NCBI GenBank assembly: GCA_030837965.1
Contig: JAUTXP010000004.1
Location: forward strand, 1-64,000
From: Acidimicrobiaceae bacterium
Lineage (GTDB): Bacteria; Actinomycetota; Acidimicrobiia; Acidimicrobiales; JAUTXP01
DNA: 64,000 nucleotides
Direction: 5' to 3'
Positions within the stretch are counted from its first letter, which is position 1, and the number at the start of each line of letters is the position of its first letter. Of this stretch, positions 1 to 64,000 are shown piece after piece. The notes under the pieces are model-generated. The model saw only the letters and a program-made list of their open reading frames with translations, had not been told where the DNA came from and searched no databases. A program made the translations under genes and the position numbers.

Positions 1-2760
1 GCCGCCGAACCCAACACCCGGCCCCCGTTGCGGCCAGGCCCTGTCGCCCTGGCCGGCTTGTGCGGCGTGGGCGCCGCGGCGTGGATGGTGGGCGGCCTGC
101 TGCGCGAGCCCATGCTGGCGCGGGGCATGGGTCTGTTGGGCGTGGCCATCGGCACCTTGCTGGTATGGCTTCCGCTCAAGCGGTTGGCGCCCGCGTTCGT
201 GCAGTACCTGCCCGTGCCCGTGGCCGCGGTGGTGGGCGCGGTGCTGGTTGCGCCCGCGGCGACCGGCGGCGCGGCCAACCTGCCCAACCTCGTCCTCGAA
301 GTGGTGAAGGGCGGCGGCCTTCGCCAGACCCCCATCCCCTTCGATCCGGGGTGGCGGTTCATCCTCGTCGTGTTCTTCGCCCTGTTGGGATCGGCCGCCA
401 CGGCGCTGCCCGCGGGCCTGCGGCGCCCTCGGCTCGCGGTCGCCATCCCCCTGCCCATCGCCGTGGCCGCGGGCTTCATCCAGCCGCCGTCGGCCGCGGC
501 CACGTCGAGCATCGTGGCCATCCTGCTGCTGATGGTCGGGCTCACGTTCGCCTATGGGTCCGACCTGGCCGCCAACGGCGTGGTCGACGGCCGCTTCGAG
601 GCCAGGCGCATGGCCAAGGGCCTGGGCATGCTGGTCCTGCTGTCGGTGGTGCTCGTCGTCCTGGGCCAGGCCGGCGTGCTGTTTCCCAACCGGCCCCGCA
701 ATCAAGTGATCCCGCCCCAGCGGCCACCGCCCCCACAGCTCCAGAGCGACCGCGAGCTGTTCAAGGTGACGGGCGGCGGCGGGCCATGGCGGGTGGGCAC
801 GCTCGAGGTCTACGACGGCGCCTACTGGCTGCTGCCTGCCCAGGACCCCAAGGCCGTGCGCAAGGTGCAGGCCGACGCGGTGATCGCCCCGGCCAACCGG
901 CCCACCAAGCAGGTGCAGTTCGACATCACGGACCTGGCGGGCCGGGCCCTGCCCGCGCCCGCCGGTCTGGTCAGCATCACCGGCGCCCATCGCGCCGTGG
1001 AGCTGGACACGCTCACCGGCGTGCCCCGCCTCCCGAGCAGGCTGCCGCGCGGCCTGCACTACACCGCGGTCGTGACCGCCCCGCCCACGGGGCGGGAGAT
1101 GGCCGACGCGCCCGCGGCGCGCGTGCGGCCCGAGTACACGTTCGTGCCGCCCGCGCCCAACGCGGTGGCGGCCATGCTGGCCGGCGCCCCGGCCAATCCC
1201 TTCGACCGGCTTCAGTACGTGCGGTCCAAGCTGTACGAGACGGTGGTGGCCGCCGGGGCGGGCACGCCGACGCGCATCACCCCGGCTCGGGTGGACGCCA
1301 TGCTCCACCACGGCACCACGGCCACGCCGTACGAGATCACGGCGGCCGAGGCCCTGCTGGCCCGGTGGGCAGGCGTGCCCTCGCGCATCGGCTTCGGATT
1401 CCACGGCGGCGAGCCCGCGGGCGGGGGCGTCAGCGTGCACCCGCGCAATGGCGCGGCCTGGCTCGAGGTGTACTTCGAGGGCTACGGCTGGATCCCGTTC
1501 GTGGGCACGCCTCCCCAGGCCAAGGCCAGCCTGTCGAAGAGCCAGAAGAACCTCGACCCGTCGGTGCGGTCTTCGGACGAGCTGGCCCTCACCGTCTACA
1601 TCGCGGTCAAGCGCCCCACCATCCGGCTGCTGTTCGAGGTGGTCCGCTACTGGCTCTTGCTGAGCCTGCCCTTCATCCTCCTGGCCATCGCGCTGGTGGG
1701 CGGATACCCGTACGCGTTCAAGGCCGTCCGCCGCCGGCGCCGGGAGAAGTGGGCCCGCCGGTGGGGGCCGGGCAATCGGGTCCTGGTGGCCTACGCCGAT
1801 TTCAGGGACCGCTGCTTCGACCTGAACCTGGGCGACGTGCGGGCCACGCCGCTGGCCTACCTGGCCGCGCTGGAGCGCGACGACGAGCACAAGGAGCTGG
1901 CCTGGCTGGTGACCCGCTGCCTGTGGGGCGACCTGGCCGACGACGTGCGCGACGGGGACGCCGAGGCGGCCGAAACCCTGACCGCATCACTGTTGCGTCG
2001 GGTGGTGGCCGAGCAGACGTTCGTCAACCGGCTCCTTGGCGCGGTGTCGCGTGCGTCGCTGCGTGACCCGTACAGCGACGACGTCCCCAACTTCTGGCCC
2101 CGCCTGCGGCTGCGCCTGCGTCGTCGGCCCAGCGACGGCATGGACCGGCGTCGGCGCTCGTTGTGGGCGCGGAGTGTGGGCGGGCTCAACCCGGCCGCGG
2201 GCGTGATCATGGCCCTGTTGCTCGGGTCCTGCGCCAGTGCGCCGGCCCAGGCCCAAGAGAGGCTGAACCCGCCCCCGCGCCTGGTGCCGCCCGACGGTGT
2301 CTTGGGCTACTCGGTGCAGCCCGAGCCCAAGGCCGACCGCGAGTTCGGGGAGGCGGGCTCGTCCAGCCTCATGAGCACGGGCCGGGTTTTCACGGTCCGC
2401 GAGGGCACCATCATCCAGGGCTCCGTGCAGGTGTCGATGTTCAAGCCCGACGTGGACACCCGGCAGGTCGGCGTCCGGGCCAAGGTGCTGTCCGAGCTGG
2501 GCGGCACGTTCCACATCGTCAAAGTCGGGCCCGTCCGCCTGCTCACCGCCAACCGGCCTGAGCAGCAGGTCTACGTCTGGTTCCCCCCGGAGCGAAACGT
2601 CATGTACCTCTTCATCTACCGCAAGGCTTTCACGGCCATCCAGCCGGTGACTCGGGCCATGGTGGCCTACGTCAGGGGTTGGCCCATCGACGAGGTGGTG
2701 GGCCGAGGCCTGCCGCCGGGAACGGTGCCCGGACCCACGGGGCCCGAGGCGGGTCGATGA
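1..2760 (+). CDS. Transglutaminase-fold membrane protein with fused C-terminal lipoprotein-like module (5' partial)
   Basis: The frame is open from the first base, so the real start is upstream of the window. The N-terminal part (to about base 700) is a series of hydrophobic membrane segments. The central region carries a transglutaminase-core signature (ALLARWAGVPSRI near 1351-1389, then WLEVYF near 1459). The catalytic residues are gone: Pro (1327-1329) sits where the family has Cys, Ala (1453-1455) replaces His, and Val stands at the Asp position. Another membrane segment (about 1636-1710) leads to a basic cytosolic tail with the motif LAWLVTRCLWGDL. From about 2140 a second module begins, with basic residues, a hydrophobic stretch and a lipobox-like LLLGSC. 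This module resembles the separate lipoprotein at 52688-53203. An in-frame ATG at 2140 could start it independently. The nearest relative in the window is at 59496-61793. Any enzymatic role is unlikely; a structural or binding role is inferred. Confidence 0.85.
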   Translation, partial: AAEPNTRPPLRPGPVALAGLCGVGAAAWMVGGLLREPMLARGMGLLGVAIGTLLVWLPLKRLAPAFVQYLPVPVAAVVGAVLVAPAATGGAANLPNLVLEVVKGGGLRQTPIPFDPGWRFILVVFFALLGSAATALPAGLRRPRLAVAIPLPIAVAAGFIQPPSAAATSSIVAILLLMVGLTFAYGSDLAANGVVDGRFEARRMAKGLGMLVLLSVVLVVLGQAGVLFPNRPRNQVIPPQRPPPPQLQSDRELFKVTGGGGPWRVGTLEVYDGAYWLLPAQDPKAVRKVQADAVIAPANRPTKQVQFDITDLAGRALPAPAGLVSITGAHRAVELDTLTGVPRLPSRLPRGLHYTAVVTAPPTGREMADAPAARVRPEYTFVPPAPNAVAAMLAGAPANPFDRLQYVRSKLYETVVAAGAGTPTRITPARVDAMLHHGTTATPYEITAAEALLARWAGVPSRIGFGFHGGEPAGGGVSVHPRNGAAWLEVYFEGYGWIPFVGTPPQAKASLSKSQKNLDPSVRSSDELALTVYIAVKRPTIRLLFEVVRYWLLLSLPFILLAIALVGGYPYAFKAVRRRRREKWARRWGPGNRVLVAYADFRDRCFDLNLGDVRATPLAYLAALERDDEHKELAWLVTRCLWGDLADDVRDGDAEAAETLTASLLRRVVAEQTFVNRLLGAVSRASLRDPYSDDVPNFWPRLRLRLRRRPSDGMDRRRRSLWARSVGGLNPAAGVIMALLLGSCASAPAQAQERLNPPPRLVPPDGVLGYSVQPEPKADREFGEAGSSSLMSTGRVFTVREGTIIQGSVQVSMFKPDVDTRQVGVRAKVLSELGGTFHIVKVGPVRLLTANRPEQQVYVWFPPERNVMYLFIYRKAFTAIQPVTRAMVAYVRGWPIDEVVGRGLPPGTVPGPTGPEAGR

Positions 2761-3752
2761 GACGACGACGGTCGCGGCCCGTTGCCGGGTTGAGCCTTGC
2801 TCTGGCCGTGCTGACCACGGCCTGTGGGCCCCACCGGGGCGTGGAGTTCGGCCTGCGCGAGCGACCGGTCAACGTGATCTTCGGCGAGCAGCAGAAGAAG
2901 GCGGGCACCCCGCCGTCCGATCTCAGGGCCGAGCCCATCACCGGATTCCCCGGCCTGGTGGAGCCGCCCGCGGCCCAACTGGTGGTTACCGTCCCGCCCG
3001 ACAAGACCGAGCCGCCGGTGGAGTTCACCGCGCCGACCGCGCCGGTGTGTCCTGACACGTCACCCCTCGACGTGCCCGTGGAGCCCACCACCACCCGCGT
3101 GGCCGGGCCGCCCATCGCGACGTTCTACTTCTTCCGCCGCGACGGCTCCGTCACCCAAGGGGGCAAGCCTGCCCAGCACGTGCGCGACACGGTGGGCCGC
3201 AGCGTCGTCAACCCGGCGTCCGTCACCGGGCTGGACGGCACCACGTCGTTCTCCTACGACGTGATCGAGGCCGCGGGCGACACCACGACCACGACCAGTT
3301 ATCGCGTCGACAACGACGGTGCCCAGCCCGGACTGAAGATCGTGAAGGTGGTGACCAAGCGCCCCACCGGCAGCCTGGAGTTCGCCCCCGAGACGCCCGT
3401 CGTCGTCATGACCCTCCCCGCCTTCGCCGAGAACGAGGCCCAGCGCAGCGCGGGCGCCGACGTCGTCCACGGCCATGGGCGCACCATGGTGCTGACCCAC
3501 CAGACCAAGGACCGGGTCCGGGTCCCGGCGTGCGGGCACAACGTCGACGCATGGGAGGTCGCCCTCGACGGGTCCATCTCCTCGCCCGACAACGAGCAGA
3601 ACGTGACCTTCAAGGCCACGCTGTGGGTGGCCACCCAGTTCGGCGCGCTCATCGTGGGCGACGTGCTGTCCATGGACGGGACCGAGCAGGGACTGCCCAT
3701 CAGCGTCAGCACCAAGACGCTCATCAACTCGGTGCCCAAGGCGGCCCGGTGA
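2757..3752 (+). CDS. Lipoprotein, family shared with locus B
   Basis: 331-residue predicted lipoprotein. I chose the ATG at 2757 because it overlaps the upstream TGA (ATGA) and is directly followed by a lipoprotein signal peptide: a basic RRRRSR start, a hydrophobic core and the lipobox LTTAC. After a Pro/Thr-rich linker there is a beta-rich domain without a recognised enzyme motif. Near the C-terminus the blocks ACGHNVDAWEVALDG and FGALIVGDVLSMDG match DACGEVVEAWKFTNG and LGGLIVGDHIVTQG in the lipoprotein at 58469-59512, so the two are paralogues. Both lie immediately downstream of a transglutaminase-fold membrane protein gene, which suggests that the pairs act together at the outer face of the membrane. 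The molecular role is unknown. Confidence 0.85.
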   Translation: MRRRRSRPVAGLSLALAVLTTACGPHRGVEFGLRERPVNVIFGEQQKKAGTPPSDLRAEPITGFPGLVEPPAAQLVVTVPPDKTEPPVEFTAPTAPVCPDTSPLDVPVEPTTTRVAGPPIATFYFFRRDGSVTQGGKPAQHVRDTVGRSVVNPASVTGLDGTTSFSYDVIEAAGDTTTTTSYRVDNDGAQPGLKIVKVVTKRPTGSLEFAPETPVVVMTLPAFAENEAQRSAGADVVHGHGRTMVLTHQTKDRVRVPACGHNVDAWEVALDGSISSPDNEQNVTFKATLWVATQFGALIVGDVLSMDGTEQGLPISVSTKTLINSVPKAAR

Positions 3753-3780
3753 CGGGCTGGACGGGCTGGACGGCGATCCG

Positions 3781-4425
3781 GTGACGGGCCGAGTGAGAGG
3801 CATGCGGGTGTGGGCCGTGGCCGTCGCCCTGTGCCTGGGCGTGGGGGCCTGCACCGGCGGCAGTAGCGGTGGCGGTGGCAGTCGTGGTCGTGGGGCGGCG
3901 GGATCGACGACCACGACGACAGAGAAGCCCACCCCTGCCGGTCCGTGGGACAACGACATTCCCGCCGAGCAGTTGGTGGAGAAGCCACCGGTGAACGCCG
4001 CGGCCCGGCTGGCTGAGCAGGCGGCGCGCATCCTGCGCTTCTGCGACGCGTGGAACCAGGTCGAGAGCTTCAGCGAGCCGCCTCCCGACGACCTGCGCAA
4101 GAACCTCGTGTACGCGCAGATCTACGTGCAGGTCCTGAAGCAGGTGAACTTCGAAGAGGGCGTGCCCAAGCGCCTGCTCGACGGCCGACTGGTCAAGGCG
4201 CCGGTGCCCGATGACATCAAGCAGGCGGTGGCCACCGAGCGGGCCGAGGTCTACGCCTTCAGCATCCGCCTGGCCGCGGCCAAGACCTGGGCCGACAAGC
4301 ACATGATCGGCCCGTCGGTGGTCAACCGGATCATCGACCGGGCCAGCGTCAAGCTGGCGGGCCCCGTCTACACGAGTGCCGACGACAAGCTCAACACCTT
4401 CGCCGAGGACACGTGCCGGGTCTGA
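3781..4425 (+). CDS. Small lipoprotein, unknown function
   Basis: Up to 214 residues. Possible starts are GTG 3781, GTG 3793 and ATG 3802; all keep the hydrophobic segment and the lipobox LGVGAC, followed by a Gly/Ser-rich linker (SSGGGGSRGRG) and a short Thr run. The mature part (about residues 55-214) looks alpha-helical and soluble, with two cysteines (RFCDAW and the C-terminal DTCRV) that could pair. No family is recognised. It follows the 2757-3752 lipoprotein by 28 bases, and its 3' end overlaps the next gene by 13 bases. It could therefore be the last gene of locus A or share a transcript with the catabolic genes downstream. No similarity to the locus B lipoproteins was evident by eye. 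Confidence 0.75.
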   Translation: MTGRVRGMRVWAVAVALCLGVGACTGGSSGGGGSRGRGAAGSTTTTTEKPTPAGPWDNDIPAEQLVEKPPVNAAARLAEQAARILRFCDAWNQVESFSEPPPDDLRKNLVYAQIYVQVLKQVNFEEGVPKRLLDGRLVKAPVPDDIKQAVATERAEVYAFSIRLAAAKTWADKHMIGPSVVNRIIDRASVKLAGPVYTSADDKLNTFAEDTCRV

Positions 4426-5285
4426 GCGCGGGACTGGGCGCGGGACTGGGCGCGGGACTGGGCGCGGGTCGATTCGATGGCGCCACCGCCATCGTCACCG
4501 GTGCCGCTTCTGGCATCGGGACGGTGATCGCGGGCCGGCTGCTGGCCGAGGGCGCTCGCGTCGTGGTGGCCGACCGGTCGGACGACACGGAGGCGGCCAG
4601 GGAGAAGCTGAGCGTCGACGCGCCCGGCCGGGTGATGGCGGTGCGGGTCGACGTGGCCGACCCCACGTCGGTGCAGGCCATGGCCGCTCGGACCCTGGAC
4701 CGGTTCGGGACGGTGGACGTGCTCGTCAACAACGCGGCCATCGCCGAGGGCGACAACGTGATCGCCATGGAGGTGGAGACGTGGGACGCGGACGTGGCCG
4801 TCGTCCTGCGGGGCGCGTTCCTCTGCACCAAGGCCGTGCTCAAGCCCATGATCGACCAGGGCCGGGGGGCCATCGTCAACATCGTGTCCGTCAACGCCCT
4901 CGGCTTCTACGGCAACGAGGCGTACAGCGCGGCCAAGGCAGGCGTGGTGAACCTGACCAAGAGCATCGCCGTGCGCTACGGCCGCTACGGGGTGCGCTGC
5001 AACGCGGTCGCCCCCGGCTCCATCCGCACGCCGACATGGGACCAGCGGCTGGAGCGCGACCCCGACGTGCTCGATCGGGTGGCGCGCTGGTATCCGTTGG
5101 GCCGGGTGGGCGAGCCCGAGGACGTGGCCATGGCCGCGTTGTTCCTCGCTTCGGACGAGGCCGCGTGGGTGACGGGCGCGGTCCTGGCCGTGGACGGCGG
5201 GCTCACCGCGGGCAACGGCGTGATGATGAACGACCTGCTGGTCGAAGCCCGGGACCCCGACACGCCGGGCTCCTACGGTGCTTGA
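4413..5285 (+). CDS. SDR-family oxidoreductase
   Basis: A 290-residue classical short-chain dehydrogenase/reductase, expected to oxidise or reduce a hydroxyl/carbonyl group with NAD(P). The Rossmann motif TGAASGIG (about residues 28-35), the NNAA motif, and the YSAAK catalytic Tyr-Lys pair with the preceding Ser (SVNALG) are all present. The C-terminal VTGAVLAVDGG is typical of the family. GTG 4413 is the only plausible start before the fold; it overlaps the preceding lipoprotein gene and includes a repeat-coded Gly/Ala leader. The stop overlaps the start of the amidohydrolase gene, so this is the first gene of the catabolic run. In context it may be a sugar or sugar-acid dehydrogenase. The substrate cannot be read from the sequence. 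Confidence 0.9.
   Translation: MPGLSAGLGAGLGAGLGAGRFDGATAIVTGAASGIGTVIAGRLLAEGARVVVADRSDDTEAAREKLSVDAPGRVMAVRVDVADPTSVQAMAARTLDRFGTVDVLVNNAAIAEGDNVIAMEVETWDADVAVVLRGAFLCTKAVLKPMIDQGRGAIVNIVSVNALGFYGNEAYSAAKAGVVNLTKSIAVRYGRYGVRCNAVAPGSIRTPTWDQRLERDPDVLDRVARWYPLGRVGEPEDVAMAALFLASDEAAWVTGAVLAVDGGLTAGNGVMMNDLLVEARDPDTPGSYGA
4426..4468 (+). repeat. 12-bp tandem repeat encoding Gly-Leu-Gly-Ala units
   Basis: The unit GCGCGGGACTGG occurs three times in a row (4426-4461) followed by a partial fourth copy. It lies inside the first codons of the SDR gene that starts at 4413 and adds a Gly/Ala-rich N-terminal extension of about 15 residues before the dehydrogenase fold. Confidence 0.8.
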
Positions 5286-6924
5286 CCTGCTTGTGCGGGG
5301 CGGCCTGGTCCTCGACGGGCGGGGCGGCCCCGGGCAGCAGGCCGACGTCGGTGTGGTGGACGGGCGCATCGCCATGGTGGGCGACGGCCGAGGCCAGTCG
5401 GCTGCCGTCTCGGTGGACGCCGAGGGGCTGGTGGTGGCGCCCGGGTTCATCGACATGCACGCCCACAGCGACCTACAGCTTCTGGCCGAGCCCAGCCACG
5501 AGGCCAAGGTGCGCCAAGGCGTGACCCTGGAGGTGCTGGGCCAGGACGGGCTGTCGTACGCGCCGGTCACCGACGAGACACTTCCCCAGCTTCAGGACCA
5601 GTTGGCCGCGTGGAACGGCAACCCGCCGGGCTTCGACTGGTCATGGCGCTCGGTGGGCGAGTACCTCGACCGGCTCGATGAGGGCATCGCCGTGAACGCG
5701 GCCTACCTCATCCCCCACGGCTCGGTGCGCATGGCGGTTATGGGCGTGGAGGACAGGCCGCCGTCGACGGCCGAGTTGGACGAGATGCTAGCCCTGGTCG
5801 GCCAGGGCATGGCCGAAGGCGCCTTCGGCCTGTCGACCGGGCTGACCTATGCGCCCGGGATGTACGCCGACGACGACGAACTGGTCGCCCTGCTCAAACC
5901 CGTCGCAGCATTCGGCGGCTACTACTGCACCCACCACCGCAACTACGGCAGCCGGGCGTTCGCCGCCTACGCCGAGGCCATCGACATCGCCCGCCGGGCC
6001 GGGGTCGGCCTGCAACTGTCGCACTGCCTCCTGCCGTTCCCGGTCAACCGCGGCCGGGCGCCTGAACTGGCGGCCATGATCGACGGGGCCAGGGCCGAGG
6101 GGGTGGACGTGACTTTCGACGCCTATCCGTACACCGCGGGCAGCACCTACCTGCACGCCTTCCTGCCGGGGTGGATGAGCGCGGGCGGGACGGCCGAGAC
6201 GGTCGAGCGGTTGCGGCGGACCGACCTGCGGCCCCGGCTTCGCGTGGAGGTCGAGGAGGTCGGGTCGGACGGGTTCAACGGCGTGCCCGTCGACTGGAAC
6301 GTCGTCGTCATCAGCGGGACCCGCCACGAGCGCAACGGCCGTTGGGTCGGGCTCTCGGTGGCCGAGGCCGCGACCACCGCAGGCCAGTCGCCGTTCGACT
6401 TCGCCTGCGACCTGGTGGCCGACGAGGAGTTGGGCACCGCGTGCGTCATGCACGTGGGCAACGAGGACAACAACCGGTTCTTGATGACCCACGCCGCGGC
6501 CATGGTGGGCAGCGACGGCATCCTCGTCGGGCAGCGGCCCCACCCTCGGGCGTGGGGGTGCTTTCCCCGGGTCCTGGGCACGTACGTGCGCGAGTTGGGG
6601 GTGCTGTCGCTGGAGGCGGCGGTGGCCCAGATGACGTCGCGCGCCGCAGCCCGGTTGGGGCTGCACGACCGCGGCGTTGTCGCGGCCGGAGCGGTGGCCG
6701 ACCTGGTGTGCTTCGACCCTGAGACCGTCGCCGACCGGGCCACCTACGAGTCGCCCCGGCAGGCGCCTGCGGGGATTCCGCATGTCTTTGTCAACGGCAG
6801 GGCCGTGGTGGCCGACGGCAGGCTGGTGGGCGACCTCCCCGGGCGGTCGGTGCGGCCCGGTGGCGCGCCGCTGCCGCCCGTGGTATACCAACCTGTCGGC
6901 CGGGACCGGGAGGGGTGGCGTTGA
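5278..6924 (+). CDS. D-aminoacylase-like amidohydrolase
   Basis: A 548-residue member of the metal-dependent amidohydrolase superfamily, closest to N-acyl-D-amino-acid deacylases. The N-terminal beta-sandwich leads into the metal motif HAHSDL (about residue 60), and later metal-ligand regions THHRNYG and LSHC follow. The C-terminal part returns to the small domain (VADLVCFDPETV, then HVFVNGRAVV). One difference is clear: the segment that in classic D-aminoacylases reads GNCG, with the metal-bridging Cys, reads GQDG here, so an Asp may take the Cys role. The GTG start overlaps the SDR stop by 8 bases and the end overlaps the Gfo/Idh gene. It probably removes an acyl or carbamoyl-type group from the operon's substrate. 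D-amino-acid specificity is not established. Confidence 0.85.
   Translation: MLDLLVRGGLVLDGRGGPGQQADVGVVDGRIAMVGDGRGQSAAVSVDAEGLVVAPGFIDMHAHSDLQLLAEPSHEAKVRQGVTLEVLGQDGLSYAPVTDETLPQLQDQLAAWNGNPPGFDWSWRSVGEYLDRLDEGIAVNAAYLIPHGSVRMAVMGVEDRPPSTAELDEMLALVGQGMAEGAFGLSTGLTYAPGMYADDDELVALLKPVAAFGGYYCTHHRNYGSRAFAAYAEAIDIARRAGVGLQLSHCLLPFPVNRGRAPELAAMIDGARAEGVDVTFDAYPYTAGSTYLHAFLPGWMSAGGTAETVERLRRTDLRPRLRVEVEEVGSDGFNGVPVDWNVVVISGTRHERNGRWVGLSVAEAATTAGQSPFDFACDLVADEELGTACVMHVGNEDNNRFLMTHAAAMVGSDGILVGQRPHPRAWGCFPRVLGTYVRELGVLSLEAAVAQMTSRAAARLGLHDRGVVAAGAVADLVCFDPETVADRATYESPRQAPAGIPHVFVNGRAVVADGRLVGDLPGRSVRPGGAPLPPVVYQPVGRDREGWR
6891..6900. promoter_or_regulatory. TGGTATACCA palindrome (possible GntR-type operator)
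   Basis: A perfect 10-bp palindrome inside the end of the amidohydrolase gene, 15 bases before the start of the Gfo/Idh gene. The same core occurs at 18144-18155. It fits the general form of GntR/FCD-family operators. Because it overlaps coding sequence its role is uncertain. Confidence 0.3.
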
Positions 6925-7943
6925 CGCGCTTGGGGCTCATTGGGTGCGGCGGCATGGCGAGCGTCCACGCGGCCCGCTTCGCCGCCGCGGGCGAGCGCTT
7001 GCAGGTGACCGCGGTGGTCGACGTGATCGAGGACAAGGCCCGCCAGGTGGCCGACGAACTGGGCCGTGGCGTGCGGGTCAGCACCGACTACCGCGAGATC
7101 CTCGACCACGTCGACGCCGTGCTGGTCGCCACCCCTCACCACCTCCACCACGAGATCGGCCTGACCTGCCTGGACGCGGGCAAGCACGTCCTGATGGAGA
7201 AGCCGCTGGCCAACACCGAGGCCCAGTGCGTGGACCTCATCGACGCGGCCGAGCGGGCCGACCGGATGCTGATGGTGGCCTACCCCATGCGCTTCCACCC
7301 GCTGGCCGTCGAGCTGGGCAGGCTCATCCACGACAAGGAGTACGGCGAGACCTTCCACCTGTCGCTGTGGACTGAGCAGCTCTCCGAGTACGGACCGGAC
7401 GAGTGGTTCTCCAAGGCCGCCACCCTCGGCGGGGGCCAGTTGTTCAGCCACGGCTGCCACTACATCGACCTGCTCCTCTGGTACCTCGGCGACCCAGTGT
7501 CGGGCTTCCACATGGGCACCAACCTGGGCACGCCGTGGATGGAGCGGGAAGGCACGAGCGACGTGTCCATCAAGTTCGAGTCGGGCGCGGTCGGCTACCA
7601 CGGCGGAACGTGGGGAGCACGGGGCACCAAGCTCAACTACGCCTTCCACGCCCTCACGACCGAGGGCTGCCTGGAGGCCGACTTCCCAGCGGGCAAGCTC
7701 CAGTTCCATCAGGGATCGCAGACCACGACGCTGGTCGAGGCCGAGCCGTGGAGCAAGTTCGTCCAGAACGAGATGGCCCACTTCCTCGACTGTGTGGAGA
7801 CCGGCGCCACGCCCATCACCGACGCCCGCTCCAGCCTCCAGAGCCTGCGCGTCATCTGGCGGCTGTACGAAGCCGAGGACACCGGCGCCATCGCCGACCT
7901 GCGCGGCCTCGGACTGGCCCACGCCCGGGTGGGGCGGACATGA
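6915..7943 (+). CDS. Gfo/Idh/MocA-family oxidoreductase
   Basis: 342 residues with an N-terminal NAD(P)-binding Rossmann fold (LGLIGCGGMASVHA) and the family signature EKPLANT at about residue 95. The C-terminal alpha/beta domain has the typical HGCHYIDLLLWYLG segment, which contains the catalytic-region His/Asp. Members oxidise or isomerise sugars, sugar acids, inositols and related polyols. The GTG start overlaps the amidohydrolase end by 10 bases, and the stop overlaps the next ATG (ATGA), so translation is probably coupled. It is likely an oxidation step of the same pathway; the substrate is unknown. Confidence 0.9.
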   Translation: MALTRLGLIGCGGMASVHAARFAAAGERLQVTAVVDVIEDKARQVADELGRGVRVSTDYREILDHVDAVLVATPHHLHHEIGLTCLDAGKHVLMEKPLANTEAQCVDLIDAAERADRMLMVAYPMRFHPLAVELGRLIHDKEYGETFHLSLWTEQLSEYGPDEWFSKAATLGGGQLFSHGCHYIDLLLWYLGDPVSGFHMGTNLGTPWMEREGTSDVSIKFESGAVGYHGGTWGARGTKLNYAFHALTTEGCLEADFPAGKLQFHQGSQTTTLVEAEPWSKFVQNEMAHFLDCVETGATPITDARSSLQSLRVIWRLYEAEDTGAIADLRGLGLAHARVGRT

Positions 7944-10153
7944 CCGTGGCAACGAAGGCCGACGCAGAGGCTGAGGTGCGTTTGGCCGCGGGCGAGGAGC
8001 ATCGCTGGACGGTCGAAGCCGCGCCCGCCGACGGCGCCATCGGAGTGGCGTTCGAGGCCAGGATCGACGCGCCCGACCTGTCCGGGTCCATGTACTTCAT
8101 GGAGCTTCTGGTGGACGGCGTCCCGGTGGAGGCCTCGATTGATCGCCTTCGCCACCGTCTTCGCAACAAGGCCGCGGTGATCGAAGGCGAGCCCGCGCTG
8201 GCCTGGCAGCTTCCCGACATCGCCTGGCGGGTGGTGTACGCGCCCTCCTTCGATCCCGAGCACACCGGCGGGCACGGACCGGAGGGCTTTCGCTTCGTGC
8301 TCGACCTCGACGGGCTGGCCCGCGCCGGGAGCACCATCGCCATCCGGCGCCGTCAGGTCCCCTTCTGCGAAGCGGAGCTGGTGGTGCGCGGCCTGCGCAC
8401 CATCGACCTGCCTGCCGCCGACGAGCCGCCCGCCGACTGGGTGCTGGCCGACGACACCCTGCACATCACCGACGACGGGGCCGTACAGGTTGGCGGCGGC
8501 GCAGGTGGGGGCGCGGGCGCGGACGCGGTCTGGCGCACCAATGTGCGGGTGGGCCCAGCCGCCCGGCAGATCGGACCGGCGGGCTTGGAGTTCGACGGCC
8601 TTCGCATCGATCGACGAGCCACCATCGCTGACGGCCGGGTACACGTCACCGACCGCCTCACCAACACCACCGATCGAGACCTCGGCGTCGTGTTCGAGCA
8701 CGCGCTGGCTCTGCCCGCGCCCGCTCCTGAGGTGCGCCTGGGCGGGCCGGAGACGCCGGGCGTGGTGCGAGCCTGGGCCCCGTGGAACCCCACGTTGTTC
8801 GCGCCGCTCGGCCCTGTGTCGGTCGGCTTGGTGGTGGAGGACGATGCCCAGCGGGCCCAGTGCGTCTACCGCTATGACGGGGCCACCGGCACGGCCACGG
8901 CCCGAACAGAGCGGCTGGTCATCGGCGGGCGCGGCACCGTCGAGTTGACGACCGCGCTCTACGCCCTCCCCCACGCCGACTACTTCGACTTCGCCAACCG
9001 CATTCGTCAGGACTGGGGCGTGACCGTCACCCTCGACGGCCCGTACTGGTGGGGCTGGGTGCCGGAGACGGTGCTGCACCGCTCGGTCGACGAGCTGGCC
9101 GAGATCATCACGCGCACCGGCACCACGGCCGCGGTGACCGGAGGCGGGTGGGTGGACACGCTCAAGGGCGAGGCCGACCCCCGCACCATCGGCTTCGGCG
9201 TGGGCGTGGCCCATGAGTGGTTCGCCGACTACCGGCGCCGCCTGGCCGAGTCGGTGCGTCTGCTGCGCGGCGCCGCGCCGGACCTTCGCATCGCCGTGTA
9301 CGACCACATGTTCCTCACCACGTTGGAGGACGAGCCCGAGCAGTTCCGCGACTCGTGGATGATGAAGTCGACCACCGAGCGCCAGATCACGTCGTTCGCT
9401 CCCGAGTACAAGCCGGGCATGGGTGTGGTGCCCACGACCGACAACTCGTTCGGCCACACCTTCGCGGCCGAGATCGACCGTCAGATCGACGACCTCGGGT
9501 TCGACGGCATCTACTTCGACGAGACCAACTTCCCCAGCGGCGTGTTGGAGCGGTCGTTCTCGGTCGGCCATTGGGACGGCGTGAGCGGGACCGTCGACCA
9601 ACAGACGGGCGAGGTGGTGGAGCGCGTCGGCTACACGTGGCTGTTGGCGCGGGAGTACCAGAAGCGGCTGTTCGAGTCGCTTCGCAATCGGGGCGTGTGG
9701 GTCCTCGGCAACGGCCAGCCCCACACCACTGACGCCAACCGGGAGACGTGGCCCCGTTTCACCGAGACCCACGCCACCCTGCTGCGGGCCTACGAGGCCC
9801 ACCTCTACGCGCCGATGGCCTACTCGTTCGGGAGTTGGACGATGGCCGAGATCAGGGACCGCCTGCGGGTCGGGCTCGTGCCGTGCACAACCGGCCCCGA
9901 AGACGCCATCTGCGTGGTCCGGCACTTCTTCCCGATCACGCCCACCGAGCTGCACGCCGGGTGGATGAAGGGCCCCGAGCGGGTCATCGCCACCGAGGAC
10001 GGCCAGTATGGCTGGGACGGCGAGTTCAACTATCGACTGCTCCGCTTCGATGCGGACGGCATGGCCCTGACCCCCGAGGAGGGGGCGGCCGAGAGTGAGG
10101 TCAGTGTGCGTGTTCCCGAAGGCGGCGTGGCCGTGTTGGAGCGGCGGCCATGA
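7940..10153 (+). CDS. Large glycosidase-like protein
   Basis: 737 residues starting at the ATG that overlaps the previous stop; no signal peptide, so probably cytoplasmic. The N-terminal half is beta-sandwich-like. The C-terminal half (from about residue 370) looks like a TIM barrel of glycoside-hydrolase type, with acidic clusters at typical strand ends (AVYDHMFL, then FDGIYFDETNF). These Asp/Glu residues are candidate catalytic groups. I could not assign a numbered glycosidase family. Its place between a Gfo/Idh dehydrogenase and RidA suggests hydrolysis or modification of a glycoside or sugar derivative that enters the pathway. Assignment beyond a glycosidase-like fold is inference. Confidence 0.65.
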   Translation: MTVATKADAEAEVRLAAGEEHRWTVEAAPADGAIGVAFEARIDAPDLSGSMYFMELLVDGVPVEASIDRLRHRLRNKAAVIEGEPALAWQLPDIAWRVVYAPSFDPEHTGGHGPEGFRFVLDLDGLARAGSTIAIRRRQVPFCEAELVVRGLRTIDLPAADEPPADWVLADDTLHITDDGAVQVGGGAGGGAGADAVWRTNVRVGPAARQIGPAGLEFDGLRIDRRATIADGRVHVTDRLTNTTDRDLGVVFEHALALPAPAPEVRLGGPETPGVVRAWAPWNPTLFAPLGPVSVGLVVEDDAQRAQCVYRYDGATGTATARTERLVIGGRGTVELTTALYALPHADYFDFANRIRQDWGVTVTLDGPYWWGWVPETVLHRSVDELAEIITRTGTTAAVTGGGWVDTLKGEADPRTIGFGVGVAHEWFADYRRRLAESVRLLRGAAPDLRIAVYDHMFLTTLEDEPEQFRDSWMMKSTTERQITSFAPEYKPGMGVVPTTDNSFGHTFAAEIDRQIDDLGFDGIYFDETNFPSGVLERSFSVGHWDGVSGTVDQQTGEVVERVGYTWLLAREYQKRLFESLRNRGVWVLGNGQPHTTDANRETWPRFTETHATLLRAYEAHLYAPMAYSFGSWTMAEIRDRLRVGLVPCTTGPEDAICVVRHFFPITPTELHAGWMKGPERVIATEDGQYGWDGEFNYRLLRFDADGMALTPEEGAAESEVSVRVPEGGVAVLERRP

Positions 10154-10596
10154 GCGACTCCCAGCAAGAACGACAGGAAGGACAACAGCGACAGGGCGCG
10201 GACGGGCGCAGGCCGGTGTCCACCACCGAGGCCGCACCTCCTGCGGGTCCGTACTCGCAAGGCGTCGTCTTCAACGGCGTGCTCTATCTGGCCGGCCAGG
10301 GGCCGGTGACGCCGGACGGGCGACTGCTCACGGGCGCCTTCGCCGAACAGGCCCACCAGGTGTTCCGCAACCTGACCGCGGTGGCCAAGGCCGCGGGCGG
10401 CGACCTGCGCCGAGCGGTGCGCGTCGGTGTGTTCCTCACCGACCTCAGCGACTTCGCCGAGATGAACGAGATCTACCGCGAATACTTCAGCGAGCCGTTT
10501 CCCGTGCGCACCACGATCCAGTCCAACCTGCCCGGCTTCGCCATCGAGGTGGACGCCATCGTGGCCATGGACGCGGACGGCCCGGCCGAGAGCTGA
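10150..10596 (+). CDS. RidA-family enamine/imine deaminase
   Basis: 148 residues. After a Gln/Arg-rich leader of about 22 residues the RidA fold begins with the substrate-loop segment PAGPYSQGVVFNGVLYLAGQ, followed by RVGVFLTDLSDFAEMNEIY and the end FAIEVDAIVAM. The family hydrolyses reactive enamines/imines formed by PLP enzymes or deaminations. The catalytic Arg usually found before the conserved Glu appears as PVRTT, which is consistent with an active member. ATG overlaps the stop of the preceding gene. Its presence hints that a nitrogen-containing intermediate (amino sugar or amino acid) passes through the operon, in line with the amidohydrolase upstream. Confidence 0.88.
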   Translation: MSDSQQERQEGQQRQGADGRRPVSTTEAAPPAGPYSQGVVFNGVLYLAGQGPVTPDGRLLTGAFAEQAHQVFRNLTAVAKAAGGDLRRAVRVGVFLTDLSDFAEMNEIYREYFSEPFPVRTTIQSNLPGFAIEVDAIVAMDADGPAES

Positions 10597-10691
10597 CGGT
10601 TGCCCATGTCCGCGTCCGCCGTCCCCTTCGCCTTGGCCTTTGTCCGCGCCCTCGTTGACGACGGCGGGCTCGGCCGGTTGCCGCGGTGGGC

Positions 10692-11741
10692 ATGATCGTC
10701 GAGGCCCTCGACGCGCGCTCGCTGCCCGCCTACTTGGTGGGCCGGGGGCTGGTCGCCGACCTGGCCACGGTCACGGTCCGTCCGCTCACCGGCGGCGTGT
10801 CCAACACCGTCTTCCTCGTCGAGACCGACACCGCCCGCTGGGTGGTGAAGCAGTCGCTGCCCCGGCTGGCCGTGGCCGACGAGTGGCTGGCCAAGCAGGA
10901 GCGGCTGTTGACCGAAGGGGCGGCCCTGGAGGTGGCGGGCAAGCTGCTTCCCGGCATCGGGCCCGAGGTGGTGGACATGGACCACGACCGTTTCGTGCTG
11001 GTGATGACGGCCGCCCCGGCCGAGTGGGTCACGTGGAAGGAGCACCTGCTGTCCGGGCGGGTCGACGGCGGCGTGGCCCGGTTTCTGGGCGCGGCGCTGG
11101 GCGCGTGCCACGCCCGCACCACGGGCGACGCGGACGTGGCCGCCCGCTTCAACGACATGGAGGCGTTCGAACAGCTTCGGGTCGACCCCTACTACCGGAC
11201 CGTGGCCCGCCGCCGGCCCGAGTTGGCCCCCGCCATTGACGCCCTGATCGAGCGCATGCTGGCCACCCACACCTGCCTGGTGCATGGCGACTACTCGCCC
11301 AAGAACATCCTCGTGGGCGCCCGCGCAGGCGGAGACACGGGCGCGGGCACGGGATCACCAGAAGGGGCAGGCCCATGGGTCCTGGACTGGGAGGTGGCCC
11401 ACGTGGGCGACCCCGCCTTCGACCTCGGCTTCATGACCAGCCACCTCGTGCTCAAGGCCGTGCACCAGCCCGCCCTGGGCATGGAGCTGCGGGGCTGCGT
11501 CGACGCCCTGTGGGCCGCCTACTTCGAGGCCAACGCCGGCTCGTCCCGGCCTGACGCCGACCACGTGCTCGCCCACCTGGGCGCGCTGCTCGTGTCCCGG
11601 GTACACGGCAAGTCGCCGGTGGAGTACCTGGGCGACGAAGGCTGGGTACGAGCCGCGGGCCTGGGCACAGACCTGCTCTGCGGACGGCTGTCATCGCTCG
11701 AAGACGTGTGGTCGTCCGTGGGCTCGGCGGGCGCCCGATGA
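10692..11741 (+). CDS. APH-fold phosphotransferase (small-molecule kinase)
   Basis: 349 residues; a GTG two codons upstream (10686) is an alternative start. Protein-kinase-like aminoglycoside-phosphotransferase fold: the ATP-binding Lys in WVVKQSL, the catalytic loop LVHGDYSPKNILV (HGDxxxxN) and the metal-binding LDWEVAHVGDPAFDLG. A Gly/Thr-rich insertion separates the last two motifs. This fold is used by many metabolic kinases (methylthioribose, choline, homoserine) as well as resistance enzymes. In this operon a metabolic kinase is far more likely. The stop overlaps the enolase-like gene (ATGA), so the two products are probably made together. That suggests a phosphorylation followed by an enolase-type elimination. 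Confidence 0.85.
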   Translation: MIVEALDARSLPAYLVGRGLVADLATVTVRPLTGGVSNTVFLVETDTARWVVKQSLPRLAVADEWLAKQERLLTEGAALEVAGKLLPGIGPEVVDMDHDRFVLVMTAAPAEWVTWKEHLLSGRVDGGVARFLGAALGACHARTTGDADVAARFNDMEAFEQLRVDPYYRTVARRRPELAPAIDALIERMLATHTCLVHGDYSPKNILVGARAGGDTGAGTGSPEGAGPWVLDWEVAHVGDPAFDLGFMTSHLVLKAVHQPALGMELRGCVDALWAAYFEANAGSSRPDADHVLAHLGALLVSRVHGKSPVEYLGDEGWVRAAGLGTDLLCGRLSSLEDVWSSVGSAGAR

Positions 11742-13057
11742 CGGCGCTGATCACGCGGGTCGACGCGTGGGAGGCACTGGACTCGCGGGGCAACCCGACG
11801 GTCGCGTGTGCGGTCGAGGTGGCGGGCGGGCAAGGCCAGGCCGTGGTGCCATCAGGCGCGTCGACCGGCGCTCACGAGGCGGTTGAACTGCGCGACGGCG
11901 GCGACCGCTATGGCGGCAAGGGCGTGCTCGGCGCCGTCGCCAACGTCCAGACCGTGCTGGCCGAAGCCGTCACGGGCATCGACGCCGACGACCAGCACGC
12001 AGTGGACGAAGCTCTGCGCGCCGCCGACCCCACGCCCGGCTTCGGCCAGGTGGGGGCCAACGCGGTGCTGGCCGTGTCGCTGGCCGCGTGTCTGGCCGCG
12101 GCCGACGCCGAGCGCGTGCCGCTGTACCGGTGGCTGGCCGCGGGTAGCGCGGGCGCCACGCCGCTGCTCCCCCTCCCGATGGTGAACATCCTGTCGGGCG
12201 GGGCCCACGCGGGCGGCGCCATCGACGTGCAGGACTTCCTCGTGGTGCCGGTGGGGGCCGACTCGTTCGCCCAGGCCGTTGAATGGGCTTGGCGGGTGAG
12301 GCGGGCCGCGGCCGACCTGATGGACGCCGCGGGCCACGGCACCGCGTTGGTGGCGGACGAAGGCGGGCTGGCCGCGCCTTTCGCGTCCAACCGGGCCGCG
12401 CTGGAACTGCTGACCCAGGCCATCGAGCGCAGCGGACTGGCACCAGGCTCGGACGCGGCGGTGGCCATCGACGTGGCCGCCACCCAACTGGTCGACGGCG
12501 ACCGCTACGCGCTGGCGTCCGAAGGCCGCAGCCTCGGCGCCGACGAATGGGTGGCCGAGTTGGCCGACTGGTGCGCGCGCTTCCCCATCGTGTCCATCGA
12601 GGACCCGCTGGGCGAGGACGACTGGACCGGATGGGCCACCGCCACCAAGGCGCTGGGCCATGTGCAGGTGCTGGGCGACGACCTGTTCGTCACCAACACC
12701 GAGCGCCTGGCCCGCGGGGTGGAGGAGGGCATCGCCAACGCGGTGCTGGTGAAGCCGAACCAGACGGGCACCGTCTCGGGCGCGCGCCGAGTCGTCGACC
12801 TCGCCCAGCGGTCGGGCTACGCCACTGTCCTGTCGGCCCGGTCCGGTGAGACCGAGGATGCCTGGCTGGCCGACATGGCCGTGGGCTGGCGGACCGGTCA
12901 GATCAAGGTCGGCTCGGTGATGCGCTCGGAGCGCACGGCCAAGTGGAACCGGCTGCTGCGCATCGAGGCCGAGCTCGACCGGGCAGGGGGCAGCGACTAC
13001 GCAGGACGTGGGGCGCTCGAGCCCGCCATACGACTGGGCGCGCCGGGCGCGCCATGA
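11738..13057 (+). CDS. Enolase paralogue lacking the SHRSGE histidine
   Basis: 439 residues, the usual enolase length, with the fold conserved throughout: WEALDSRGNPTV, PSGASTGAHEAVELRD, GGAHAGG, ADEGGLAAPF, GDDLFVTN, VLVKPNQTGT and GQIK followed by RSERTAKWNRLLRIE. The catalytic-base Lys, the Glu of DEGG, metal Asp/Glu residues and the His of GGAHA are kept. The loop that in housekeeping enolases reads SHRSGETED reads SARSGETED here (Ala367), and GGAHAGG replaces the usual GGAHADN. Position in a catabolic operon, coupled to a kinase gene, together with these changes suggests a different phosphorylated or free hydroxy-acid substrate than 2-phosphoglycerate. It is probably not the glycolytic enolase, but a weak canonical activity cannot be excluded. 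Confidence 0.88.
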   Translation: MTALITRVDAWEALDSRGNPTVACAVEVAGGQGQAVVPSGASTGAHEAVELRDGGDRYGGKGVLGAVANVQTVLAEAVTGIDADDQHAVDEALRAADPTPGFGQVGANAVLAVSLAACLAAADAERVPLYRWLAAGSAGATPLLPLPMVNILSGGAHAGGAIDVQDFLVVPVGADSFAQAVEWAWRVRRAAADLMDAAGHGTALVADEGGLAAPFASNRAALELLTQAIERSGLAPGSDAAVAIDVAATQLVDGDRYALASEGRSLGADEWVAELADWCARFPIVSIEDPLGEDDWTGWATATKALGHVQVLGDDLFVTNTERLARGVEEGIANAVLVKPNQTGTVSGARRVVDLAQRSGYATVLSARSGETEDAWLADMAVGWRTGQIKVGSVMRSERTAKWNRLLRIEAELDRAGGSDYAGRGALEPAIRLGAPGAP

Positions 13058-13076
13058 CGAAGGACGAGGAGTGACG

Positions 13077-13865
13077 ATGAAGTTGATCAGCTATGAGCGC
13101 AACGGCGAGGCCCGGGTGGGCGTGGTGGAAGAGGGCCGGGTCACCGACGCGGGGACGAGCCTGTTCGACCTCCATCCCGGCGAGGAGGTGGGCGCCATCG
13201 ACGACGTCCGCGTGCTGGCGCCCGTTCCCCGCCCGGGCAAGATCGTGTGCGTGGGCCTCAACTACCGAGACCACGCCGAGGAGGCGGGCCAGCCCATCCC
13301 CGAGAGCCCCATCCTCTTCGCCAAGTTCGCCAACACCGTCATCGGACCGGACGCGCCCATCGTGCTGCCCGCGCCCGAGGTGTCGAGCCAGCCCGACTAC
13401 GAGGCCGAGCTGGGCGTGGTGATCGGCCGCACCGCGAGCAAGGTGTCCGTCGGCGACGCTCTCGACTTCGTGCTCGGCTACACGTGCATCAACGACGTGT
13501 CGGCGCGCGACCTCCAATTCGCCGACGGCCAATGGGTGCGGGGAAAGAGCGTCGACACCTTCTGCCCCATGGGCCCGTGGATCGTGACCGCCGACGAGGT
13601 GCCCGACCCGCAGGCCCTGGCCATCCGCTGCGTGCTGAACGGCGAGGTGGTGCAGGACTCGACCACCAAGGAGATGATCTTCACGGTGGCCGAGCTGGTC
13701 TCGTTCATCTCCCAGACCATCACCCTGGAGCCGGGCGACGTGATCGCTACCGGCACCCCGCCTGGGGTGGGCGTGGCCCGCACGCCGCAGTTGTTCCTGG
13801 CCGCGGGCGACGAGGTGCGGGTCGAGATCGACGGTGTCGGCGCCCTCGTCAACCCCGTCCGCTGA
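13077..13865 (+). CDS. Fumarylacetoacetate hydrolase-family protein
   Basis: 262 residues; the ATG at 13077 has a GAGGAG ribosome-binding site six bases upstream (a GTG two codons earlier is possible). The FAH fold is clear: GKIVCVGLNYRDHAEEAG, the metal ligands in DYEAELGVVIG and NDVSARDLQ, then the active-site Lys/Asp in RGKSVDTFCPMGPW and the end GDVIATGTPPGVG. The family cleaves C-C bonds of acylpyruvates or diketo acids, or hydrates and decarboxylates related compounds. Members in sugar-acid operons hydrolyse 2,4-diketo-3-deoxy acids to pyruvate plus a smaller acid. That reaction would fit this gene set, but no substrate is proven. Confidence 0.9.
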   Translation: MKLISYERNGEARVGVVEEGRVTDAGTSLFDLHPGEEVGAIDDVRVLAPVPRPGKIVCVGLNYRDHAEEAGQPIPESPILFAKFANTVIGPDAPIVLPAPEVSSQPDYEAELGVVIGRTASKVSVGDALDFVLGYTCINDVSARDLQFADGQWVRGKSVDTFCPMGPWIVTADEVPDPQALAIRCVLNGEVVQDSTTKEMIFTVAELVSFISQTITLEPGDVIATGTPPGVGVARTPQLFLAAGDEVRVEIDGVGALVNPVR

Positions 13866-13890
13866 GCACGCACGTTCAAGAGGAGAACCC

Positions 13891-14631
13891 ATGCGACTGG
13901 CCACATCGACATCGCCCGAGGTCGGCTCGCTCGACCCCGACGGCGTGGTGCTGGTGCTGCCCATCGGCTCGGTCGAGCAGCACAGCTACCACCTGCCCAT
14001 CGGCACGGACACGTTGGTGGTCGACGCCATCGCCCACCGGGTGGAGGAGCAGCGGCCTGCCACCGTGGTCCTCAGCCCGCCGCTGTGGTTCGGCGCGTCG
14101 GCCCACCACTTGGGCTTCCCCGGATCGACGTCGATCGGCGGGGAGCTGCTGCACAAGGTGGTGGTCGAGGTGTTGGCCGCCTACCACGAGTCGACCAAGA
14201 TCAGCCGGTTCCTGGTGCTGAACGGCCACGGCGGCAACGACCCGGGCATGAAGGTGGCCATGGAGCTGCTGCGCAGGCGGCTGCCCAACGTGCGGGGCAC
14301 GGCGGCCAACTACTGGGCGGCCATGTTCGACGGGATGAAGGCGGCCGGGGTCGAGGTGCCGCCCGACGGGCTCGGCCACGCGTGCGACGTGGAGACCTCG
14401 CTGGTGCTGGCCGTGGCGCCCGAGTTGGTGAAGATGGACCGGCTGGTGCCCGACCCCAGGCGAGCGGAGGAGTCGCCCTGGCTGGCCCGGGGCTGGGACT
14501 TCAAGGAGACCACCGACCACGGCGGGGTGGGCGACCCCACCGGCGCATCGGCCGAGTGGGGCGAGCAGATGGTGGGCCACGCCGTGGCCCGGCTGGCCCG
14601 GCTGTGCGACCAGCTTCTCGAAGAGCGGTGA
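13891..14631 (+). CDS. Creatininase-family amidohydrolase
   Basis: 246 residues with an AGGAG ribosome-binding site seven bases before the ATG. Metal-site motifs of the creatininase family are present: PIGSVEQHSYHLPIGTD (Glu, His, Asp), LNGHGGN and GLGHACDVETS (His, Glu). The family includes creatinine amidohydrolase, ring-opening lactamases/amidases and the mycofactocin peptidase MftE. No mycofactocin genes lie nearby, so a small cyclic amide or lactone-like substrate of the operon is more likely. The stop overlaps the start of the following SDR gene (GTGA). Confidence 0.88.
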   Translation: MRLATSTSPEVGSLDPDGVVLVLPIGSVEQHSYHLPIGTDTLVVDAIAHRVEEQRPATVVLSPPLWFGASAHHLGFPGSTSIGGELLHKVVVEVLAAYHESTKISRFLVLNGHGGNDPGMKVAMELLRRRLPNVRGTAANYWAAMFDGMKAAGVEVPPDGLGHACDVETSLVLAVAPELVKMDRLVPDPRRAEESPWLARGWDFKETTDHGGVGDPTGASAEWGEQMVGHAVARLARLCDQLLEER

Positions 14632-15458
14632 GCGAGCCGATGGGCGAGCGGATGGGCGAGCCGAGCGCAGCCAACGGCGGGCGGGCGGTGGTCGTCACCG
14701 GCGGGGCCGGGCCTGCGGTGGGCTCGGGCGTGGCCCTGGCCGTGGCCCGGCACGGTTTCCGGGTGTGGATCGCCGACCTCGACTTGAACGCGGCCAAGGC
14801 CATGGCCGAAGAGATTCGGGGCGAAGGCGGTCAGGCCGATTGTGTGCAGGTCGATACCGCCGACCCCGCCTCTGTCGCCGCGGCCATGGCCACGGTGGTG
14901 GAGGCCGAGGGCGGCGTGGTCCACGGCCTGGTCAACAGCGCAGGCATCGGCTTCAACGCCCTGGCCGCGGACATGGAGGTCGAGGACTTCGACCGCATCA
15001 TCGCCATCGACCTGCGGGGTCCGTGGCTGTGCGCCAAGGGCCTCATTCCGGCCATGGTCGCGGGCGGCGGCGGCAGCATCGTGCACATCGGCTCGGTTCA
15101 TGCGTTGGCCACCATCCCGACCCAGACCGCGTACGCGGCGGCCAAGGCCGGGCTGCACGGGATGGCCCGGGCCATCGCCGCCGACTACGGGGGCCACTGC
15201 ATCCGCTGCAACGTGGTCAACCCCGGCGCCGTGCCCAGCCGGGAGGCATACGGGGACGGGTCCCTCCCGGCCAAGGACCACTGGGTCGACTACATGGTGC
15301 GGTGCCAGCAGTTCCTGCACCAGGTGATCAACCCGCTCGACATCGGCAACGCCTGTGCCTTCTTGTTGGGCGACGGGGCCAAGTCGATCACGGGCCAGGC
15401 CATCACTGTCGACGCGGGCATGACCACTCTGTTGTGGAGCCATACGGAGGAGCTGTGA
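14628..15458 (+). CDS. SDR-family oxidoreductase
   Basis: 276 residues, a classical SDR distinct from the one at 4413-5285. The cofactor motif is TGGAGPAVGSG (a variant of TGxxxGxG), followed by NSAGIGF and the catalytic YAAAKAG; the C-terminus has GQAITVDAGMT. The GTG at 14628 overlaps the creatininase stop; ATGs at 14640 and 14652 lie in a short repeated DNA segment and are alternative starts. The end overlaps the lactonase gene by four bases. Coupling to the lactonase suggests that this enzyme oxidises a cyclic sugar to its lactone, or a deoxy-keto acid to a diketo acid. Both roles occur in non-phosphorylative sugar pathways. Confidence 0.9.
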   Translation: MSEPMGERMGEPSAANGGRAVVVTGGAGPAVGSGVALAVARHGFRVWIADLDLNAAKAMAEEIRGEGGQADCVQVDTADPASVAAAMATVVEAEGGVVHGLVNSAGIGFNALAADMEVEDFDRIIAIDLRGPWLCAKGLIPAMVAGGGGSIVHIGSVHALATIPTQTAYAAAKAGLHGMARAIAADYGGHCIRCNVVNPGAVPSREAYGDGSLPAKDHWVDYMVRCQQFLHQVINPLDIGNACAFLLGDGAKSITGQAITVDAGMTTLLWSHTEEL

Positions 15459-16345
15459 CCGTGCGCGCTGAGGTGGCCGCGGCCAACGTCAACTATCCGG
15501 AAGGGCCGATCGTCCTGCCCGACGGCGCCATCGCCTTTGTGGAGACGGGCTTGGCCCGCGTGTCGGCCTGGCGGGACGGCGCCGGCGTCGAGCCGCTGTG
15601 CGTCACCGGCGGCGGGCCCAACGGCTTGACCCTCGGATCGGACGGCATGGTCTACGTGGCCCAGAACGGCATCCCCATGGGCGACGTGCCGTTCGCCCCG
15701 CCTTCGGTGCAGCGGTTCGCGCTGGGCGGACAGGTCGAGGTGGTGGCCACAGTGGCCCGCGGGATGACGGGCGGGGCCGTGGGCCGGGTGGCGGCCAGCG
15801 GGCCCAACGACTTGGCCTTCGGGCCGGACGGCAGGCTGTACGTGAGCGACCCGGCGCGCGATCGGGCTGCGGGCCCGGGGCGGCTGCTGGTCTTCGGGGC
15901 CGACGACAGCGAGGTGCGGGTCGAGCTGGCCGGCGCCTACATCAACGGCGTCGGCTTCGACGCCGAGGGGCGGCTGCTGTGGGCCGAGTCCTACGACTGC
16001 TACATGGCCCGCCACGATGACGCCGACTCCAGCGGCTATCGCCGCTTCGCCGACCTGCCCGCCGACCACATGCCCGACGGCTTCGCCGCGGCCGAGGACG
16101 GGCGCATCTTCATCGCGACCTGCCACTCGCACGCCATCACCGTCATCAGCCCTGACGGCGAGGTGGTCGACATGATCACGCTCGACGCGGAGGCGGTGCC
16201 GTCCAACTGCTGCTTCGACGGGAGCGTGCTGTGGGTGACCGACTACACCACCGACCCGGCTGCCACGGGCAGGCTCTGGCGCGTGGAGACGGACGCGGTG
16301 GGCATCCCCCTCAACGCGGGAACGCTGTCGCCCCAAGCGCAGTGA
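15455..16345 (+). CDS. SMP-30/gluconolactonase-family protein
   Basis: 296 residues starting with a GTG that overlaps the SDR stop, preceded by GGAGGAG. Six-bladed propeller features: the N-terminal metal Glu in NYPEGPIVL, GGGPNGLTLGSDGMVYVAQNG, then GPNDLAFGPDGRLYVSD, INGVGFDAEGRLLWAE and the late MPDGFAAAEDGRIFIA. The family hydrolyses aldonolactones with a divalent metal. It is the last gene of the plus-strand run, with only 19 bases to the convergent gene that follows. The likely role is opening the lactone made by one of the dehydrogenases. Confidence 0.88.
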   Translation: MTVRAEVAAANVNYPEGPIVLPDGAIAFVETGLARVSAWRDGAGVEPLCVTGGGPNGLTLGSDGMVYVAQNGIPMGDVPFAPPSVQRFALGGQVEVVATVARGMTGGAVGRVAASGPNDLAFGPDGRLYVSDPARDRAAGPGRLLVFGADDSEVRVELAGAYINGVGFDAEGRLLWAESYDCYMARHDDADSSGYRRFADLPADHMPDGFAAAEDGRIFIATCHSHAITVISPDGEVVDMITLDAEAVPSNCCFDGSVLWVTDYTTDPAATGRLWRVETDAVGIPLNAGTLSPQAQ

Positions 16346-16364
16346 GGGGCAGCATTTCCGTGCG

Positions 16365-17555
16365 TCAGCGAGCGGGGCGGAGCACCTCGGGCCACGACTC
16401 GGGCACGGGCATGGCCTTGTAGGCGATGTCGAGCTCGGGCGTCTCCACCGGGGCGCCGAGGGCATAGCTGTCGGCCAGGGCGGCGACCACGCCCGTGACC
16501 AGATACGTCCGCTCCGGGGGGATGGGCGCCACGCCGGTCAGCATCATGTCCTCGATGGCCCTGACCAAGGCCGACATGTGGTTCAGGCGCGGCACCTCGT
16601 CCAACTCCTTGGACGTGGCCACGATCTCGTCCCGGCCCTTGAGCCGATAGGCGAAGCCGAACTCCTGGCAGTAGCCGTTGAGGATGAACACGGTCAGGCG
16701 CAGGCCGTCGCGGTAGGTGACGTCGAAGGCCAGCGTGCCGATGACCATGCCCAGGTCGGTGTGGGGCACGGCGGCGTGGTCCTGCGGCCGTCCGTGCTGC
16801 GTGTGCACGGCGGCGAAGGCGGCCTCGCACACGTCCTTGGGCCACCGCCCCTTCTCGTACTCCTCCCACACCGCGGGTCCGCCGATGCACTCGACGCGGG
16901 CCACGCCGCTCTCACCCCCCAGCCTGCGTTCCAGCACGAACTGCGCCGTCTCCAAGGCGTGGTAGCCGTAGTGCTCGAGGTCGCCGAAGCCGAACGACAC
17001 CACGTGGTCGATGGGGTCGTCGTCGGGCAGGGCCACGGCGGGCTCGAACGGCGTGAACGGCAGGCTGCTCCCGGCCATCCACGGGATGCCCATCTCGTGG
17101 ACGGTCCGCCACATGTGCTTGGCCCAGGCCCAGTTCCACGAGAAGTGCTTGTCGTTGAAGACAGGAACGACCCGGCCTGCTTGGCGGAACACGCCCACGA
17201 TCTGATCGAACAGCTCACGCCGGGGATACAGCTTCTGCCCCTTGGCGTTGTAGGGGAACTCGCCGTGCTCCCCCACCACGACCACGCCGTCCACCGACAG
17301 CTCGTCGCCCCCCTCGCACAGAGCAGCGGCCACCGAGTGGTACAGAGGAACGCCGTTGTTGGCCGCCTTCTCCACGCCGATGTCGTCCTCGGCGATTTGG
17401 AGGAGGTGCATGGCCACCACGTCGCAGCGGGGCTCGTCGAAATGGTCGTCGAAGGCCAGGCCCTCCATCAGCTTGGTGGCGATGCACTCGCCGTGGCTGA
17501 ACGGGCCGTAGGAGTTGACGATGACGGCCAGCCGGGGCCGGCTCCGCTCGGTCAC
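16365..17555 (-). CDS. Conserved protein of unknown function
   Basis: 396 residues from the GTG at 17555; the frame stays open further upstream, but that part runs antisense to other genes and lacks protein-like character. I do not recognise the family. It starts with a Rossmann-like strand (RLAVIVNSYGP) followed by SHGECIATKLMEG. It has many conserved-looking charged and aromatic residues (VVGEHGEFPYNAKGQ, FNDKHFSWNWAWAKHMW, GSSLPFTPFEP, FGFGDLEHYGYHALE) and no signal peptide or membrane segment, so it is probably a cytoplasmic enzyme. It converges on the lactonase gene and could act in the same pathway; that is inference from position only. Confidence 0.75.
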   Translation of the reverse strand: MTERSRPRLAVIVNSYGPFSHGECIATKLMEGLAFDDHFDEPRCDVVAMHLLQIAEDDIGVEKAANNGVPLYHSVAAALCEGGDELSVDGVVVVGEHGEFPYNAKGQKLYPRRELFDQIVGVFRQAGRVVPVFNDKHFSWNWAWAKHMWRTVHEMGIPWMAGSSLPFTPFEPAVALPDDDPIDHVVSFGFGDLEHYGYHALETAQFVLERRLGGESGVARVECIGGPAVWEEYEKGRWPKDVCEAAFAAVHTQHGRPQDHAAVPHTDLGMVIGTLAFDVTYRDGLRLTVFILNGYCQEFGFAYRLKGRDEIVATSKELDEVPRLNHMSALVRAIEDMMLTGVAPIPPERTYLVTGVVAALADSYALGAPVETPELDIAYKAMPVPESWPEVLRPAR

Positions 17556-17578
17556 TCGGGCATCACGTGTCGGCCCGT

Positions 17579-18052
17579 CTACCAAGTGACGACGACGGTG
17601 CCCTTCGTGGCCGGCCCCTGGCTGCCGGGCTGGCAGGCGCCGAGGGTGGGCACCGAATGCGAGACCGAGTCGACGATCACGTAGAGCATCGCGGCCCGGG
17701 CCGGGACCACGACCGTCCCCGTCCCGTTGCAGTAGCCCGCGTAGCCGGGGAGGATCGCGCCTGCTCCGTCGCCGAACGCGGCCAGCCCCTGCTGTGGGCG
17801 CCCGGTGACGTCGATGACCCTGAAGCTCACGGGCGTGCCCGCGGGCGGGAGGCCGTACACGCACACGCCGCCCACGTCGAACGAGGGATGGGGCGCGGGG
17901 CCCGCCTTGTCGCGGCACACGATGTCGAGGTCGCCGACCGGGCCGCTCACGTAGTCGACGCCCTGGCTCACCGAGGCATGGGCTCCGGGCGTCCAGACGG
18001 TCATGACCACGGCCAACAGGGCGGCCGCGCCGCCCAACGTGAACTTTCGCAT
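17579..18052 (-). CDS. Small secreted protein, unknown function
   Basis: 157 residues from the ATG at 18052, which has an AGGGGGA ribosome-binding site. A Sec signal peptide is evident: MRKFTLGGAAALLAVVMTV, cleaved near AHASV. The mature part contains four cysteines (DIVCRDK, GGVCVYG, GYCNG, GACQPG), likely forming two disulfides, and is otherwise beta-rich. No family is recognised. It is divergent from the beta-helix protein at 18274, and a TTGGTATACCAA palindrome lies between them. Confidence 0.75.
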   Translation of the reverse strand: MRKFTLGGAAALLAVVMTVWTPGAHASVSQGVDYVSGPVGDLDIVCRDKAGPAPHPSFDVGGVCVYGLPPAGTPVSFRVIDVTGRPQQGLAAFGDGAGAILPGYAGYCNGTGTVVVPARAAMLYVIVDSVSHSVPTLGACQPGSQGPATKGTVVVTW

Positions 18053-18143
18053 GTGGTCCCCCTGGCTCGACTCGGCTTCGACTGGCCTCGACCGCTTGAT
18101 CGCGTGTTGGTCTTCGCCACCCGACGCTCGTTCTCCTGGCAAC

Positions 18144-18155
18144 TTGGTATACCAA
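18144..18155. promoter_or_regulatory. TTGGTATACCAA palindrome in a divergent intergenic region
   Basis: A perfect 12-bp palindrome between the divergent genes ending their 5' regions at 18052 and 18274. The sequence CTGGTACC follows 6 bases later as a possible weak second site. The shape is that of a dimeric regulator operator, most like GntR-type sites. The same core is found at 6891-6900. The 221-base region otherwise shows no clear feature apart from the two ribosome-binding sites. Confidence 0.45.
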
Positions 18156-18273
18156 TTCCCCTGGTACCTGCGCCGACGGGCAGGACCGGACCCGTCCCCG
18201 TCGAAATGGACGACAGGACGTGGCGCCCCGGCATTCCCGCGCGGGCCGGTGCCACTCGATCGAAGGGGCGCAC

Positions 18274-20247
18274 GTGAGACGAGCAGCCGTCGCCGAGCCC
18301 GACTGCATTTCCGAGGACTTGAGCACCGAGGACTTGATCACCGAGGACGTGCCGACCGAGGGCCTGTCGAACGAGGACCTGCCGAACGTCCTGCTGGAGG
18401 CGGCCGAACTCCCCGCCCCTCCCGGCCCGGACGACAGCGCCGTGAGCGCCGCCGGGCCCGCGGCGGGCCCGAGTCGCCGCCACCTCCTGCGGGCCCTGCT
18501 GGCCGGCGGCGCCGTGGTCGGCGGGGCCGTGGTCCTCGACCGCACGGCCACGCCTGCTTCGGCCACTGGCGTCGGCCCGCTGTTCAACGTCACCGACTAC
18601 GGCGCGGTGGGCAACGGCACGACTGACGACCGGGCTTCGGTGCAGTCGGCCATCGACGCGGCCCACGCGGCGGGCGGCGGCACCGTGTTCTTCCCGGCGG
18701 GCACCTACCTCCTGTCGATGCGCTTCGACCATTCGCCCGCGGTGTACGCGCTCGACATCTACCCGGGCATCGTGCTGCGAGGGGCCAACCGGGGCGCGTC
18801 GGTGCTCAAGGTGGCGTCGGCCGCCAACGGCGCCACCGGCGGCGACTGGACCGCCGTCCTCCTGCAACGGGATGCGTCCACGCCGGTCGACGACTTCGTC
18901 CTCGAGGGCCTCACCATCGACGGCAACAGCGCGGGGAACGCCATCACGTCGTCCAGCCTGGCCAACGCCACCACGGCCGGGCGCCACGCCCTGCACGTGA
19001 GCACCGGGGCTCGGATCGCGGTCAGGGACTGCCGGTTCAGCAACGTCGGCGATGTGCGCCACGTCCTTTGGCTCAACGGCGACGCCAGCGGGGACGGCAC
19101 GGCGCGCGTGACCGACACCGTCATCGAGGGCAACGTGATCGACGGGGTCGGCTCATCGAGCATCGACCATGCCCACGCCTCGATCTACTGGGCGGGCGAA
19201 GGGCTGCGCTGCACGGGCAACGTCCTGCTGGGCAAGGCCCCGACGGCCATCGGCGCGGGCACGGCCATCGAGGGGCGCGGGAGCGACATCCAAGTCGAGG
19301 ACAACGACATCGAGAACTACACGGTCGCCATCGCCGCCGCCGCGGTGCAGTCGTGGGAGGGCGCCCAGAACGACGTGGCCCACAACACGGCCAGGGCCGT
19401 GGCCGTCGGAGTCCTGCTCTCGTCCAAGCAGTCGGGTACCCACACGAGCGGGTTTGGTGCCAATGGGGTCGACATCCACCACAACCAGGTCACCGTGGAC
19501 CGCGACGCGTGGGCGACTCGGTCCGCGGGCGCGCCGGCCATCGCCGCGGGCGTCGCCCTCGACACGGCCAACGACCTGCCACTGGCCGACGTGCAGGTGC
19601 GCGACAACCAGATCCGGTTCGCACAGTCGTCCACGGCCTCCGTGGCAGCCGACGCGGGCGGCGGTGGCGTGGTGTGGAGCCGCAGCGGGTCGTTCTCCGA
19701 CAACGACGTTGCCGTGGTCGGCAACTTCGTGGACTCGCCCCTCGCCGCGGGCGTGCTGGTGAACGCGGGCGTGGCCCGCCTCGACGTCATCGGCAACTCG
19801 GTCCTGAACCCCGGGAGTGCGGCGAGTGGGTCGATGCCCGCGAGTGGCCGGGTCGGGATCAGCGTGGGCAATCCGGCAGGGTCGTCGCTGGCCGACGTGC
19901 GCATCGACGGCAACGAGGTCTTCGACGGCCGCACGCCAGTCGTCATGACGTCGGCCGTGCGCTACGCCCCGCAAGGGACGGTGGTCAACGCCCAGGCCAT
20001 GGACAACGTGGTGCGGGCCATGGACCCGGGCGCGGCCATCGCGGTGGCCGACAGCACCACGACCACGGCCAACGCGCTGTTCCTGCGGGCCCGGTGCCCG
20101 TCGTGGATACAGCCGCCGGGCATCTACCGGTTCGGCTCGACGGTGACGACCGAGGGCACGGTGGCGCTGGCGGGCTCGGGGGCCATCAGGGTCCAGCAGG
20201 CGGCGGGAGCAGGCTCGACGTGGACGTCGACCCTCACCTCGCTGTGA
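18274..20247 (+). CDS. Tat-exported right-handed beta-helix (pectate-lyase-like) protein
   Basis: 657 residues from GTG 18274, which follows AAGGGG. An acidic N-terminal region of about 50 residues contains five-residue repeats (SEDL, STEDL, ITEDV, PTEGL, SNEDL). The twin-arginine signal SRRHLLRALLAGG follows, with cleavage near ASATG. The mature protein starts with the pectate-lyase-3/beta-helix entry motif (NVTDYGAVGNGTTDD, then GGGTVFFPAGTYLLS) and continues with many short repeats such as VRDNQIRF and IEGNVID. It ends in a small beta domain (PPGIYRFGSTVT and IRVQQAAGAGSTW) shared with the next gene. Likely an extracellular polysaccharide lyase/hydrolase or binding protein. The long acidic pre-Tat region is unusual. 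Confidence 0.85.
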   Translation: MRRAAVAEPDCISEDLSTEDLITEDVPTEGLSNEDLPNVLLEAAELPAPPGPDDSAVSAAGPAAGPSRRHLLRALLAGGAVVGGAVVLDRTATPASATGVGPLFNVTDYGAVGNGTTDDRASVQSAIDAAHAAGGGTVFFPAGTYLLSMRFDHSPAVYALDIYPGIVLRGANRGASVLKVASAANGATGGDWTAVLLQRDASTPVDDFVLEGLTIDGNSAGNAITSSSLANATTAGRHALHVSTGARIAVRDCRFSNVGDVRHVLWLNGDASGDGTARVTDTVIEGNVIDGVGSSSIDHAHASIYWAGEGLRCTGNVLLGKAPTAIGAGTAIEGRGSDIQVEDNDIENYTVAIAAAAVQSWEGAQNDVAHNTARAVAVGVLLSSKQSGTHTSGFGANGVDIHHNQVTVDRDAWATRSAGAPAIAAGVALDTANDLPLADVQVRDNQIRFAQSSTASVAADAGGGGVVWSRSGSFSDNDVAVVGNFVDSPLAAGVLVNAGVARLDVIGNSVLNPGSAASGSMPASGRVGISVGNPAGSSLADVRIDGNEVFDGRTPVVMTSAVRYAPQGTVVNAQAMDNVVRAMDPGAAIAVADSTTTTANALFLRARCPSWIQPPGIYRFGSTVTTEGTVALAGSGAIRVQQAAGAGSTWTSTLTSL

Positions 20248-22076
20248 GCGAGACCGAGGCTTCACCTGTGGCCGACATGCCCGCCGCAGGCCGGGCCAGT
20301 CGACGGCACTTCATCCAAGCCGGCCTCGGCAGCGTGGCTGCCGTCGGCCTCGTCGGTCGGAGCCAGGCCCGGGCCGACGCCACGCCGCCTCCGCCCTACT
20401 ACAGCGTCAAGGACTTCGGTGCGGTGGGCGACGGCGTGGCCGACGACCGGCCCGCCATCCAGGCCGCCATCAATGCGGCCAACGCCGCGGGCGGCGGCGT
20501 CGTCGCCATCCCTGCGGGCACCTACCGCATGACGCTGGCGGGCAACCCGCCCTACCTCTACTGCCTCCAGATCTATCCGCGCATCACGCTGGCCGGGTCG
20601 GGGGCGGCGTCTGTCCTGCGGATCACGTCGAACGCCAACACGGGCGCGGCCGACGGCGACTGGAGCGCCATCATCCTGCAAGCCGACGCGGCCGTGGCGG
20701 CCGACGACTTCGCCATGCACGACCTCACCGTCGACTGCAACGGCTCGGGCAACCCGATCAACTCGCAGAGCATGACGGCGAGCGGCTATCACGCCCGCTT
20801 CGCCGTGCAGATCCTCAAGGGCGACCGCATCCGGGTCGAGCGCTGCCGCTTCACCGACATCGGCGACAACATCAACACGCTGGTGCTCAACGGCGACATC
20901 AACCCTGGCCTGGGGTGGCAGATCAACAACGCCACCATCTGCGACAACGTGTTCGAGGGCATCGGCCTGTCGACCATCGCCCACGACCACTCCACGATCT
21001 ACTGGATCGGGCACATCCTCCAGTGCCGTAACAACCGGTTCACGGCCCGGTCGCGCGGTGTGGCCGGTGCGGTGTGCGCCATCGAGACCCATGGCGCGCG
21101 CCAGCACGTCACCGGCAACTCGATCAAGAACTTCATGAACGGCATGAACATCTCCGGGGTGCAGTCGTTCCTGGCCGACCAGATCGAGGTGGCCGACAAC
21201 ACCATCCGGGGTGTGGCCTTCGGCATGTGGCTCTACGGCCTCACCTATGGGGGCTACCAGACTGGTTACGGCATGCGCGACGCGCGCGTCCACGGCAACC
21301 AGATCACGTTGGACCGCGAGCAGTGGATCGCCCGATGGGGCGGCTTCCCCGCGTCCATCGTCACCGGCATCACCATCGACGCGGCCAACTCGTTGGCCTT
21401 CAAGGACGTGCGTATCGACAACAACCACATCCGCTTCCTGCCCACGACGTCGGCGAGCACGGCCTCCGACTTCGAGAGCAGCGGGGTGCTGTGGTTCCGC
21501 AACGTCAACAACGTGGTGGACGAGGACGTGAGCATCTGCGACAACACCGTCCTCGACGCCCATGGCACCGGCATCTACTTCAGCGCGCTGGCCAAGCGGG
21601 TGGACATCTGCGGCAACTCGGTGATCAACCCGGGGAGCGCGCCTGCGGGGGCCTTCGCCGGCACCGACTTCAGCCGGAGCGGGATCCTGCTCAGCGCCCC
21701 CAACGGCCCGGCCCTGACCGACGTGCGGGTCAACAACAACCGCGTCGTCGACAGCCGTTCGACCCGCAAGGTGAACACGGTCATCGCCCTGATCGCCCAA
21801 GGCCGGGTGACCAACTGCGAGGCCCTCGACAACGAGGTGACCATCGCCGACACCACCTCGCCCGCGCTGCCGGTCGTCAACGGCCCCCAGTTCCCGGTGT
21901 CGGCCTTCTTGGTGCGAGCCCGGGCCAACCAGTGGGTGACGCCGCCCGGGTGGTTCCGGTTCGGGTCCAGCGTCACGGTGGCGGGCACGCCGGGCACGGC
22001 GGGGTCCGGCAGCGTCAGGGTCCAGCAGTCGTCGGGCGCAGGCACGACCTGGACCATCACGACCACGTCCGTCTGA
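20244..22076 (+). CDS. Tat-exported beta-helix protein, paralogue of the previous gene
   Basis: 610 residues, GTG overlapping the upstream stop (GTGA), so it is translated together with its paralogue. It has the Tat signal SRRHFIQAGLGSVAAVGL, then the same beta-helix entry motif (SVKDFGAVGDGVADD, GGGVVAIPAGTYRMT), repeated short strands (VRIDNNHIRF, ICDNTVLDA) and the same C-terminal domain (PPGWFRFGSSVTV, VRVQQSSGAGTTW). Unlike the first copy it has only a short N-terminal extension before the twin arginines. The pair looks like an old tandem duplication. Extracellular polysaccharide-active function is likely; the substrate is unknown. Confidence 0.86.
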   Translation: MSETEASPVADMPAAGRASRRHFIQAGLGSVAAVGLVGRSQARADATPPPPYYSVKDFGAVGDGVADDRPAIQAAINAANAAGGGVVAIPAGTYRMTLAGNPPYLYCLQIYPRITLAGSGAASVLRITSNANTGAADGDWSAIILQADAAVAADDFAMHDLTVDCNGSGNPINSQSMTASGYHARFAVQILKGDRIRVERCRFTDIGDNINTLVLNGDINPGLGWQINNATICDNVFEGIGLSTIAHDHSTIYWIGHILQCRNNRFTARSRGVAGAVCAIETHGARQHVTGNSIKNFMNGMNISGVQSFLADQIEVADNTIRGVAFGMWLYGLTYGGYQTGYGMRDARVHGNQITLDREQWIARWGGFPASIVTGITIDAANSLAFKDVRIDNNHIRFLPTTSASTASDFESSGVLWFRNVNNVVDEDVSICDNTVLDAHGTGIYFSALAKRVDICGNSVINPGSAPAGAFAGTDFSRSGILLSAPNGPALTDVRVNNNRVVDSRSTRKVNTVIALIAQGRVTNCEALDNEVTIADTTSPALPVVNGPQFPVSAFLVRARANQWVTPPGWFRFGSSVTVAGTPGTAGSGSVRVQQSSGAGTTWTITTTSV

Positions 22077-22120
22077 CCCAGCCCGCTCCCGCTGGCAAAG
22101 CGGCCACCGCCCCGACCCGC

Positions 22121-22164
22121 TCTTGTCGCGCTGAGTGCCGATAAAGGCAATGAGCGCGACAAGA
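22121..22164. terminator. Hairpin between convergent genes
   Basis: Perfect 12-bp stem (TCTTGTCGCGCT with its complement at 22153-22164) and an inner TGCC/GGCA stem. It sits between the end of the beta-helix gene and the convergent reductase gene, so it could end transcripts from both sides. No U-tract. Confidence 0.6.
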
Positions 22165-22204
22165 CGGGAGCCGCCTCACACCGGCGCGGCCTGCGCCGGC
22201 CCCG

Positions 22205-22840
22205 TCAGCTCGGGACTGCGGCCGCGGCCGCCGGTCGGTAGGTGCAGATGTGCACGCCGGTGGACGCCACCTTGACCGACACCAGCTCCAGGGGCCGGGC
22301 CTGGCCGTCGTCGGGGAACAGCCGCTTGCCGCCGCCCAGGACGATGGGCTCGATCATGAGCCGGTACTCGTCGACCAGCCCAGCGCTGATCAACTGCGCG
22401 GCCAGCGTGGGACTGCCCATCACCTGCATGCAGCCGCCGTCGCCTCTGCCGTGCGCGTCGCCGCTGTCCGCGTCGCGCAGTTTGCGGATGGCGCCAATGG
22501 CGTCGTCGGCGGGGAGCAGGCTCGAGTTCGTCCAGGTCATGTCGTCAGGGCCCAGCGTGCGCGAGGCGACGTGCTTCGGAATCTCGTTCATCCGGTCGGC
22601 GAAGGGGTCGCCAGCCCGCTCGGGCCAGGCCGCGGCCATGGACTGCCACGTCCGGCGCCCGAACAGCAGCGCCTCCGTGCCCTCCATCACCTCGCTGATC
22701 GCGGGCCCCATCGCGTCCATGTCGAAGTACGGATGCGACCACCCGCCATGCTGAAAGCCGCCGTCAGCGTCCTCATCGGGGCCGCCGGGCGCCTGCACCA
22801 CACCGTCGAGGCTCATGAAGTCGCTGAGGATGATGCGCAC
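22205..22840 (-). CDS. Dihydrofolate reductase-like (RibD C-terminal domain) protein
   Basis: 211 residues from the GTG at 22840, with an AAGGAG site upstream. The fold is indicated by RIILSDFMSLDGVV at the N-terminus, LFGRRTWQSMAAAWP in the middle, MQVMGSPTLAAQLISAGLVDEYRL and the end PIVLGGGKRLFPDD. These are the signatures of the large group of DHFR/RibD-like NADPH reductases found singly in actinobacteria. The physiological substrate of this group is mostly unknown; a folate or riboflavin role is not implied. It is a stand-alone gene. Confidence 0.88.
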   Translation of the reverse strand: MRIILSDFMSLDGVVQAPGGPDEDADGGFQHGGWSHPYFDMDAMGPAISEVMEGTEALLFGRRTWQSMAAAWPERAGDPFADRMNEIPKHVASRTLGPDDMTWTNSSLLPADDAIGAIRKLRDADSGDAHGRGDGGCMQVMGSPTLAAQLISAGLVDEYRLMIEPIVLGGGKRLFPDDGQARPLELVSVKVASTGVHICTYRPAAAAAVPS

Positions 22841-22925
22841 GTCCGCTCCTTGGGGTCGAATGCCGTTGTCTACGGGTAGACGCACGCAGTCTCGCGAAGT
22901 CATCGCCCGCCACCGCAGGCCGCCG

Positions 22926-23036
22926 CCCCATTCGCATTTGGGCGTAGTTACCGACCCGCCCGCGGCCCCCCGCCCCCGCCCCATTCGCATTTGGGCGTAG
23001 TTACCGTCCCTTTTGGTCGGAAACTACGCCCAAATG
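22926..23036. repeat. Intergenic repeat cluster built on CATTTGGGCGTAGTT
   Basis: A perfect 28-bp direct repeat at 22926-22953 and 22979-23006 (core CATTTGGGCGTAGTT) is followed by an inverted copy (AACTACGCCCAAATG, 23022-23036). The second direct copy and the inverted copy form a perfect 15-bp stem. A related inverted pair lies at 36912-36960. The cluster sits between two minus-strand genes and may be a dispersed palindromic element or a terminator for the cupin transcript. Confidence 0.7.
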
Positions 23037-23103
23037 GCGAAAACCCGCACGGGGAAGCGGTGGGGCCAGAGCGCGACCAACCCGCGGCCCGACCCAACCC
23101 CCC

Positions 23104-23469
23104 TTACGCCGAGCTCGCGGCCTTGCCGTAGTCGGCGCTGCCCGACCAGTCGATCATGACGCACGGCTCGTCGCCCGCCACCCACGCATCGTGCCCGGGC
23201 GAGATGACGAAGGCGTCGCCAGGTCCCGCCTCGGCCTCGGCCCCGTCGTCCATGACGACGTGCAGCCGCCCGGACACGATGTAGCCCGTGTGCGGCGCCA
23301 GGCACGAGTCCGTGCCCACGACTGGCTTCACGTCGTTCGACCACTTCCACCCCGGGTTGAACACGGCCCGCCCGACCGTCACACCCCCGATGTTGACCAC
23401 GTGCAGATCGCCGTGCTCAAAGCTTCGCTTCTCGTCCGGCGAGTCCAGGCTCTTGGCCTCTAGCGTCAT
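23104..23469 (-). CDS. Cupin-domain protein
   Basis: 121 residues with a GAGGGGAG ribosome-binding site. A single small beta-barrel domain: HGDLHVVNIGGV, PGWKWSNDVKPVVG, the metal-site region APHTGYIVSGRLHVVMDDG and DAFVISPGHDAWVAGDEP. Only part of the usual cupin histidine set is clear. Single cupins of this size are small-molecule binding proteins or simple dioxygenases/isomerases. There is no functional clue from the neighbours. Confidence 0.8.
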   Translation of the reverse strand: MTLEAKSLDSPDEKRSFEHGDLHVVNIGGVTVGRAVFNPGWKWSNDVKPVVGTDSCLAPHTGYIVSGRLHVVMDDGAEAEAGPGDAFVISPGHDAWVAGDEPCVMIDWSGSADYGKAASSA

Positions 23470-23659
23470 TGATCACTCCCCTCACTTCGTTCGGGCCAGT
23501 GTGACCGCTCCAGCCGAGCCGCGCTCTGCGGACCGTCGTCCCTTCACGCCGATCGGGACGATCGACGGTACGACCGAAGAGTGCCCCCGCGGCCAACGGC
23601 GGCAACGGGGCATGATCTCCCGGCAACGGCAACGGCAATCAACCGACGAGGAGTGCGAC

Positions 23660-23932
23660 ATGCCCCGCTATCTGATCGAACGAGAACTTCCGGGCGCAGG
23701 AAAGCTCACGCCTGAGGAATTGCAAGGCATCGCCCAGAAGTCCAACGAGGTGCTGGCGGGCATGGGCGGCCGGGCCAAGTGGGTCGAGAGCTACGTCACC
23801 GACGACGCCATCACGTGCGTCTACGTGGCCGAAAGCCCCGAGGCAGTCCGCGAGCACGCGGCCGCGGGCGGCTTCCCGGTGACCGAGATCCGCCAGATCA
23901 GCACGGTCATCGATCCCCAGACCGGCGAGTAG
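23660..23932 (+). CDS. DUF4242-family small protein
   Basis: 90 residues with a GAGGAG ribosome-binding site. It matches the DUF4242 pattern: PRYLIERELPGAG at the start, WVESYVTDDAITCVYVAESPEAVREHAAAGGFP and a C-terminal ISTVIDP. Some members of this family bind nickel and form ferredoxin-like dimers; the residue set is compatible, but binding cannot be read from the sequence. It is a stand-alone gene followed by a strong hairpin. Confidence 0.8.
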   Translation: MPRYLIERELPGAGKLTPEELQGIAQKSNEVLAGMGGRAKWVESYVTDDAITCVYVAESPEAVREHAAAGGFPVTEIRQISTVIDPQTGE

Positions 23933-23952
23933 CAAGCCCGCATCCGACGCGC

Positions 23953-23997
23953 TCTGGAGGACATAGCCCCACCCATCGGGTGGCTATGTCCTCCAGA
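23953..23997. terminator. Long hairpin with GGAGGACAT core
   Basis: The stem TCTGGAGGACATAG pairs with the complement ending at 23997, followed by an inner CCACCC/GGGTGG stem; about 20 base pairs in all with a two-base bulge. It lies 20 bases after the DUF4242 stop, as expected for a terminator. It shares the core CTGGAGGACAT with the palindrome at 51528-51563. Confidence 0.65.
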
Positions 23998-24092
23998 CAG
24001 CCACAGCGTCGCAAACGGGTGCAGCGGCGACGCGGGCCACGCCACGCCCACGCCCACGCCGCAAACGGATTCTGAAATATTAGACATGGCTA

Positions 24093-24120
24093 TTGCCATG
24101 TCAGATAGCACCTGTACCAT
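24093..24120 (+). promoter_or_regulatory. Promoter of subtilase copy 1
   Basis: TTGCCA (24093-24098) and TACCAT (24115-24120) separated by 16 bases, in the same arrangement as before copies 2 and 3. The ribosome-binding site AGGGAGG at 24138-24144 and the GTG start at 24152 follow. Confidence 0.6.
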
Positions 24121-24151
24121 TCGAGACACATACGTCTAGGGAGGTGCTGGG

Positions 24152-26212
24152 GTGCACAGTGACGCCGTTCGCAAGACTCGGCGCGGGCGCTGGCTGGTAG
24201 CGCTGCTCGCGTCGATCGGGACCATGGTCGCCATACCTGCGGTGCAGACCGGGGCGGCCACGTTGCCGCCGCCGGCCACCAAAGAGGCACACGGCCACAT
24301 CGAGGCGGTCACGGGACCGGTGGACTCGTCCCGCGCCGAGGAGTGCGCCGGCACTCCCGCAGGCCTTCAGGGCTCGGCCTGGCTGGTCGAGGGCGTCACG
24401 CCGGGGCAGATCTTCCGCCTCACGGCCGACGCAGGAACGTGGCGGGACGACTTCGACGTCACCTTCTACATCTCGCTGGCCGGATGCCGGGCCAACCAGC
24501 CCCGGCTCCCCTACTCCAACCACGCGGGCGACGAGAACTCGGTGGTGCCGACCAACGCAGGCATCGCCGTGGTGACGCTGGCCAGCGGACAGTCAGGTGC
24601 CGCCTTCACGTACAAGCAGTTCGCGGCCACGCCCGCCGTCCCCGTAAGGCGCCCGGATGCGCGGAGGCCCACCGTCATCGCCATCATCGAGCCGACCGGC
24701 GTGGAGACGGTGGGCGGCGCCAACGGGTTCAGCCCGTACCACGTCGACTTCCTCGGCAGCAAGCACCCGTGGAACAACGACGCGGACACGATCAACAACA
24801 TCGACTTCAACGCCGACCCGTCGACCTATGTCCCCGGATACACCGGGGCCGAGCGGCTCGACCTGCACCTCCCGACGCTGGACAACGAGCCTGTGCTCCC
24901 GCTGGCCACCGCCGACCACGCGGCATGGACGTCGATGAAGGTGTCGACGCTCGACGCCCCCCACCCCTACTGGCTGGCCGGCACCAAGGTCATCGCCGCC
25001 CTTCAGTTCAGCGGAGACATGCACCGACGCGACGACAACGGCGGTCACGCCACCATGTCGGCCTCAGTGTCGGGAGGCAACGTGAACGGCACCTGCCCCG
25101 AGTGCCTCTTCGTCTGGATCGGCGCCTCCTCCGTGAGCTCGCAAACCCAGGCGATCGAATGGGCGGCCAAGCAGCCATGGATCGACGTGATCAGCAACAG
25201 CTACCAGCTCAGCGGAGCGGCATATGACGGCGTGGCCTTGAGCAACGTGGTCTCCAGCCACACGAAGAGCGCGGTGGCCGACAAGGGCAAGATCGTGGTG
25301 TGGGCGAGCGGCAACGGGGCCGATGACGCCTTCATGGTCCCGCAGTGGACCTACTGGAACACCCAGAAGGGCCCGGACTGGGTCGTGACGGTGGGCGGAC
25401 TCAGCCCTGTGAACGACCAGCCCTTTCGCGGCGGCCAGCCCGTGGACGTGATCGCCTACGGCCAGCAGTACCCCGTGGCGAGCGGGGGTTTCGTGAACAG
25501 CTCTGGCACGTACTCGGGAACGTCGAACGCCACCCCGGTCACCGCAGGCACACTGGCCCACATCATCCAGCTCGGCCGAGACGTCACGGGCGACACGTGG
25601 ACCGGCCCGCGGGACCCGCAGCTCATGGCCGACGGCAAAAAAATCCCGTGCGCCGCTGGGGTGCCCCGTTGCCCCTTGGAAGACGGCAAGTTGTATCGCC
25701 AAGAGGTCGAGCAGACCCTGTTCGACAATGTGTTGCCGTCGCCGCCGCGGCCCCTGCCCCAAGGGACGAGCGTGGCGCCGCCATCCCCGATGATCTCGAT
25801 CCCCGTCGCCGGAGGAAGTGGCGCACTCGACCCCAACAGCCTCCCCATCGACGAGGTCCGGACCCTTCCCGCCGTCAACTCGTACCAGACCGAGGGCCAC
25901 GGAATCGTTTACGGCCGGTTGGACACCGGTCGGTTTGCAGCCGAGCAGCGTCGGCTGCAAGACGGGCTGCTCGGGCAGACCGCCCCCTACGTCCGGCCGC
26001 CCGCCGAACGCACCTGGATGACGGTGGACTCGAAATGCAGGCAGCGCCTGTGGGGCACATGGGACATGGGCTACTACCACGGAACCCTGCCCACGTTCGA
26101 CCCCGCGGTTGACCAGGTGGCCATGACCTGGAACGGGTGGTGCGACCGGGTCACCCAGGACGCATTCGCTAACGCGCCCGCGGACCCTGACCTCCCGAAG
26201 ACGTTCCGCTAG
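24152..26212 (+). CDS. Secreted subtilisin-fold protein, copy 1
   Basis: 686 residues from GTG 24152 (AGGGAGG site). A Sec signal peptide (RKTRRGRWLVALLASIGTMV, cleavage near TGAAT) precedes a beta-rich domain (about 45-160). A subtilisin-like domain (about 170-480) follows, then a conserved C-terminal region with MTVDSKCRQRLWGTWDMGYY. Active-site positions: His299 in GGHAT, oxyanion Asn388 in SGNG and Ser458 in SGTSNATP match S8 peptidases. The Asp strand reads VIAIIEPTG, with Glu180 where Asp is expected. The protein is either a peptidase with an unusual acid residue or a catalytically weak relative. Long insertions (about 205-295) lie between the first two motifs. First of four tandem paralogues; a hairpin follows. 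Confidence 0.82.
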   Translation: MHSDAVRKTRRGRWLVALLASIGTMVAIPAVQTGAATLPPPATKEAHGHIEAVTGPVDSSRAEECAGTPAGLQGSAWLVEGVTPGQIFRLTADAGTWRDDFDVTFYISLAGCRANQPRLPYSNHAGDENSVVPTNAGIAVVTLASGQSGAAFTYKQFAATPAVPVRRPDARRPTVIAIIEPTGVETVGGANGFSPYHVDFLGSKHPWNNDADTINNIDFNADPSTYVPGYTGAERLDLHLPTLDNEPVLPLATADHAAWTSMKVSTLDAPHPYWLAGTKVIAALQFSGDMHRRDDNGGHATMSASVSGGNVNGTCPECLFVWIGASSVSSQTQAIEWAAKQPWIDVISNSYQLSGAAYDGVALSNVVSSHTKSAVADKGKIVVWASGNGADDAFMVPQWTYWNTQKGPDWVVTVGGLSPVNDQPFRGGQPVDVIAYGQQYPVASGGFVNSSGTYSGTSNATPVTAGTLAHIIQLGRDVTGDTWTGPRDPQLMADGKKIPCAAGVPRCPLEDGKLYRQEVEQTLFDNVLPSPPRPLPQGTSVAPPSPMISIPVAGGSGALDPNSLPIDEVRTLPAVNSYQTEGHGIVYGRLDTGRFAAEQRRLQDGLLGQTAPYVRPPAERTWMTVDSKCRQRLWGTWDMGYYHGTLPTFDPAVDQVAMTWNGWCDRVTQDAFANAPADPDLPKTFR

Positions 26213-26238
26213 CCAGGACACCCACCCCTCAGCGTGCC

Positions 26239-26270
26239 CGTGCACGGTGGACACCCGTCCACCGTGCACG
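26239..26270. terminator. Hairpin after subtilase copy 1
   Basis: Perfect 14-bp stem (CGTGCACGGTGGAC) with a 4-base loop, 27 bases after the stop codon. No U-tract. Confidence 0.7.
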
Positions 26271-26304
26271 CCGCAAACGGATTCGGAAACATCTGATTGG
26301 CCTA

Positions 26305-26332
26305 TTGCCATATCAGATGACAGATGTACCAT
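26305..26332 (+). promoter_or_regulatory. Promoter of subtilase copy 2
   Basis: TTGCCA (26305-26310), 16-base spacer, TACCAT (26327-26332). The spacer and flanks include an inverted CATCTGA/TCAGATG pair around the -35 element, a possible regulator site. It is followed by the same AGGGAGGTGCTGG leader as copies 1 and 3. Confidence 0.6.
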
Positions 26333-26360
26333 CTGACCCACATCGCTAGGGAGGTGCTGG

Positions 26361-28433
26361 GTGCACACTGGGGACGCTGTCCGAAAGACCCGTCGCGGGC
26401 GCTGGCTGGGGGCGCTGCTCGCGGCGGTCGCGACCACGGCCGCCATACCCGCAGTCCAAAGCAGTGCTGCGAACCTGCCGCCGCCGCCTGCGCCGACCAA
26501 AGAGGTGCACGGCCACATCGACACCGCCACCGGGCCGGTCGATACGACCCGTGCCGAGGAGTGCGCGGCCACCCCGACCGGCCTCCAAGGCTCCGCTTGG
26601 CTGGTCGACGGCGTGACGCCGGGCCAGATCTTCCGCCTGACGGCCGACGCGGGCACGTGGCGTGACGACTTCGACGTCGCCTTCTACGGATCGCTGGCCG
26701 GATGCCGGGCCAACGAGGCCCGCATTGTGTTCTCGAACCACGCGGGCGACGAGAACTCTGTCGTGCCCGCGGGCGCAGGCATCGCAGTCGTGACCCTCGC
26801 CACCGGGAAAGCAGGCGCGGCCTTCGCGTACAAGGAGTTCGCGCCCGCCCCGGCCGTCCCGGTGAAGTTGCCGGGCGCACGCCGACCCACTGTTGTGGCC
26901 ATCATCGAGCCCATCGGCAGCGACAGCGTCAACGGGGTCAACGGGTTCAGCCCGTACCACCTCGACTTCCTGGGCAGCAAGCATCCGTGGAACAACGACG
27001 CGGACACGCTCAACAACATCGACTTCAACGCCGACCCGGCGACCTATGTCCCCGGCTACACCGGGGGCGAGCGCCTCGACCTGCACCTGCCCACGTTGGA
27101 CAACGAGCCAGTGCTCCCGTTGGCCACGGCCGACAATCTGGCGTGGAGATCGATGAAGAACTCCACGCTCGACGCACCGCACCCCTATTGGCTGGCCGGC
27201 ACCAAGGTGATCGCCGCGTTGACGTTCAACGGGGACCTTCATCGCCGTAATGACAACGGCGGCCACGCCACGATGGCATCGTCGGTGGCGGCGGGAAATG
27301 TTCACGGTACGTGTCCTGAGTGCCTGTTCGTGTGGATCGGGGCCTCCAGCGTGAGCACGGAGTCGCAGGCGCTCGAATGGGCAGCCAAGCAGCCGTGGAT
27401 CGACGTGATCAGCAACTCCTACGAGATGAGTGCGGCCTGGCACGACGGCGTCACATTGGGCAACGAGACCTCGAGCCGGACGAAGAGCCTGGTGGCCGAC
27501 AAGGGAAAGATCGTCGTGTGGGCGGCAGGCAACGGGGCCGACGGCGCGTTCATCGCCCCCCAGTCCACATACTGGTCGACCCAGAAGGGCCCGGACTGGG
27601 TGGTCACCGTCGGCGCCCTGACTCCGGTCAACGACCAGCCCCTTCGAGGTGGGCAGCCGGTCGACGTCATCGCCTACGGGGAGCAGTACCCGTCGGCTGG
27701 CGACACCGTGGTCAACGGCCAGACCACCTTCTCCGGCAGCTCGAATGCCACGCCGGTGACCGCAGGAACGCTGGCCCACATCATCCAGCTCGGCCGGGAC
27801 GTCTTGGGCGACTCGTGGACCAGCCTGCGGGACCCGCAACTGGTGGCCGAGGGCAAGCGCATTCGATGTGCGCCGGATGTGGCCAACTGCCCACTGGACG
27901 ACGGGAAGCTGTACCGGCAGGAAGTCGAGCAGACCCTGTTCGACAATGTGCTCCCGTCGCCGCCGCGGCCGTTGCCCCGAGGCACGACCGTGGCGCCGCC
28001 GTCGCCCATGCTGTCGATTCCCGTCTCCAGCGCCCCCGCCGCCGTCAGCCCCAACACGGCTCCGCTGGACGAGATCCGGTACCTCCCGGCCGTCAACTCC
28101 TATCAGACCGAGGGCCACGGGGTGGTCTACGGCAAGCTGGACGCCGGCCGCTTCGTGGCCGAGCAACGCCGCCTTCAGGATGGGCTGCTCGGCCAAGTTG
28201 GTCCCTACGCCCGCCCGCCCGCAGAGCGCACGTGGATGACCGTGGACTCCAAGTGCAGGCAGCGCCTGTGGGGCATATGGGGCATGGGCTACTACCACGG
28301 CCAGCCCCTGACCTTCGATCCGGCCGTCGATCAGACGGCCATGGCCTGGAACGGATGGTGCGACCGAGTCGTCCAGGACGCGTTCGCCGATGGCCCTGCG
28401 AACCCGGAGTTGGGGACGCCCTCGACCGGCTAG
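26361..28433 (+). CDS. Secreted subtilisin-fold protein, copy 2
   Basis: 690 residues, closely similar to copy 3 from promoter to stop. Signal peptide with RKTRRGRWLGALLAAVATT, N-terminal beta domain, subtilisin-like domain and the conserved C-terminus. His is in GGHATM, Asn in AAGNGADG, Ser in SGSSNATP; the acid position is again Glu (VVAIIEP). The segments DFLGSKHPWNND and APHPYWLAGTKVIAAL, specific to this paralogue group, are conserved with copies 1 and 3. It has its own promoter, leader and terminator hairpin, so each copy is an independent transcription unit rather than part of an operon. Likely exported and possibly peptidoglycan- or surface-associated; the target is unknown. Confidence 0.82.
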   Translation: MHTGDAVRKTRRGRWLGALLAAVATTAAIPAVQSSAANLPPPPAPTKEVHGHIDTATGPVDTTRAEECAATPTGLQGSAWLVDGVTPGQIFRLTADAGTWRDDFDVAFYGSLAGCRANEARIVFSNHAGDENSVVPAGAGIAVVTLATGKAGAAFAYKEFAPAPAVPVKLPGARRPTVVAIIEPIGSDSVNGVNGFSPYHLDFLGSKHPWNNDADTLNNIDFNADPATYVPGYTGGERLDLHLPTLDNEPVLPLATADNLAWRSMKNSTLDAPHPYWLAGTKVIAALTFNGDLHRRNDNGGHATMASSVAAGNVHGTCPECLFVWIGASSVSTESQALEWAAKQPWIDVISNSYEMSAAWHDGVTLGNETSSRTKSLVADKGKIVVWAAGNGADGAFIAPQSTYWSTQKGPDWVVTVGALTPVNDQPLRGGQPVDVIAYGEQYPSAGDTVVNGQTTFSGSSNATPVTAGTLAHIIQLGRDVLGDSWTSLRDPQLVAEGKRIRCAPDVANCPLDDGKLYRQEVEQTLFDNVLPSPPRPLPRGTTVAPPSPMLSIPVSSAPAAVSPNTAPLDEIRYLPAVNSYQTEGHGVVYGKLDAGRFVAEQRRLQDGLLGQVGPYARPPAERTWMTVDSKCRQRLWGIWGMGYYHGQPLTFDPAVDQTAMAWNGWCDRVVQDAFADGPANPELGTPSTG

Positions 28434-28452
28434 TCAACTCGCCGACTCCTCT

Positions 28453-28493
28453 GCGGGGCAGGTCGCGCTCTTTCCGTGCGCGGCCTGCCCCGC
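28453..28493. terminator. Hairpin after subtilase copy 2
   Basis: Ten-bp stem GCGGGGCAGG/CCTGCCCCGC extended by a GCGC/GCGC inner stem, 19 bases after the stop. The outer stem is identical in the hairpin after copy 3, so the duplication unit included the terminator. Confidence 0.7.
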
Positions 28494-28565
28494 TGTCGCG
28501 TCTCCGGGGACATGGCGTCGACCCATTACGCCGAAAACGGATTCCAAGAACATCTACGTGGCCTA

Positions 28566-28593
28566 TTGCCATATCAGATGCCAGATGTACCAT
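28566..28593 (+). promoter_or_regulatory. Promoter of subtilase copy 3
   Basis: TTGCCA (28566-28571), 16-base spacer, TACCAT (28588-28593), followed by the same leader and ribosome-binding site as copy 2. An ACGGATTC box about 30-40 bases upstream of the -35 element is present before all three copies. Confidence 0.6.
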
Positions 28594-28621
28594 TCGACCC
28601 ACATCGCTAGGGAGGTGCTGG

Positions 28622-30697
28622 GTGCACACTGGGGACGCTGTTCGAAAGACCCGTCGCGGGCGCTGGCTGGGCGCGCTGCTCGCGGCGGTCGCGACGATGG
28701 CCGCCATACCCGCAGTCCAAAGCGGCGCCGCGAACCTGCCGCCGCCGCCTGCGCCGACCAAAGAGGTGCACGGCCACATCGACACCGCCACGGGGCCGGT
28801 CGACACGAGCCGCGCCGAGGAGTGCGCGGCCACGCCGACGGGCCTCCAAGGCTCCGCTTGGCTGGTCGACGGCGTGACGCCGGGCCGGATCTTCCGCCTG
28901 ACCGCCGACGCGGGCACGTGGCAGGACGACTTCGACGTCGCCTTCTACGGATCGCTGGCCGGCTGCCGGGCCAACCAGCCCCGCATTGCGTTCTCGAACC
29001 ACGCGGGCGACGAGAACTCGGTCGTGCCCGCCAACGCAGGCATCGCGGTCGTGACCCTCGCCAACGGAAGGCCCGGTGCGGCCTTTGCGTACAAGGAGTT
29101 CGCATCCACCCCGGCCGTCCCGGTGAAGCGCCCAGACGCACGGCGGCCCACCGTCATCGCCATCATCGAGCCGCTTGGCAACGACCCGGTCGGCGGGGCC
29201 AACTCGTTCAGCCCCTACCACGTCGACTTCCTGGGCAGCAAGCACCCATGGAACAACGACGCCGACACGCTCAACAACATCGACTTCAACGCCGACCCTT
29301 CCACCTATGTCCCGGGCTACACCGGGGGCGAACGGCTCGACCTGCACCTGCCCACGTTGGACAACGAGCCGGTGCTCCCGTTGGCCAAGGCCGACGGTGT
29401 GGCGTGGAGCTCCATGAAGTCGTCCACGCTCGACGCCCCGCACCCCTATTGGCTCGCGGGCACCAAGGTGGTCGCTGCCCTGCGATTCGGCGGGAACATG
29501 CACGGCCGCGATGACAATGACGGGCACGCCACCATGGCCTCCTCGGTGGCGGGCGGCAACGTCAACGGCACCTGCCCGGAATGCCTGTTCGTGTGGATCG
29601 GCGTCGCCTCCGAGGGGCTCGGGCTCCAGGCCCTGGAATGGGCGGCCAAGCAGCCGTGGATCGACGTGATCAGCAACTCCTACGAGATGAGCGCGGCCTG
29701 GCACGACGGCGTCTACCTGAGCGACGTGGCCTCGAGCCGGACGAAGAGCCTGGTGGCGGACAAGGGCAAGATCGTCCTGTGGGCGGCTGGGAACGGGGCC
29801 GACGGCGCCTTCATCGCCCCCCAGTCCACCTACTGGTCCAGTCAAAAGGGCCCCGACTGGGTGGTCACGGTGGGCGCCCTCACGCCCAGAAACGACCAGC
29901 CCCTGCGCGGCGGCCACCCGGTGGACGTCATCGCCTACGGCGAGCAATACCCCTCCGGCGGCGGCACGCTGGCCAACAGCAGGACCACCTTTTCGGGCAG
30001 CTCGAACGCCACGCCGGTGACGGCGGGCACCATCGCCCACATCCTTCAGCTCGGACGCGATGTGATGGGCGACAGCGCAAGCACAACCCGCGACCCGCAA
30101 ATCATGGCCTCGGGCAAGGCCTTCCCGTGCGCCTCAGGCGTTTCGCACTGCCCGCTCGAGGACGGCAAGCTCTACCGGCAAGAGGTGGAGCAGATCCTGT
30201 TCGACAACGTGCTGCCGTCGCCGGCCCGGCCGTTGCCGCCCGGAACGACTGTGGCTCCGCCGTCGCCGATGCTTTCCCTGCCGGTTTCTGCCGCACCCAC
30301 GAAGGTCGATCCCGACACGGTTCCCTTGGACGACATTCGGAACCTCCCGGCCGTCAACTCGTACCAGACCGAGGGTCACGGAATCGTCTACGGCCGGCTG
30401 GACTCCAGCCGCTTTGCGGCCGAGCAGCGTCGTTTGCAGGATGGGCTTCTCGGCCTGGTCGGCCCGTACGTCCGGCCGCCCGCTGAGCGCACCTGGATGA
30501 CCGTGGACTCAAAATGCAGGCAGCGGCTGTGGGGCACATGGGACATGGGCTACTACCACGGCCAGCCGCTGAACTTCGATCCGGCCGTCGATCAGACGGC
30601 CATGGCTTGGAACGGCTGGTGTGACCGGGTCACCCAGGACGCCTTGGCCGACGCGCCTGCCAATCCGGACCTGCCCAACGCTCCTACAACCGGCTAG
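28622..30697 (+). CDS. Secreted subtilisin-fold protein, copy 3
   Basis: 691 residues from the GTG placed exactly as in copy 2; the frame is open further upstream across the preceding terminator and promoter, which is not coding. Same architecture: signal peptide (RGRWLGALLAAVATMA), beta domain, subtilisin-like domain and C-terminal CRQRLWGTWDMGYYHG. His is in DGHATM, Asn in AAGNGADG, Ser in SGSSNATP and Glu replaces Asp in VIAIIEP. One small difference from copy 2 lies around IGVASEGLGLQ, a surface stretch before the helix LEWAAKQPWIDV. Such local variation between close paralogues may reflect different targets. Confidence 0.82.
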   Translation: MHTGDAVRKTRRGRWLGALLAAVATMAAIPAVQSGAANLPPPPAPTKEVHGHIDTATGPVDTSRAEECAATPTGLQGSAWLVDGVTPGRIFRLTADAGTWQDDFDVAFYGSLAGCRANQPRIAFSNHAGDENSVVPANAGIAVVTLANGRPGAAFAYKEFASTPAVPVKRPDARRPTVIAIIEPLGNDPVGGANSFSPYHVDFLGSKHPWNNDADTLNNIDFNADPSTYVPGYTGGERLDLHLPTLDNEPVLPLAKADGVAWSSMKSSTLDAPHPYWLAGTKVVAALRFGGNMHGRDDNDGHATMASSVAGGNVNGTCPECLFVWIGVASEGLGLQALEWAAKQPWIDVISNSYEMSAAWHDGVYLSDVASSRTKSLVADKGKIVLWAAGNGADGAFIAPQSTYWSSQKGPDWVVTVGALTPRNDQPLRGGHPVDVIAYGEQYPSGGGTLANSRTTFSGSSNATPVTAGTIAHILQLGRDVMGDSASTTRDPQIMASGKAFPCASGVSHCPLEDGKLYRQEVEQILFDNVLPSPARPLPPGTTVAPPSPMLSLPVSAAPTKVDPDTVPLDDIRNLPAVNSYQTEGHGIVYGRLDSSRFAAEQRRLQDGLLGLVGPYVRPPAERTWMTVDSKCRQRLWGTWDMGYYHGQPLNFDPAVDQTAMAWNGWCDRVTQDALADAPANPDLPNAPTTG

Positions 30698-30713
30698 CAA
30701 GACCCTCAAGACG

Positions 30714-30754
30714 GCGGGGCAGGCTGCGCTCTTTCACGGCGCAGCCTGCCCCGC
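30714..30754. terminator. Hairpin after subtilase copy 3
   Basis: Perfect 16-bp stem (GCGGGGCAGGCTGCGC) with a 9-base loop, 16 bases after the stop codon. It is the strongest hairpin of the cluster. Confidence 0.75.
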
Positions 30755-30871
30755 TGGCGCGTTTCGTCCGGTTTCCCGGCAGGAACCGGGGCGCCCGCCG
30801 TGGAACTGCACAGCCATCGTTCTGTGATTTAACTCGTCGTGTTTGATATGTCACTGACCCGAGGGGGCCAC

Positions 30872-32890
30872 ATGTTGCAAGCCAACGCAGGGACCGGCCG
30901 CGTGCGTCGACGCCGGTTCATCACCGTGGGCCTGGCCGCCCTGGCCATGGCGGTCCCGTCCGTCGCTCGGGCAGGCACGACGAGCTCGTCGTCCTCGGAC
31001 CAAGAGGTGCACGGCGTGGTGACGTACCCCACGGGCCTGCCCCGCAACGGCGGCGCGCCGGTGCGATGCGCAGCCAACGGGCAAGGCGTGCCCGGCACGA
31101 CCGCGACCATCGCGTCGGTGACGCCGGGCAAGTCGTTCGCCCTCACCGCCGACTCGGGCACGTGGGAGGCCGACTTCGACATCGCCTTCTACAGCGCGGG
31201 ACCGGTGTGCACGGGCACGACTGCGGCGACGGCGCTGCCGTACCGCAACATGGGCGGGGACGAATACGGCGTCGTCCCGGCCAACGCCACCATGGCTGTG
31301 GTCAGCCTGGTGTCGGACAGCCAGAAGCAGGCCTTCACGTACCGCGAGTACGTCCCCGCTCCGGTGGCCCTGCGCAACGCCGACCAGCAAAAGCCCACGG
31401 TGGTGGCCATCATCGAGCCCCTCGTGCTGCTTGACAATCTCCAGGGCAAGGCCAACGGCTTCAGCCCTTACCACTTGGACTTCTCGGGCGCCGAGCACCC
31501 GTGGAACCGGGACGGCAACAGCCAGAACGACATCGACTTCACGGTCGACCCTTCGCCTTGGCTCCCCGGCTACCCAGGCGCCACGCCGGTGCAGATCACC
31601 GTCCCCACCACCGCCGATCAGGACGTGTCCACGCTGGCGGCTGGCCCCGACAAGGACGCGTGGGCGTCCATGCAGGCATCGACGCCGGGCGACGTCCACC
31701 TGTACCGCCTGCCGGGCACGAAGATCGTGGGCGCGGCGACGTTCTCCTTCGCGCCGAGCAGCCTCATTCAGTTGGACACGCCCACCATCTACAGCCCCCA
31801 GAACCTCGAGGCCCACGGCACCAAGACCTCGTCGGTGGCCGCGGGGAACATCCATGGCTCGTGCCCTGAGTGCGTGCTGGTGCTGCTGCGGGGCAACGCG
31901 GCAGCCGCCATGGCGTGGGCCACGGCCCAGCCGTGGATCGACGTCATCTCCAACTCCTACGGCGCGGCCGGGGGCTTCCCCTCGGCTGACCAGCCCACCC
32001 GGCTGCGCATGCGCGACGCGGTAACGGGCGGACAGACCATCGTGTGGTCGTCAGGCAACGGCGCCGAGGGCAATGCCACGGTTCCCGCCTTGGACTACTT
32101 CGACGACCGTCCGGGCAGCGACTGGATCGTCACCGTGGGGGGCGTGGAGCCTTCGGGCGAGCAGCCCGACGGGGCCTCTCGGCCCGTGGACCTGGCCTCG
32201 TACGACATCTCGTACTGGTCGGCGGGCGGCACGACTGCGGGCGGGCAGACCCTCTTCGGGGGCACGTCGAACGCGGCGCCGGTCGTGGCCGGCACGTTCG
32301 GCGAGACCCTCCTGCTCGGCCGCTCGCTCCTCGGCGACACCGCGCCCGGTCACGCCGACGGCGTGGTCGCCCAGGGCGCGCCCCGGCCGTGTGATGGCGG
32401 CGGGTCCACGTGCGTGCTGAGCGACGGCGTCCTGACTCGGGCCGAGTTGCAGGACACGATCTATACGAGCGTGTATCCGTCCCCGCCTCGCTACGACGGC
32501 TTCGGACCCGCAGGCCCGGTGAACACCGCGCTCACGTCAGCCCACCCTTTGCCCATGAGGCCCACCTACACGGCGCAAGGGCACGGCGTCGTGCACGGGC
32601 GGCTGTCCGAGGCTCGGTACCAGGCCGAAAAGCGCGGCTTCCTCGACGCCCTGCGTGGAGCGGGGGCGCCCGCGGTGCGTCCGCCGGGCGAGCGGAAGTG
32701 GATGACCGCAGACTCCATGTGCAGGCAGCGCCTTTGGGGCAACTGGGACTTCGGCTACTTCCATGCCGGCGACCCGGCTCCTGCGTTCGACCCTGCTGTC
32801 GACGCCCCGGCCGCAGCCATGTGGCAGTGGTGCTCGAACGCCCCGCAGGACTTGGGCCAAACGGTCGGCGGAGACGACACCGGCCTCTAA
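30872..32890 (+). CDS. Secreted subtilisin-fold protein, divergent copy 4
   Basis: 672 residues from the ATG with GAGGGGG upstream; in-frame starts at 30839 and 30848 are less likely. The signal peptide begins with RVRRRRFITVGLAALAMA, possibly Tat-type. The domain order is as in copies 1-3 but identity is much lower and the promoter block is not shared. Key residues: Glu in VVAIIEP (again replacing Asp), His in AHGTKTSS, which is closer to the usual subtilisin HGT motif, Asn in SSGNGAEG and Ser in GGTSNAAP. The C-terminus keeps MTADSMCRQRLWGNWDFGYF. It shows that the Asp-to-Glu change predates the recent duplications. Probably the older founder-type member of the cluster. Confidence 0.8.
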   Translation: MLQANAGTGRVRRRRFITVGLAALAMAVPSVARAGTTSSSSSDQEVHGVVTYPTGLPRNGGAPVRCAANGQGVPGTTATIASVTPGKSFALTADSGTWEADFDIAFYSAGPVCTGTTAATALPYRNMGGDEYGVVPANATMAVVSLVSDSQKQAFTYREYVPAPVALRNADQQKPTVVAIIEPLVLLDNLQGKANGFSPYHLDFSGAEHPWNRDGNSQNDIDFTVDPSPWLPGYPGATPVQITVPTTADQDVSTLAAGPDKDAWASMQASTPGDVHLYRLPGTKIVGAATFSFAPSSLIQLDTPTIYSPQNLEAHGTKTSSVAAGNIHGSCPECVLVLLRGNAAAAMAWATAQPWIDVISNSYGAAGGFPSADQPTRLRMRDAVTGGQTIVWSSGNGAEGNATVPALDYFDDRPGSDWIVTVGGVEPSGEQPDGASRPVDLASYDISYWSAGGTTAGGQTLFGGTSNAAPVVAGTFGETLLLGRSLLGDTAPGHADGVVAQGAPRPCDGGGSTCVLSDGVLTRAELQDTIYTSVYPSPPRYDGFGPAGPVNTALTSAHPLPMRPTYTAQGHGVVHGRLSEARYQAEKRGFLDALRGAGAPAVRPPGERKWMTADSMCRQRLWGNWDFGYFHAGDPAPAFDPAVDAPAAAMWQWCSNAPQDLGQTVGGDDTGL

Positions 32891-32904
32891 CCCGCCCCCC
32901 TCTC

Positions 32905-32941
32905 CAACTTTTCCACAGCACCTGCTGCTGTGGAAAAGTTG
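32905..32941. terminator. Hairpin between subtilase 4 and the Rrf2 gene
   Basis: Perfect 16-bp stem (CAACTTTTCCACAGCA) with a 5-base loop, between two convergent genes, so a bidirectional terminator is likely. Confidence 0.7.
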
Positions 32942-32963
32942 AGGGGGCGGCGCGATTCGGGAG

Positions 32964-33422
32964 TCAGCGGGGTTTCCAGGCGTCGGGGTCGGCGATGAGC
33001 TTGCGCACCTGCGGCGGCATCTTGCCTGAGGCCACGTCGGCCAAGGTGATCGACTCCAAGACCATGCGGAGGGCGGCGCGCACGGCGACCCACGCGCCCA
33101 AGAGGTGCTCGGCCGGTCCCTCGTAGGCCGCCTGCTCGGGCCGCACGCCGCGGACTTCGGCCAACGGTCCTTCGAGGGCGCGAAAGACGTCGGCCAGCGC
33201 GATCTCCTTGGCCGGGCGGGCCAGCCGGTACCCGCCCACATTGCCCCGCTGGCTGGTGACGAAGCCGGCCCGGCGCAGGTCGCCCAGGATGTTCTCCACG
33301 AACTTGGCGGGCAGACCTTGCTCCGCGGCGATGGCCTCGCCCTTGATCCCTGTGCCCGGCGGGGCCGCGGCCAGTGCGGCCAAGGCGCGCATGGCGTAGT
33401 CGACCCGGGCCGAGATGTACAC
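32964..33422 (-). CDS. Rrf2-family transcription regulator
   Basis: 152 residues. The N-terminal winged helix is typical (MYISARVDYAMRALAALA, then IAAEQGLPAKFVENILGDLRRAGFVTSQRGNVGGYRLARP). The three Fe-S ligand cysteines of IscR/NsrR-type members are absent; there is no cysteine at all. It therefore resembles the cysteine-metabolism (CymR-like) branch. It is divergent from the ABC importer genes, with a TGACTTAGTCA palindrome over their promoter. The likely role is sulfur-dependent control of that importer, which supports a sulfonate-type substrate. Confidence 0.88.
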   Translation of the reverse strand: MYISARVDYAMRALAALAAAPPGTGIKGEAIAAEQGLPAKFVENILGDLRRAGFVTSQRGNVGGYRLARPAKEIALADVFRALEGPLAEVRGVRPEQAAYEGPAEHLLGAWVAVRAALRMVLESITLADVASGKMPPQVRKLIADPDAWKPR

Positions 33423-33486
33423 GGCCCCATCGTCGCAGACCCCTGCCGCACCGGAGGTCCTTACTCCTCTGTTCCTACAAATCTAA

Positions 33487-33516
33487 TTGACTTAGTCAGG
33501 TTTCTCGGGCCATGAT
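33487..33516 (+). promoter_or_regulatory. Promoter and palindrome for the ABC importer
   Basis: TTGACT (33487-33492) and CATGAT (33511-33516) with an 18-base spacer. The -10 element ends six bases before the GTG start, suggesting a leaderless mRNA. A perfect palindrome TGACTTAGTCA (33488-33498) covers the -35 element and is a good operator candidate for the divergent Rrf2 regulator. Confidence 0.55.
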
Positions 33517-33522
33517 CCTGGC

Positions 33523-34590
33523 GTGAGAGCACATCTACGCCCCTTGCTTGTCCCCCTGGTCGCCTTGCTCGCCCTCGGCACCGCGTGTGGGGACAACGCC
33601 AGCGGGACGGCCAAGGCCTCAACGGCCAAGGGATCGACCGAGGAGGCGCCCACCACGGTGCGCCTCGGCTACTTCCCGAACATCACCCACGCCACCGCCA
33701 TCGTCGGTGTCGAGAGCGGGATCTTCACTACCGCGTTGGGCCGCAACAAGCTGGAGACACAGACCTTCAACGCCGGGCCCGCCGCGGTCGAGGCCCTGCT
33801 GTCGGGCGCGCTGGACGCCAGTTACATCGGGCCCAACCCGGCCATCAACGCCTACGTCAAGTCGAGCGGCAAGGCCATCCGCATCATCTCGGGGGCGACG
33901 TCGGGCGGGGCCGCGCTGGTGGTGAAGCCCGGGGTCACGACGGGCGCCGACCTCAAGGGCAAGAAGGTGGCGTCGCCCCAACTGGGCGGGACGCAGGACG
34001 TGGCCTTGCGCCATTGGCTCAAAGACGCTGGGCTCAACACCGACCCGCAGGGCGGCGGCGATGTCTCCATCGTCCCGCAGGAGAACGCCCAGACCCTCGA
34101 GACGTTCAAGTCAGGCGCCATCAGCGGGGCGTGGGTGCCTGAGCCGTGGGCCACGCGACTGGTGCAGGAAGGCGGCGGCAAGGTGCTCGTCAACGAGGCC
34201 GAGCTGTGGCCCGGCGGGCGCTTCGTCACCACCCATCTGGTGGTGCGCACCGACTTCTTGAAGGCCCACCCCGCCGCCGTCCGGGCCCTGTTGGACGGCC
34301 AGGTGAAGGCCAACGCCCTTGTGCACGACAACCCTTCGGAGGCGCAGAAGCTGGTGAACACGGGCATCGAGAAGATCACCGGCAAGAAGCTGGCCGAAGC
34401 CGTGATCACCGGGGCCTGGCCCAACCTCGAGTTCACCAACGACCCGGTCGCCTCGTCGCTCAAGCTCTCGGCTGACCACGCCAAGGACGTGGGCCTGCTG
34501 CCCGCCGTCCGCCTCGACGGCATCTACGATCTGGCCCTGCTCAACCAAGCGCTCAAGGCTGCGGGCCAGCCGCAGGTGCGAGCGTCATGA
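33523..34590 (+). CDS. ABC importer substrate-binding lipoprotein, sulfonate/nitrate type
   Basis: 355 residues. Signal peptide with lipobox LGTAC, Ala/Thr/Lys-rich linker, then the periplasmic-binding fold of the SsuA/TauA/NrtA group: VRLGYFPNITHATAIVGVESGIF, FNAGPAAVEALLSGALDASYIGPNPAIN, the GGTQDVALRHWLKD segment and SGAWVPEPWA. The family delivers aliphatic sulfonates, taurine, nitrate or related anions to a membrane permease. The ATPase ATG overlaps the stop. The adjacent cysteine-free Rrf2 regulator favours an organosulfur substrate over nitrate, but this is inference. Confidence 0.88.
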   Translation: MRAHLRPLLVPLVALLALGTACGDNASGTAKASTAKGSTEEAPTTVRLGYFPNITHATAIVGVESGIFTTALGRNKLETQTFNAGPAAVEALLSGALDASYIGPNPAINAYVKSSGKAIRIISGATSGGAALVVKPGVTTGADLKGKKVASPQLGGTQDVALRHWLKDAGLNTDPQGGGDVSIVPQENAQTLETFKSGAISGAWVPEPWATRLVQEGGGKVLVNEAELWPGGRFVTTHLVVRTDFLKAHPAAVRALLDGQVKANALVHDNPSEAQKLVNTGIEKITGKKLAEAVITGAWPNLEFTNDPVASSLKLSADHAKDVGLLPAVRLDGIYDLALLNQALKAAGQPQVRAS

Positions 34591-35432
34591 CAATCGTGAA
34601 CGACGAGCCCGGCGCCCCGACCCCGGTCCCCGCGCCCCCGGTCGCTTCCGATGCGCCCGCTCCGGCCCCGACCTCGCCCGCATCGGTGCCCGCGGCCATT
34701 CGCTGTCGCGGCCTGTCCAAGGCATTCGGCACGGCCCGTAACGCGGTCGTCGCCCTCGACCGCGTCGACCTCGACGTGCGGGCGGGCGAGTTCGTTTGCG
34801 TGGTGGGCGCGTCCGGCTGCGGCAAGTCCACGCTGCTCAACCTGGTGGCCGGGCTCGACGCGCCCACTCGCGGCCAGGTCGACGTGGTGGGCCGCACGGC
34901 CTTGATGTTCCAGGACTCAGCCCTGTTCCCATGGCTGACGGTGGCGGACAACGTGGGCCTCCCACTCCGCCTGGCGGGCATGCCCAAGGGCGCTCGCCAG
35001 GCGCGGGTGGAGGAACTGCTCGCCTCCGTGCATCTGGCCGGACAAGGCGAGCGCAGGCCGCACGAGCTGTCGGGCGGGATGCGCCAGCGTGTCGCTTTGG
35101 CCCGGGCCTTGGCCCAAGAGGCCGAGATCCTCTTGATGGACGAGCCCTTCGGCGCCCTCGACGCCATGACCCGCGACCTGCTTCACGACGAGCTCGAACG
35201 GCTGTGGGTGGAGCGGAGCCTGACCATCTTGTTCGTCACCCACAACGTGCGCGAGGCCAGCCGGCTGGGTGACCGCATCGCGCTGCTCACCAGCAGACCT
35301 GGGCGAGTGGCGGCCACGTTCGACGTGCCCTTCGCCCGGCCTCGTCGGATCGAGGCCCCCGAGGTGTCCGAGATGGCGGGCCTGGTCACCGCCCGACTGC
35401 GCCAGGAGGTGGCCCGTCATGGCCCTCGTTGA
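34587..35432 (+). CDS. ABC importer ATPase, SsuB/TauB type
   Basis: 281 residues with a Pro/Ala-rich leader of about 35 residues. Walker A GASGCGKST, Q-loop region LMFQDSALFPWLTV, signature LSGGMRQRVALARAL, Walker B ILLMDEPFGALD and switch His in FVTHNVREA are all intact. The Q-loop FPW pattern is typical of the nitrate/sulfonate importer group. It overlaps the binding-protein gene by 4 bases and the permease gene by 14 bases, so the three form a single translational unit. Confidence 0.92.
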   Translation: MTIVNDEPGAPTPVPAPPVASDAPAPAPTSPASVPAAIRCRGLSKAFGTARNAVVALDRVDLDVRAGEFVCVVGASGCGKSTLLNLVAGLDAPTRGQVDVVGRTALMFQDSALFPWLTVADNVGLPLRLAGMPKGARQARVEELLASVHLAGQGERRPHELSGGMRQRVALARALAQEAEILLMDEPFGALDAMTRDLLHDELERLWVERSLTILFVTHNVREASRLGDRIALLTSRPGRVAATFDVPFARPRRIEAPEVSEMAGLVTARLRQEVARHGPR

Positions 35433-36279
35433 AGCGGCCGACGCCAGCGTCCTCGAAGGGCTGGACGTCTTGGAGACGGCCACGGACGTGGGGCCCAGCC
35501 GGCGGGCCCGCCTGTGGTCGGCGGCCTGGCCCAAGCTGGCCGCGCTCTTCCTCGTCATCGCGGGCTGGCAGGCGGTGGTGTGGACCGGATGGCGCGAGCA
35601 GTACCTGCTGCCCGCGCCCGGCACCGTGTTGCGCGAGCTGCGGTCCATGACCAGCCAGGCCGTGTTCTGGAAGGCGGTCGGCATCACCCTGCGGCGAGCA
35701 GCGGTGGGCTACGCCGCGGCCGCCGTGCTGGGCAGCATCGTGGGCCTGGCCGTGGCCCGCGTGCGCGTGCTGCGGGTCGCCGTCGGCTCGTTGATCACCG
35801 GCCTGCAGACGATGCCTTCGATCGCCTGGTTCCCCTTGGCCATCCTGCTGTTCCAACTGAGCGAGTCGGCCATCCTGTTCGTCGTCGTGCTGGGCGCGGC
35901 ACCGTCCATCGCCAACGGCATCATCGCGGGCGTCGATCACGTGCCGCCGCTGCTCATTCGGGCGGGCCGGGTAGTGGGGGCCCACGGTGCGTCGCTGTAT
36001 CGGCATGTGGTGCTGCCTGCCGCCCTGCCCTCGGTGCTGGCCGGGCACAAGCAGGGGTGGGCCTTCGCGTGGCGCAGCCTGATGGCGGGCGAGCTGTTGG
36101 TGATCGTCGCCAACAGGCCGTCGATCGGCGCTCGGCTCCAGTTCTCCCGTGAGCTTTCCGATGCCCCCGCGCTGCTGGCCTACATGATCGTGATCCTCGC
36201 CATCGGCATCGCCGTCGACGCCGCCTTTGCCGCGGCCGACCGCTCGCTTCGGGCCCGTCGGGGGCTGACCCTCGCGTAG
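35419..36279 (+). CDS. ABC importer permease, SsuC type
   Basis: 286 residues from the ATG inside the end of the ATPase gene. About six membrane segments; the ATPase-contact loop is seen in HVVLPAALPSVLAGHKQGWAFAWRSLMAGELL. Conserved family stretches include QTMPSIAWFPLAILLF and LGAAPSIANGIIAGVDHVPP. An N-terminal cytosolic extension of about 40 residues precedes the first helix. Completes the importer with 33523-35432. Confidence 0.9.
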   Translation: MALVEAADASVLEGLDVLETATDVGPSRRARLWSAAWPKLAALFLVIAGWQAVVWTGWREQYLLPAPGTVLRELRSMTSQAVFWKAVGITLRRAAVGYAAAAVLGSIVGLAVARVRVLRVAVGSLITGLQTMPSIAWFPLAILLFQLSESAILFVVVLGAAPSIANGIIAGVDHVPPLLIRAGRVVGAHGASLYRHVVLPAALPSVLAGHKQGWAFAWRSLMAGELLVIVANRPSIGARLQFSRELSDAPALLAYMIVILAIGIAVDAAFAAADRSLRARRGLTLA

Positions 36280-36369
36280 CGGCGCGCATTGCGGCCGCAG
36301 CCGCGATGATTCTCGGGCCGGGCCATCGTCATATCGGTGGAGGACGACCGCCGACGAGAGGAGACCGCA

Positions 36370-36849
36370 ATGCCGACGATCACACCGAACCTGTGGTTCG
36401 ACACGCAGGGCGAGGAGGCGGCCGAGTTCTATGTCTCGGTCTTCCCCAACTCGAAGATCACCAACGTGAGCTACTACGGCGACGCCGGGCCGCGGGAGGC
36501 GGGCACGGTGCTCACCGTCGACTTCGTGCTCGACGGAAACGAGTTCACCGCCATCAACGGAGGCCCGGAGTTCACCTTCGACGAGGCCGTCTCCTTCCTC
36601 ATCAACTGCGCCGACCAAGAAGAGGTCGACTACTACTGGGAGAAGCTGACCGAGGGCGGGTCCGAGGTTCAGTGCGGCTGGCTGAAGGACCGCTTCGGCG
36701 TGTCCTGGCAGGTCGTTCCCGAGGGCATGGGCGAGATCATGGGCGACCCTGACCCCGAGCGGGCCTCCCGGGCCATGAAGGCCATGCTCGGCATGAAGAA
36801 GCTCGACCTGAACGCCCTGCGCGCCGCAGCCGACGGCCCCGCGACCTAA
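36370..36849 (+). CDS. VOC/PhnB-like protein
   Basis: 159 residues with a GAGGAGA site before the ATG. Vicinal-oxygen-chelate fold of the PhnB/demethylubiquinone-methyltransferase-like group: ITPNLWFDTQGEEAAEFYVSVFPNS, GTVLTVDFVLDGNEFTAINGGPEF, VDYYWEKLTEGG and WLKDRFGVSWQVVP. Members are usually metal-free or of unknown enzymatic role. Stand-alone gene; no pathway clue. Confidence 0.88.
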   Translation: MPTITPNLWFDTQGEEAAEFYVSVFPNSKITNVSYYGDAGPREAGTVLTVDFVLDGNEFTAINGGPEFTFDEAVSFLINCADQEEVDYYWEKLTEGGSEVQCGWLKDRFGVSWQVVPEGMGEIMGDPDPERASRAMKAMLGMKKLDLNALRAAADGPAT

Positions 36850-36911
36850 CCCGTTCGGGTGGCCAGTCCCGCCCCACGCCACCCTCCCCGTCCCCGTCCC
36901 CCCGCCGCCGG

Positions 36912-36960
36912 CATTTGGGCGCACTTGGCCACCGTGGCGGTGCACAAGTACGCCCAAATG
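36912..36960. repeat. Inverted repeat related to the 22926-23036 cluster
   Basis: CATTTGGGCGCACTT (36912-36926) and AAGTACGCCCAAATG (36946-36960) form a 15-bp stem with one mismatch. The ten outer bases CATTTGGGCG are identical to the repeat at 22988-23036. It lies between the convergent VOC and hemerythrin genes. The remaining 36961-37052 is a G-rich stretch with no recognised feature. Confidence 0.65.
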
Positions 36961-37052
36961 CGTGGGCGCCGGGTTCCTGGGGCGGCGGGCGGTAGGGCCG
37001 GGCGGGCGGGGGGGTGGGGGGCGGGGCGGGGCGGCCGTGGCCGACGGACTCG

Positions 37053-37757
37053 TCAGGGTTGGGGCAAGGCGTCGACCAGGGCCTGGCGGGCGGGCCGCCA
37101 CACGTCGCTCAAGAGCCGCTGAGCCGGAGGCGGCAGCACGCTCACGATGCGCTCGGTGGTGGCCGGATCGGCCCCGTCCAGTACCCACGGCAGGTAGCGG
37201 GCGGGCACGGCCTCGGCCTGGCGTCGGGCGAAGAACGCGGTCATGTACTCGTCGTCGGCCGCTCGGCGGATGAGGGGGACACACTCCGCCTCCTCATGGG
37301 CCAAGTGGGGCACCAAGAGGCTTTGCAGTCCCGCCAGCGCCTGAGCCGCCTGAGCCGCCAGCGCCTGAGCCGCATCGGCGGCAACCGCGCCATCAGCCCG
37401 AACGGCCAAGGTCCGCATGCTGACCTCCACCTGGTCCAGCGCCCCGACCAAGGCCGCGTGCTCGCCTTCCATCTCGGCCAGGACCGATGTGGCCTCGTCG
37501 CCCAAGGCCGCGGCCACCTGCACGTAGATCTCTTCGTCCTCCACCCGATGGTGGTCACGAAGCTCGACCTCGAAGGCCGACCAGTACGCCTGAACGGCCG
37601 CAGCCCCGGCCACCGCACCCGCCCCACCATCACCCGACGCACCATGACCCTCACCGGCGAGAAGCTGGGCCGACGCAACCAGGCGATCGAGGTCGCGGCG
37701 GAAAGCGTTGTGGATGGCCATCAGGGTCCCGATCCCTGCTTCGACGAGCTGTGTCAT
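37053..37757 (-). CDS. Hemerythrin HHE-domain protein
   Basis: 234 residues from the ATG at 37757 (AAGAGGA site). Helical-bundle hemerythrin motifs: AIHNAFRRDLDRLV (His1), VELRDHHRVEDEEIY, EGEHAALVGALD and LLVPHLAHEEAECVPLI, which together supply the His/Glu ligands for a di-iron site. The helix between is Ala/Gln-repetitive. A C-terminal helical segment follows the bundle. Such proteins bind oxygen or nitric oxide or sense iron/redox. It is divergent from a TetR gene with a strong palindrome between, so TetR control is likely. Confidence 0.85.
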   Translation of the reverse strand: MTQLVEAGIGTLMAIHNAFRRDLDRLVASAQLLAGEGHGASGDGGAGAVAGAAAVQAYWSAFEVELRDHHRVEDEEIYVQVAAALGDEATSVLAEMEGEHAALVGALDQVEVSMRTLAVRADGAVAADAAQALAAQAAQALAGLQSLLVPHLAHEEAECVPLIRRAADDEYMTAFFARRQAEAVPARYLPWVLDGADPATTERIVSVLPPPAQRLLSDVWRPARQALVDALPQP

Positions 37758-37788
37758 TGACGCCGTCCTCTTTTGCGTAGAGTGTCGT

Positions 37789-37815
37789 TCTCCGTAGAAG
37801 CTGCTTCTTCGGAGA
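37789..37815. promoter_or_regulatory. 27-bp TetR-type operator palindrome
   Basis: TCTCCG-T-AGAAGC-T-GCTTCT-T-CGGAGA is a palindrome apart from the three T positions. It lies between the divergent hemerythrin (start 37757) and TetR (start 37835) genes and eight bases upstream of the TetR -10 element TATGCT (37823-37828), so binding would block both promoters. Confidence 0.7.
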
Positions 37816-37834
37816 CTGGCAGTATGCTGTGATC

Positions 37835-38557
37835 GTGTCAAGCGCCCCAGCCACCAAGCGGGCCTACGACGCCGCCGCTCGGCAAGCCCGGGCCGAGCAG
37901 GAGCGGGCCGCCACTCGACGGCGCGTCGTCCAGGCGGCCGTCGACCTCTTCACCGAGCGGGGTTACGTGGCCACCACCATGGCCGACGTGGCCGAGCGCG
38001 CCGGCGTCGCCCTCCAGTCCGTCTACAAGGCGGGCAGCAGCAAGTTCGACCTGCTGCACCTGGCCGCCGACGTGGCCGTGGCCGGCGACCACGACCAGGT
38101 ACTCCTCAAGGACCGGCCCGACATCGCGGGCCTGGCCGACGAGCCCGACCTGCGTCGCCAAGTGGAGGCCTTCGCCCGGTTCGCATCGGCCACCGTCAAC
38201 CGGGCCCTGCCCTTGCTGATCGCCGAGCGGGAGGCGGCCGCGGTCGAGCCCCGCGCCGCCGAGCGCCTGCACGCCGTGCAGCTCCGGCGCCTGGACACGT
38301 TCAAGGCCGCGGCGGCCAACCTCCACCTCGACCAATTGCCGCCGCGGCCCAAAACCAGCAAGGGCGGCACCCACAGCAAGGGCAGCAAAGGCGGCAGCCG
38401 CGGCACCAAGGCGGCCGACGTGGCCCGCACGCTGTGGGCCATCGCCAGCCCCGAGGTCTGCATCCTCCAGCGCCGCACCCTGGGCTGGTCGGCCCGCCAG
38501 CACGCCGACTGGTTGGCCGCCGTGCTCCCACGCGCCCTCGGCCTCGACGCCGGTTGA
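37835..38557 (+). CDS. TetR-family transcription regulator
   Basis: 240 residues from the GTG six bases after TATGCT, suggesting a leaderless mRNA (a GTG two codons earlier is possible). The DNA-binding domain is typical: TRRRVVQAAVDLFTERGYVATTMADVAERAGVALQSVY. The C-terminal ligand domain carries an unusual Gly/Ser/Lys-rich insertion (TSKGGTHSKGSKGGSRGTK, about residues 177-195) that is probably a flexible loop. It is divergent from the hemerythrin gene with a 27-bp operator between. Autoregulation and control of the hemerythrin gene are the simplest reading. The inducer is unknown. Confidence 0.88.
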   Translation: MSSAPATKRAYDAAARQARAEQERAATRRRVVQAAVDLFTERGYVATTMADVAERAGVALQSVYKAGSSKFDLLHLAADVAVAGDHDQVLLKDRPDIAGLADEPDLRRQVEAFARFASATVNRALPLLIAEREAAAVEPRAAERLHAVQLRRLDTFKAAAANLHLDQLPPRPKTSKGGTHSKGSKGGSRGTKAADVARTLWAIASPEVCILQRRTLGWSARQHADWLAAVLPRALGLDAG

Positions 38558-38604
38558 TCCGCATCCCTTCGCGCCGGCAGCCCGGTACCAACAACGGGGA
38601 GCCG

Positions 38605-38610
38605 TAGATT
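38605..38610 (+). promoter_or_regulatory. -10 element of a leaderless patatin mRNA
   Basis: TAGATT ends exactly six bases before the ATG at 38617, the spacing expected when transcription starts at the start codon. No ribosome-binding site precedes the gene and no clear -35 box was seen. Confidence 0.5.
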
Positions 38611-38616
38611 GCGCGG

Positions 38617-40506
38617 ATGACCCCCGAAGAGCTGGTGGCCTCACTCCAAGCCCTCGACTATCCGAAGCGGACCACGCTGGTCGAAGAGGCGGACATGGTC
38701 ATGAAGGGCGGGATCACCAGCGGCGTCGTCTACCCGTTGGCCGTCTGCGAGATCGCCAGGACCAAGCGGTTCAAGAACCTGGGCGGCAGCTCGGCGGGCG
38801 GGATCGCGGCGGGTATCGCGGCGGCCGCGGAATTGGGCAGGGATGCGGGCGGATTCCAGGAGCTGGCCAAGCTCCCCGACGACCTCGGACGCGACCTGCT
38901 GCGCATGTTCCAGCCCAGCCGAACGACCCGCCCGCTGTTTCGCATCCTGTTGGCGGCCATGGACAAAGAGCGTGGCAAGGGCGTGCGCGCCGCCCGCCTG
39001 CTCGGGGGTGTGGTGGGGGCTGCACCCGCGCCGTTCGCGGGAACCCTGCTGGGCGGCGCGGCGCTCGGCCTCTGGGGCCTGCTGGCAGTGGCGGGCGCGC
39101 CCCACCACGCCGACGACTGGCGCCGCCTTGTCATGGGCCTGGCCTTCGTGGCCTTGCCCGCTCTCGGCCTCGGCCTGGTCGCGGCCTTGGCGGGCACGGC
39201 CCTGTCCGGCAAGCGCAGGCTCGAGTCCAACGGCTATGGCATGTGCCGGGGCTCGGCCGGGCCAACCTGGTCCAAAGCGGAGCCCAAGCCCGGCCGCGTC
39301 GAGCCTTTTGCCGACTGGCTCCACGTCAAGCTCAACGCCGCGGCCAAGGTCGACGACGTACGCGGCCACGTCCTCACCTTCGGCCACCTTTGGGGCGCGC
39401 CCGAGGGGACGGCGGTCAGGCCCGACAACTACGACGTCCGCCTCGAGATGATGACGACGAACGTGACCTTCTGCCGACCGGTGCGCCTGCCTTTCGAGCA
39501 GAACCTGTACTCGTACTGTCCGTTGGAACTGGCCGAGTACTTCCCGCCGCCGGTGATGGAGCACCTGCGCAACCACGCCCGTCCCAAGTCCCGGGCCGAC
39601 TCGCCGGACTGGAAGTGCCCGGACCACCCGGACCAAGTCCTCCTGCGCCTGCCGGTGGCGGGCGACCTTCCTGTGATCGTCGCCGTCCGCCTCACGTTGA
39701 GCTTCCCGGTGCTGATCAGCGCCGTGCCCCTCTTCGCCGTCGACCACGGCCCGGAGACGCCGGGGCCGGTGCGCTGTTGGTTCTCGGACGGCGGGATCAG
39801 CAGCAACTTCCCCATCCACTTCTTCGACTCGCTGTGGCCCAAGCGCCCGACCTTCGGCATCAGCCTCGGCCCGTATCCGGTCGGGCGGCCCAAGGCCGAC
39901 GTGTACTTCCGCGGGGCGAGCACGCAGGCCGTCCCCAGGTCGCGCCCCACCGACTCCTTTCCTGCCTTCGTGGCGGCCGTGGCCGACTCGCTGCAGAACT
40001 GGTCCGACGAGGGGCAGGCCATGCTCCCCGGCTACCGGGACCGCATCGTCGAGGTGCACCACTCGGAGGAAGAGGGCGGGCTCAACCTCAACATGTCCCG
40101 CAAGACGATCTTGTCGATGTGCACTCGCGGCCACGCGGCCGCCGTCAGCCTCAGGCAGTTCGACTTCACCAAGCACCGCGACGTCCGCTACCGCACGGCC
40201 ATGGCCCAGCTCGATCGGGCAACCAGGGACATGCTGTCCAAGTACGACGTGGCCCTGCCCGGCGGACTGGACGGCTATCGGACGTTCGTCAGCACGTCTC
40301 CGTTCTCGGAGGCGACGCGCCAGTGGCGACAGGACGCGGTCAAGCGCACCGACCTCCTGCTGGCCTTCGTGGGCCGAACCATCGGCCAACAGCCCGCCGC
40401 CGCCACGGCCGCCACCGCGGTGCCCGTCGTGCCCGCGCCCGACTTCATGCATCCGAAGACCGAGCCCCACCCGGTGCCCGACCTGCGCATCGTGGCCCAC
40501 TTCTGA
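38617..40506 (+). CDS. Patatin-like phospholipase with central membrane segments
   Basis: 629 residues. Patatin catalytic elements: oxyanion region MKGGITSGVVYP, nucleophile elbow GGSSAGG (Ser near residue 54) and the Asp motif SDGGISSNF near residue 390. Between them (about 130-200) lie two strongly hydrophobic stretches (PFAGTLLGGAALGLWGLLAV and LVMGLAFVALPALGLGLVAA), an insertion not found in simple patatins, which would anchor the protein in the membrane. The last 25 residues are Ala/Pro/Val-rich. Probable lipid acyl hydrolase acting at the inner membrane face. The next gene, a small membrane protein, starts within its stop codon. Confidence 0.85.
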   Translation: MTPEELVASLQALDYPKRTTLVEEADMVMKGGITSGVVYPLAVCEIARTKRFKNLGGSSAGGIAAGIAAAAELGRDAGGFQELAKLPDDLGRDLLRMFQPSRTTRPLFRILLAAMDKERGKGVRAARLLGGVVGAAPAPFAGTLLGGAALGLWGLLAVAGAPHHADDWRRLVMGLAFVALPALGLGLVAALAGTALSGKRRLESNGYGMCRGSAGPTWSKAEPKPGRVEPFADWLHVKLNAAAKVDDVRGHVLTFGHLWGAPEGTAVRPDNYDVRLEMMTTNVTFCRPVRLPFEQNLYSYCPLELAEYFPPPVMEHLRNHARPKSRADSPDWKCPDHPDQVLLRLPVAGDLPVIVAVRLTLSFPVLISAVPLFAVDHGPETPGPVRCWFSDGGISSNFPIHFFDSLWPKRPTFGISLGPYPVGRPKADVYFRGASTQAVPRSRPTDSFPAFVAAVADSLQNWSDEGQAMLPGYRDRIVEVHHSEEEGGLNLNMSRKTILSMCTRGHAAAVSLRQFDFTKHRDVRYRTAMAQLDRATRDMLSKYDVALPGGLDGYRTFVSTSPFSEATRQWRQDAVKRTDLLLAFVGRTIGQQPAAATAATAVPVVPAPDFMHPKTEPHPVPDLRIVAHF

Positions 40507-41057
40507 TGAGCCTCACGTTGGCGGCCGAGTCGTGGTCGTGCGGGGCCCGGGCCGCGCTGTTGTTCGGGACCGCCGCGGTCGCGGGCGCGTGCCAGAAGTC
40601 CTTCGGACAGGCCAAGCGGACGATGATCGACACGGGCGGGGTCGGGATCGTGGCCTTCGAGAAGATCGGCACGTGGGGCCGGGCCGACCCCTTGATCGCC
40701 ACGTGGCGCCAGAGCGGCCGGGGGTGGCGGGCGGCCCGCTGGTCCTTGGTGGTCGATTTCTTCTTCCTCGCCGCCTACGGATTCGGGCTGTGGGTGCTGG
40801 CCGCGGTGGTGGCCCAGCACGCACGGGGCCTGGGTTGGACGGGCTGGGCCGCGGCGGCCGCGGCCGCGGGCCTCGGTTTCGTCGTGGCCGCGGCCTTGGA
40901 CGTGGTCGAGAACGTGGCCCTGCTGCTCGTCCTCCACGGCAACCACGCGGCCAACTGGCCGGGGCTGGCTCGGGCCTGCGCGTCCTTGAAGTTCCTGCTG
41001 TTGCTGGCCGGGGGCGTGGTGGTGGCCACGCTGTCCGTTTCCTACCTGGGGCCATAG
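40506..41057 (+). CDS. Small membrane protein coupled to the patatin gene
   Basis: 183 residues; the ATG shares one base with the patatin stop. Probably four membrane segments (starting near residues 12, 78, 110 and 155 by hydrophobicity), with a soluble loop between the first two (QKSFGQAKRTMIDTG to GRADPLIATWRQSG). No catalytic motif or family recognised. Coupled translation suggests that it partners the patatin-like phospholipase. Confidence 0.75.
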   Translation: MSLTLAAESWSCGARAALLFGTAAVAGACQKSFGQAKRTMIDTGGVGIVAFEKIGTWGRADPLIATWRQSGRGWRAARWSLVVDFFFLAAYGFGLWVLAAVVAQHARGLGWTGWAAAAAAAGLGFVVAAALDVVENVALLLVLHGNHAANWPGLARACASLKFLLLLAGGVVVATLSVSYLGP

Positions 41058-41090
41058 CCGCCGCGGGTCGCGGAGCGACTGACCACCGGT

Positions 41091-41096
41091 ACCCTC
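41091..41096 (+). promoter_or_regulatory. -10 element of a leaderless M23-like lipoprotein mRNA
   Basis: TACCCT ends six bases before the GTG at 41103. No ribosome-binding site and no clear -35 element. Confidence 0.45.
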
Positions 41097-41102
41097 GCCT
41101 TC

Positions 41103-41921
41103 GTGCCCCGTCGACGATCCCGGGCCTTGCTCTGCCTCCCGGTCCTCGCCGTCCTCGCCTTTCTCGCCGTCCTCGGCGCCGCGTGCTCGCCCGCAGCCGA
41201 GCCGTCCGCGGCACAGAGGGCCGCGGCCCGCCCCGGCCCATCGTCAGAGATCGTCCCCGCGCCCGCGGCCGCCTCCCCGTCCGCGTCCAGCCCGGTCGCC
41301 TCGGCCCCGATCGGCTCGTCCGACGGGACGAACGAGACCACCACCACGACAGCACCGCCGTTGCCCGACCGGGTCGTGTCCCAACCGGCATGGGCGCCCT
41401 TCGCCACCACGGGCGGAATCACGCTGCTGCACCCGGCCGCGCTGGTCGAGCGGGTCGGGTTCCATCAGGCCAACCACGACGGCGCCCGCGAGTTGGAGCC
41501 GCTGCCCACCACCGTGGCCCCGGCCACCCTCGAGCTGCGGGACCGGGGGACGCCGGCGCGCACCGCGGCCGACATCGTGGTGGACCCGAACACCGAGATC
41601 CGCTCGCCCGTCACCGGAACGGTCAAGCGGGCCGGGACCTACACGCTCTACTGCCACTACACCGACAGTTATGCCGTGATCGACCCCGCCGCCCATCTGG
41701 GCTGGGAGGTCAAGCTGCTGCACGTCGTGGGGCTGCGGGTGCGGGCCGGGCAGCCGGTGGTGGCGGGCGTCACCGTGATTGCGGCCCATGCCCACAGGCT
41801 CCCCTTCGAGTCCCAGGTGGACGAGTTGGCCGCCCCGCTGCCGGCCTGGCCGCACGTCCACGTCGAGGTGGTCGACCCCTCGATCAAGGACCGCCCCAAC
41901 CCGGGCAGCGGCTGTTCCTGA
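41103..41921 (+). CDS. M23 (LytM)-like lipoprotein
   Basis: 272 residues. Basic start, hydrophobic segment and lipobox LGAAC, then a long Ala/Pro/Ser/Thr linker to about residue 95. The C-terminal domain resembles the M23/lysostaphin beta-fold (EIRSPVTGTVKRAGTYTL, DSYAVIDP, LLHVVGLRVRAGQPVVAG, HVHVEVVDP). The HVHVE end fits the family HxH motif, but the first-motif His/Asp pair (HxxxD) is not clear, so it may be a non-catalytic envelope-binding relative. Extracytoplasmic, membrane-anchored. Confidence 0.7.
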   Translation: MPRRRSRALLCLPVLAVLAFLAVLGAACSPAAEPSAAQRAAARPGPSSEIVPAPAAASPSASSPVASAPIGSSDGTNETTTTTAPPLPDRVVSQPAWAPFATTGGITLLHPAALVERVGFHQANHDGARELEPLPTTVAPATLELRDRGTPARTAADIVVDPNTEIRSPVTGTVKRAGTYTLYCHYTDSYAVIDPAAHLGWEVKLLHVVGLRVRAGQPVVAGVTVIAAHAHRLPFESQVDELAAPLPAWPHVHVEVVDPSIKDRPNPGSGCS

Positions 41922-42007
41922 CCGTCGGGATCGGCACTGGCGGCGCACCCACCGACCCACCACCCACCCCATCCACCACCGAGTCAGCCGCACGGATCAG
42001 GCCAGGT

Positions 42008-43366
42008 TCAGCCGCCGGTCACCGACAGCTCCAACGGCATGTGGGTGTCGTGCCACGATCCGTCGGCCAGCCGAACCTCGGTTGTCGCCGGGCCGTTGCC
42101 CACTGCACTTCGGGGGACGGCCACCACCGCGTAGCGCACGCCGGTGACAGGGTCGGCCACCGTCTCGGCCTCGAAGGCCGGGCCCGTCTTGGGAGTGACC
42201 CGCAGCGCGTGCACCTCGGGACCGAACACGCCGACGACGAGGGTGTCCTCCCCCACCGTGCAGCACGGCCCCAGTTGCTTGAACAACACGGTCACGCCCG
42301 GGTCCTGGCGGGTGTCCTCACTGGTGTGGAACAGGCCCGCCATGTCCCTCGAACGAAGGGTCACCCATTGGCCGCCGGCCTCGGCTGCCGTCACCAGCTC
42401 CCACTGATGCCCGCCGGCCGCGCCCGACCCGAAGACCGTGCCCTGCAAGGCCGCGGCGCACGACTGCCACACCACGTCGGCCGTCGGCTCGGTGCCGTCG
42501 AACGAGTTGGCCTTCACGCACGCGGCCATGTCGTGGTGCGGGGCGAGCGGGGGCGGATCGAGCCGCACCTCGCTGATGGAGAGCATGGTCCCGCCCACCA
42601 GTTGCACGCGCAACACCGAAGGCGTGGCCCGCACCGGCACGTCGATGTCGAGCGCGCCGGTCGACGGGCCCGCGGCGGTGCCGAACCGATACTGGCCCTC
42701 CTGCCCGTTCGGGTGAGGGGCGTGCCGGACGGGCTGGCCCCCGACGGTGAGCACGTCGGCGAACAACGAGTTCTGGTTGGTCGACCGGACTGCGCCCCGC
42801 ACTCGTTTCCCGTCGTAGCTCACGCCGCTCAGGTCCACGCCTGCGGTGGTGGCCGCGATCACGGCCCAGCGGTCGCCCGCCTTGCGCAGCATGACCACGC
42901 CGTGGGCGATGGGCCCGTCGGCGTCGCCCGCGGTCGACCAGGCCATGTCGGCCCGCTCGGCGCTGCGCTCGCCCGGCGTAACCGTGACCCCGGGCATGGG
43001 GTAGTCGGGGAACCGGGCCCGCAGATACGCACCGGCGACTCCGGCCGGGTCTCCCTCGGCCGAGAAGACCGGGACCGCAGTGGCCGGGTCGAAGCCCGCG
43101 GGCAACCCGTCACCCGCGGGTGTGTCCGCGGGCGTGCCCACGTGCACGGTCCGCCCGCTTCGAGTCACCACGACGGCCAAGCCCATCACCACGGCGACGG
43201 ACGCGGCCGCGGCCAGCAAGGGCCGGAGCAGTGACCGCCTGGGCGCGGGGGCCGGGGCTTGGAGCGAAGGGCCGGCGCCGTCGTCCATGGGCGTGGCCTC
43301 GGCCACCGCACGCAGCGTGTGGCGGACGCGCTCGACGAGGCGGGGGTCCAGATCGAGGTCGTTCAC
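42008..43366 (-). CDS. Membrane-anchored protein coupled to an ECF sigma factor
   Basis: 452 residues from the GTG that overlaps the sigma-factor stop (GTGA). A short cytosolic N-terminus (about 1-50, DLDLDPRLVERVRHTLRAVAE), one membrane helix (PLLAAAASVAVVMGLAVVVT) and a large external part rich in beta strands with several cysteines (CVKANS, WQSCAAAL, LGPCCTVGED). The arrangement of a short inner domain, one helix and an outer domain encoded directly after an ECF sigma gene is typical of an anti-sigma factor, though no zinc-binding anti-sigma motif is visible. The outer domain may sense or bind something; no family recognised. Confidence 0.75.
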   Translation of the reverse strand: MNDLDLDPRLVERVRHTLRAVAEATPMDDGAGPSLQAPAPAPRRSLLRPLLAAAASVAVVMGLAVVVTRSGRTVHVGTPADTPAGDGLPAGFDPATAVPVFSAEGDPAGVAGAYLRARFPDYPMPGVTVTPGERSAERADMAWSTAGDADGPIAHGVVMLRKAGDRWAVIAATTAGVDLSGVSYDGKRVRGAVRSTNQNSLFADVLTVGGQPVRHAPHPNGQEGQYRFGTAAGPSTGALDIDVPVRATPSVLRVQLVGGTMLSISEVRLDPPPLAPHHDMAACVKANSFDGTEPTADVVWQSCAAALQGTVFGSGAAGGHQWELVTAAEAGGQWVTLRSRDMAGLFHTSEDTRQDPGVTVLFKQLGPCCTVGEDTLVVGVFGPEVHALRVTPKTGPAFEAETVADPVTGVRYAVVAVPRSAVGNGPATTEVRLADGSWHDTHMPLELSVTGG

Positions 43367-43851
43367 GAAAGCGTCTCCTTGAGTCGGGCCAGCGAGCGGT
43401 GGATCTGCGACTTGACCGTGCCCGCGGGCAGGCCGAGCACGTCGGCGATGTTGTCCACGGTCATGTCCTCGTAGAAGCGCAGGACCAGGACGGCTCGCTG
43501 CTTGGCGGGCAGGGCCTTGATGACCGACCAGGTCTCGTCGATCTCTTGCGGAAGCTCGCATGCGAGCCGCGTGCCCTGGGCATGGCGTCGTTCCAGGAAG
43601 CGTCTGCGGTGGTGCGAGTGGCACAGGTTGATCAGCACCCGCCGCACGAAGCCCGCCGGGTTGTCCAGGCCGTCCCACCGCTGATGAGTGGCCAACAGCG
43701 CCTCTTGCACCAGCTCCTCGGCCTCCGACGGCGTGCCCGTGAGCAGATGGGCCAGCCGGACCAGGCCGTCGTGCTGGGCTCGGAAGAAGGAGTCGAACGA
43801 CTCGGTCGCTGAGGACGCCTCGGTCACAGACACCGCCTCGGGGGTCATCAC
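43363..43851 (-). CDS. ECF RNA polymerase sigma factor
   Basis: 162 residues; GTG 43851 or ATG 43848. Region 2 is present (FDSFFRAQHDGLVRLAHLLTGTPSEAEELVQEALLATHQRW, then NPAGFVRRVLINLCHSHHRRR) and region 4 is complete (LPAKQRAVLVLRFYEDMTVDNIADVLGLPAGTVKSQIHRSLARLKETL). A TACCGT element on the minus strand (43854-43859) ends five bases before ATG 43848, a possible leaderless start. The overlapping downstream gene encodes a membrane protein that probably controls it. SigE/SACE-like group of actinobacterial ECF factors. Confidence 0.9.
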   Translation of the reverse strand: MMTPEAVSVTEASSATESFDSFFRAQHDGLVRLAHLLTGTPSEAEELVQEALLATHQRWDGLDNPAGFVRRVLINLCHSHHRRRFLERRHAQGTRLACELPQEIDETWSVIKALPAKQRAVLVLRFYEDMTVDNIADVLGLPAGTVKSQIHRSLARLKETLS

Positions 43852-43968
43852 GGACGGTATGTCGCCGGGCCGGGCCGGAACGTTCCAGCGCCAGCCGATA
43901 TGCTCTCGTCGTCTATTGAGATATGAGACTGGGGGTCTTGCTATGACAAGCCACGCGTGGGGACAGGC

Positions 43969-44331
43969 ATGAGCGGCGTCGCGGAACTAACCGACGCGAC
44001 CTTCGACGAGGCCATCGCCGGCTCCAAGTCCGTGCTGGTGGACTTCTGGGCCGAGTGGTGCCAACCGTGCAAGGCCATGGTCCCAACCCTCGAGGCCATC
44101 GCGGCCGAGCACGGCGACGTGCTGACGGTGGCCAAGGTCGACGTGGGTGCCTTCCCCGACTTCTCGAGCCGGTTCAAGATCAACGGCATCCCCCACCTGA
44201 TCCTCTTCCAAGAGGGCGAGATCATGGCCCGCATCACCGGCGCTCAGCCCAAGGAACATGTGCTTCGAGTGGTGCTGCCGCTCATCGAGGCCGCGGCCGA
44301 CGAGGCCGCGGCGGACGAGGCGGTGGGCTGA
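43969..44331 (+). CDS. Thioredoxin-family protein
   Basis: 120 residues from ATG 43969 (GTG 43957 possible). Thioredoxin fold with VLVDFWAEWCQPCKAMVPTLE, the cis-Pro in INGIPHLILF and GAQPKEHVLRVVL. The active site is WCQPC instead of WCGPC, which usually shifts the redox potential. The C-terminus adds a short Ala/Glu/Asp-rich tail. Its stop is followed one base later by the LRR-like gene, so they are co-transcribed. Confidence 0.88.
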   Translation: MSGVAELTDATFDEAIAGSKSVLVDFWAEWCQPCKAMVPTLEAIAAEHGDVLTVAKVDVGAFPDFSSRFKINGIPHLILFQEGEIMARITGAQPKEHVLRVVLPLIEAAADEAAADEAVG

Positions 44332-44332
44332 C

Positions 44333-45022
44333 ATGGCCATGAGCGCATCGACCGACGCCAACGACGAGGACGCCGCACCGGTCCGCCCGGCGCGAGACCT
44401 GCACTTCCCCGATGACCACGCCGTAGGCATGATCATCGTCACCGACCCCGCGGGCGGGGGCGTGCCCGCGCCTCAGCCTGCACAAGGCACCATTCACGTG
44501 CCCCCGGGCCATGCGGCCACGTTCATCTTCAACCCCGGCGGTGAGGTCGACGTGGCCGCGTTGGAGGCCCTCGACCCCGATTCGCTGGACATGGCCATGA
44601 ACGCGCCGGCCAACAACAACGCCTGCTTGGCCGCCTTGGCCAGGCTGACCAGCCTGAGCGCCATCATGAGTCAAGGCGAGGTGGACGACGAGGGCTTGAA
44701 GCATCTCTCGGGGATGACCAACCTCGGCATGCTCGTCGTGCAGGTGGGGGCGGTGACCGCCGAGGGGATCGGGCATCTCGCCCGCCTCCCCAACCTGGCC
44801 CGACTGGTGCTGGCCGGGCCGGTGTCCGCTGATGCGCTTCGGCCCCTGGCCGACGCCCCCCGGCTGGGCGGGCTTCAGATCCCCATGGCCGACGAGGACA
44901 CGGTGGAGGCCGTGCGCGACCTGCTGCCGGATCTGAACATCAACGGGGTTTGGCTGTCGCCCAAGGCCCGCCGCCAAATGGCCGCAGCCAAGTTGAAGTC
45001 GAACCCAGGCCCATCGGACTGA
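44333..45022 (+). CDS. LRR-like protein of unknown function
   Basis: 229 residues. After about 75 residues with HAATFIFNPGGEVDVAALEALD, a series of leucine-rich-repeat-like units follows: LAALARLTSLSAIMS, LKHLSGMTNLGMLVVQV, IGHLARLPNLARLVLAG and LRPLADAPRLGGLQIP. The repeat spacing is about 22 residues. No signal peptide. Such small cytoplasmic repeat proteins are usually protein-binding. It lies directly after the thioredoxin gene; a partnership is possible but unproven. The 45023-45224 stretch after it has no recognised gene. Confidence 0.7.
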   Translation: MAMSASTDANDEDAAPVRPARDLHFPDDHAVGMIIVTDPAGGGVPAPQPAQGTIHVPPGHAATFIFNPGGEVDVAALEALDPDSLDMAMNAPANNNACLAALARLTSLSAIMSQGEVDDEGLKHLSGMTNLGMLVVQVGAVTAEGIGHLARLPNLARLVLAGPVSADALRPLADAPRLGGLQIPMADEDTVEAVRDLLPDLNINGVWLSPKARRQMAAAKLKSNPGPSD

Positions 45023-45212
45023 TCCATCCAGCGAGCAGGCCAGTCGGAGGAATCTGAGATGTCAGACGTGCACGATTGGCATCGAACGTCGCGGGAACCG
45101 TCGTCCTGATGCATCACAGGTGTATCCGGTTCCGGCCGCTCGACGATGGCCGTGAGGCGCGGTGGGGCCGGGCGGACTCGGCACCCTCGCCCTTCGGAGG
45201 CGGAAATCTTCG

Positions 45213-45218
45213 TAAGCT
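45213..45218 (+). promoter_or_regulatory. -10 element of a leaderless GntR mRNA
   Basis: TAAGCT ends six bases before the GTG at 45225; no ribosome-binding site is present. Confidence 0.5.
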
Positions 45219-45224
45219 CACGCG

Positions 45225-46142
45225 GTGCCGAAGAGCTTGCCCGAAACCGACGGACGCGCCCGACGTGAAAACGGGGGCGGCGAGGATGCCCGGAACTACG
45301 ACACCATGACTGCTCGCGCCGTGCGCGAGATCATGGCTCGCATCCGAGAACTGGACCTCGAACCCGGACGTGCGTTCACCGAGAACGAGCTGGCCGAGGA
45401 GCTGGGCCTGGGCAAGACGCCCGTGCGCGAGGCCCTGCTCGTCCTGGGGGCGCAGGGATTCGTCGTCCCCCGGCCCCGCAGCGGCTACCGGGTCTCGCCC
45501 ATCACGGTGAAAGACGCCCGGGACAACATGGCCGTCCTGCGGGCGCTGGCCTGTGAGTCGGCGGCCATGACCGCGACCCGGGGGCTCGACGCCACGACCC
45601 TGCTAGTCCTCAGCGACTTGGACGAGGACATCCCGACCGACACGGCCGAGGACATCAGGGACATCGTGTCGGCCCGCACCAAGTTCTTCGGCGTGCTCGC
45701 CTACGAGTCGGGCAGCAACCGCATGCTGTTGCTGATCAACCAGATCCTCAATCACGTCGCCCGGCTGATGCACCTGGCCCTGCGGGGCGGGACGCTGCGC
45801 CGACTTCCCAGCGGTCAGGCCGACGTCATCGTGGCCCTGCGCAGCGGCGACCCGGACCAAGCGGCGGCGGCCGCTCGTCGACTGGTCGACGCGTGGGAGC
45901 GGGCCTTGGTGGACGCCCTGCTCCAGAGCGACATCGTGATGACGGTGAACGTGGCCCTGCCTTCCGCAGACGGTGGACGGGACCTGGACGACCTAGGCCT
46001 GCACACGGCCCGTCCGGCCAAGGCGGCCAAGTCCGGAACGGCCAAGGCGGGCGCATCCAAGTCGGCCAAAGCAGCCAAGGCTACGAAGGCAAGCAAGGCA
46101 AGCAAGGCGGCCAAGACCACGGGCAGACGCGACCGCGCCTAG
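45225..46142 (+). CDS. GntR/FCD-family regulator with a lysine-rich C-terminal tail
   Basis: 305 residues from the apparently leaderless GTG. The winged helix is of GntR type (VREIMARIRELDLEPGRAFTENELAEELGLGKTPVREALLVL, then GFVVPRPRSGYRVSPI). A helical FCD-like ligand domain follows, with a truncated His/Asp ligand set. The last 45 residues are a Lys/Ala/Ser/Thr tail (starting PAKAAKSGTAKAG and ending with repeated KASKA) like those of actinobacterial histone-like proteins. Such a tail could add nonspecific DNA binding. It is followed by the convergent tryptophanase gene. The targets may carry GGTATACC sites such as those at 6891 and 18144, which is speculative. Confidence 0.85.
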   Translation: MPKSLPETDGRARRENGGGEDARNYDTMTARAVREIMARIRELDLEPGRAFTENELAEELGLGKTPVREALLVLGAQGFVVPRPRSGYRVSPITVKDARDNMAVLRALACESAAMTATRGLDATTLLVLSDLDEDIPTDTAEDIRDIVSARTKFFGVLAYESGSNRMLLLINQILNHVARLMHLALRGGTLRRLPSGQADVIVALRSGDPDQAAAAARRLVDAWERALVDALLQSDIVMTVNVALPSADGGRDLDDLGLHTARPAKAAKSGTAKAGASKSAKAAKATKASKASKAAKTTGRRDRA

Positions 46143-46177
46143 CGCCCGCGGCGCAGCGGCGCAGCGGCGCAGCCAGG

Positions 46178-47554
46178 TCAGGAGAGCGGTTCGAGCCGGG
46201 CCGTGAAGTGACGCAGCCACTGGGGCTGGTCGACGATCCGAAAGCCCCGCAACCGATCCGCGTTGGCGCCCACGTGGGCGATCACCTCGCCCACGTAGTC
46301 CACGTGGCTCTGGGTGTAGACCCGACGAGGCAAGGCCAGCCGCACCAGTTCGTTGGGCGCAGGTGTGTCGGCCTGGCCTGCCACCGCCCTGCCGAACATC
46401 AGCGTGCCGATCTCCACGCCCCGCACGCCCCCTTCGAGGTAGAGCTCGGCGGCCAGGGCCTGGGCGGGCAGCTCGTGGGGCGGGATGTGGGGCAGCAGGG
46501 CCTTGGCGTCGAGGTACACGGCATGGCCGCCCGGCGGCATCACCGTGGGCACGCCCGCGGCCCACGCCTTCTCGGCCAAATAGGCCGCGCTGCGGGCCCG
46601 GTACCGGAGGTAGTCAGGATCGGTGACCTCGAGCAGGCCCTGGGCCAGCGCGTCCAGGTCCCGTCCGGCCAGGCCGCCGTAGGTCGGGAACCCCTCAGTG
46701 AGGATGAGGACGTTGCGACAGCGGGCGGCCAACTCGGAGTCGTTGACGGCGAGCAGCCCGCCGATGTTGCCGAACCCGTCCTTCTTCAGGCTGATCATGC
46801 AGCCGTCGGCCAGTCGGAACTGCTCCTCGGCAATGGCGCGCGGCGTGCGGTCCGCCTGTCCCGGCTCGCGCTCGTGCACGAACCACGCGTTCTCAGCGAA
46901 GCGGGCCGCGTCGAGGATGAGGGGCTTGCCGTAGGTGTCGCACACGCGGCGGACGGCCCGCAGGTTCTCGAGCGAGACGGGCTGGCCCCCGCCGCTGTTG
47001 TTGGTCAGCGTGACCAGCACGAGGGGCACGCGCTCGCCCCGTTGGGCCAAGAGCTGTTCGAGGGCCTCGATGTCGACGTTCCCCTTGAAGGGCGCGTCGA
47101 GGGCCAGGTCCCGTCCCTCGGGGCACAGGAGGTCCAAGGCCACCGCGCCCTCGTGCTCGACGTTGGCCCGGGTCGTGTCGAAGTGGGTGTTGTTCGGCAC
47201 GATGGAGCCGGGGGTGACGACCTCGGTGAAGAGGATGCGCTCGGCCGCCCGGCCTTGGTGGACGGGGATCACATGGTCGTAGCCGGTGAGGTCCCGCACC
47301 ACGGCCTCGAAACGCTCGAACGAACGCGAGCCCGCATACGACTCGTCGCCGCGCATCAGGGCGGCCCACTGCTCGCTCGACATGGCGCCGGTGCCCGAGT
47401 CAGTGAGCAGGTCGATGAGCACGTCGTCGGCCTTGAGGCCGAAGAGGTTCCACCCGGCCGCGGCCAAGGCGTCGACTCGGTGCTCGCGCGTGGTGAAGCG
47501 GAGAGGCTCGACGACCTTGATGCGGAACGGCTCGATGATCGTTCGGGTGATCAC
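46178..47554 (-). CDS. tnaA: Tryptophanase-type beta-eliminating lyase
   Basis: 458 residues from a GTG. A PLP-dependent beta-eliminating lyase that would split tryptophan to indole, pyruvate and ammonia. Motifs: FGLKADDVLIDLLTDSGTGAMS, YAGSRSFERFE, HQGRAAERILF, VTLTNNSGGGQPVS, ILDAARFAENAWF and the PLP lysine in SLKKDGFGNIGG. The closely related tyrosine phenol-lyase shares these motifs, so the exact substrate (Trp or Tyr) is not certain. It follows the truncated sigma gene by 15 bases on the same strand and probably shares its promoter. Together with the nearby aminopeptidase and leucine-type dehydrogenase it points to amino-acid use as a carbon source. Confidence 0.87.
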   Translation of the reverse strand: MITRTIIEPFRIKVVEPLRFTTREHRVDALAAAGWNLFGLKADDVLIDLLTDSGTGAMSSEQWAALMRGDESYAGSRSFERFEAVVRDLTGYDHVIPVHQGRAAERILFTEVVTPGSIVPNNTHFDTTRANVEHEGAVALDLLCPEGRDLALDAPFKGNVDIEALEQLLAQRGERVPLVLVTLTNNSGGGQPVSLENLRAVRRVCDTYGKPLILDAARFAENAWFVHEREPGQADRTPRAIAEEQFRLADGCMISLKKDGFGNIGGLLAVNDSELAARCRNVLILTEGFPTYGGLAGRDLDALAQGLLEVTDPDYLRYRARSAAYLAEKAWAAGVPTVMPPGGHAVYLDAKALLPHIPPHELPAQALAAELYLEGGVRGVEIGTLMFGRAVAGQADTPAPNELVRLALPRRVYTQSHVDYVGEVIAHVGANADRLRGFRIVDQPQWLRHFTARLEPLS

Positions 47555-47569
47555 CGATCTTCGCGTGCG

Positions 47570-47938
47570 TCAGACAGAGACAGGCTGATGGGCGCGTCGC
47601 CCGGACGTGTGCGCGGCCAGGGGGATCACCTTGCCCATGGGACGTCGACGCTCGCAACGCCGGCGCGTGTCGCACAGCAGGTGGCCCGCCAGCGACGTGC
47701 TGGTGGGGTCCCACGCCTTGGGCTCGTCCCACAGGGCGAGGAACGTCTCCTCCACGACTGCTTCCGCGTCGAGGGGATTGTCGAGAAGCCGCCTGGCCAT
47801 CACGAACACCAGGGGGCCGTAGAGGGACAGCGCCGCGTTCAGGGCCGCCTTGCTGCCCATGGCGATGCGCGCCGTCAGCCACTCATCCCCAATGGCCGTT
47901 TGTGACATGCCCAGGTTCTCCGTTGAGATATCAGTCAC
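47570..47938 (-). CDS. Sigma-70 region-2-only protein
   Basis: 122 residues from the GTG that lies six bases after TATGGT; an ATG at 47908 is an alternative start giving 112 residues. It aligns with region 2 of ECF-like sigma factors (ALSLYGPLVFVMARRLLDNPLDAEAVVEETFLALWDEPKAWDP, then LAGHLLCDTRRRCERRR), the part that binds the core enzyme and the -10 box. It stops after about 25 further residues with no region 4. The frame is clean, so this is a short protein rather than an obvious frameshift remnant. As first gene before tryptophanase it could be a regulator that uses a partner for -35 recognition. Confidence 0.75.
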   Translation of the reverse strand: MTDISTENLGMSQTAIGDEWLTARIAMGSKAALNAALSLYGPLVFVMARRLLDNPLDAEAVVEETFLALWDEPKAWDPTSTSLAGHLLCDTRRRCERRRPMGKVIPLAAHTSGRRAHQPVSV

Positions 47939-47944
47939 CCTTGC

Positions 47945-47973
47945 ACCATACGACTGATTCGCCCTGTGGGCAA
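47945..47973 (-). promoter_or_regulatory. Promoter of the sigma-like/tryptophanase transcript
   Basis: Minus-strand TTGCCC (47968-47973) and TATGGT (47945-47950) with a 17-base spacer; the -10 box ends six bases before the GTG at 47938, indicating a leaderless transcript. An 11-bp inverted repeat lies just upstream at 47996-48042. Confidence 0.6.
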
Positions 47974-47995
47974 CCAACTCCTCGTTGATTCTCCC

Positions 47996-48042
47996 TTCTG
48001 GGCACGAAAACTTGCCCCTGGGCGAAGAAAACGTGCCCAGAA
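47996..48042. promoter_or_regulatory. Inverted repeat between the divergent sigma-like and AraC genes
   Basis: TTCTGGGCACG (47996-48006) and CGTGCCCAGAA (48032-48042) form a perfect 11-bp inverted repeat with symmetric AAAA tracts and an inner CTTGCCC/GGGCGAAG near-repeat. It lies upstream of both divergent genes, in a fitting place for an AraC-type activator site. Confidence 0.6.
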
Positions 48043-48073
48043 GCGGGGGACGGGTCGTGATATACCAGCACGC

Positions 48074-48796
48074 GTGCGTCCCGGGCCCGAGCTGTCGCAG
48101 CAGGTGGCGGCCGAGCTGTTCGACGGAGTGCCCAACGCCATGTTCTGCGTCAAGGACCGTGAGGGCCGGTACACGGCCGTGAACCAGGCCTTCGTGGAGC
48201 GCACGTCGTGCCGCTCGATCAGCGAGGTGCTCGGGCGTACCGCCCACGAGGTCTTCCCGCCCGACCTGGCCGCCTCTTATCTGGCCCAGGACGAAGCCCT
48301 GCTGGCGGGCGGCCCGGCCCTCAAGAACCAACTCGAGCTGATCCTGCGGGCCGACGGCAGCGTGGGCTGGTACCTCACCACCAAGGTGGGAGTGGTCGAC
48401 GCCGCGGGCACGCTGAACGGCATCGCCTCGGTGTCCGTCGACCTGGGCGCGCCCGCGGCCACGCCCACGCCCGTGCCTGCCCTGGCCGCGGTGGCCGAGG
48501 CCGTCCGCCGGCGCTGCACCGAGAACCTGCGGGTGGCCGAGCTGGCCGACATCGCAGGCATGACCGTGGCTCAGCTCGAGCGCAACATGAAGCGGGTCTT
48601 CGGCCTGTCGGCCAAGCAGTTCGTGCTGCGGACCAGGCTGGAGCTGGCCCTGCACCTGCTCTCGGTGGAGAAGATGTCGCTCGCCGACGTGGCCGCCCGC
48701 TGCGGGTACTACGACCAGGCTGCCTTCACCCGACAGTTCAAACGGGTGGTGGGCCTGACGCCTGGCGACTACCGGGCCCGCGCTCGCGCCAGCTAG
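48074..48796 (+). CDS. PAS-domain AraC-family regulator
   Basis: 240 residues from GTG 48074, seven bases after TATACC and without a ribosome-binding site; the frame is open further upstream through the inverted repeat, which is not coding. A PAS sensor domain comes first (LFDGVPNAMFCVKDREGRYTAVNQAFVERT, then LRADGSVGWYLTTKVGVVDAAGTLNGI). A C-terminal AraC double helix-turn-helix follows (LRVAELADIAGMTVAQLERNMKRVFGLSAKQFV, then SLADVAARCGYYDQAAFTRQFKRVVGLTPGDYR). Divergent from the sigma-like/tryptophanase genes and convergent with the aminopeptidase gene, sharing its stop region. It is the obvious candidate activator of the tryptophanase transcript; the PAS ligand is unknown. Confidence 0.87.
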   Translation: MRPGPELSQQVAAELFDGVPNAMFCVKDREGRYTAVNQAFVERTSCRSISEVLGRTAHEVFPPDLAASYLAQDEALLAGGPALKNQLELILRADGSVGWYLTTKVGVVDAAGTLNGIASVSVDLGAPAATPTPVPALAAVAEAVRRRCTENLRVAELADIAGMTVAQLERNMKRVFGLSAKQFVLRTRLELALHLLSVEKMSLADVAARCGYYDQAAFTRQFKRVVGLTPGDYRARARAS

Positions 48797-50187
48797 ACGG
48801 CGCGGAGGTCGGCCATCCACCGCTCGACGTCGTCGGCGCGAGTGGGGAGGGCCGCTGACAGGACGCGACAGCCGTCCTCGGTGATGAGCACGTCGTCCTC
48901 GATGCGCACGCCGATGCCGCGGTAGTCGGCTGGCGCCAGCAGGTCGTCGGCCTGGATGTAGCACCCGGGCTCGACCGTGAACACCATGCCCGGCTCGAAC
49001 GTGCCTGCCCGGTACTCCTGGGCGCCTGCGGCGCAGTCGTGGACGTCCAGGCCGAGCATGTGGCTGGTCCCGTGCAGCGTGAACCGCCGGTACAGCCCGA
49101 ACTCGTCGAACTCCTGCGGGGCATCGGGGATGAAGCCGCGGGCGGCCAGCCAGCGGGCCAGCACGGCCGTGGCCGCCCGATGGGGAGCGAGGAAGTCATT
49201 GCCCGGCCGGCACTCGCGCAGGGCGGCGGCGTGGGCGGCGAGCACGGCGTCGTAGACGTCGCGCTGTTCAGGGGAGAACCGGCCCGACACCGGCAGGGTG
49301 CGGGTGACGTCGGCCGCGTACAGCCCGGGGCCCTCGGCGCCCGCGTCCAGCAGCAGCAGGCCTCCCGCCTGCACACGGGTGTGCCCGGAGGTCCAGTGCA
49401 GCGTGCACGCATGGCTCCCGGCCGCGGCGATGACCGGATAGGCGCCGTCGCTGCCCTCGCTGCGGGCCCGGCGCAGGAAGGTGGCATCGATCCACCGCTC
49501 GCTCACGCCGCCGTCGGCGGGCAGGTCGCGCACCACGTCCTCGAAACCACGGCAGGTGATGTCCACCGCGTCCTGGATGCACTCGATCTCGAACTCGTCC
49601 TTCACCAGGCGCAGCAGGCCCAGGTCCTTGGCCAGGTCGGCGTCGTCCGACTCCACGGTGCCCAGGGTGGCGTCGGCCAACGCGTCCAGCTCGGCGTCGA
49701 TCCCCCGCCGCAGCCGGGTCTTGGCCCCGCTCCCGCTGCTCTCCTTGAGGTCGGCCAGCAGCTCGTCTCGGGTCGCGGTGTCGATGCCGAGGGTGGAGGC
49801 CAGGTCGGCCAGCGGGGGCCGCCGCCCCACCCACAGCTCGCCCGCCCGGTCGGCGTAGAACGCAGGTGTGGACCGGTCCAGCCTGCGCTCGAGGTAGAGC
49901 TTGGCCGTGTGACCCGACTCGGTCGGAAACAGGACAACGACGGCGTTGGGCTCGCTGTGCCCGCACAGCCAGACGAAGTCGCTGGCCGCTCGGAACGGGT
50001 GCTCGATGTCATTGGCCCTGAACTGCGGGGGGCCGGACGCGACGACGATCGTCTGACCCGGATAGCGGGCCGACAGCGCCTGTCGACGGGCCGCGCACCA
50101 CGAGGCCGCAGGGGAGGCGGCGCGAGGGGCGGCGGGGGGCGGGGCCCAGTCCCGCAGCATGAAGGCGTCGAGGGCCACTTTGCTCAT
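48793..50187 (-). CDS. M24-family metallopeptidase (aminopeptidase P-like)
   Basis: 464 residues from ATG 50187, eight bases after GGAGG; the ATG two codons upstream abuts the site and is less likely. An N-terminal Xaa-Pro aminopeptidase domain (ALSARYPGQTIVVASGPPQFRANDIEHPFRAASDFVWLCG) is followed by the pita-bread catalytic domain. The metal ligands are complete: LLLLDAGAEG, YAADVTRTL, HGTSHMLGLDVHD, FTVEPGCYI and RIEDDVLITEDG. It removes an N-terminal residue before proline. The stop overlaps the stop of the convergent AraC gene (shared CTAG). Divergent from the leucine-type dehydrogenase gene, in line with peptide and amino-acid use. Confidence 0.9.
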   Translation of the reverse strand: MSKVALDAFMLRDWAPPPAAPRAASPAASWCAARRQALSARYPGQTIVVASGPPQFRANDIEHPFRAASDFVWLCGHSEPNAVVVLFPTESGHTAKLYLERRLDRSTPAFYADRAGELWVGRRPPLADLASTLGIDTATRDELLADLKESSGSGAKTRLRRGIDAELDALADATLGTVESDDADLAKDLGLLRLVKDEFEIECIQDAVDITCRGFEDVVRDLPADGGVSERWIDATFLRRARSEGSDGAYPVIAAAGSHACTLHWTSGHTRVQAGGLLLLDAGAEGPGLYAADVTRTLPVSGRFSPEQRDVYDAVLAAHAAALRECRPGNDFLAPHRAATAVLARWLAARGFIPDAPQEFDEFGLYRRFTLHGTSHMLGLDVHDCAAGAQEYRAGTFEPGMVFTVEPGCYIQADDLLAPADYRGIGVRIEDDVLITEDGCRVLSAALPTRADDVERWMADLRAV

Positions 50188-50359
50188 TGCCATCCCCTCC
50201 GGCTCACCGCGTGAGCTAGCAGGGTTTCGTTCTAATACTTCAGAGGGGGCAAATGATTGTACGAACGACCGGGGCGGGTGGGGCCAAGCACACAAGACCG
50301 CGGGTGCTCAATAGAAGGGCCGCAGCCAACGACGTCTGGGGCAGAAGGGGACACCAGCC

Positions 50360-51433
50360 ATGACGACCGACACCTCTCTGGACCGCTACGGCGAGTTCGA
50401 GCAGGTCGCCCACTTCCGCGACGACACCAACGGGTTGGACGGGCTCATCGCCATCCACTCGACCGTGCTCGGACCCGCCCTCGGCGGGGTGCGGTTCCGC
50501 CGTTACCGGTCAGGCTTCGAGGCACGCAACGACGCCCTCCGCCTGGCCCGAGGCATGACGTACAAGGCCGCAGTCGCGGGCCTGGACCTGGGCGGGGGCA
50601 AGGCCGTCATCGACGGCGATCCCGGCTCGGTCGACCGGGTCGCGCTGTTCCGGGCCTTCGGTGAGGCGGTCGAGTCGCTGGGTGGCCGGTACATCACGGC
50701 CGAGGACGTGGGCACCACCGTGGAGGACATGGTCACGGTGGCCACGGAGACCGGCCACGTCGTGGGCCTGCCCGAGAGCAAGGGCGGCCTGGGTGATCCG
50801 AGCCCGTCGACCGCCCTCGGCGTGCTGGCCTCCCTGAAGGCCGCGCTGGCCTTTCTCGACGGGGGCTCCACGTTGGTGGGGCGCACCATCGCCGTGTGCG
50901 GCCTGGGCAAGGTCGGCGCCGTGCTCGTGCGCATGCTGGTGGAGGAAGGCGCGGCCGTGGCCGTGGCCGACGTGGACGGCGAGCGGGTGACGGCCCTGGC
51001 CGATCAACTGGGCGTCAAAGCCGTGGAGGTGGAGGACATCCACCGCATCTCGGCCGACGTGTTCGCCCCGTGCGCGCTGGGCGGCATCCTCACCTCGAAC
51101 TTGATCCGCGAGCTCGACGTGCAAGCGGTGGTGGGCGCGGCCAACAACCAGCTCGCCACGCCGTCGTCGGCCGACTTGTTGGCCGGTCGAGGCATCGCCT
51201 ATGTGCCCGACTTCGTGGCCAACGCGGGCGGACTGATCCACGTGGCGTGGGAGGCCAAGGCCAGCCTGGCCGACGTGCAGACCAAGGTCCTCGAACTGGG
51301 CGACCGGGTCACCGACCTGCTGACCCAGGCCGCCGAGGCAGGCATCTCCACCCAGGCCGCGGCCGAGAAGGTGGCCGAAGCACGCATCCAGGCTCGCCTC
51401 GACGCCCGCAGCCAGCTCGGCGCCACTCGCTGA
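50360..51433 (+). CDS. Leucine/valine-type amino-acid dehydrogenase
   Basis: 357 residues with an AGAAGGGG site. A member of the Glu/Leu/Phe/Val dehydrogenase family of the short leucine-dehydrogenase type: GPALGGVRFRRY, the catalytic Lys region MTYKAAVAGLDLGGGKAVI, TAEDVGTT, the nucleotide motif CGLGKVGAVLV and AANNQLATP. It deaminates branched-chain amino acids with NAD to 2-keto acids, or the reverse. Substrate preference (Leu, Val or Phe) cannot be fixed from the sequence. A palindrome follows as terminator. Confidence 0.9.
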   Translation: MTTDTSLDRYGEFEQVAHFRDDTNGLDGLIAIHSTVLGPALGGVRFRRYRSGFEARNDALRLARGMTYKAAVAGLDLGGGKAVIDGDPGSVDRVALFRAFGEAVESLGGRYITAEDVGTTVEDMVTVATETGHVVGLPESKGGLGDPSPSTALGVLASLKAALAFLDGGSTLVGRTIAVCGLGKVGAVLVRMLVEEGAAVAVADVDGERVTALADQLGVKAVEVEDIHRISADVFAPCALGGILTSNLIRELDVQAVVGAANNQLATPSSADLLAGRGIAYVPDFVANAGGLIHVAWEAKASLADVQTKVLELGDRVTDLLTQAAEAGISTQAAAEKVAEARIQARLDARSQLGATR

Positions 51434-51527
51434 GCCCGCGCTCGGCGGCTGCCCGCGATGGCGTGCTGCGGAGTGCTCACCCTCGCTGGGGCCGGCTCTC
51501 TCCCCCCGCCGAGCCCGGCGACGACTG

Positions 51528-51563
51528 GAGGACATGGTGGTCGCATGCGACCACCATGTCCTC
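51528..51563. terminator. 36-bp perfect palindrome between convergent genes
   Basis: GAGGACATGGTGGTCGCA with its exact complement forms an 18-bp stem without loop bases. It lies 94 bases after the dehydrogenase stop and 18 bases before the convergent lipoprotein stop, so a bidirectional terminator is likely. The flanks extend it to CTGGAGGACAT, the core also found at 23953-23997. Confidence 0.7.
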
Positions 51564-51581
51564 TAGAGCGCGAGAAACCGG

Positions 51582-52691
51582 TTAGGGCTTCCGGGTCGTG
51601 GTCGTCGTCATGGCGCCAGGGGCGGGCACGCCGGGCGGTGCGGGCGCGCTGGCTCCGGCGGGTGCCGATGGCGTGCCTGTGGGTGCCGATGGCGTGCCGG
51701 CGGGGACCGTGGGCGCAGTGGGCGGGGCGGCCGCGGGCTGGGGGAACGCCCTGGGCGGCAGCACGACAGTCGCCGTGATCTGGGGCAGCGTGATCTTGGC
51801 CGCCTCGGGCCCGGGGAAAGCGATGGTCGTGACCTCGTGATACGGGAGGGGCACGAGCGGCGCTCGGATGTCCTTGACCTTCACCCGCCCCTTCGTGGCG
51901 GCGCGCTTGAGGGCCCATTTCAAATCCTTTCGGACCCGTTTCACATCGATGGCCAGCCGCTCCTCGACCCGAGTGATCCTGCCGTCTTTGAACCAGAACG
52001 AGCTGTAGAGGAAGCGTGTCCGCATCTCGCTGGAGAAGTACGGCGGGATCCCGTGGTCGTACAAGTCGTTCCTGTCGTACTTCTTGATGGGGAACACGTC
52101 GTAGCGGACGCCGAACTCCTTGTGGCCGTCGAACTTGTCGTCCTTGCGTTCATAGGTCTGACCCTTCGGGTCCCACTTCTTTGCTCTGGCGAACAACTTC
52201 AAACCGTCCCCCGAGGTCCACGTTTCCATGGACCGTACGAAGTCGAGAGTCAGGCGCGGATCGAGGACCTTTTCCGGCGCAGACGGGTTCAGGAACTCAT
52301 TCGGGGCGTGGGCGGCATCGGCGACCCAGGACCCCGCGAGCAACGGGGCCAGCCCAGCGCTGGGGACCCACGGAGGAACCTGATGCTGCGGGTCGGCGAG
52401 CCGCACGGCCCGGACATCGTCGTAGACGACCTCCTCATACTGAAGGGCGCCATCCGAGGTGACCGCGCCGCGATAGCGGTAGTCGTCCTCGATGGCGGCA
52501 CTCATGTTGCTCTTGGAGCTGCCCTCGGTGCGCTCGAACTCGATGGTGCGCGGCTGCTCAACCGCGGCCCGCAAGGCTGCCCTCCGGTAGTCGAAGCTCA
52601 ACTGCACGCCTTCGGCCGTGCCACATGCACCGGACGCGGCCACCGCGCCCGTGGCCAGCACGATGGCGAGCACGCGATGACGGATTCTCAT
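51582..52691 (-). CDS. Lipoprotein of locus B with Pro/Ala/Thr-rich tail
   Basis: 369 residues. Signal peptide with lipobox ASGAC; the mature part to about residue 300 is soluble, with RTIEFERTEGSSKSNMSAAIEDDYRYRGAV near the start and a basic stretch (DVKRVRKDLKWALKRAATKGRVKVKD). The shape suggests a beta-rich, lipid- or protein-binding lipoprotein, but no family is recognised. The last 50 residues are repetitive (GTPSAPTGTPSAPAG). It is the last gene of locus B; its start overlaps the previous lipoprotein stop (ATGA), so it belongs to the same unit. Confidence 0.8.
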   Translation of the reverse strand: MRIRHRVLAIVLATGAVAASGACGTAEGVQLSFDYRRAALRAAVEQPRTIEFERTEGSSKSNMSAAIEDDYRYRGAVTSDGALQYEEVVYDDVRAVRLADPQHQVPPWVPSAGLAPLLAGSWVADAAHAPNEFLNPSAPEKVLDPRLTLDFVRSMETWTSGDGLKLFARAKKWDPKGQTYERKDDKFDGHKEFGVRYDVFPIKKYDRNDLYDHGIPPYFSSEMRTRFLYSSFWFKDGRITRVEERLAIDVKRVRKDLKWALKRAATKGRVKVKDIRAPLVPLPYHEVTTIAFPGPEAAKITLPQITATVVLPPRAFPQPAAAPPTAPTVPAGTPSAPTGTPSAPAGASAPAPPGVPAPGAMTTTTTRKP

Positions 52692-53203
52692 GGGCGTAGC
52701 TCCAATGCCTGACGCAGGATGGACCTTGGCGCGGGATGGTCGACGGCGACGGCGAGCACGAACAGGGACGAGTCGCGGAACCAGATGTACTCGGGCTGCT
52801 GGTTGGCCGCGGTGACGTAGACGCGAGTCCCCTCAAGCATGCGCGGCCGCCAACTGGACTCGGCGATCAAGGCGACGATCGTCCTCTGGAACTTCTCGTT
52901 CGTGGGGTCGGAGTCGGGCACGAAGGTGCTGACCTGCAAGGTCGCCTTCAGCCTGTCCCCAGCCCGAAGTCCCCACAGGCGCGTCGACGATACGTACGAG
53001 GTCTTGGCCACCTTCTTTTCGAGCGCGCTCACGTCTTCCGGCGTCACGTTCAGCCCCGCGAACTGAGGAGGCAACAGGTCCGGTCGCACCGAGGTGGGCG
53101 CACCGCTGGGCCGCACCGTCACCTTCTCCGACGACGGGCCGCTGCACCCGCCGGACAAGGCAGCAAGGGCGGTCACGACGACGACAGCGCAGAGTCGTCT
53201 CAC
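52688..53203 (-). CDS. Small lipoprotein of locus B, homologous to a module fused in locus A
   Basis: 171 residues from the GTG overlapping the stop of the fusion-transporter gene. Signal peptide with lipobox LSGGC. The mature part includes LQVSTFVPDSD, ARVYVTAANQQPEYIWF-like (TRVYVTAANQQPEYIWF) and SLFVLAVAV, which match VQVSMFKPDVD, RLLTANRPEQQVYVWF and NVMYLFIYRK in the C-terminal module of the protein at 1-2760. The family is unknown. Presence in both loci, once free and once fused to the transglutaminase-fold protein, indicates physical interaction between the two products. Confidence 0.82.
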   Translation of the reverse strand: MRRLCAVVVVTALAALSGGCSGPSSEKVTVRPSGAPTSVRPDLLPPQFAGLNVTPEDVSALEKKVAKTSYVSSTRLWGLRAGDRLKATLQVSTFVPDSDPTNEKFQRTIVALIAESSWRPRMLEGTRVYVTAANQQPEYIWFRDSSLFVLAVAVDHPAPRSILRQALELRP

Positions 53204-56200
53204 GTGATCTCGCCCTGTCGCTGGATCGTGGCCGTGTTGTCGCCGAGGTAGGCCGACACGATGGTCGGATGCCCGAGGACGTCCTCGGCCGGACCCTGGA
53301 TGATGATGCGGCCCTCGGCCATGCCGATGAGTTCGTTGCTGACATTTCTGATCAAGGGCATGTCGTGCTCGATGATCAACAGGCTGCACCCGGTCTCGTA
53401 GCGGACCCGCCGCAGCAGCGGGGCCAGGTTCTCGGCCTCGGCCTGGGCAATGCCGGACGACGGCTCGTCGAGCAGCAGCACGCGCGGCTCGGCCGCGATG
53501 ACGCAGGCCAGGTCGACGACGCGTCGCAAGCCGGTCGACAGGTCCGACACGAACTTGTCCCGATAGCTCCCGAGGTCGAACAGCTCGATCAACCGGTCAG
53601 CGGCGGCCTTGGCTCTGCGCTCGCTCTTGCGGCCCGCGGGCATGCGGCTGGCCAGGACGAACGTGTTCCGCACGTCCAGCCGCCGTTCGAGGGCCACGCA
53701 CAGCGTCTCGTGCACGGTCAGCGAGGGGAACAGCCGGGCGTCCTGGAATCGCCGCACCAGCCGGGCCCTGGCGCGCGCATCGGCCGATTCGTTGGACAGG
53801 TCGACGCCGTCGAGGAACACGGTGCCGCTGTCGGCTCGCTGTCGGCCTGAGATCAGGTCGAACAGCGTCGTCTTGCCCGCCCCATTGGGCCCGATGATGC
53901 CGAGGGCCTCGCCTTCGTGGAGGGTGAACGACACGTCGTCCACCGCCAGCTTGCCGCCGTAGCGCTTGGTCAGGCCCGCGACCTCGAGGAGGGGGCGACC
54001 CACCTCCGTCGAACGACGGTCGGCCGTCCCACCAGTGAGGGCGCCCGCGCCCTTGACGTAGACCGAGCGCATGAGGTCGGGCCGAGTCAGAAGGTCGGCC
54101 GTGGCGCCTTCGAACTTGACCTCGCCCTTCTCCATGAACACCGCTCGCGAGGCCAACGACAAGGCCACGTTCACCGACTGCTCGACCAACACGATCGTGG
54201 TCCCCTGGGCGTGGATGGCCCGCACGATGTCGAGCAACTGGGCCACGATCGCAGGCGACAGGCCGAGCGACAGCTCGTCGATCATGAGCAGACGGGGGCG
54301 TCCGAGAAAGGCCTGGCCCAAGGCCACCATCTGCTGCTCGCCGCCCGAGAGCGACCCCGCGTCCTGCTGCATCCGGTCACGAAGGACGGGGAAGAAGTCC
54401 AGCACCTCTTCGATGCGGCCCTCGGCCTCGTCCGGCGGGCAGTTCCAGAGGGCCAGACGCAGGTTCTCGCTCACCGTCAGGCCGGGGAAGATGGCCTTGC
54501 CGCCGGGCATCGACACCACTCCGAGCGTGCTGATGTCGTTCGGTGGCAGGTGGGTGATGTCGCGCCCGTCCATATAGATGGCGCCGTTGGACGCCTCGTG
54601 GGTGCCGCTGATGGCCCGCAACAGGGTTGACTTTCCCGCCCCGTTGGTGCCAAGGAGGGCGACGATCTCGCCTTCCTCCAACGTGAGGTCCACGTTGAAC
54701 AACACTTGGACGCTGCCATAGCTCACGTCCACGTCCTTGCAGATGAGCAACCTGCTGCCGCCCGCCAGCTTGGCCCTGCGGTACTGGTCCTTGGCCATGG
54801 CCGACGCGAAGGCGGCCCGCATGTCGAACTCGAAGAACTTGGCCGCAGAAAGGCCGATCAGTGGGCCGACGATCATGATCGGATACAGCAGCAACAAGCC
54901 ATTCCGAATGCCGAAGGCGGCCTGGACTCGACCGCCCAACGGACCGCCGAAGATGCTGATGACGCCCATGGCCGACCCCACGATGGAATACCCGAACCCA
55001 CGCAGGCGGGGCGGCAGGATCTGGGCCGAGATCACGGCAGAAGCCGGAATCGTGAGCGAGCGGAAGAACGAGAACAGCGTGTTGAAGATCAGGAAGAACC
55101 ACATCGACGGGGCCAGGATGGTCACCAGTACAGAAAGGGCCCCGACCAGACCGAGCAGACCCTGCGCCACGATCACACGGGACGGGCGGTAGCGGATGAG
55201 GACGTCCGTAAGGGCGCCGCCGACGATGAGGCCGATGAGCCCGGTGATGTGGCTGGGGATGCCGATCAGCGAGCGCTGGAACGCGTTCAACCTGAACTTT
55301 TCGAGCATGTAGAAACCCAAGAGGAACTGAAAGGCGCCGGAGAACGCCACCGTGAGGGCCTGCGCGGTGAGGTTTCGTCGGAGGGTTCGGATGGCCAGCA
55401 CGGTGCGAATGGCCTCGGATGCGCGCACCGGCGGCTCCGGGTCCATCGCCGTCTCTTCGCTCGCGCCGAGGTACTGCCGCTCCCAGTAGCCACGGATCGG
55501 GTCCTTGAGCTTCCGCATGACGAAGAAGCCGGTGAAGATCATCAACGGGCCGGTAATGAGAAACGGCGTGCGCCAGCCGACAATGACGGCAAGGCCGCCC
55601 AGGGTCGGCGCCAGGAAGAGCCCGACCACCGTCCCCACGGTCCCGCTGAACGCGCTGACCTTGCCTCTGGCCTCCACCGGGTAGTAGTCGAAGAGGAGGG
55701 TGTTGGCTGGGGTCGAGCCCAGTTGCTCGCTGGCCCCGTCCACGGTGCGGGCCGTGAAGATCTGAAAGGCGCCATAGCACTTGGCCGTCACCAGCGAGAA
55801 GATGCCGGAGAGGATGGAACTGATGCCCAGCATCCGGACGCGACTGTGCCGGTCGCTCAGGTGACCAACCAGCGGCCCCAGGGCGAGCCCGATGGCCCCG
55901 GTGAAGAAGCCGATGTCGCTCAGGGTCTTGATGGAGATGCCCAAGTCCTTGCGGATCTCCGGCCCAAGGGCACTGAAGATGCCGTCGTCGAGAGCCTGGG
56001 CAAAGCCCACGAACATGAGCACCAGCAGCGGAGACAGGCCGTATTTGGTCTTGCGCAAGGCCTTGACGCCGATCAGGTCCTGCTTGATGGCGTTCCAACT
56101 CAGCTTCTCGCTGACGGCGGCCCGGGCACGCGACCCCATCATGTTGGTCATGGAGGGCGCCTCGGTGGTGACGATGGGCACGACTTCGGCCATGTCGTCG

Positions 56201-56241
56201 TCCGGGGTGGCGACCGGCCGCTCCTGGGTCACGTCCGTCAT
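53200..56241 (-). CDS. MFS transporter fused to two Liv-type ABC ATPases
   Basis: 1013 residues in one clean frame. Residues about 70-475 form an MFS domain with the loop motif GHLSDRHSRVRML and about twelve helices. From about 497 a LivF-like ATPase follows (Walker A GTNGAGKST, Q-loop VVSMPGGKAIFPGLTV, signature LSGGEQQMVALGQAFL, Walker B LLMIDELSLGL, switch LVEQSVNVA). From about 747 a LivG-like ATPase follows (GPNGAGKTT, RRFQDARLFPSLTV, signature LSTGLRRVVDLACVI, LLLDEPSSGI, IIEHDMPLI). The ATG overlaps the stop of the LivH-LivM fused permease gene, so both would assemble into one complex. A secondary transporter tied to ATPases that normally power a different permease is unusual. Substrate unknown. 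Confidence 0.9.
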   Translation of the reverse strand: MTDVTQERPVATPDDDMAEVVPIVTTEAPSMTNMMGSRARAAVSEKLSWNAIKQDLIGVKALRKTKYGLSPLLVLMFVGFAQALDDGIFSALGPEIRKDLGISIKTLSDIGFFTGAIGLALGPLVGHLSDRHSRVRMLGISSILSGIFSLVTAKCYGAFQIFTARTVDGASEQLGSTPANTLLFDYYPVEARGKVSAFSGTVGTVVGLFLAPTLGGLAVIVGWRTPFLITGPLMIFTGFFVMRKLKDPIRGYWERQYLGASEETAMDPEPPVRASEAIRTVLAIRTLRRNLTAQALTVAFSGAFQFLLGFYMLEKFRLNAFQRSLIGIPSHITGLIGLIVGGALTDVLIRYRPSRVIVAQGLLGLVGALSVLVTILAPSMWFFLIFNTLFSFFRSLTIPASAVISAQILPPRLRGFGYSIVGSAMGVISIFGGPLGGRVQAAFGIRNGLLLLYPIMIVGPLIGLSAAKFFEFDMRAAFASAMAKDQYRRAKLAGGSRLLICKDVDVSYGSVQVLFNVDLTLEEGEIVALLGTNGAGKSTLLRAISGTHEASNGAIYMDGRDITHLPPNDISTLGVVSMPGGKAIFPGLTVSENLRLALWNCPPDEAEGRIEEVLDFFPVLRDRMQQDAGSLSGGEQQMVALGQAFLGRPRLLMIDELSLGLSPAIVAQLLDIVRAIHAQGTTIVLVEQSVNVALSLASRAVFMEKGEVKFEGATADLLTRPDLMRSVYVKGAGALTGGTADRRSTEVGRPLLEVAGLTKRYGGKLAVDDVSFTLHEGEALGIIGPNGAGKTTLFDLISGRQRADSGTVFLDGVDLSNESADARARARLVRRFQDARLFPSLTVHETLCVALERRLDVRNTFVLASRMPAGRKSERRAKAAADRLIELFDLGSYRDKFVSDLSTGLRRVVDLACVIAAEPRVLLLDEPSSGIAQAEAENLAPLLRRVRYETGCSLLIIEHDMPLIRNVSNELIGMAEGRIIIQGPAEDVLGHPTIVSAYLGDNTATIQRQGEIT

Positions 56242-58472
56242 GCGGGCACCTCCTGTCGAGTCGGCGTCCTGCCGTGCAACTCAGAAGGCCGGGTGTACCT
56301 GCGGACCTCGGGGATGGCTTCCAGCCCGCGGTAAGGAATGCGCTGCACCAAAGGCGCCCGGCGCGTGGCTACCGCTTCCAGGTCGGCGTCCTCGAACAGG
56401 CTGGGCACGGCAATGCCGCGACGCAAGGCGACGATTCGCAGCACGCCGTCGCGCGCTTGGGTGACCAGCCCGGCCAACCCTCCGGGCGCGATGAACAGCA
56501 GGAGCAACAAGCCGCCGCTGGTCACCACGTTGCGGATGACATCGCCTCGAATGAGGAAGGTGACGAGGCCGATGTAGGCGGCGCCCAGCACGGCACCCGC
56601 GGTGGCGCCGATACCGCCGACCATGGTCATGATGAACATGTCCACGGAGACCGAGGCGGCATAGACGTCCACGTCCACGGCTCGCTGGTGGTGGACGAAG
56701 AGCACTCCGGCCACCCCCGCCAAGGCGCCGGACACGGCGAAGGCAGCCAGGCGAATCCGCATCAGCGAAACGCCGAATGACTCGACGCCGGACTCGTTCT
56801 CCCGGGCCGCGATCAGGACTCGGCCGGTACGGCTGTGGCGCAGGCCGCGGACCACGAACACCGCCCCCAACAACATGGCCAGGCACAAGAAGTAGTAGCT
56901 GCGCTCGGACTCGAAGGAGATGAACAAGAGTCGGGGCCGGTTGACGCCGAGCGGGATGATCGTGCGGAACCAACCGCTCTGGAAGAGCGTGCTCTGAGCG
57001 GCCACGGCGAAGGCCAACGTGGTCACGGCGAGGAACGCGCCGCGGATTCTGAGGGCCGGGATGCCGAGCAGAACGGCGAACCCACCGGTCAGAGCGGCGA
57101 CGAGCGGGAGGGCCACCCAGAACGGCACGCCGTGTGAAGACGTGAGGTTGCTGCTCAACACCGCGGCCACGGCCACCAGTGCGAACTGACCCAGTGAGAC
57201 CGTGCCCGACCACCCCGTGAGCACGATGAGCGAGAGGGCCACGATGGCCTGGATGAAGATCACCGTCACCAGGTGGGTCTTCCCGCCGGACATGGCGAAG
57301 GGCGCGGCCGCGGTGACAACCAGCACGACCCCGATGAGGATGCGCCGGGTGCGCCGGATCTCGGGCACGGTCGACAGCTCCTTGGGAATGGGCCGGATCT
57401 CCTTGGTGGCCTCCCATGACGAGGACTCGCCGTCCTCGCTGCGGCTGCCCCGGCGCCGTTGCAGGAGCAGCCCGCCCGCGATGACGGCCAGCAGTCCCAA
57501 CTCCACGACGGCCGTGTTCGGGTACGACCAGACCACGGCCACCGACACCATGCCGATGGTCACCGCGGTCACCACCGCGGTGGAGATGTTGGTCATGCGG
57601 CCCAGGACGGCGGCAGCCAGCGCGGGGATCAGGAACTGTTCGGGGGCGCGGTCGGTGTTGCCGTAGACGAAGCCCTCGCTTATGCCTCGCAGCAACAAGC
57701 CGAGTGCGGCGAAGGCTCCCGTCATCGTCCACACGGCGGCGCCGACCGATCGCACGTTGATCCCCAGGGACTGAGCCCGCTCCGCGTTCACGGCCACGCC
57801 TCGCACCGCGGTGCCCAGCCGGCTGCGCCGCATCCACAGGGCCAGACCGCCTAACGCGCAGACGGCGGCGAACACGGTGAACAGGGCTGCGAAGTCCAGG
57901 GGCACGCCGAGGACCTTCCACACCGAGTGCCCGAACGGCAGCTGCATGCGGGACTGTTCGAGGAAGTCCTGGTTGTTCAAGTCGCCGACATGGCCCTTGA
58001 TCACCGGCAACCCGTTGACGTAGTCGCGGGAGTTCCCGAGGAAGCGGGCCACCACGATGGTCACCACGGTCACGACCAGCCGCGGGGAGTTGAAGAAGCG
58101 CTGCACGAACAGCACGTTGATCAAGAACCCGGCGCCTGCCCCGAGGAGAAGGCAGATGGGCACGGCGATCACGAAGGGCACGTGGAACACGCCGACCAGG
58201 ACGAAGGCGAAGTAAGCCCCCATGGCCCCCATAGCCGCCTGGGCGAAGTTCACGACACGCGCGCTGCGCCAGACCAGCACGATGCCCACGGCCAACATGG
58301 CATCGCCCATCCCGCGGACAAAGCCGGAGACCCAAACCGATGCGGGAGCCGGACGCGGGAGCAGGATGGTGACGGCCAACGCCGCGAAGGCGACGCCCGC
58401 CACATTGGCGGCCACCCTGCGCTTGGTGGACTCGGGCGGCAGAACCCGGTCGATCGACGCGAACAGGCTCAT
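56238..58472 (-). CDS. LivH-LivM fused branched-chain-type ABC permease
   Basis: 744 residues. Residues 1 to about 340 match a LivH-type permease (GMGDAMLAVGIVLVWRSARVVNFAQAAMGAMGAY, then TAVRGVAVNAERAQSLGINV, the ATPase-contact region). A charged linker (about 341-385, RRRGSRSEDGESSSW) leads to a LivM-type permease (WSGTVSLGQFALVAVAAVLSSNLT, RVLIAARENESGVESFGVSLMRIRLAAFAVSGALAG). A cytosolic tail of about 50 residues ends the protein. Single-chain HM permeases occur in actinobacteria. Its ATG overlaps the upstream lipoprotein stop and its stop overlaps the MFS-ATPase gene. The Liv family usually moves amino acids, urea or amides, but no Liv binding protein is encoded here. Confidence 0.92.
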   Translation of the reverse strand: MSLFASIDRVLPPESTKRRVAANVAGVAFAALAVTILLPRPAPASVWVSGFVRGMGDAMLAVGIVLVWRSARVVNFAQAAMGAMGAYFAFVLVGVFHVPFVIAVPICLLLGAGAGFLINVLFVQRFFNSPRLVVTVVTIVVARFLGNSRDYVNGLPVIKGHVGDLNNQDFLEQSRMQLPFGHSVWKVLGVPLDFAALFTVFAAVCALGGLALWMRRSRLGTAVRGVAVNAERAQSLGINVRSVGAAVWTMTGAFAALGLLLRGISEGFVYGNTDRAPEQFLIPALAAAVLGRMTNISTAVVTAVTIGMVSVAVVWSYPNTAVVELGLLAVIAGGLLLQRRRGSRSEDGESSSWEATKEIRPIPKELSTVPEIRRTRRILIGVVLVVTAAAPFAMSGGKTHLVTVIFIQAIVALSLIVLTGWSGTVSLGQFALVAVAAVLSSNLTSSHGVPFWVALPLVAALTGGFAVLLGIPALRIRGAFLAVTTLAFAVAAQSTLFQSGWFRTIIPLGVNRPRLLFISFESERSYYFLCLAMLLGAVFVVRGLRHSRTGRVLIAARENESGVESFGVSLMRIRLAAFAVSGALAGVAGVLFVHHQRAVDVDVYAASVSVDMFIMTMVGGIGATAGAVLGAAYIGLVTFLIRGDVIRNVVTSGGLLLLLFIAPGGLAGLVTQARDGVLRIVALRRGIAVPSLFEDADLEAVATRRAPLVQRIPYRGLEAIPEVRRYTRPSELHGRTPTRQEVPA

Positions 58473-59512
58473 GCCGGTGCCGGCCCAAGCGGCTTGAGTC
58501 CGCCGATGTTGGAGGTGCTGTCCGTCGAGTAGCGCAGGGGGCCGAAGCTCCCCTGGGTCACGATGTGGTCACCCACGATCAGGCCGCCGAGCTGCGGCGC
58601 GAAGTAGAACTCGTAGGTCGTATTGGTGATGGCGTTGGCCTGGTTGGGCGGCAGGCCCTGAAGGACCCGCACGCCGTTCGTGAACTTCCAGGCCTCCACC
58701 ACTTCACCGCAGGCGTCGAGGCGGTACCGCGTGGCCGCGTCGACCGAGCCGGTGATGTTCAGCACCAGGCCGCTCGCCGGGTCGACGCTCGTGGCGCTGA
58801 CCGCGGGCTGGTTCTGGGCCGGGAGCTTCACGAGCTGCGGGGCCAACGCGGGCACCGGATTGAAGTCGATGTTGAAGTCCGGCATCTTGTACTGGAGCCG
58901 GGTGAGGAAGATGCCGTCAGCGGGCGAGAACTGACTGGTGCGGCGCACCTCGTAGGTGTCGATCTCGCTGCCGAAGAGGCCGACAGGCTGCTCGATCTCG
59001 AAGGCGTTGATGCCAGGCACCAGGTTGGGCAGGGCCCGCACGATCCGCCTGGTCAACGGAGGCAGCGGGATCTGGAGCAGCGGCGGCAGGTCGAACGTGC
59101 CCTTCTGCTTCCACTTGTAGGTGCCGGACTCGACCGTCCCGATGACCTCGAAGGTGGCGGACTTCTCGGGGAACGTGTTCTCGTCGGCCTGTGGGCAGTC
59201 CCCCGACCCATTGCCGCTGAACCCGGTGAAGGGCTTGAACTCTTCGAACTGCGGTGGCTCGATGTCGAACGACAGTCCGGTCAAGTCCAACAGGTTGGGC
59301 ACGGACGCGACCGGGAGCGTGAACGGCGCCGCGGGCGCGGCCGGGGCCTCCACGCCGAAGGCCAAGTCGGTCGACAGCTTCTTGACCGTGGTGCCGTCCG
59401 CCGGGTCGGCCACCTTCAAGAATCCGGGCATGCCGCAGGCCGACGACGAAAGGGCCATGACGACCAGGGCGGCCGACAGGCGCGGGCGCGGGCGCTTAGG
59501 CAGCAGGGGCAT
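58469..59512 (-). CDS. Lipoprotein of locus B, paralogue of the locus A lipoprotein
   Basis: 347 residues. Basic start, hydrophobic segment and lipobox SSSAC. A Pro-rich linker, then a beta-rich domain. The C-terminal blocks DACGEVVEAWKFTNG and LGGLIVGDHIVTQG match those of the lipoprotein at 2757-3752. The N-terminal halves are less alike. No periplasmic-binding-protein fold of Liv type is evident, so it is not an ordinary substrate-binding protein. The gene starts inside the end of the transglutaminase-fold gene (17-base overlap) and its stop overlaps the permease start. Confidence 0.84.
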   Translation of the reverse strand: MPLLPKRPRPRLSAALVVMALSSSACGMPGFLKVADPADGTTVKKLSTDLAFGVEAPAAPAAPFTLPVASVPNLLDLTGLSFDIEPPQFEEFKPFTGFSGNGSGDCPQADENTFPEKSATFEVIGTVESGTYKWKQKGTFDLPPLLQIPLPPLTRRIVRALPNLVPGINAFEIEQPVGLFGSEIDTYEVRRTSQFSPADGIFLTRLQYKMPDFNIDFNPVPALAPQLVKLPAQNQPAVSATSVDPASGLVLNITGSVDAATRYRLDACGEVVEAWKFTNGVRVLQGLPPNQANAITNTTYEFYFAPQLGGLIVGDHIVTQGSFGPLRYSTDSTSNIGGLKPLGPAPA

Positions 59513-61793
59513 CAGTGGCCTCCTCTTGTCGGGGTGTGGCTTCCGCCATGCGGCGGTTCAGTTCGGGGGCGTAGGGATGGCGAAGCGAGAGTCGGGAGAC
59601 GAGCCCGATCATGCGGATGGACACCGGCTGGGCCTGGGTGATGCGCTTCTTCATGACCCGGGACAGCTCGGCCGCGTCCAAGACGTGGTCCTCTTTGAGC
59701 TCTCGGCGCAGGTCCCCCCACACCACCCGGGTCACGAGCCACGCCAGCTCTCTGTGCTCCTCGTCGTCCACGACGAGGTCGAGGAACTCCAGCGGCGACG
59801 CCGACCGTCCTCGCAAGCCGAGGTCGGTGCAGACATCGCGGAACTCGGAATACGAATGGGCCACGCGCTCGCGCACGCCTTGGGTGGCGATGCGCCGTCG
59901 GACGAGGTACCGGCGGTACGCCTTCCACCACGCGGGCCACAGGATGTAGAGGACGAACAGGACGAGCAGGACCGGAACGAGGAACAACAAGATGCGCGCC
60001 ACCTGGGCGAACCACGGCGCCTTCGACGTCGTGCGCAGCGGGAAGAAGACCTGCACGGCGATGTCGGTGCTCTGCTGGACCTCTGGGTGCTCCACCGTCG
60101 GGCCGTCGGGCTGGAGGGTGGTCTTGGCCGATGCGGGCGAGCCCAGTACCGGCAGCCACTTGTAGCCGGGGAAGTAGACCTCGAGCCACGACGAGCCGTT
60201 CTTGGGCCGGATCTCACGCTCGCCACTGGCCAGCTCGACGCCGCCGTCATAGCCGTAGCCGATCCGCGAGGGCACACCGGCCCACCGGGCCAGCATGGCC
60301 TGGGCGGCCACGATCTCGAAGGGGCTGCCCTCTTTCGAACCGGTAAGCATGTCGACCACCCGCTCGGGCGACACGGCCTTGGGCACGCCGGGCCCCGCGG
60401 CCACCGTGGTCTCCAAAAGGTGGCGGCGAAGGAAGTCCATACGGTCCCACTTGTTGGGCGGGGCCTGGGCCAGCAGGGACAGGATCTCGGGCGGCGCGGC
60501 CGGGATGGCCAGGGCGCGCTGCACCTCGGGCGGCAGCGGGCCGTCGGCCTTGCGCAGGTCGTCCTCGGTGGGCAGCGTCGGCGCGGCAACCGTGTAGCGC
60601 AGGCCGGCGCGGATCTGGCCTTGGGCCAACCGGATGTTGCCGGTCCGGCCGTCGTACGCCAGGCGAGGGCCGACCGCCTGGATGGCGCTCGTGTTGGGCA
60701 GGCCGGGCAGCACCGCCCCGCCCAGGTCGGCGATGACGAACTCGGCCGACACGTTCGGCTTCAGGTCCTTGTCCACCACGCCGGTCTTGGGCACGGGCTT
60801 GAGCCGCGACTCGGCGAACGCGGGCAGACGCCATTCGTTGTTGACGTAGACGTCCAGCATCCCGATCCGCCACGGGCCGGTGACCGACGACGACACCGTG
60901 AACAGCGGGCGGTCCTTCACCTGAGAAAGGGGGACGGCCTTGGGGGTGACCGAGTCGCGGGTCGGGTCGATCCTGGGCTTCGGGAACAGGATGTCCGTCT
61001 GGGCCAAGGCGTACAGGGCCACGACGATCAAGGCCAAGAGGGGAAGGGCGCGCGCCGTGCGCTTCAGCTCGTACTTCAGGCCGGGCGCCCGCTCGGCCCC
61101 TTCGATCAAGCCCTGCAAAGAGGCCAGCAGAGCCAGGCCGATGATGAACAGGACGGCGGAGATGATCCCCGAGGCCAGCTTCTGACTCTCGGGCACCGAG
61201 ATGGCGCCGTAGGCGATGGCGGGGAGGGGAAGCAGAAGGCCGAGGGCAGGGCGGCGCAGCTCGATGCCCACCCATCCGGCTGCGAACCCGATGCTGGCCA
61301 TGACGAACCCGAGGACGAACCGCCACCCGGGCAGGAACTCGGCGGGCGGCCGCAGGACGCGTGAAGCGCCCTTGGCCTCGGAGATCACCGAGCCGAGGTG
61401 GACGATGTTGTCCATGCCCGTCGGCAGCACCAGCAACAAGGCGGTGGCGACGATGCCGACGACGATGGTGATGTTGACCCAAAGTGCGCTCTTGCGCCGC
61501 GAGGCCTGGGCCGCGGTGGCGATGCCGCAGACCGCGGCCAGCACGGGCGCGACCTTGCCCACCGCGCCTTCGAACAGCCCGCTCAACATCACCGCCGCGG
61601 CGATGGAGGTGGTCGAGACCACCAAGCCTGTGCGCAGCGGCGGAAGCGGGGGCTCGACCAGACCGCTGTCGGCCGAAGCGGCGACGGCCTCGTCGCCCGC
61701 GGCGTCGATGTCGCGCTCGATGTCCCCGACCTCGTCGAGGTGCTCGACAATGCGCTCTTCGAGCGTCTCCAGGTTCTCGTCGAGGAGGGTCAC
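59496..61793 (-). CDS. Transglutaminase-fold membrane protein without catalytic triad
   Basis: 765 residues from the GTG overlapping the DUF58 stop. A cytosolic N-terminus (about 55 residues) is followed by about seven membrane helices to residue 265. A large outer region contains the transglutaminase core (AMLARWAGVPSRIGYGY and SSWLEVYFPGYKWLPVLG); another helix (LLFLVPVLLVLFVLYILW) and a cytosolic domain (FRDVCTDLGLRGRSASPLEFLDLVVDDEEHRELAWLVTRVVWGDL) complete it. The catalytic Cys position is Pro491, the His position Ser and the Asp position Leu, so no transglutaminase or protease activity is expected. The MoxR-DUF58-transglutaminase order is a common bacterial set of unknown exact role. 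Paralogue of 1-2760, without the fused lipoprotein. Confidence 0.9.
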   Translation of the reverse strand: MTLLDENLETLEERIVEHLDEVGDIERDIDAAGDEAVAASADSGLVEPPLPPLRTGLVVSTTSIAAAVMLSGLFEGAVGKVAPVLAAVCGIATAAQASRRKSALWVNITIVVGIVATALLLVLPTGMDNIVHLGSVISEAKGASRVLRPPAEFLPGWRFVLGFVMASIGFAAGWVGIELRRPALGLLLPLPAIAYGAISVPESQKLASGIISAVLFIIGLALLASLQGLIEGAERAPGLKYELKRTARALPLLALIVVALYALAQTDILFPKPRIDPTRDSVTPKAVPLSQVKDRPLFTVSSSVTGPWRIGMLDVYVNNEWRLPAFAESRLKPVPKTGVVDKDLKPNVSAEFVIADLGGAVLPGLPNTSAIQAVGPRLAYDGRTGNIRLAQGQIRAGLRYTVAAPTLPTEDDLRKADGPLPPEVQRALAIPAAPPEILSLLAQAPPNKWDRMDFLRRHLLETTVAAGPGVPKAVSPERVVDMLTGSKEGSPFEIVAAQAMLARWAGVPSRIGYGYDGGVELASGEREIRPKNGSSWLEVYFPGYKWLPVLGSPASAKTTLQPDGPTVEHPEVQQSTDIAVQVFFPLRTTSKAPWFAQVARILLFLVPVLLVLFVLYILWPAWWKAYRRYLVRRRIATQGVRERVAHSYSEFRDVCTDLGLRGRSASPLEFLDLVVDDEEHRELAWLVTRVVWGDLRRELKEDHVLDAAELSRVMKKRITQAQPVSIRMIGLVSRLSLRHPYAPELNRRMAEATPRQEEATDAPAA

Positions 61794-63085
61794 GTGCTCA
61801 CCCCTGCGCCGACGCCCGAGCGCGAGAGTGCGGCGCCGATGTCGTCATGGGGGCCGACACCGATGACCTGGCAGCCCAACGAGGCGGCCCGGCCCATGGT
61901 CTCCGAGTCCTCTTCGTCCCACAGCAGGGCGACGACCGCGATCGACACGCCCGAGTTCAACAACAGCTTCAACTGGCCCGCGTCGGTTGACGTGAGGCGG
62001 GGCGTGATGAGGACGTAGTGGGTGTCGCGCTGGGGGTTGGCCTGAAGCCGGCGCAATACCTGGGTCAACGGGTCCCGGCCCATGTCGACGCGCGCCAGCG
62101 CGTCGAGCATGAGGAGCGTCTTCTCGGGCCCGCGCATGGCCCGGGTCAGCGCACCGCCGTTGGTCTCGCACTGGACCTCGTAGCCATCGCCCAGATGGGC
62201 CACTCCCAACGACGCCGCCACTCGCACCGCGGCCTCGAAGGACTCGGAGTACTCGCCGTCGCGGCTGTGGTGACCCCTGTCGGTGTCGAGGATCATGAGG
62301 ATGCGGTCGGTGATGCCCTGCTCCGCCTCCCAGATCATCAAGGTGCCGGTGCGGGCCGTGGCCCGCCACACGATGCGCCGGATGTTGTCGCCGGGCCGGA
62401 ACTCGCGCATGCCGTACAGCTCCATGCCTGACGGCCAGGGCTTCGACACCGGTGGGCGCATGGGCGGGTCTTCATACTGACGGGTCAAGGGCCGCCCGCT
62501 CACTCGCTCCACGGTCGGGTGCACGAGCAGCTCGAACGGCTCGCAGACCAGCGTCTCGCGTTGGGCTAGCCCGATGGGGTCGCTGGCCACGGCCACAAGC
62601 GGGCCGATCTGATAGGCGCCGCGCCGCGAGCACTGCAACGAATACTCGTGGGTGACAGTGGTGTCGCGCGACACCCCGCTCACCGGCACCCGCACGGGCG
62701 TCCCCAAGGCCTCGGGCAGGCGCTCGTCGAGGATGAAGTTGCCCACCCGGCGCTCGGCCGTGAGGGACACCACCACCTCCAGGCGGTCGCCCGCCTGCAC
62801 CCGCGGGAACAGACCGGTCCGGTCGCCGGTGATGCGCAGCTTGCGGGGGGCGAGGAAGAACGCACACACCACGACCAGCACGGTCCCGTAGCTGAAGATG
62901 TAGAGGGCGGTTCCCGCCACCACGTAGGCGATCACCCACGGCACCACCGCTCCGGCCAGCGCGGTGCGGCCCGCGCGGGTCAGCCCCGACTTGCGGACAG
63001 CGGTTTCGGCGACACGCCGAAGGGCAGGGAACGCGAGTGCGTCCCGAACCTTGTCCAGCGTGAGCAGAAGGCCGCGGCGGTCCAT
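61790..63085 (-). CDS. DUF58-domain membrane protein
   Basis: 431 residues from ATG 63085. Two membrane helices near the N-terminus (about 40-80: VVPWVIAYVVAGTALYIFSY and VLVVVCAFFLA), a beta domain resembling CARDB-like repeats, then DUF58 with the motif YGMREFRPGDNIRRIVWRATART. The C-terminal von Willebrand A-like fold has LMILDTDRGHH in place of the metal-site DxSxS motif, so metal binding is doubtful. It follows the MoxR gene by 8 bases and is coupled to the transglutaminase-fold gene. In known systems MoxR ATPases act on DUF58/VWA partners; that is the expected pairing here. Confidence 0.9.
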   Translation of the reverse strand: MDRRGLLLTLDKVRDALAFPALRRVAETAVRKSGLTRAGRTALAGAVVPWVIAYVVAGTALYIFSYGTVLVVVCAFFLAPRKLRITGDRTGLFPRVQAGDRLEVVVSLTAERRVGNFILDERLPEALGTPVRVPVSGVSRDTTVTHEYSLQCSRRGAYQIGPLVAVASDPIGLAQRETLVCEPFELLVHPTVERVSGRPLTRQYEDPPMRPPVSKPWPSGMELYGMREFRPGDNIRRIVWRATARTGTLMIWEAEQGITDRILMILDTDRGHHSRDGEYSESFEAAVRVAASLGVAHLGDGYEVQCETNGGALTRAMRGPEKTLLMLDALARVDMGRDPLTQVLRRLQANPQRDTHYVLITPRLTSTDAGQLKLLLNSGVSIAVVALLWDEEDSETMGRAASLGCQVIGVGPHDDIGAALSRSGVGAGVST

Positions 63086-63093
63086 GGCGACAG

Positions 63094-64000
63094 TTACGAG
63101 AAGTCGGCGGTGTGCTTGGACTTCATGGGCGCCTTCACGGCCGTGGTGATGCGCTCGAGGCCGGCCGCCACCGTCTCGCCCCGAAGGACGAAGTCGGGGT
63201 TCATCAGGACTCGGTGGGCGAGCACCGGCCCGAGCACGGCCCGCACGTCGTCCGGATAGACGTCGACCCGGCCGTCGGACGCGGCCAGCACCCTGGCCGA
63301 CTTGAGCAGGGCGATGGATGCACGAGGGCTGGCGCCCAAGGCGAACGCAGGCTCCTTGCGGGTGGCCCCGACGAGGGCGACGATGTACTCGCACACCTCG
63401 GGCGGCGCCACGACCTTGGTGGCCCCGTACCTGATCATGTCGGTGACGGTCGCCGTGTCGACCACCGGCCCCAGGTCCTCGATGGCCAAGGCCACCGAGT
63501 TGGCCAGCATGACCTCGACTTCGGCCTCGGCCGACATGTAGCCCATCGAGAGCTTGAAGAGGAAGCGGTCGAGCTGGGCCTCCGGCAGCGGGAACGTGCC
63601 CGCCTGTTCCACCGGGTTCTGGGTGGCCAGCACCAGGAAGGGACGGGGAAGGTCGCGGGTCACCCCGTCGGCCGACACCCGGCGCTCGGCCATGGCCTCG
63701 AGGAGGGCCGACTGCGTCTTGGGCGTGGCCCGGTTGATCTCGTCGGCCAGGAGCACGTTGGTGAACACCGGCCCGGGCATGAAGACGAAGGACTGCTCCT
63801 TCTGGTCGAAGATCGACGACCCGGTGATGTCGCCGGGGAGCATGTCCGGGGTGCACTGCACGCGGGCCGTCTCTGCGTCGATCGACTGGGCCAAGGCCCG
63901 GGCCAGCATCGACTTGCCCGTGCCGGGCACGTCCTCGAACAGCACGTGCCCTTCGGAGAGCACGGCGACCAACGACAGGGTGACCACGTCGGTCTTGCCT
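63094..64000 (-). CDS. MoxR-family AAA ATPase (5' partial)
   Basis: The first codons lie beyond the window; the frame runs to the edge with GKTDVVTLSLVAVLSEGHVLFEDVPGTGKS, so only about 30-40 residues are missing. Walker A GTGKS, Walker B with LLADEINRATPKTQSALLEAMAE, sensor region LVLATQNPVEQAGTFPLPEAQLDRFLFKL and the C-terminal lid (ASPRASIALLKSARVLAASDGR) are intact. MoxR ATPases remodel or load partner proteins. First visible gene of locus B, and presumably its energy-dependent chaperone. Confidence 0.92.
   Translation of the reverse strand, partial: GKTDVVTLSLVAVLSEGHVLFEDVPGTGKSMLARALAQSIDAETARVQCTPDMLPGDITGSSIFDQKEQSFVFMPGPVFTNVLLADEINRATPKTQSALLEAMAERRVSADGVTRDLPRPFLVLATQNPVEQAGTFPLPEAQLDRFLFKLSMGYMSAEAEVEVMLANSVALAIEDLGPVVDTATVTDMIRYGATKVVAPPEVCEYIVALVGATRKEPAFALGASPRASIALLKSARVLAASDGRVDVYPDDVRAVLGPVLAHRVLMNPDFVLRGETVAAGLERITTAVKAPMKSKHTADFS

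Follow-up and report, generated by a model that had tools for sequence, protein, structure and literature searches.

Four tandem subtilase-family proteins carry glutamate at the position of the catalytic aspartate

Results

The window, that is, the whole stretch of 64,000 nucleotides that was analysed, carries four tandem genes for S8-type proteins, and all of the features described here lie on its forward strand. Copy 1 (24152-26212; 686 codons, GTG start) encodes a probably secreted protein with the putative triad E180-H299-S458 and the oxyanion residue N388. Copy 2 (26361-28433; 690 codons) is 78% identical to copy 1, and its putative triad is E183-H302-S461 with oxyanion N391. The same residue numbers apply to copy 3 (28622-30697; 691 codons), which is nested in a longer open frame (27320-30697) and whose start at 28622 was placed by homology. 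The catalytic Ser of copies 2 and 3 was located by the G-[TS]-S-N-A motif. The divergent copy 4 (30839-32890; 683 codons) is 42% identical to copy 1, with the putative triad E193-H326-S477, oxyanion N407 and a signal region reading RRRRFI. It stands closer to a paralogue on another contig of the same genome (C3) than to copies 1-3. The dN/dS values among copies 1-3 are 0.19-0.20, which indicates purifying selection on the recent copies. An element with the inverted repeat ATGGC-TATT-GCCAT is conserved upstream of copy 1 (24086-24120), copy 2 (26298-26332) and copy 3 (28559-28593). It was considered as the mark of a regulon, and the idea was dropped because these three copies are its only carriers genome-wide.

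The codon at the catalytic-acid position is GAG in copy 1 (E180, 24689-24691), copy 2 (E183, 26907-26909), copy 3 (E183, 29168-29170) and copy 4 (E193, 31415-31417), and the strand reads AIIEP in all four. The sequence-only reading had already described this motif, the retained His, Asn and Ser, and Glu in the place of Asp, and the alignment bears it out. The nearest relative (G682) has VVDSGFSPYHYDF where the window copies have AIVEPNGFNPYHVDF; therefore, Glu occupies the Asp position. Three extra paralogues, on contigs C3, C45 and C47 of the same genome, share EP, whereas the other S8 genes of this genome carry Asp (8/8), so the Glu is not a matter of chance. Overall, Glu is the acid in 7/7 paralogues of the genome and aligns with Asp in 11/11 Asp rows compared. 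The His, the oxyanion Asn and the Ser are intact in all seven; loss of His or Ser in close homologues had been named as a sign that would speak against the earlier reading. In classical D-H-S subtilases the acid strand ends in the catalytic Asp, where Glu stands in these seven. E-H-S subtilases retain His and Ser but have Glu in place of the Asp, and this is the pattern found here. Peptidase_S8 of Pfam is over its cut-off in all four window copies, and the PF00082 match in the seven paralogues scores 42-66 bits against a curated cut-off of 21.8. In the Glu paralogues, the alignment to the Pfam profile does not extend over the strand that carries the acid, which counts against the reading as a Ser-His-Glu triad.

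The turn that follows the acid is also changed. The Asp form reads Asp-Ser-Gly, or more widely Asp plus two residues (SG, NA, FT, SA), while the window type reads Glu-Pro-(0 to 11 residues)-Asn-Gly, with Asn-Ser in copy 3. The Glu is thus accompanied by Pro and by a turn that is 1-12 residues longer. In copy 1, this variable inserted loop (P181, nine residues and N191; 24692-24724) lies between the Glu and the GFSPYH motif, and the Asp relatives have one residue (S, T, N or F) in its place. Acid and His are 110-133 residues apart in the seven paralogues with Glu (119-133 for the window copies); the Asp rows span 97-133, and the CRQ motif is found in the Asp-bearing L011, L037, L038, L039 and L082. 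The long insertions and the C-terminal CRQRLWG region had been taken as atypical, a view that does not hold within this family. Since Asp relatives share both, sequence comparison identifies them as ancestral family traits unrelated to the Glu. For the same reason, a new function of these regions tied to the Glu was dropped as a candidate.

The search for homologues with the same change, which had been proposed as a check, gave Glu in 6 and Asp in 18 of 25 family relatives from other genomes, with one unreadable; this tally is separate from the window's own genome and from 19 order-level S8 loci (L016-L034), of which 18 have Asp and one (L020) has an acid strand unreadable by the pattern used. 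One locus (L068) is a fragment that lacks the strand of the acid. All of the nearest relatives found bear Asp, and no window-type Glu member from outside this genome was found among the relatives read. The nearest of them, P0013 of G682, is 44-53% identical to the Glu paralogues, with a matching strand and a PYHxDF motif. Together with the Frankiaceae MAG L011 and the genomes G767, G825, G1031, G1146, G1171 and G1183, it forms the set of Asp-bearing relatives that resemble the window copies in the PYHxD motif, the long insertion between acid and His, the CPEC-type motif and, where read to the end, the CRQ-type C-terminal region. In contrast to the window paralogues, the aligned rows of G682, L011, G767 and G825 do not have the N-terminal domain of about 120 residues. 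Searches of viral contigs, phages and plasmids found no relatives, and a sequence search of the PDB returned only ordinary subtilases without strong similarity.

A tree was built from 26 rows, with L071 and L073 left out for their long branches and L082b replaced by the fuller L094; G883, G1134, G1045 and L068 were placed in no tree. The seven Glu paralogues form one clade (support 99/98) within a 17-row clade (100/99) that also holds 10 Asp rows. The change is accordingly old and predates the split of copy 4, as had been proposed from the window alone. A second Glu lineage (L067 and L077-L080, in the order of G1021) is like the window copies in its Glu acid and in keeping His, Asn and Ser. 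In 4/5 of its rows, the turn is longer by one residue (E plus three residues). It differs in being a remote, separate clade with NVLH for PYH and no CRQ region. A single Glu clade was rejected by the AU test (p 4e-5), in which far lineages were joined and the tested group was chosen once the sequences were known, and the second lineage is thus counted as a separate change. These sequences suggest that Glu arose in the window lineage separately from at least one other lineage with Glu.

Structure models from six-row alignments were poor, both for the mature form of copy 1 (mean pLDDT 44.4) and for the Asp-bearing L011 protein (35.5). The best Foldseek match of the copy 1 model was a subtilisin-like protease with TM values of only 0.17/0.29, and kumamolisin, also with low TM, was among the best matches. 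This result was used solely as weak support for the fold.

Discussion

The four proteins are probably secreted, active subtilisin-fold serine peptidases with a Ser-His-Glu triad, and would represent an independent E-H-S lineage. The Glu at the strand end would take over from Asp as hydrogen-bond acceptor for the catalytic His, and the rebuilt turn may absorb the extra carbon of its side chain. In this lineage, an Asp enzyme would have acquired the Glu a single time. Later gene duplication would have produced seven or more copies, and these would have diverged chiefly in loops at the surface and the active site, which probably altered substrate choice.

Siezen, Renckens and Boekhorst reportedly named an E-H-S family of subtilases in 2007. 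Ser-His-Glu subtilases as such are already known, and the window proteins extend this known kind. The arrangement had been called unusual for S8 peptidases, which stands, but it has a precedent: an E-H-S family has been published, and its member SprP (PA1242) from Pseudomonas aeruginosa is an active protease according to the available text (PMC3937732). With a predicted triad of E262-H299-S499, SprP cleaves milk protein and Suc-AAPF-pNA, and its S499A form is inactive; no mutation of the Glu was found in the part of the paper available (PMC3937732). The portion of the E-H-S literature at hand supplies the name and a single active example; neither a structure nor a test of the Glu was found in it. 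By its printed description, SprP shares with the window copies the predicted Glu-His-Ser triad on an S8 domain and a signal peptide. However, it has 590 aa, a 233-aa DUF and a Glu-His spacing of 37 as printed (PMC3937732), whereas the window copies have 683-691 aa, a spacing of 119-133, the CRQRLWG region and Asp-bearing nearest kin. Sedolisins (S53) likewise combine the subtilisin fold with a Glu in use, and their triad is described as Ser-Glu-Asp with Glu as the base (PMC11593635, PMC9549277, as available in part). There, Glu replaces the catalytic His, which in our seven paralogues is kept as the putative base.

Three other readings were weighed against the Ser-His-Glu triad. The replacement of a catalytic residue and the presence of seven copies in one genome would suit pseudoproteases that have lost catalysis and act as binding or cell-surface proteins. 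This is unlikely, given that His, oxyanion Asn and Ser are unchanged in 7/7, that copies 1-3 are under purifying selection and that the E-H-S protein SprP is active as far as its available description goes (PMC3937732). Slightly less probable is that the His is now partnered by another acid, most likely D222 (codon 24815-24817 in copy 1), with Glu180 left as a structural remnant or a tuner of the pocket. The comparison of acids between the paralogues and the Asp rows singles out D222: no acid apart from it and the Glu is shared by all seven Glu paralogues while missing from each of the 11 Asp rows in the comparison. It arose together with the Glu and lies within a conserved stretch, which changes from HPSxYxxGY in several relatives to DPSxYxPGY in copies 1 and 3. 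Yet Glu180 is itself invariant in 7/7 and sits exactly at the strand end, while D222 lies 42 residues further on, inside a family-specific insertion, and the second Glu lineage has no Asp matching D222 in the aligned part examined.

The triad letters are identical to those of the E-H-S family of Siezen and others, from which the Glu might simply have been inherited. Such descent seems the most doubtful of the three, because the nearest relatives found are all Asp-bearing and 10 Asp rows stand in the 17-row clade; the printed Glu-His spacing of SprP, 37 against 110-133 in the seven paralogues, also argues against it (PMC3937732, available in part).

In both Glu lineages, the Glu goes with a turn longer by at least one residue (EP-xn-N in 7/7 paralogues; 4/5 rows of the other lineage). 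We suggest tentatively, at somewhat below even confidence, that the catalytic acid of subtilases may have changed between Asp and Glu on more than one occasion, with a longer turn as a repeatable solution that lets the longer carboxylate serve the same His. Triads with Asp are far commoner than those with Glu, and the reason is an old question. What the window lineage appears to add is a separate origin of Glu with close Asp-bearing relatives for comparison. The Glu enzyme P0007, the paralogue on contig C47, and the Asp enzyme P0013 are 53% identical in the catalytic part. Since about half of the residues are shared and a defined insertion in the turn goes along with the change, this pair offers a direct measure of the cost of the switch and of its compensation.

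Glutamate at the acid position

The four tandem S8-type genes (24152-26212, 26361-28433, 28622-30697 and 30839-32890, all on the + strand) encode proteins of 686, 690, 691 and 683 residues. Copy 1 shares 78% identity with each of copies 2 and 3, and 42% with copy 4. Their basic and hydrophobic N-termini would be fit for signal peptides, and copy 4 contains RRRRFI, which we take to be Tat-like. After an N-terminal domain of about 120 residues without a Pfam match come the S8 domain and a C-terminal region that contains CRQRLWG. All four exceed the Pfam Peptidase_S8 cut-off, their matches beginning at profile position 46-50, past the acid strand. The genome (3.55 Mb, 88 contigs) holds 15 S8 matches, of which seven are of the window kind: copies 1-4 and paralogues on contigs C3, C45 and C47. 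The acid strand ends in Glu-Pro in 7/7, and His, the oxyanion Asn and Ser (H299, N388 and S458 in copy 1) are invariant. The remaining eight S8 genes all carry Asp (VVDTG, VIDGG, LIDTG, VIDTG, VVDTG, LVDTG, IVDTG and VADTG). Three of these ordinary Asp-type proteins (L043, L044 and L046) terminate in long tryptophan-rich repeats (GNWYG, SQWAG, TRWSA).

The acid strand of G682, the genome with the nearest Asp-bearing relative, aligns as VTVVAVVD-SGFSPYHYDFLGSQHPWN. The corresponding stretch reads PTVVAIVEPNGFNPYHVDFLGSEHPWN in the paralogue on C45, and in copy 1 it is PTVIAIIEP-(9)-NGFSPYHVDFLGSKHPWN. Judged by this alignment, the placement of Glu (E180) at the Asp position is clear, and the sequence-only reading of a Glu for Asp exchange beside intact His, Asn and Ser was borne out. 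The Pro and Asn are separated by 9, 9, 9 and 11 residues in copies 1-4, 7 in C3, 0 in C45 and 5 in C47. The Pfam match starts at position 2-4 in the four Asp relatives scanned versus 39-51 in the seven Glu paralogues. The change from Asp-Ser-Gly to Glu-Pro-xn-Asn-Gly rebuilds the segment corresponding to savinase Leu31-Gly34. In the savinase study (PMC11593635), this tetrapeptide is the acid segment and lies, like His64 and Asn123-Ser125, in a hydrogen-bonded zone.

The Asp of PYHxDF is retained in both the Asp and the Glu kinds and is therefore not a substitute acid; presumably it matches the calcium ligand Asp41 of subtilisin. Nine residues are invariant in the seven paralogues and absent from 11 Asp rows (P173, E180, P181, D222, W384, G475, R533, R594 and T624), and D222 is the sole acid among them besides E180. 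Because both AlphaFold models were unusable (pLDDT 44.4 for the mature form of copy 1 and 35.5 for the Asp-bearing L011 protein), we infer from the alignment alone that Glu may contact the catalytic His.

A Ser-His-Glu triad is likely in the window proteins, but the arrangement, rightly called unusual for S8 peptidases, is not new in kind. A 2007 paper on E-H-S subtilases reportedly describes a subset with Glu replacing Asp. According to PMC3937732, where the kind is already in print, SprP of Pseudomonas aeruginosa has a predicted triad of E262, H299 and S499, is active on skim milk and Suc-AAPF-pNA, and loses activity in the S499A form. Within the accessible parts of the open-licence literature, no report was found on the role of the triad Glu in E-H-S subtilases. 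The Glu-His spacing is 37 residues in SprP, in contrast to 119-133 in the window copies.

Relatives and evolutionary history

Relatives were searched with the seven-row paralogue alignment; most of the following tallies include the window's own genome, and the sets overlap. At E <= 0.001, matches appeared in 22/397 genomes of the order, and besides the own genome they were strong only in G029 and G017. The class gave 2/395, the phylum 5/396, the relatives set 3/397, and the orders of G682, G767 and G1021 gave 1/3, 3/16 and 7/170. The GTDB contig scan yielded two loci, L011 (Frankiaceae MAG) and L012 (Euryarchaeota MAG). Among 19 S8 loci found with the paralogue profile in other genomes of the order, 18 have Asp and one is unreadable; across 25 relatives there are 18 Asp, 6 Glu and 1 unread. 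Homologues with Glu as the acid do exist as a second lineage, but none of the searches above gave a Glu-Pro protein of the window type, with its PYHxDF and CRQ regions, from any other genome. The Asp-type relatives, too, can be present twice in one genome (L087 on G1031:C42, in tandem; L086 and L093 in G1146), so local duplication is not confined to the Glu kind.

Trees were computed without the acid-loop columns. The seven paralogues form one clade, with support of 99/97 in the tree with six Asp rows in the clade and 99/98 in the 26-row tree; as proposed, the change is old and common to the divergent copy 4. The Glu clade is nested in a well-supported clade whose other rows are all Asp (six in the former tree, ten in the latter, 100/99), and G682 is its sister with moderate support (86/86, 26-row tree). 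For the window clade, the direction was most simply Asp to Glu.

The second Glu set was reached via the G1021 genome. It comprises L067 (ESG) and L077-L080 (GED, GEP, GES and GEI) from G1021, G1171, G1075, G1031 and G1153, and has an NVLH motif and intact His, Asn and Ser. It forms a separate remote clade, the deep part of the tree being limited by long branches. A single clade for all Glu rows was rejected (p-AU 5e-4 with L071, 6e-4 without it, 4e-5 in the 26-row tree), and therefore at least two Asp/Glu changes are needed. For the window clade, an apparently independent origin of Glu with a lengthened turn is new. Also new are the seven-gene expansion of the Glu kind within one genome and Asp-bearing relatives near enough to make the Asp/Glu swap testable.

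The second lineage and the Asp-type family are both present in G1031, G1021 and G1171. Protein P0021 scores 17.6 bits versus the Pfam cut-off of 21.8, so annotation may miss second-lineage Glu proteins. The archaeal L071, a sixth Glu row, was not trusted and lacks the oxyanion Asn. One open frame there (L071:595-3336, Euryarchaeota MAG contig) continues from an EP-bearing S8-like domain into an FHIPEP (FlhA) domain; the contig is probably chimeric, otherwise this is an odd fusion.

Selection, duplication and neighbourhood

The exchange of Asp for Glu is real and old, and selection acts on it. Nei-Gojobori dN/dS values are 0.19 for copies 1-2 and 0.20 for both copies 1-3 and copies 2-3; values against copy 4 are about 0.6 and unreliable, since dS is near 1. 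The least conserved 15-residue blocks of copies 1-3 include 181-195 (the loop after Glu), 361-375, 436-450 (directly ahead of Ser), 481-510, 556-570 and the final residues. Several of them fall where, we assume, subtilisin binds substrate, which suggests that specificity may have diverged among copies 1-3.

A conserved element that contains an inverted repeat (TGGC-TATT-GCCA core) precedes copies 1, 2 and 3 (24086-24120, 26298-26332 and 28559-28593). Copy 4 is without it, and no further occurrence was found in the genome at up to 3 mismatches. The duplicated unit therefore includes the promoter region, and with its own element each of copies 1-3 is probably transcribed separately. The element is possibly an operator.

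The array is adjoined by a pair of tandem beta-helix proteins (Pect-lyase_RHGA_epim; 18220-20247 and 20268-22076); their N-termini are twin-arginine-like, and their C-terminal ends resemble each other. A long inverted repeat (32891-32963) between copy 4 and a convergent Rrf2-type regulator gene looks like a shared terminator.

Follow-up and report, generated by a model that had tools for sequence, protein, structure and literature searches.

The window (the whole 64,000-nucleotide stretch of DNA analyzed here) carries on its minus strand the gene order MoxR, DUF58, transglutaminase-like protein, SP, LivHM, MFS-LivF-LivG fusion, Lp1, and Lp2. Several of the junctions between these genes are overlaps of four bases. 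The features are as follows.

51582..52691, minus strand: Lp2, a lipoprotein with homologues downstream in several A1 loci
52688..53203, minus strand: Lp1, a small lipoprotein with a GTG start (inferred) overlapping the stop codon of the fusion; homologues follow the fusion in A1 loci
53200..56241, minus strand: MFS (Spinster-like)-LivF-LivG fusion, 1013 aa (open frame, Pfam, NCBIfam, profile matches)
53236..53997, minus strand: LivG-like ATPase (residues 749-1002), signature LSTGLRR (NCBIfam/Pfam, motifs)
54037..54750, minus strand: LivF-like ATPase (residues 498-735) (NCBIfam/Pfam, motifs)
54751..54825, minus strand: mostly helical linker, residues 473 to 497 (model, sequence comparison)
54826..56034, minus strand: MFS domain with 12 TM helices (about residues 70-472), including TM1 D85, motif A D130/R131/R134, and TM4 R165 (model, profile, conservation)
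56238..58472, minus strand: LivH-LivM fused permease, 744 aa, with coupling helices at 216-239 and 547-568 (Pfam, helix motifs)
58469..59512, minus strand: SP, a lipoprotein with invariant Cys26, a DACG motif, and an all-beta model, directly before LivHM
59496..61793, minus strand: membrane protein with a transglutaminase-like domain, catalytic residues absent (alignment)
61790..63100, minus strand: DUF58 protein (start approximate)
63094..63987, minus strand: MoxR-family AAA ATPase (AAA_3), whose start is possibly further upstream

Domains of the fusion protein and its permease

The minus-strand frame 53200-56241 opens with ATG, has no internal stops, and encodes 1013 aa. Pfam identified one MFS_1 domain starting at residue 75 (E 3e-37) and, after it, the ABC_tran domain twice (E 2e-60), and NCBIfam assigned residues 498-730 as LivF/UrtE-like and residues 749-1001 as LivG/UrtD-like. 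Motif A of the MFS domain reads GHLSDRHSRVRM. Walker A, Walker B, and signature motifs were all found in the Liv-type ATPase pair: the LivF part contains GTNGAGKS (Walker A, 531), LSGGEQQ (signature, 631), and LMIDE (Walker B, 652), while the LivG part contains GPNGAGKT (Walker A, 784), LLLDE (Walker B, 922), and the signature LSTGLRR, a variant of LSGGQ that was seen again in homologues. The original prediction, that a single frame of 1013 residues joins an MFS domain to LivF-like and LivG-like ATPases, was borne out by the frame itself, by Pfam, and by NCBIfam. Its further statement that all nucleotide-binding motifs are present stood for Walker A and B of both ATPases and for the LivF signature, but was slightly too strong with regard to the variant LivG signature. 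The same prediction had LivH and LivM supplied by the adjacent overlapping gene, and indeed the 744-aa neighbour matches BPD_transp_2 twice in Pfam, as LivH-LivM, with the start of the fusion overlapping its stop by 4 bp.

Both coupling-helix motifs of LivHM are conserved in all groups of related systems, whether or not these have an MFS partner. Therefore, by sequence comparison, the LivF/LivG ATPases have LivHM as their permease, and the MFS part is an extra component. Related systems that are devoid of the MFS part (L023, L025-L027, L127) have the rest of the gene set, and since these close relatives do without it, the MFS part is, as judged from gene content, dispensable for the ABC core. 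This core resembles Liv/HAAT importers (LivFGHMJ) in its LivF/LivG-like ATPases, in its LivH/LivM-like permease with coupling helices, and in the Peripla_BP_6 binding protein of loci related to the window system. Unlike in those importers, H is fused to M and F to G, a 12-helix MFS carrier is added to LivF, and the window operon has no adjacent binding protein.

Homologues and gene layouts

A scan of the genome collection with the fusion protein retrieved 80 loci, mostly from actinobacterial metagenome-assembled genomes. In about 70 loci, from many assemblies that include one-contig genomes, the reading frame crosses the MFS-LivF junction without interruption. A survey of 396 genomes of the phylum gave strong matches in 21 (the source genome counted), some of which consist of one contig. 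Among them, the one-contig 2.46-Mb genome G016 encodes a stop-free triple fusion, preceded by LivHM and followed by a binding-protein-like gene. The source genome itself has eight MFS-LivF-LivG copies, each with its LivHM, and one LivHM with LivF-LivG that is devoid of the MFS part. In the plasmid collection, one MFS-LivF match was found (Embleya NBC_00888) and no triple fusion. That the source genome is a draft of 88 contigs could speak for an assembly or annotation artefact merging two genes. However, the identical junction occurs in many independent assemblies, in one-contig genomes, and in a contig from an isolate (type B, Embleya scabrispora DSM 41855), and an artefact was therefore rejected as vanishingly improbable. 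The search for homologues proposed with the original prediction thus recovered the same domain order in independent assemblies, one-contig G016 included, and no stop or frameshift separates the MFS and ATPase parts in the homologues read.

Domain mapping distinguished two layouts. In type A (the window, L009-L020, and L022), MFS-LivF-LivG comes after LivHM; type B comprises about 50 loci, among them L056 of the isolate E. scabrispora DSM 41855, and has LivH-LivM-LivG after MFS-LivF. The MFS part is joined to LivF in both, and LivG is fused either behind LivF (A) or to LivHM (B). The two genes also stay close together: LivHM and the fusion overlap by 4 bp in 11 of the 12 type A loci where LivHM was resolved and abut in the twelfth, and 44 of 52 type B MFS-LivF frames have a LivHMG frame at most 60 bases away on the same strand, the exceptions with large distances being contig-end or frame-calling cases when inspected. 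The original prediction held that the attached ATPases may power LivHM, placing a primary and a secondary transporter in one complex. At the genomic level this is supported by the constant adjacency or overlap, the intact coupling helices, LivF as the invariable partner, and the near-invariant linker.

The fused MFS domains form one branch (support 99), separate from the 18 free MFS proteins of the source genome, a pattern consistent with one fusion event and later diversification. In the LivF-domain tree, one MFS-less group stands beside the MFS-bearing L019 (support 97), which suggests that the MFS part was lost in that group; the root of this tree, set by two outgroup branches of great length, is unreliable, and only local groupings were used. 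Other arrangements were also encountered. A 1388-aa open frame (L073:5697-9863, plus strand) encodes LivH-LivM-LivF-LivG as one polypeptide without an MFS part, and three loci (L037, L040, and L076) have two divergent MFS-LivF genes within about 10 kb, with binding-protein-like genes between or near them. A 1796-aa frame in C81 (L126), considered as H-M-MFS-F-G in one polypeptide, was rejected, as its extension is a shadow frame and LivHM is encoded in a different one.

The Spinster-like domain and its joint to LivF

An AlphaFold2 model of the MFS domain, built with 52 aligned sequences, has the complete set of 12 helices (mean pLDDT 92). The best profile match in the PDB is HnSpns (E 7e-39), with human SPNS1 (3e-30) and SPNS2 (2e-22) also matched, and the top fold match is SPNS1 with lysophosphatidylcholine, although many MFS folds score nearly alike. 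By profile and model, the MFS domain is Spinster-like, with a 12-TM fold closest to Spns. It shares with the Spinster lipid transporters of animals and bacteria (HnSpns, SPNS1, SPNS2), besides the best profile and fold matches, the TM1 acid, the TM4 arginine, and the EP.RG loop, whereas here the MFS part is covalently joined to ABC ATPases. Asp41 and Arg122 of HnSpns form a protonation-dependent salt bridge that helps control alternating access (PMC9440201). In the profile alignment, D85 (TM1) and R165 (TM4) correspond to these two residues, and an acid (D/E) at position 85 together with R165 is kept in 61 of the 71 fused sequences, the pair being absent from the remaining 10. By contrast, Arg42 and Glu129 of HnSpns are not generally conserved in the fused family: the former corresponds to D86 in the window protein, at a position that varies across the family, and the latter to E172, where most members have K or A and the acid is not conserved.

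The retained pair of TM1 acid and TM4 arginine favours transport by the MFS part, and the module is probably transport-competent. The main rival to this reading is a non-transporting scaffold or regulator, in which the MFS part would anchor the ATPases at the membrane, or would sense pH or lipid and gate the ABC importer. On the one hand, the MFS part is the least conserved part of the fusion (19-36% identity between the window protein and its homologues) and is dispensable in sister systems, its best-conserved positions are cytoplasmic and near the ATPases (motif A, loop 4-5, EP-RG, P410, R414, and D473), and the linker length is fixed, all of which would suit a scaffold. On the other hand, these cytoplasmic motifs are the gating motifs of working MFS carriers, and a pure scaffold would not need the buried acid and arginine kept in 61 of 71 sequences. 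Fast evolution of the MFS part would be expected of a scaffold, or of a carrier whose substrates change. We regard the scaffold reading as possible yet rather doubtful.

The joint itself varies little in length. From D473, just after TM12, to the Walker A of LivF there are 58-61 residues in 70 of 71 sequences, and in the model a helix continues beyond TM12 and ends near residue 492, five residues short of LivF. A near-constant and mostly rigid joint suggests that the geometry between the two parts is probably important. Covalent fusion and near-constant spacing would also agree with a different arrangement, in which the ATPases drive the MFS part itself as their transmembrane domain. Such a role of an MFS protein as the channel of an ABC system has been proposed for the macrolide resistance pair Mef(A)-Msr(D), in which an MFS membrane protein was suggested to work together with an ABC protein of two domains (PMC6079230). 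Mef(A) and Msr(D), however, are separate proteins that do not form a Liv-type importer and have no dedicated ABC permease, and the MFS part of that pair proved largely dispensable. We consider an ATPase-driven MFS part very unlikely here because LivF and LivG already have a dedicated permease with conserved coupling helices, encoded by the overlapping gene; to our knowledge, MFS proteins have no ABC coupling helices.

Neighbouring genes and a proposed combined transporter

Gene order in A1 relatives is as in the window, and in A2 relatives the MoxR, DUF58, and transglutaminase-like genes follow the fusion. Eight of the 11 DUF58 loci of the source genome, together with MoxR, lie beside its eight fusions (L120-L126; window 51582-63987), for which random placement of DUF58 genes gives a probability of about 4e-10. 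At least one of the MoxR, DUF58, and transglutaminase-like genes is found beside all 15 A1/A2 systems with enough flank, a count of related loci whose subgroups were partly named by this very feature and which are not independent events. None of the three was found beside A3, type B, or MFS-less loci with enough flank. In the transglutaminase-like domain, the positions of the catalytic Cys and His are replaced in 15 of 15 aligned sequences (the window copy and homologues from L009-L012, L014-L016, L120-L123, L125, L159, and L160). The positions of the Cys-His-Asp triad were placed from what we take to be the motif of active relatives (FCEHYA there, TPYEIVA here). The protein is thus a conserved and apparently dead enzyme beside MoxR and DUF58. 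Operons of MoxR, DUF58, and a polytopic transglutaminase-like protein are known, for example, from the bifidobacterial PFNA cluster (PMC6803598), whereas here the three genes accompany an MFS-ABC transporter and the domain resembling transglutaminase is without catalytic residues.

Beside the window operon there is no Peripla_BP_6 binding-protein gene. Pfam-confirmed members of this family lie beside type B loci, and A3 and MFS-less loci have SBP-like genes recognized by sequence character, without a Pfam match. Elsewhere in the source genome there are ten PF13458 matches, and these proteins could serve the fusion system in trans. SP has no Pfam match, carries conserved cysteines and an invariant lipobox Cys, and precedes LivHM directly in subfamily A1 only. 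As a disguised binding protein it was rejected, since its model is all-beta rather than two-lobed and has no convincing fold match.

Among the Pfam-confirmed genes near type B loci are those for an acyl-CoA ligase, an enoyl-CoA hydratase, an acyl-CoA dehydrogenase, a class III CoA-transferase, and an NADH:flavin oxidoreductase-type enzyme, pointing to hydrophobic carboxylic acids as putative substrates of the type B branch only. Within such acyl-CoA catabolic surroundings, the fusion might merely ensure co-production of two functionally uncoupled transporters that serve one pathway independently. This is unlikely in our view, as LivF is the sole partner ever found, the linker is near-constant and predicted to be helical, and the fusion has been kept through deep divergence.

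Transporters are classed as either primary, driven by ATP, or secondary, driven by a gradient. On balance, we consider it probable that the window system is a Liv-type ATP-driven importer to which one Spinster module per complex, probably able to transport, is covalently attached; two kinds of machine that are normally regarded as separate would then probably be built as one. In this ABC importer of the Liv (HAAT) type, the fusion would be the energy-coupling subunit, with the Spinster-type MFS domain at the N-terminus of LivF. LivF and LivG would pair as the ATPase dimer beneath the LivH-LivM permease, giving one each of LivH, LivM, LivF, LivG, and MFS domain per complex, and the MFS domain would sit beside LivHM in the membrane at a spacing fixed by the helix running from TM12 toward LivF. 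It is most likely still a carrier with proton-sensitive gating, possibly for amphipathic or lipid-like molecules, and its job may be to use another energy source on the same substrate, or to carry a related molecule in the opposite direction. In the window subfamily, which has no adjacent binding protein, the lipoproteins and the dead transglutaminase-like membrane protein may present the substrate. Directly observed are the gene structure, the conservation across the family, the retained residues, and the linkage of the genes, whereas the assembly, its stoichiometry, transport by the MFS domain, the substrate, and the role of MoxR and DUF58 are inferred.

Any sharing of a substrate between the MFS module and LivHM, or any influence of ATP hydrolysis on the module, is conjectural. 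A true hybrid, in which the LivF ATPase cycle gates the Spinster module via the TM12-linker helix, or the module exchanges substrate with LivHM, so that a single coupled pathway is subject to both ATP hydrolysis and an ion gradient, is a tentative idea that we hold to be somewhat unlikely.

Both halves of the fusion are of known kinds. A targeted search of openly available papers did not turn up their combination, an absence that does not prove it undescribed. The conserved family, mostly from uncultured actinobacteria, apparently unites both transporter classes in one machine with near-constant spacing and an implied 1:1 ratio, and provides a natural case in which to ask about mechanical coupling between two energy sources. 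For annotation it carries the warning that such fusions readily receive a name that reflects just one of their halves. The link with MoxR, DUF58, and the dead transglutaminase-like protein gives a lead on widespread, unexplained envelope genes.

Outside the operon, and for that reason set aside as a guide to the substrate, lies an amino-acid catabolic neighbourhood (46178-51433) with a beta-eliminating lyase family gene, an aminopeptidase-P-like M24 peptidase gene, and a Glu/Leu/Phe/Val dehydrogenase gene.
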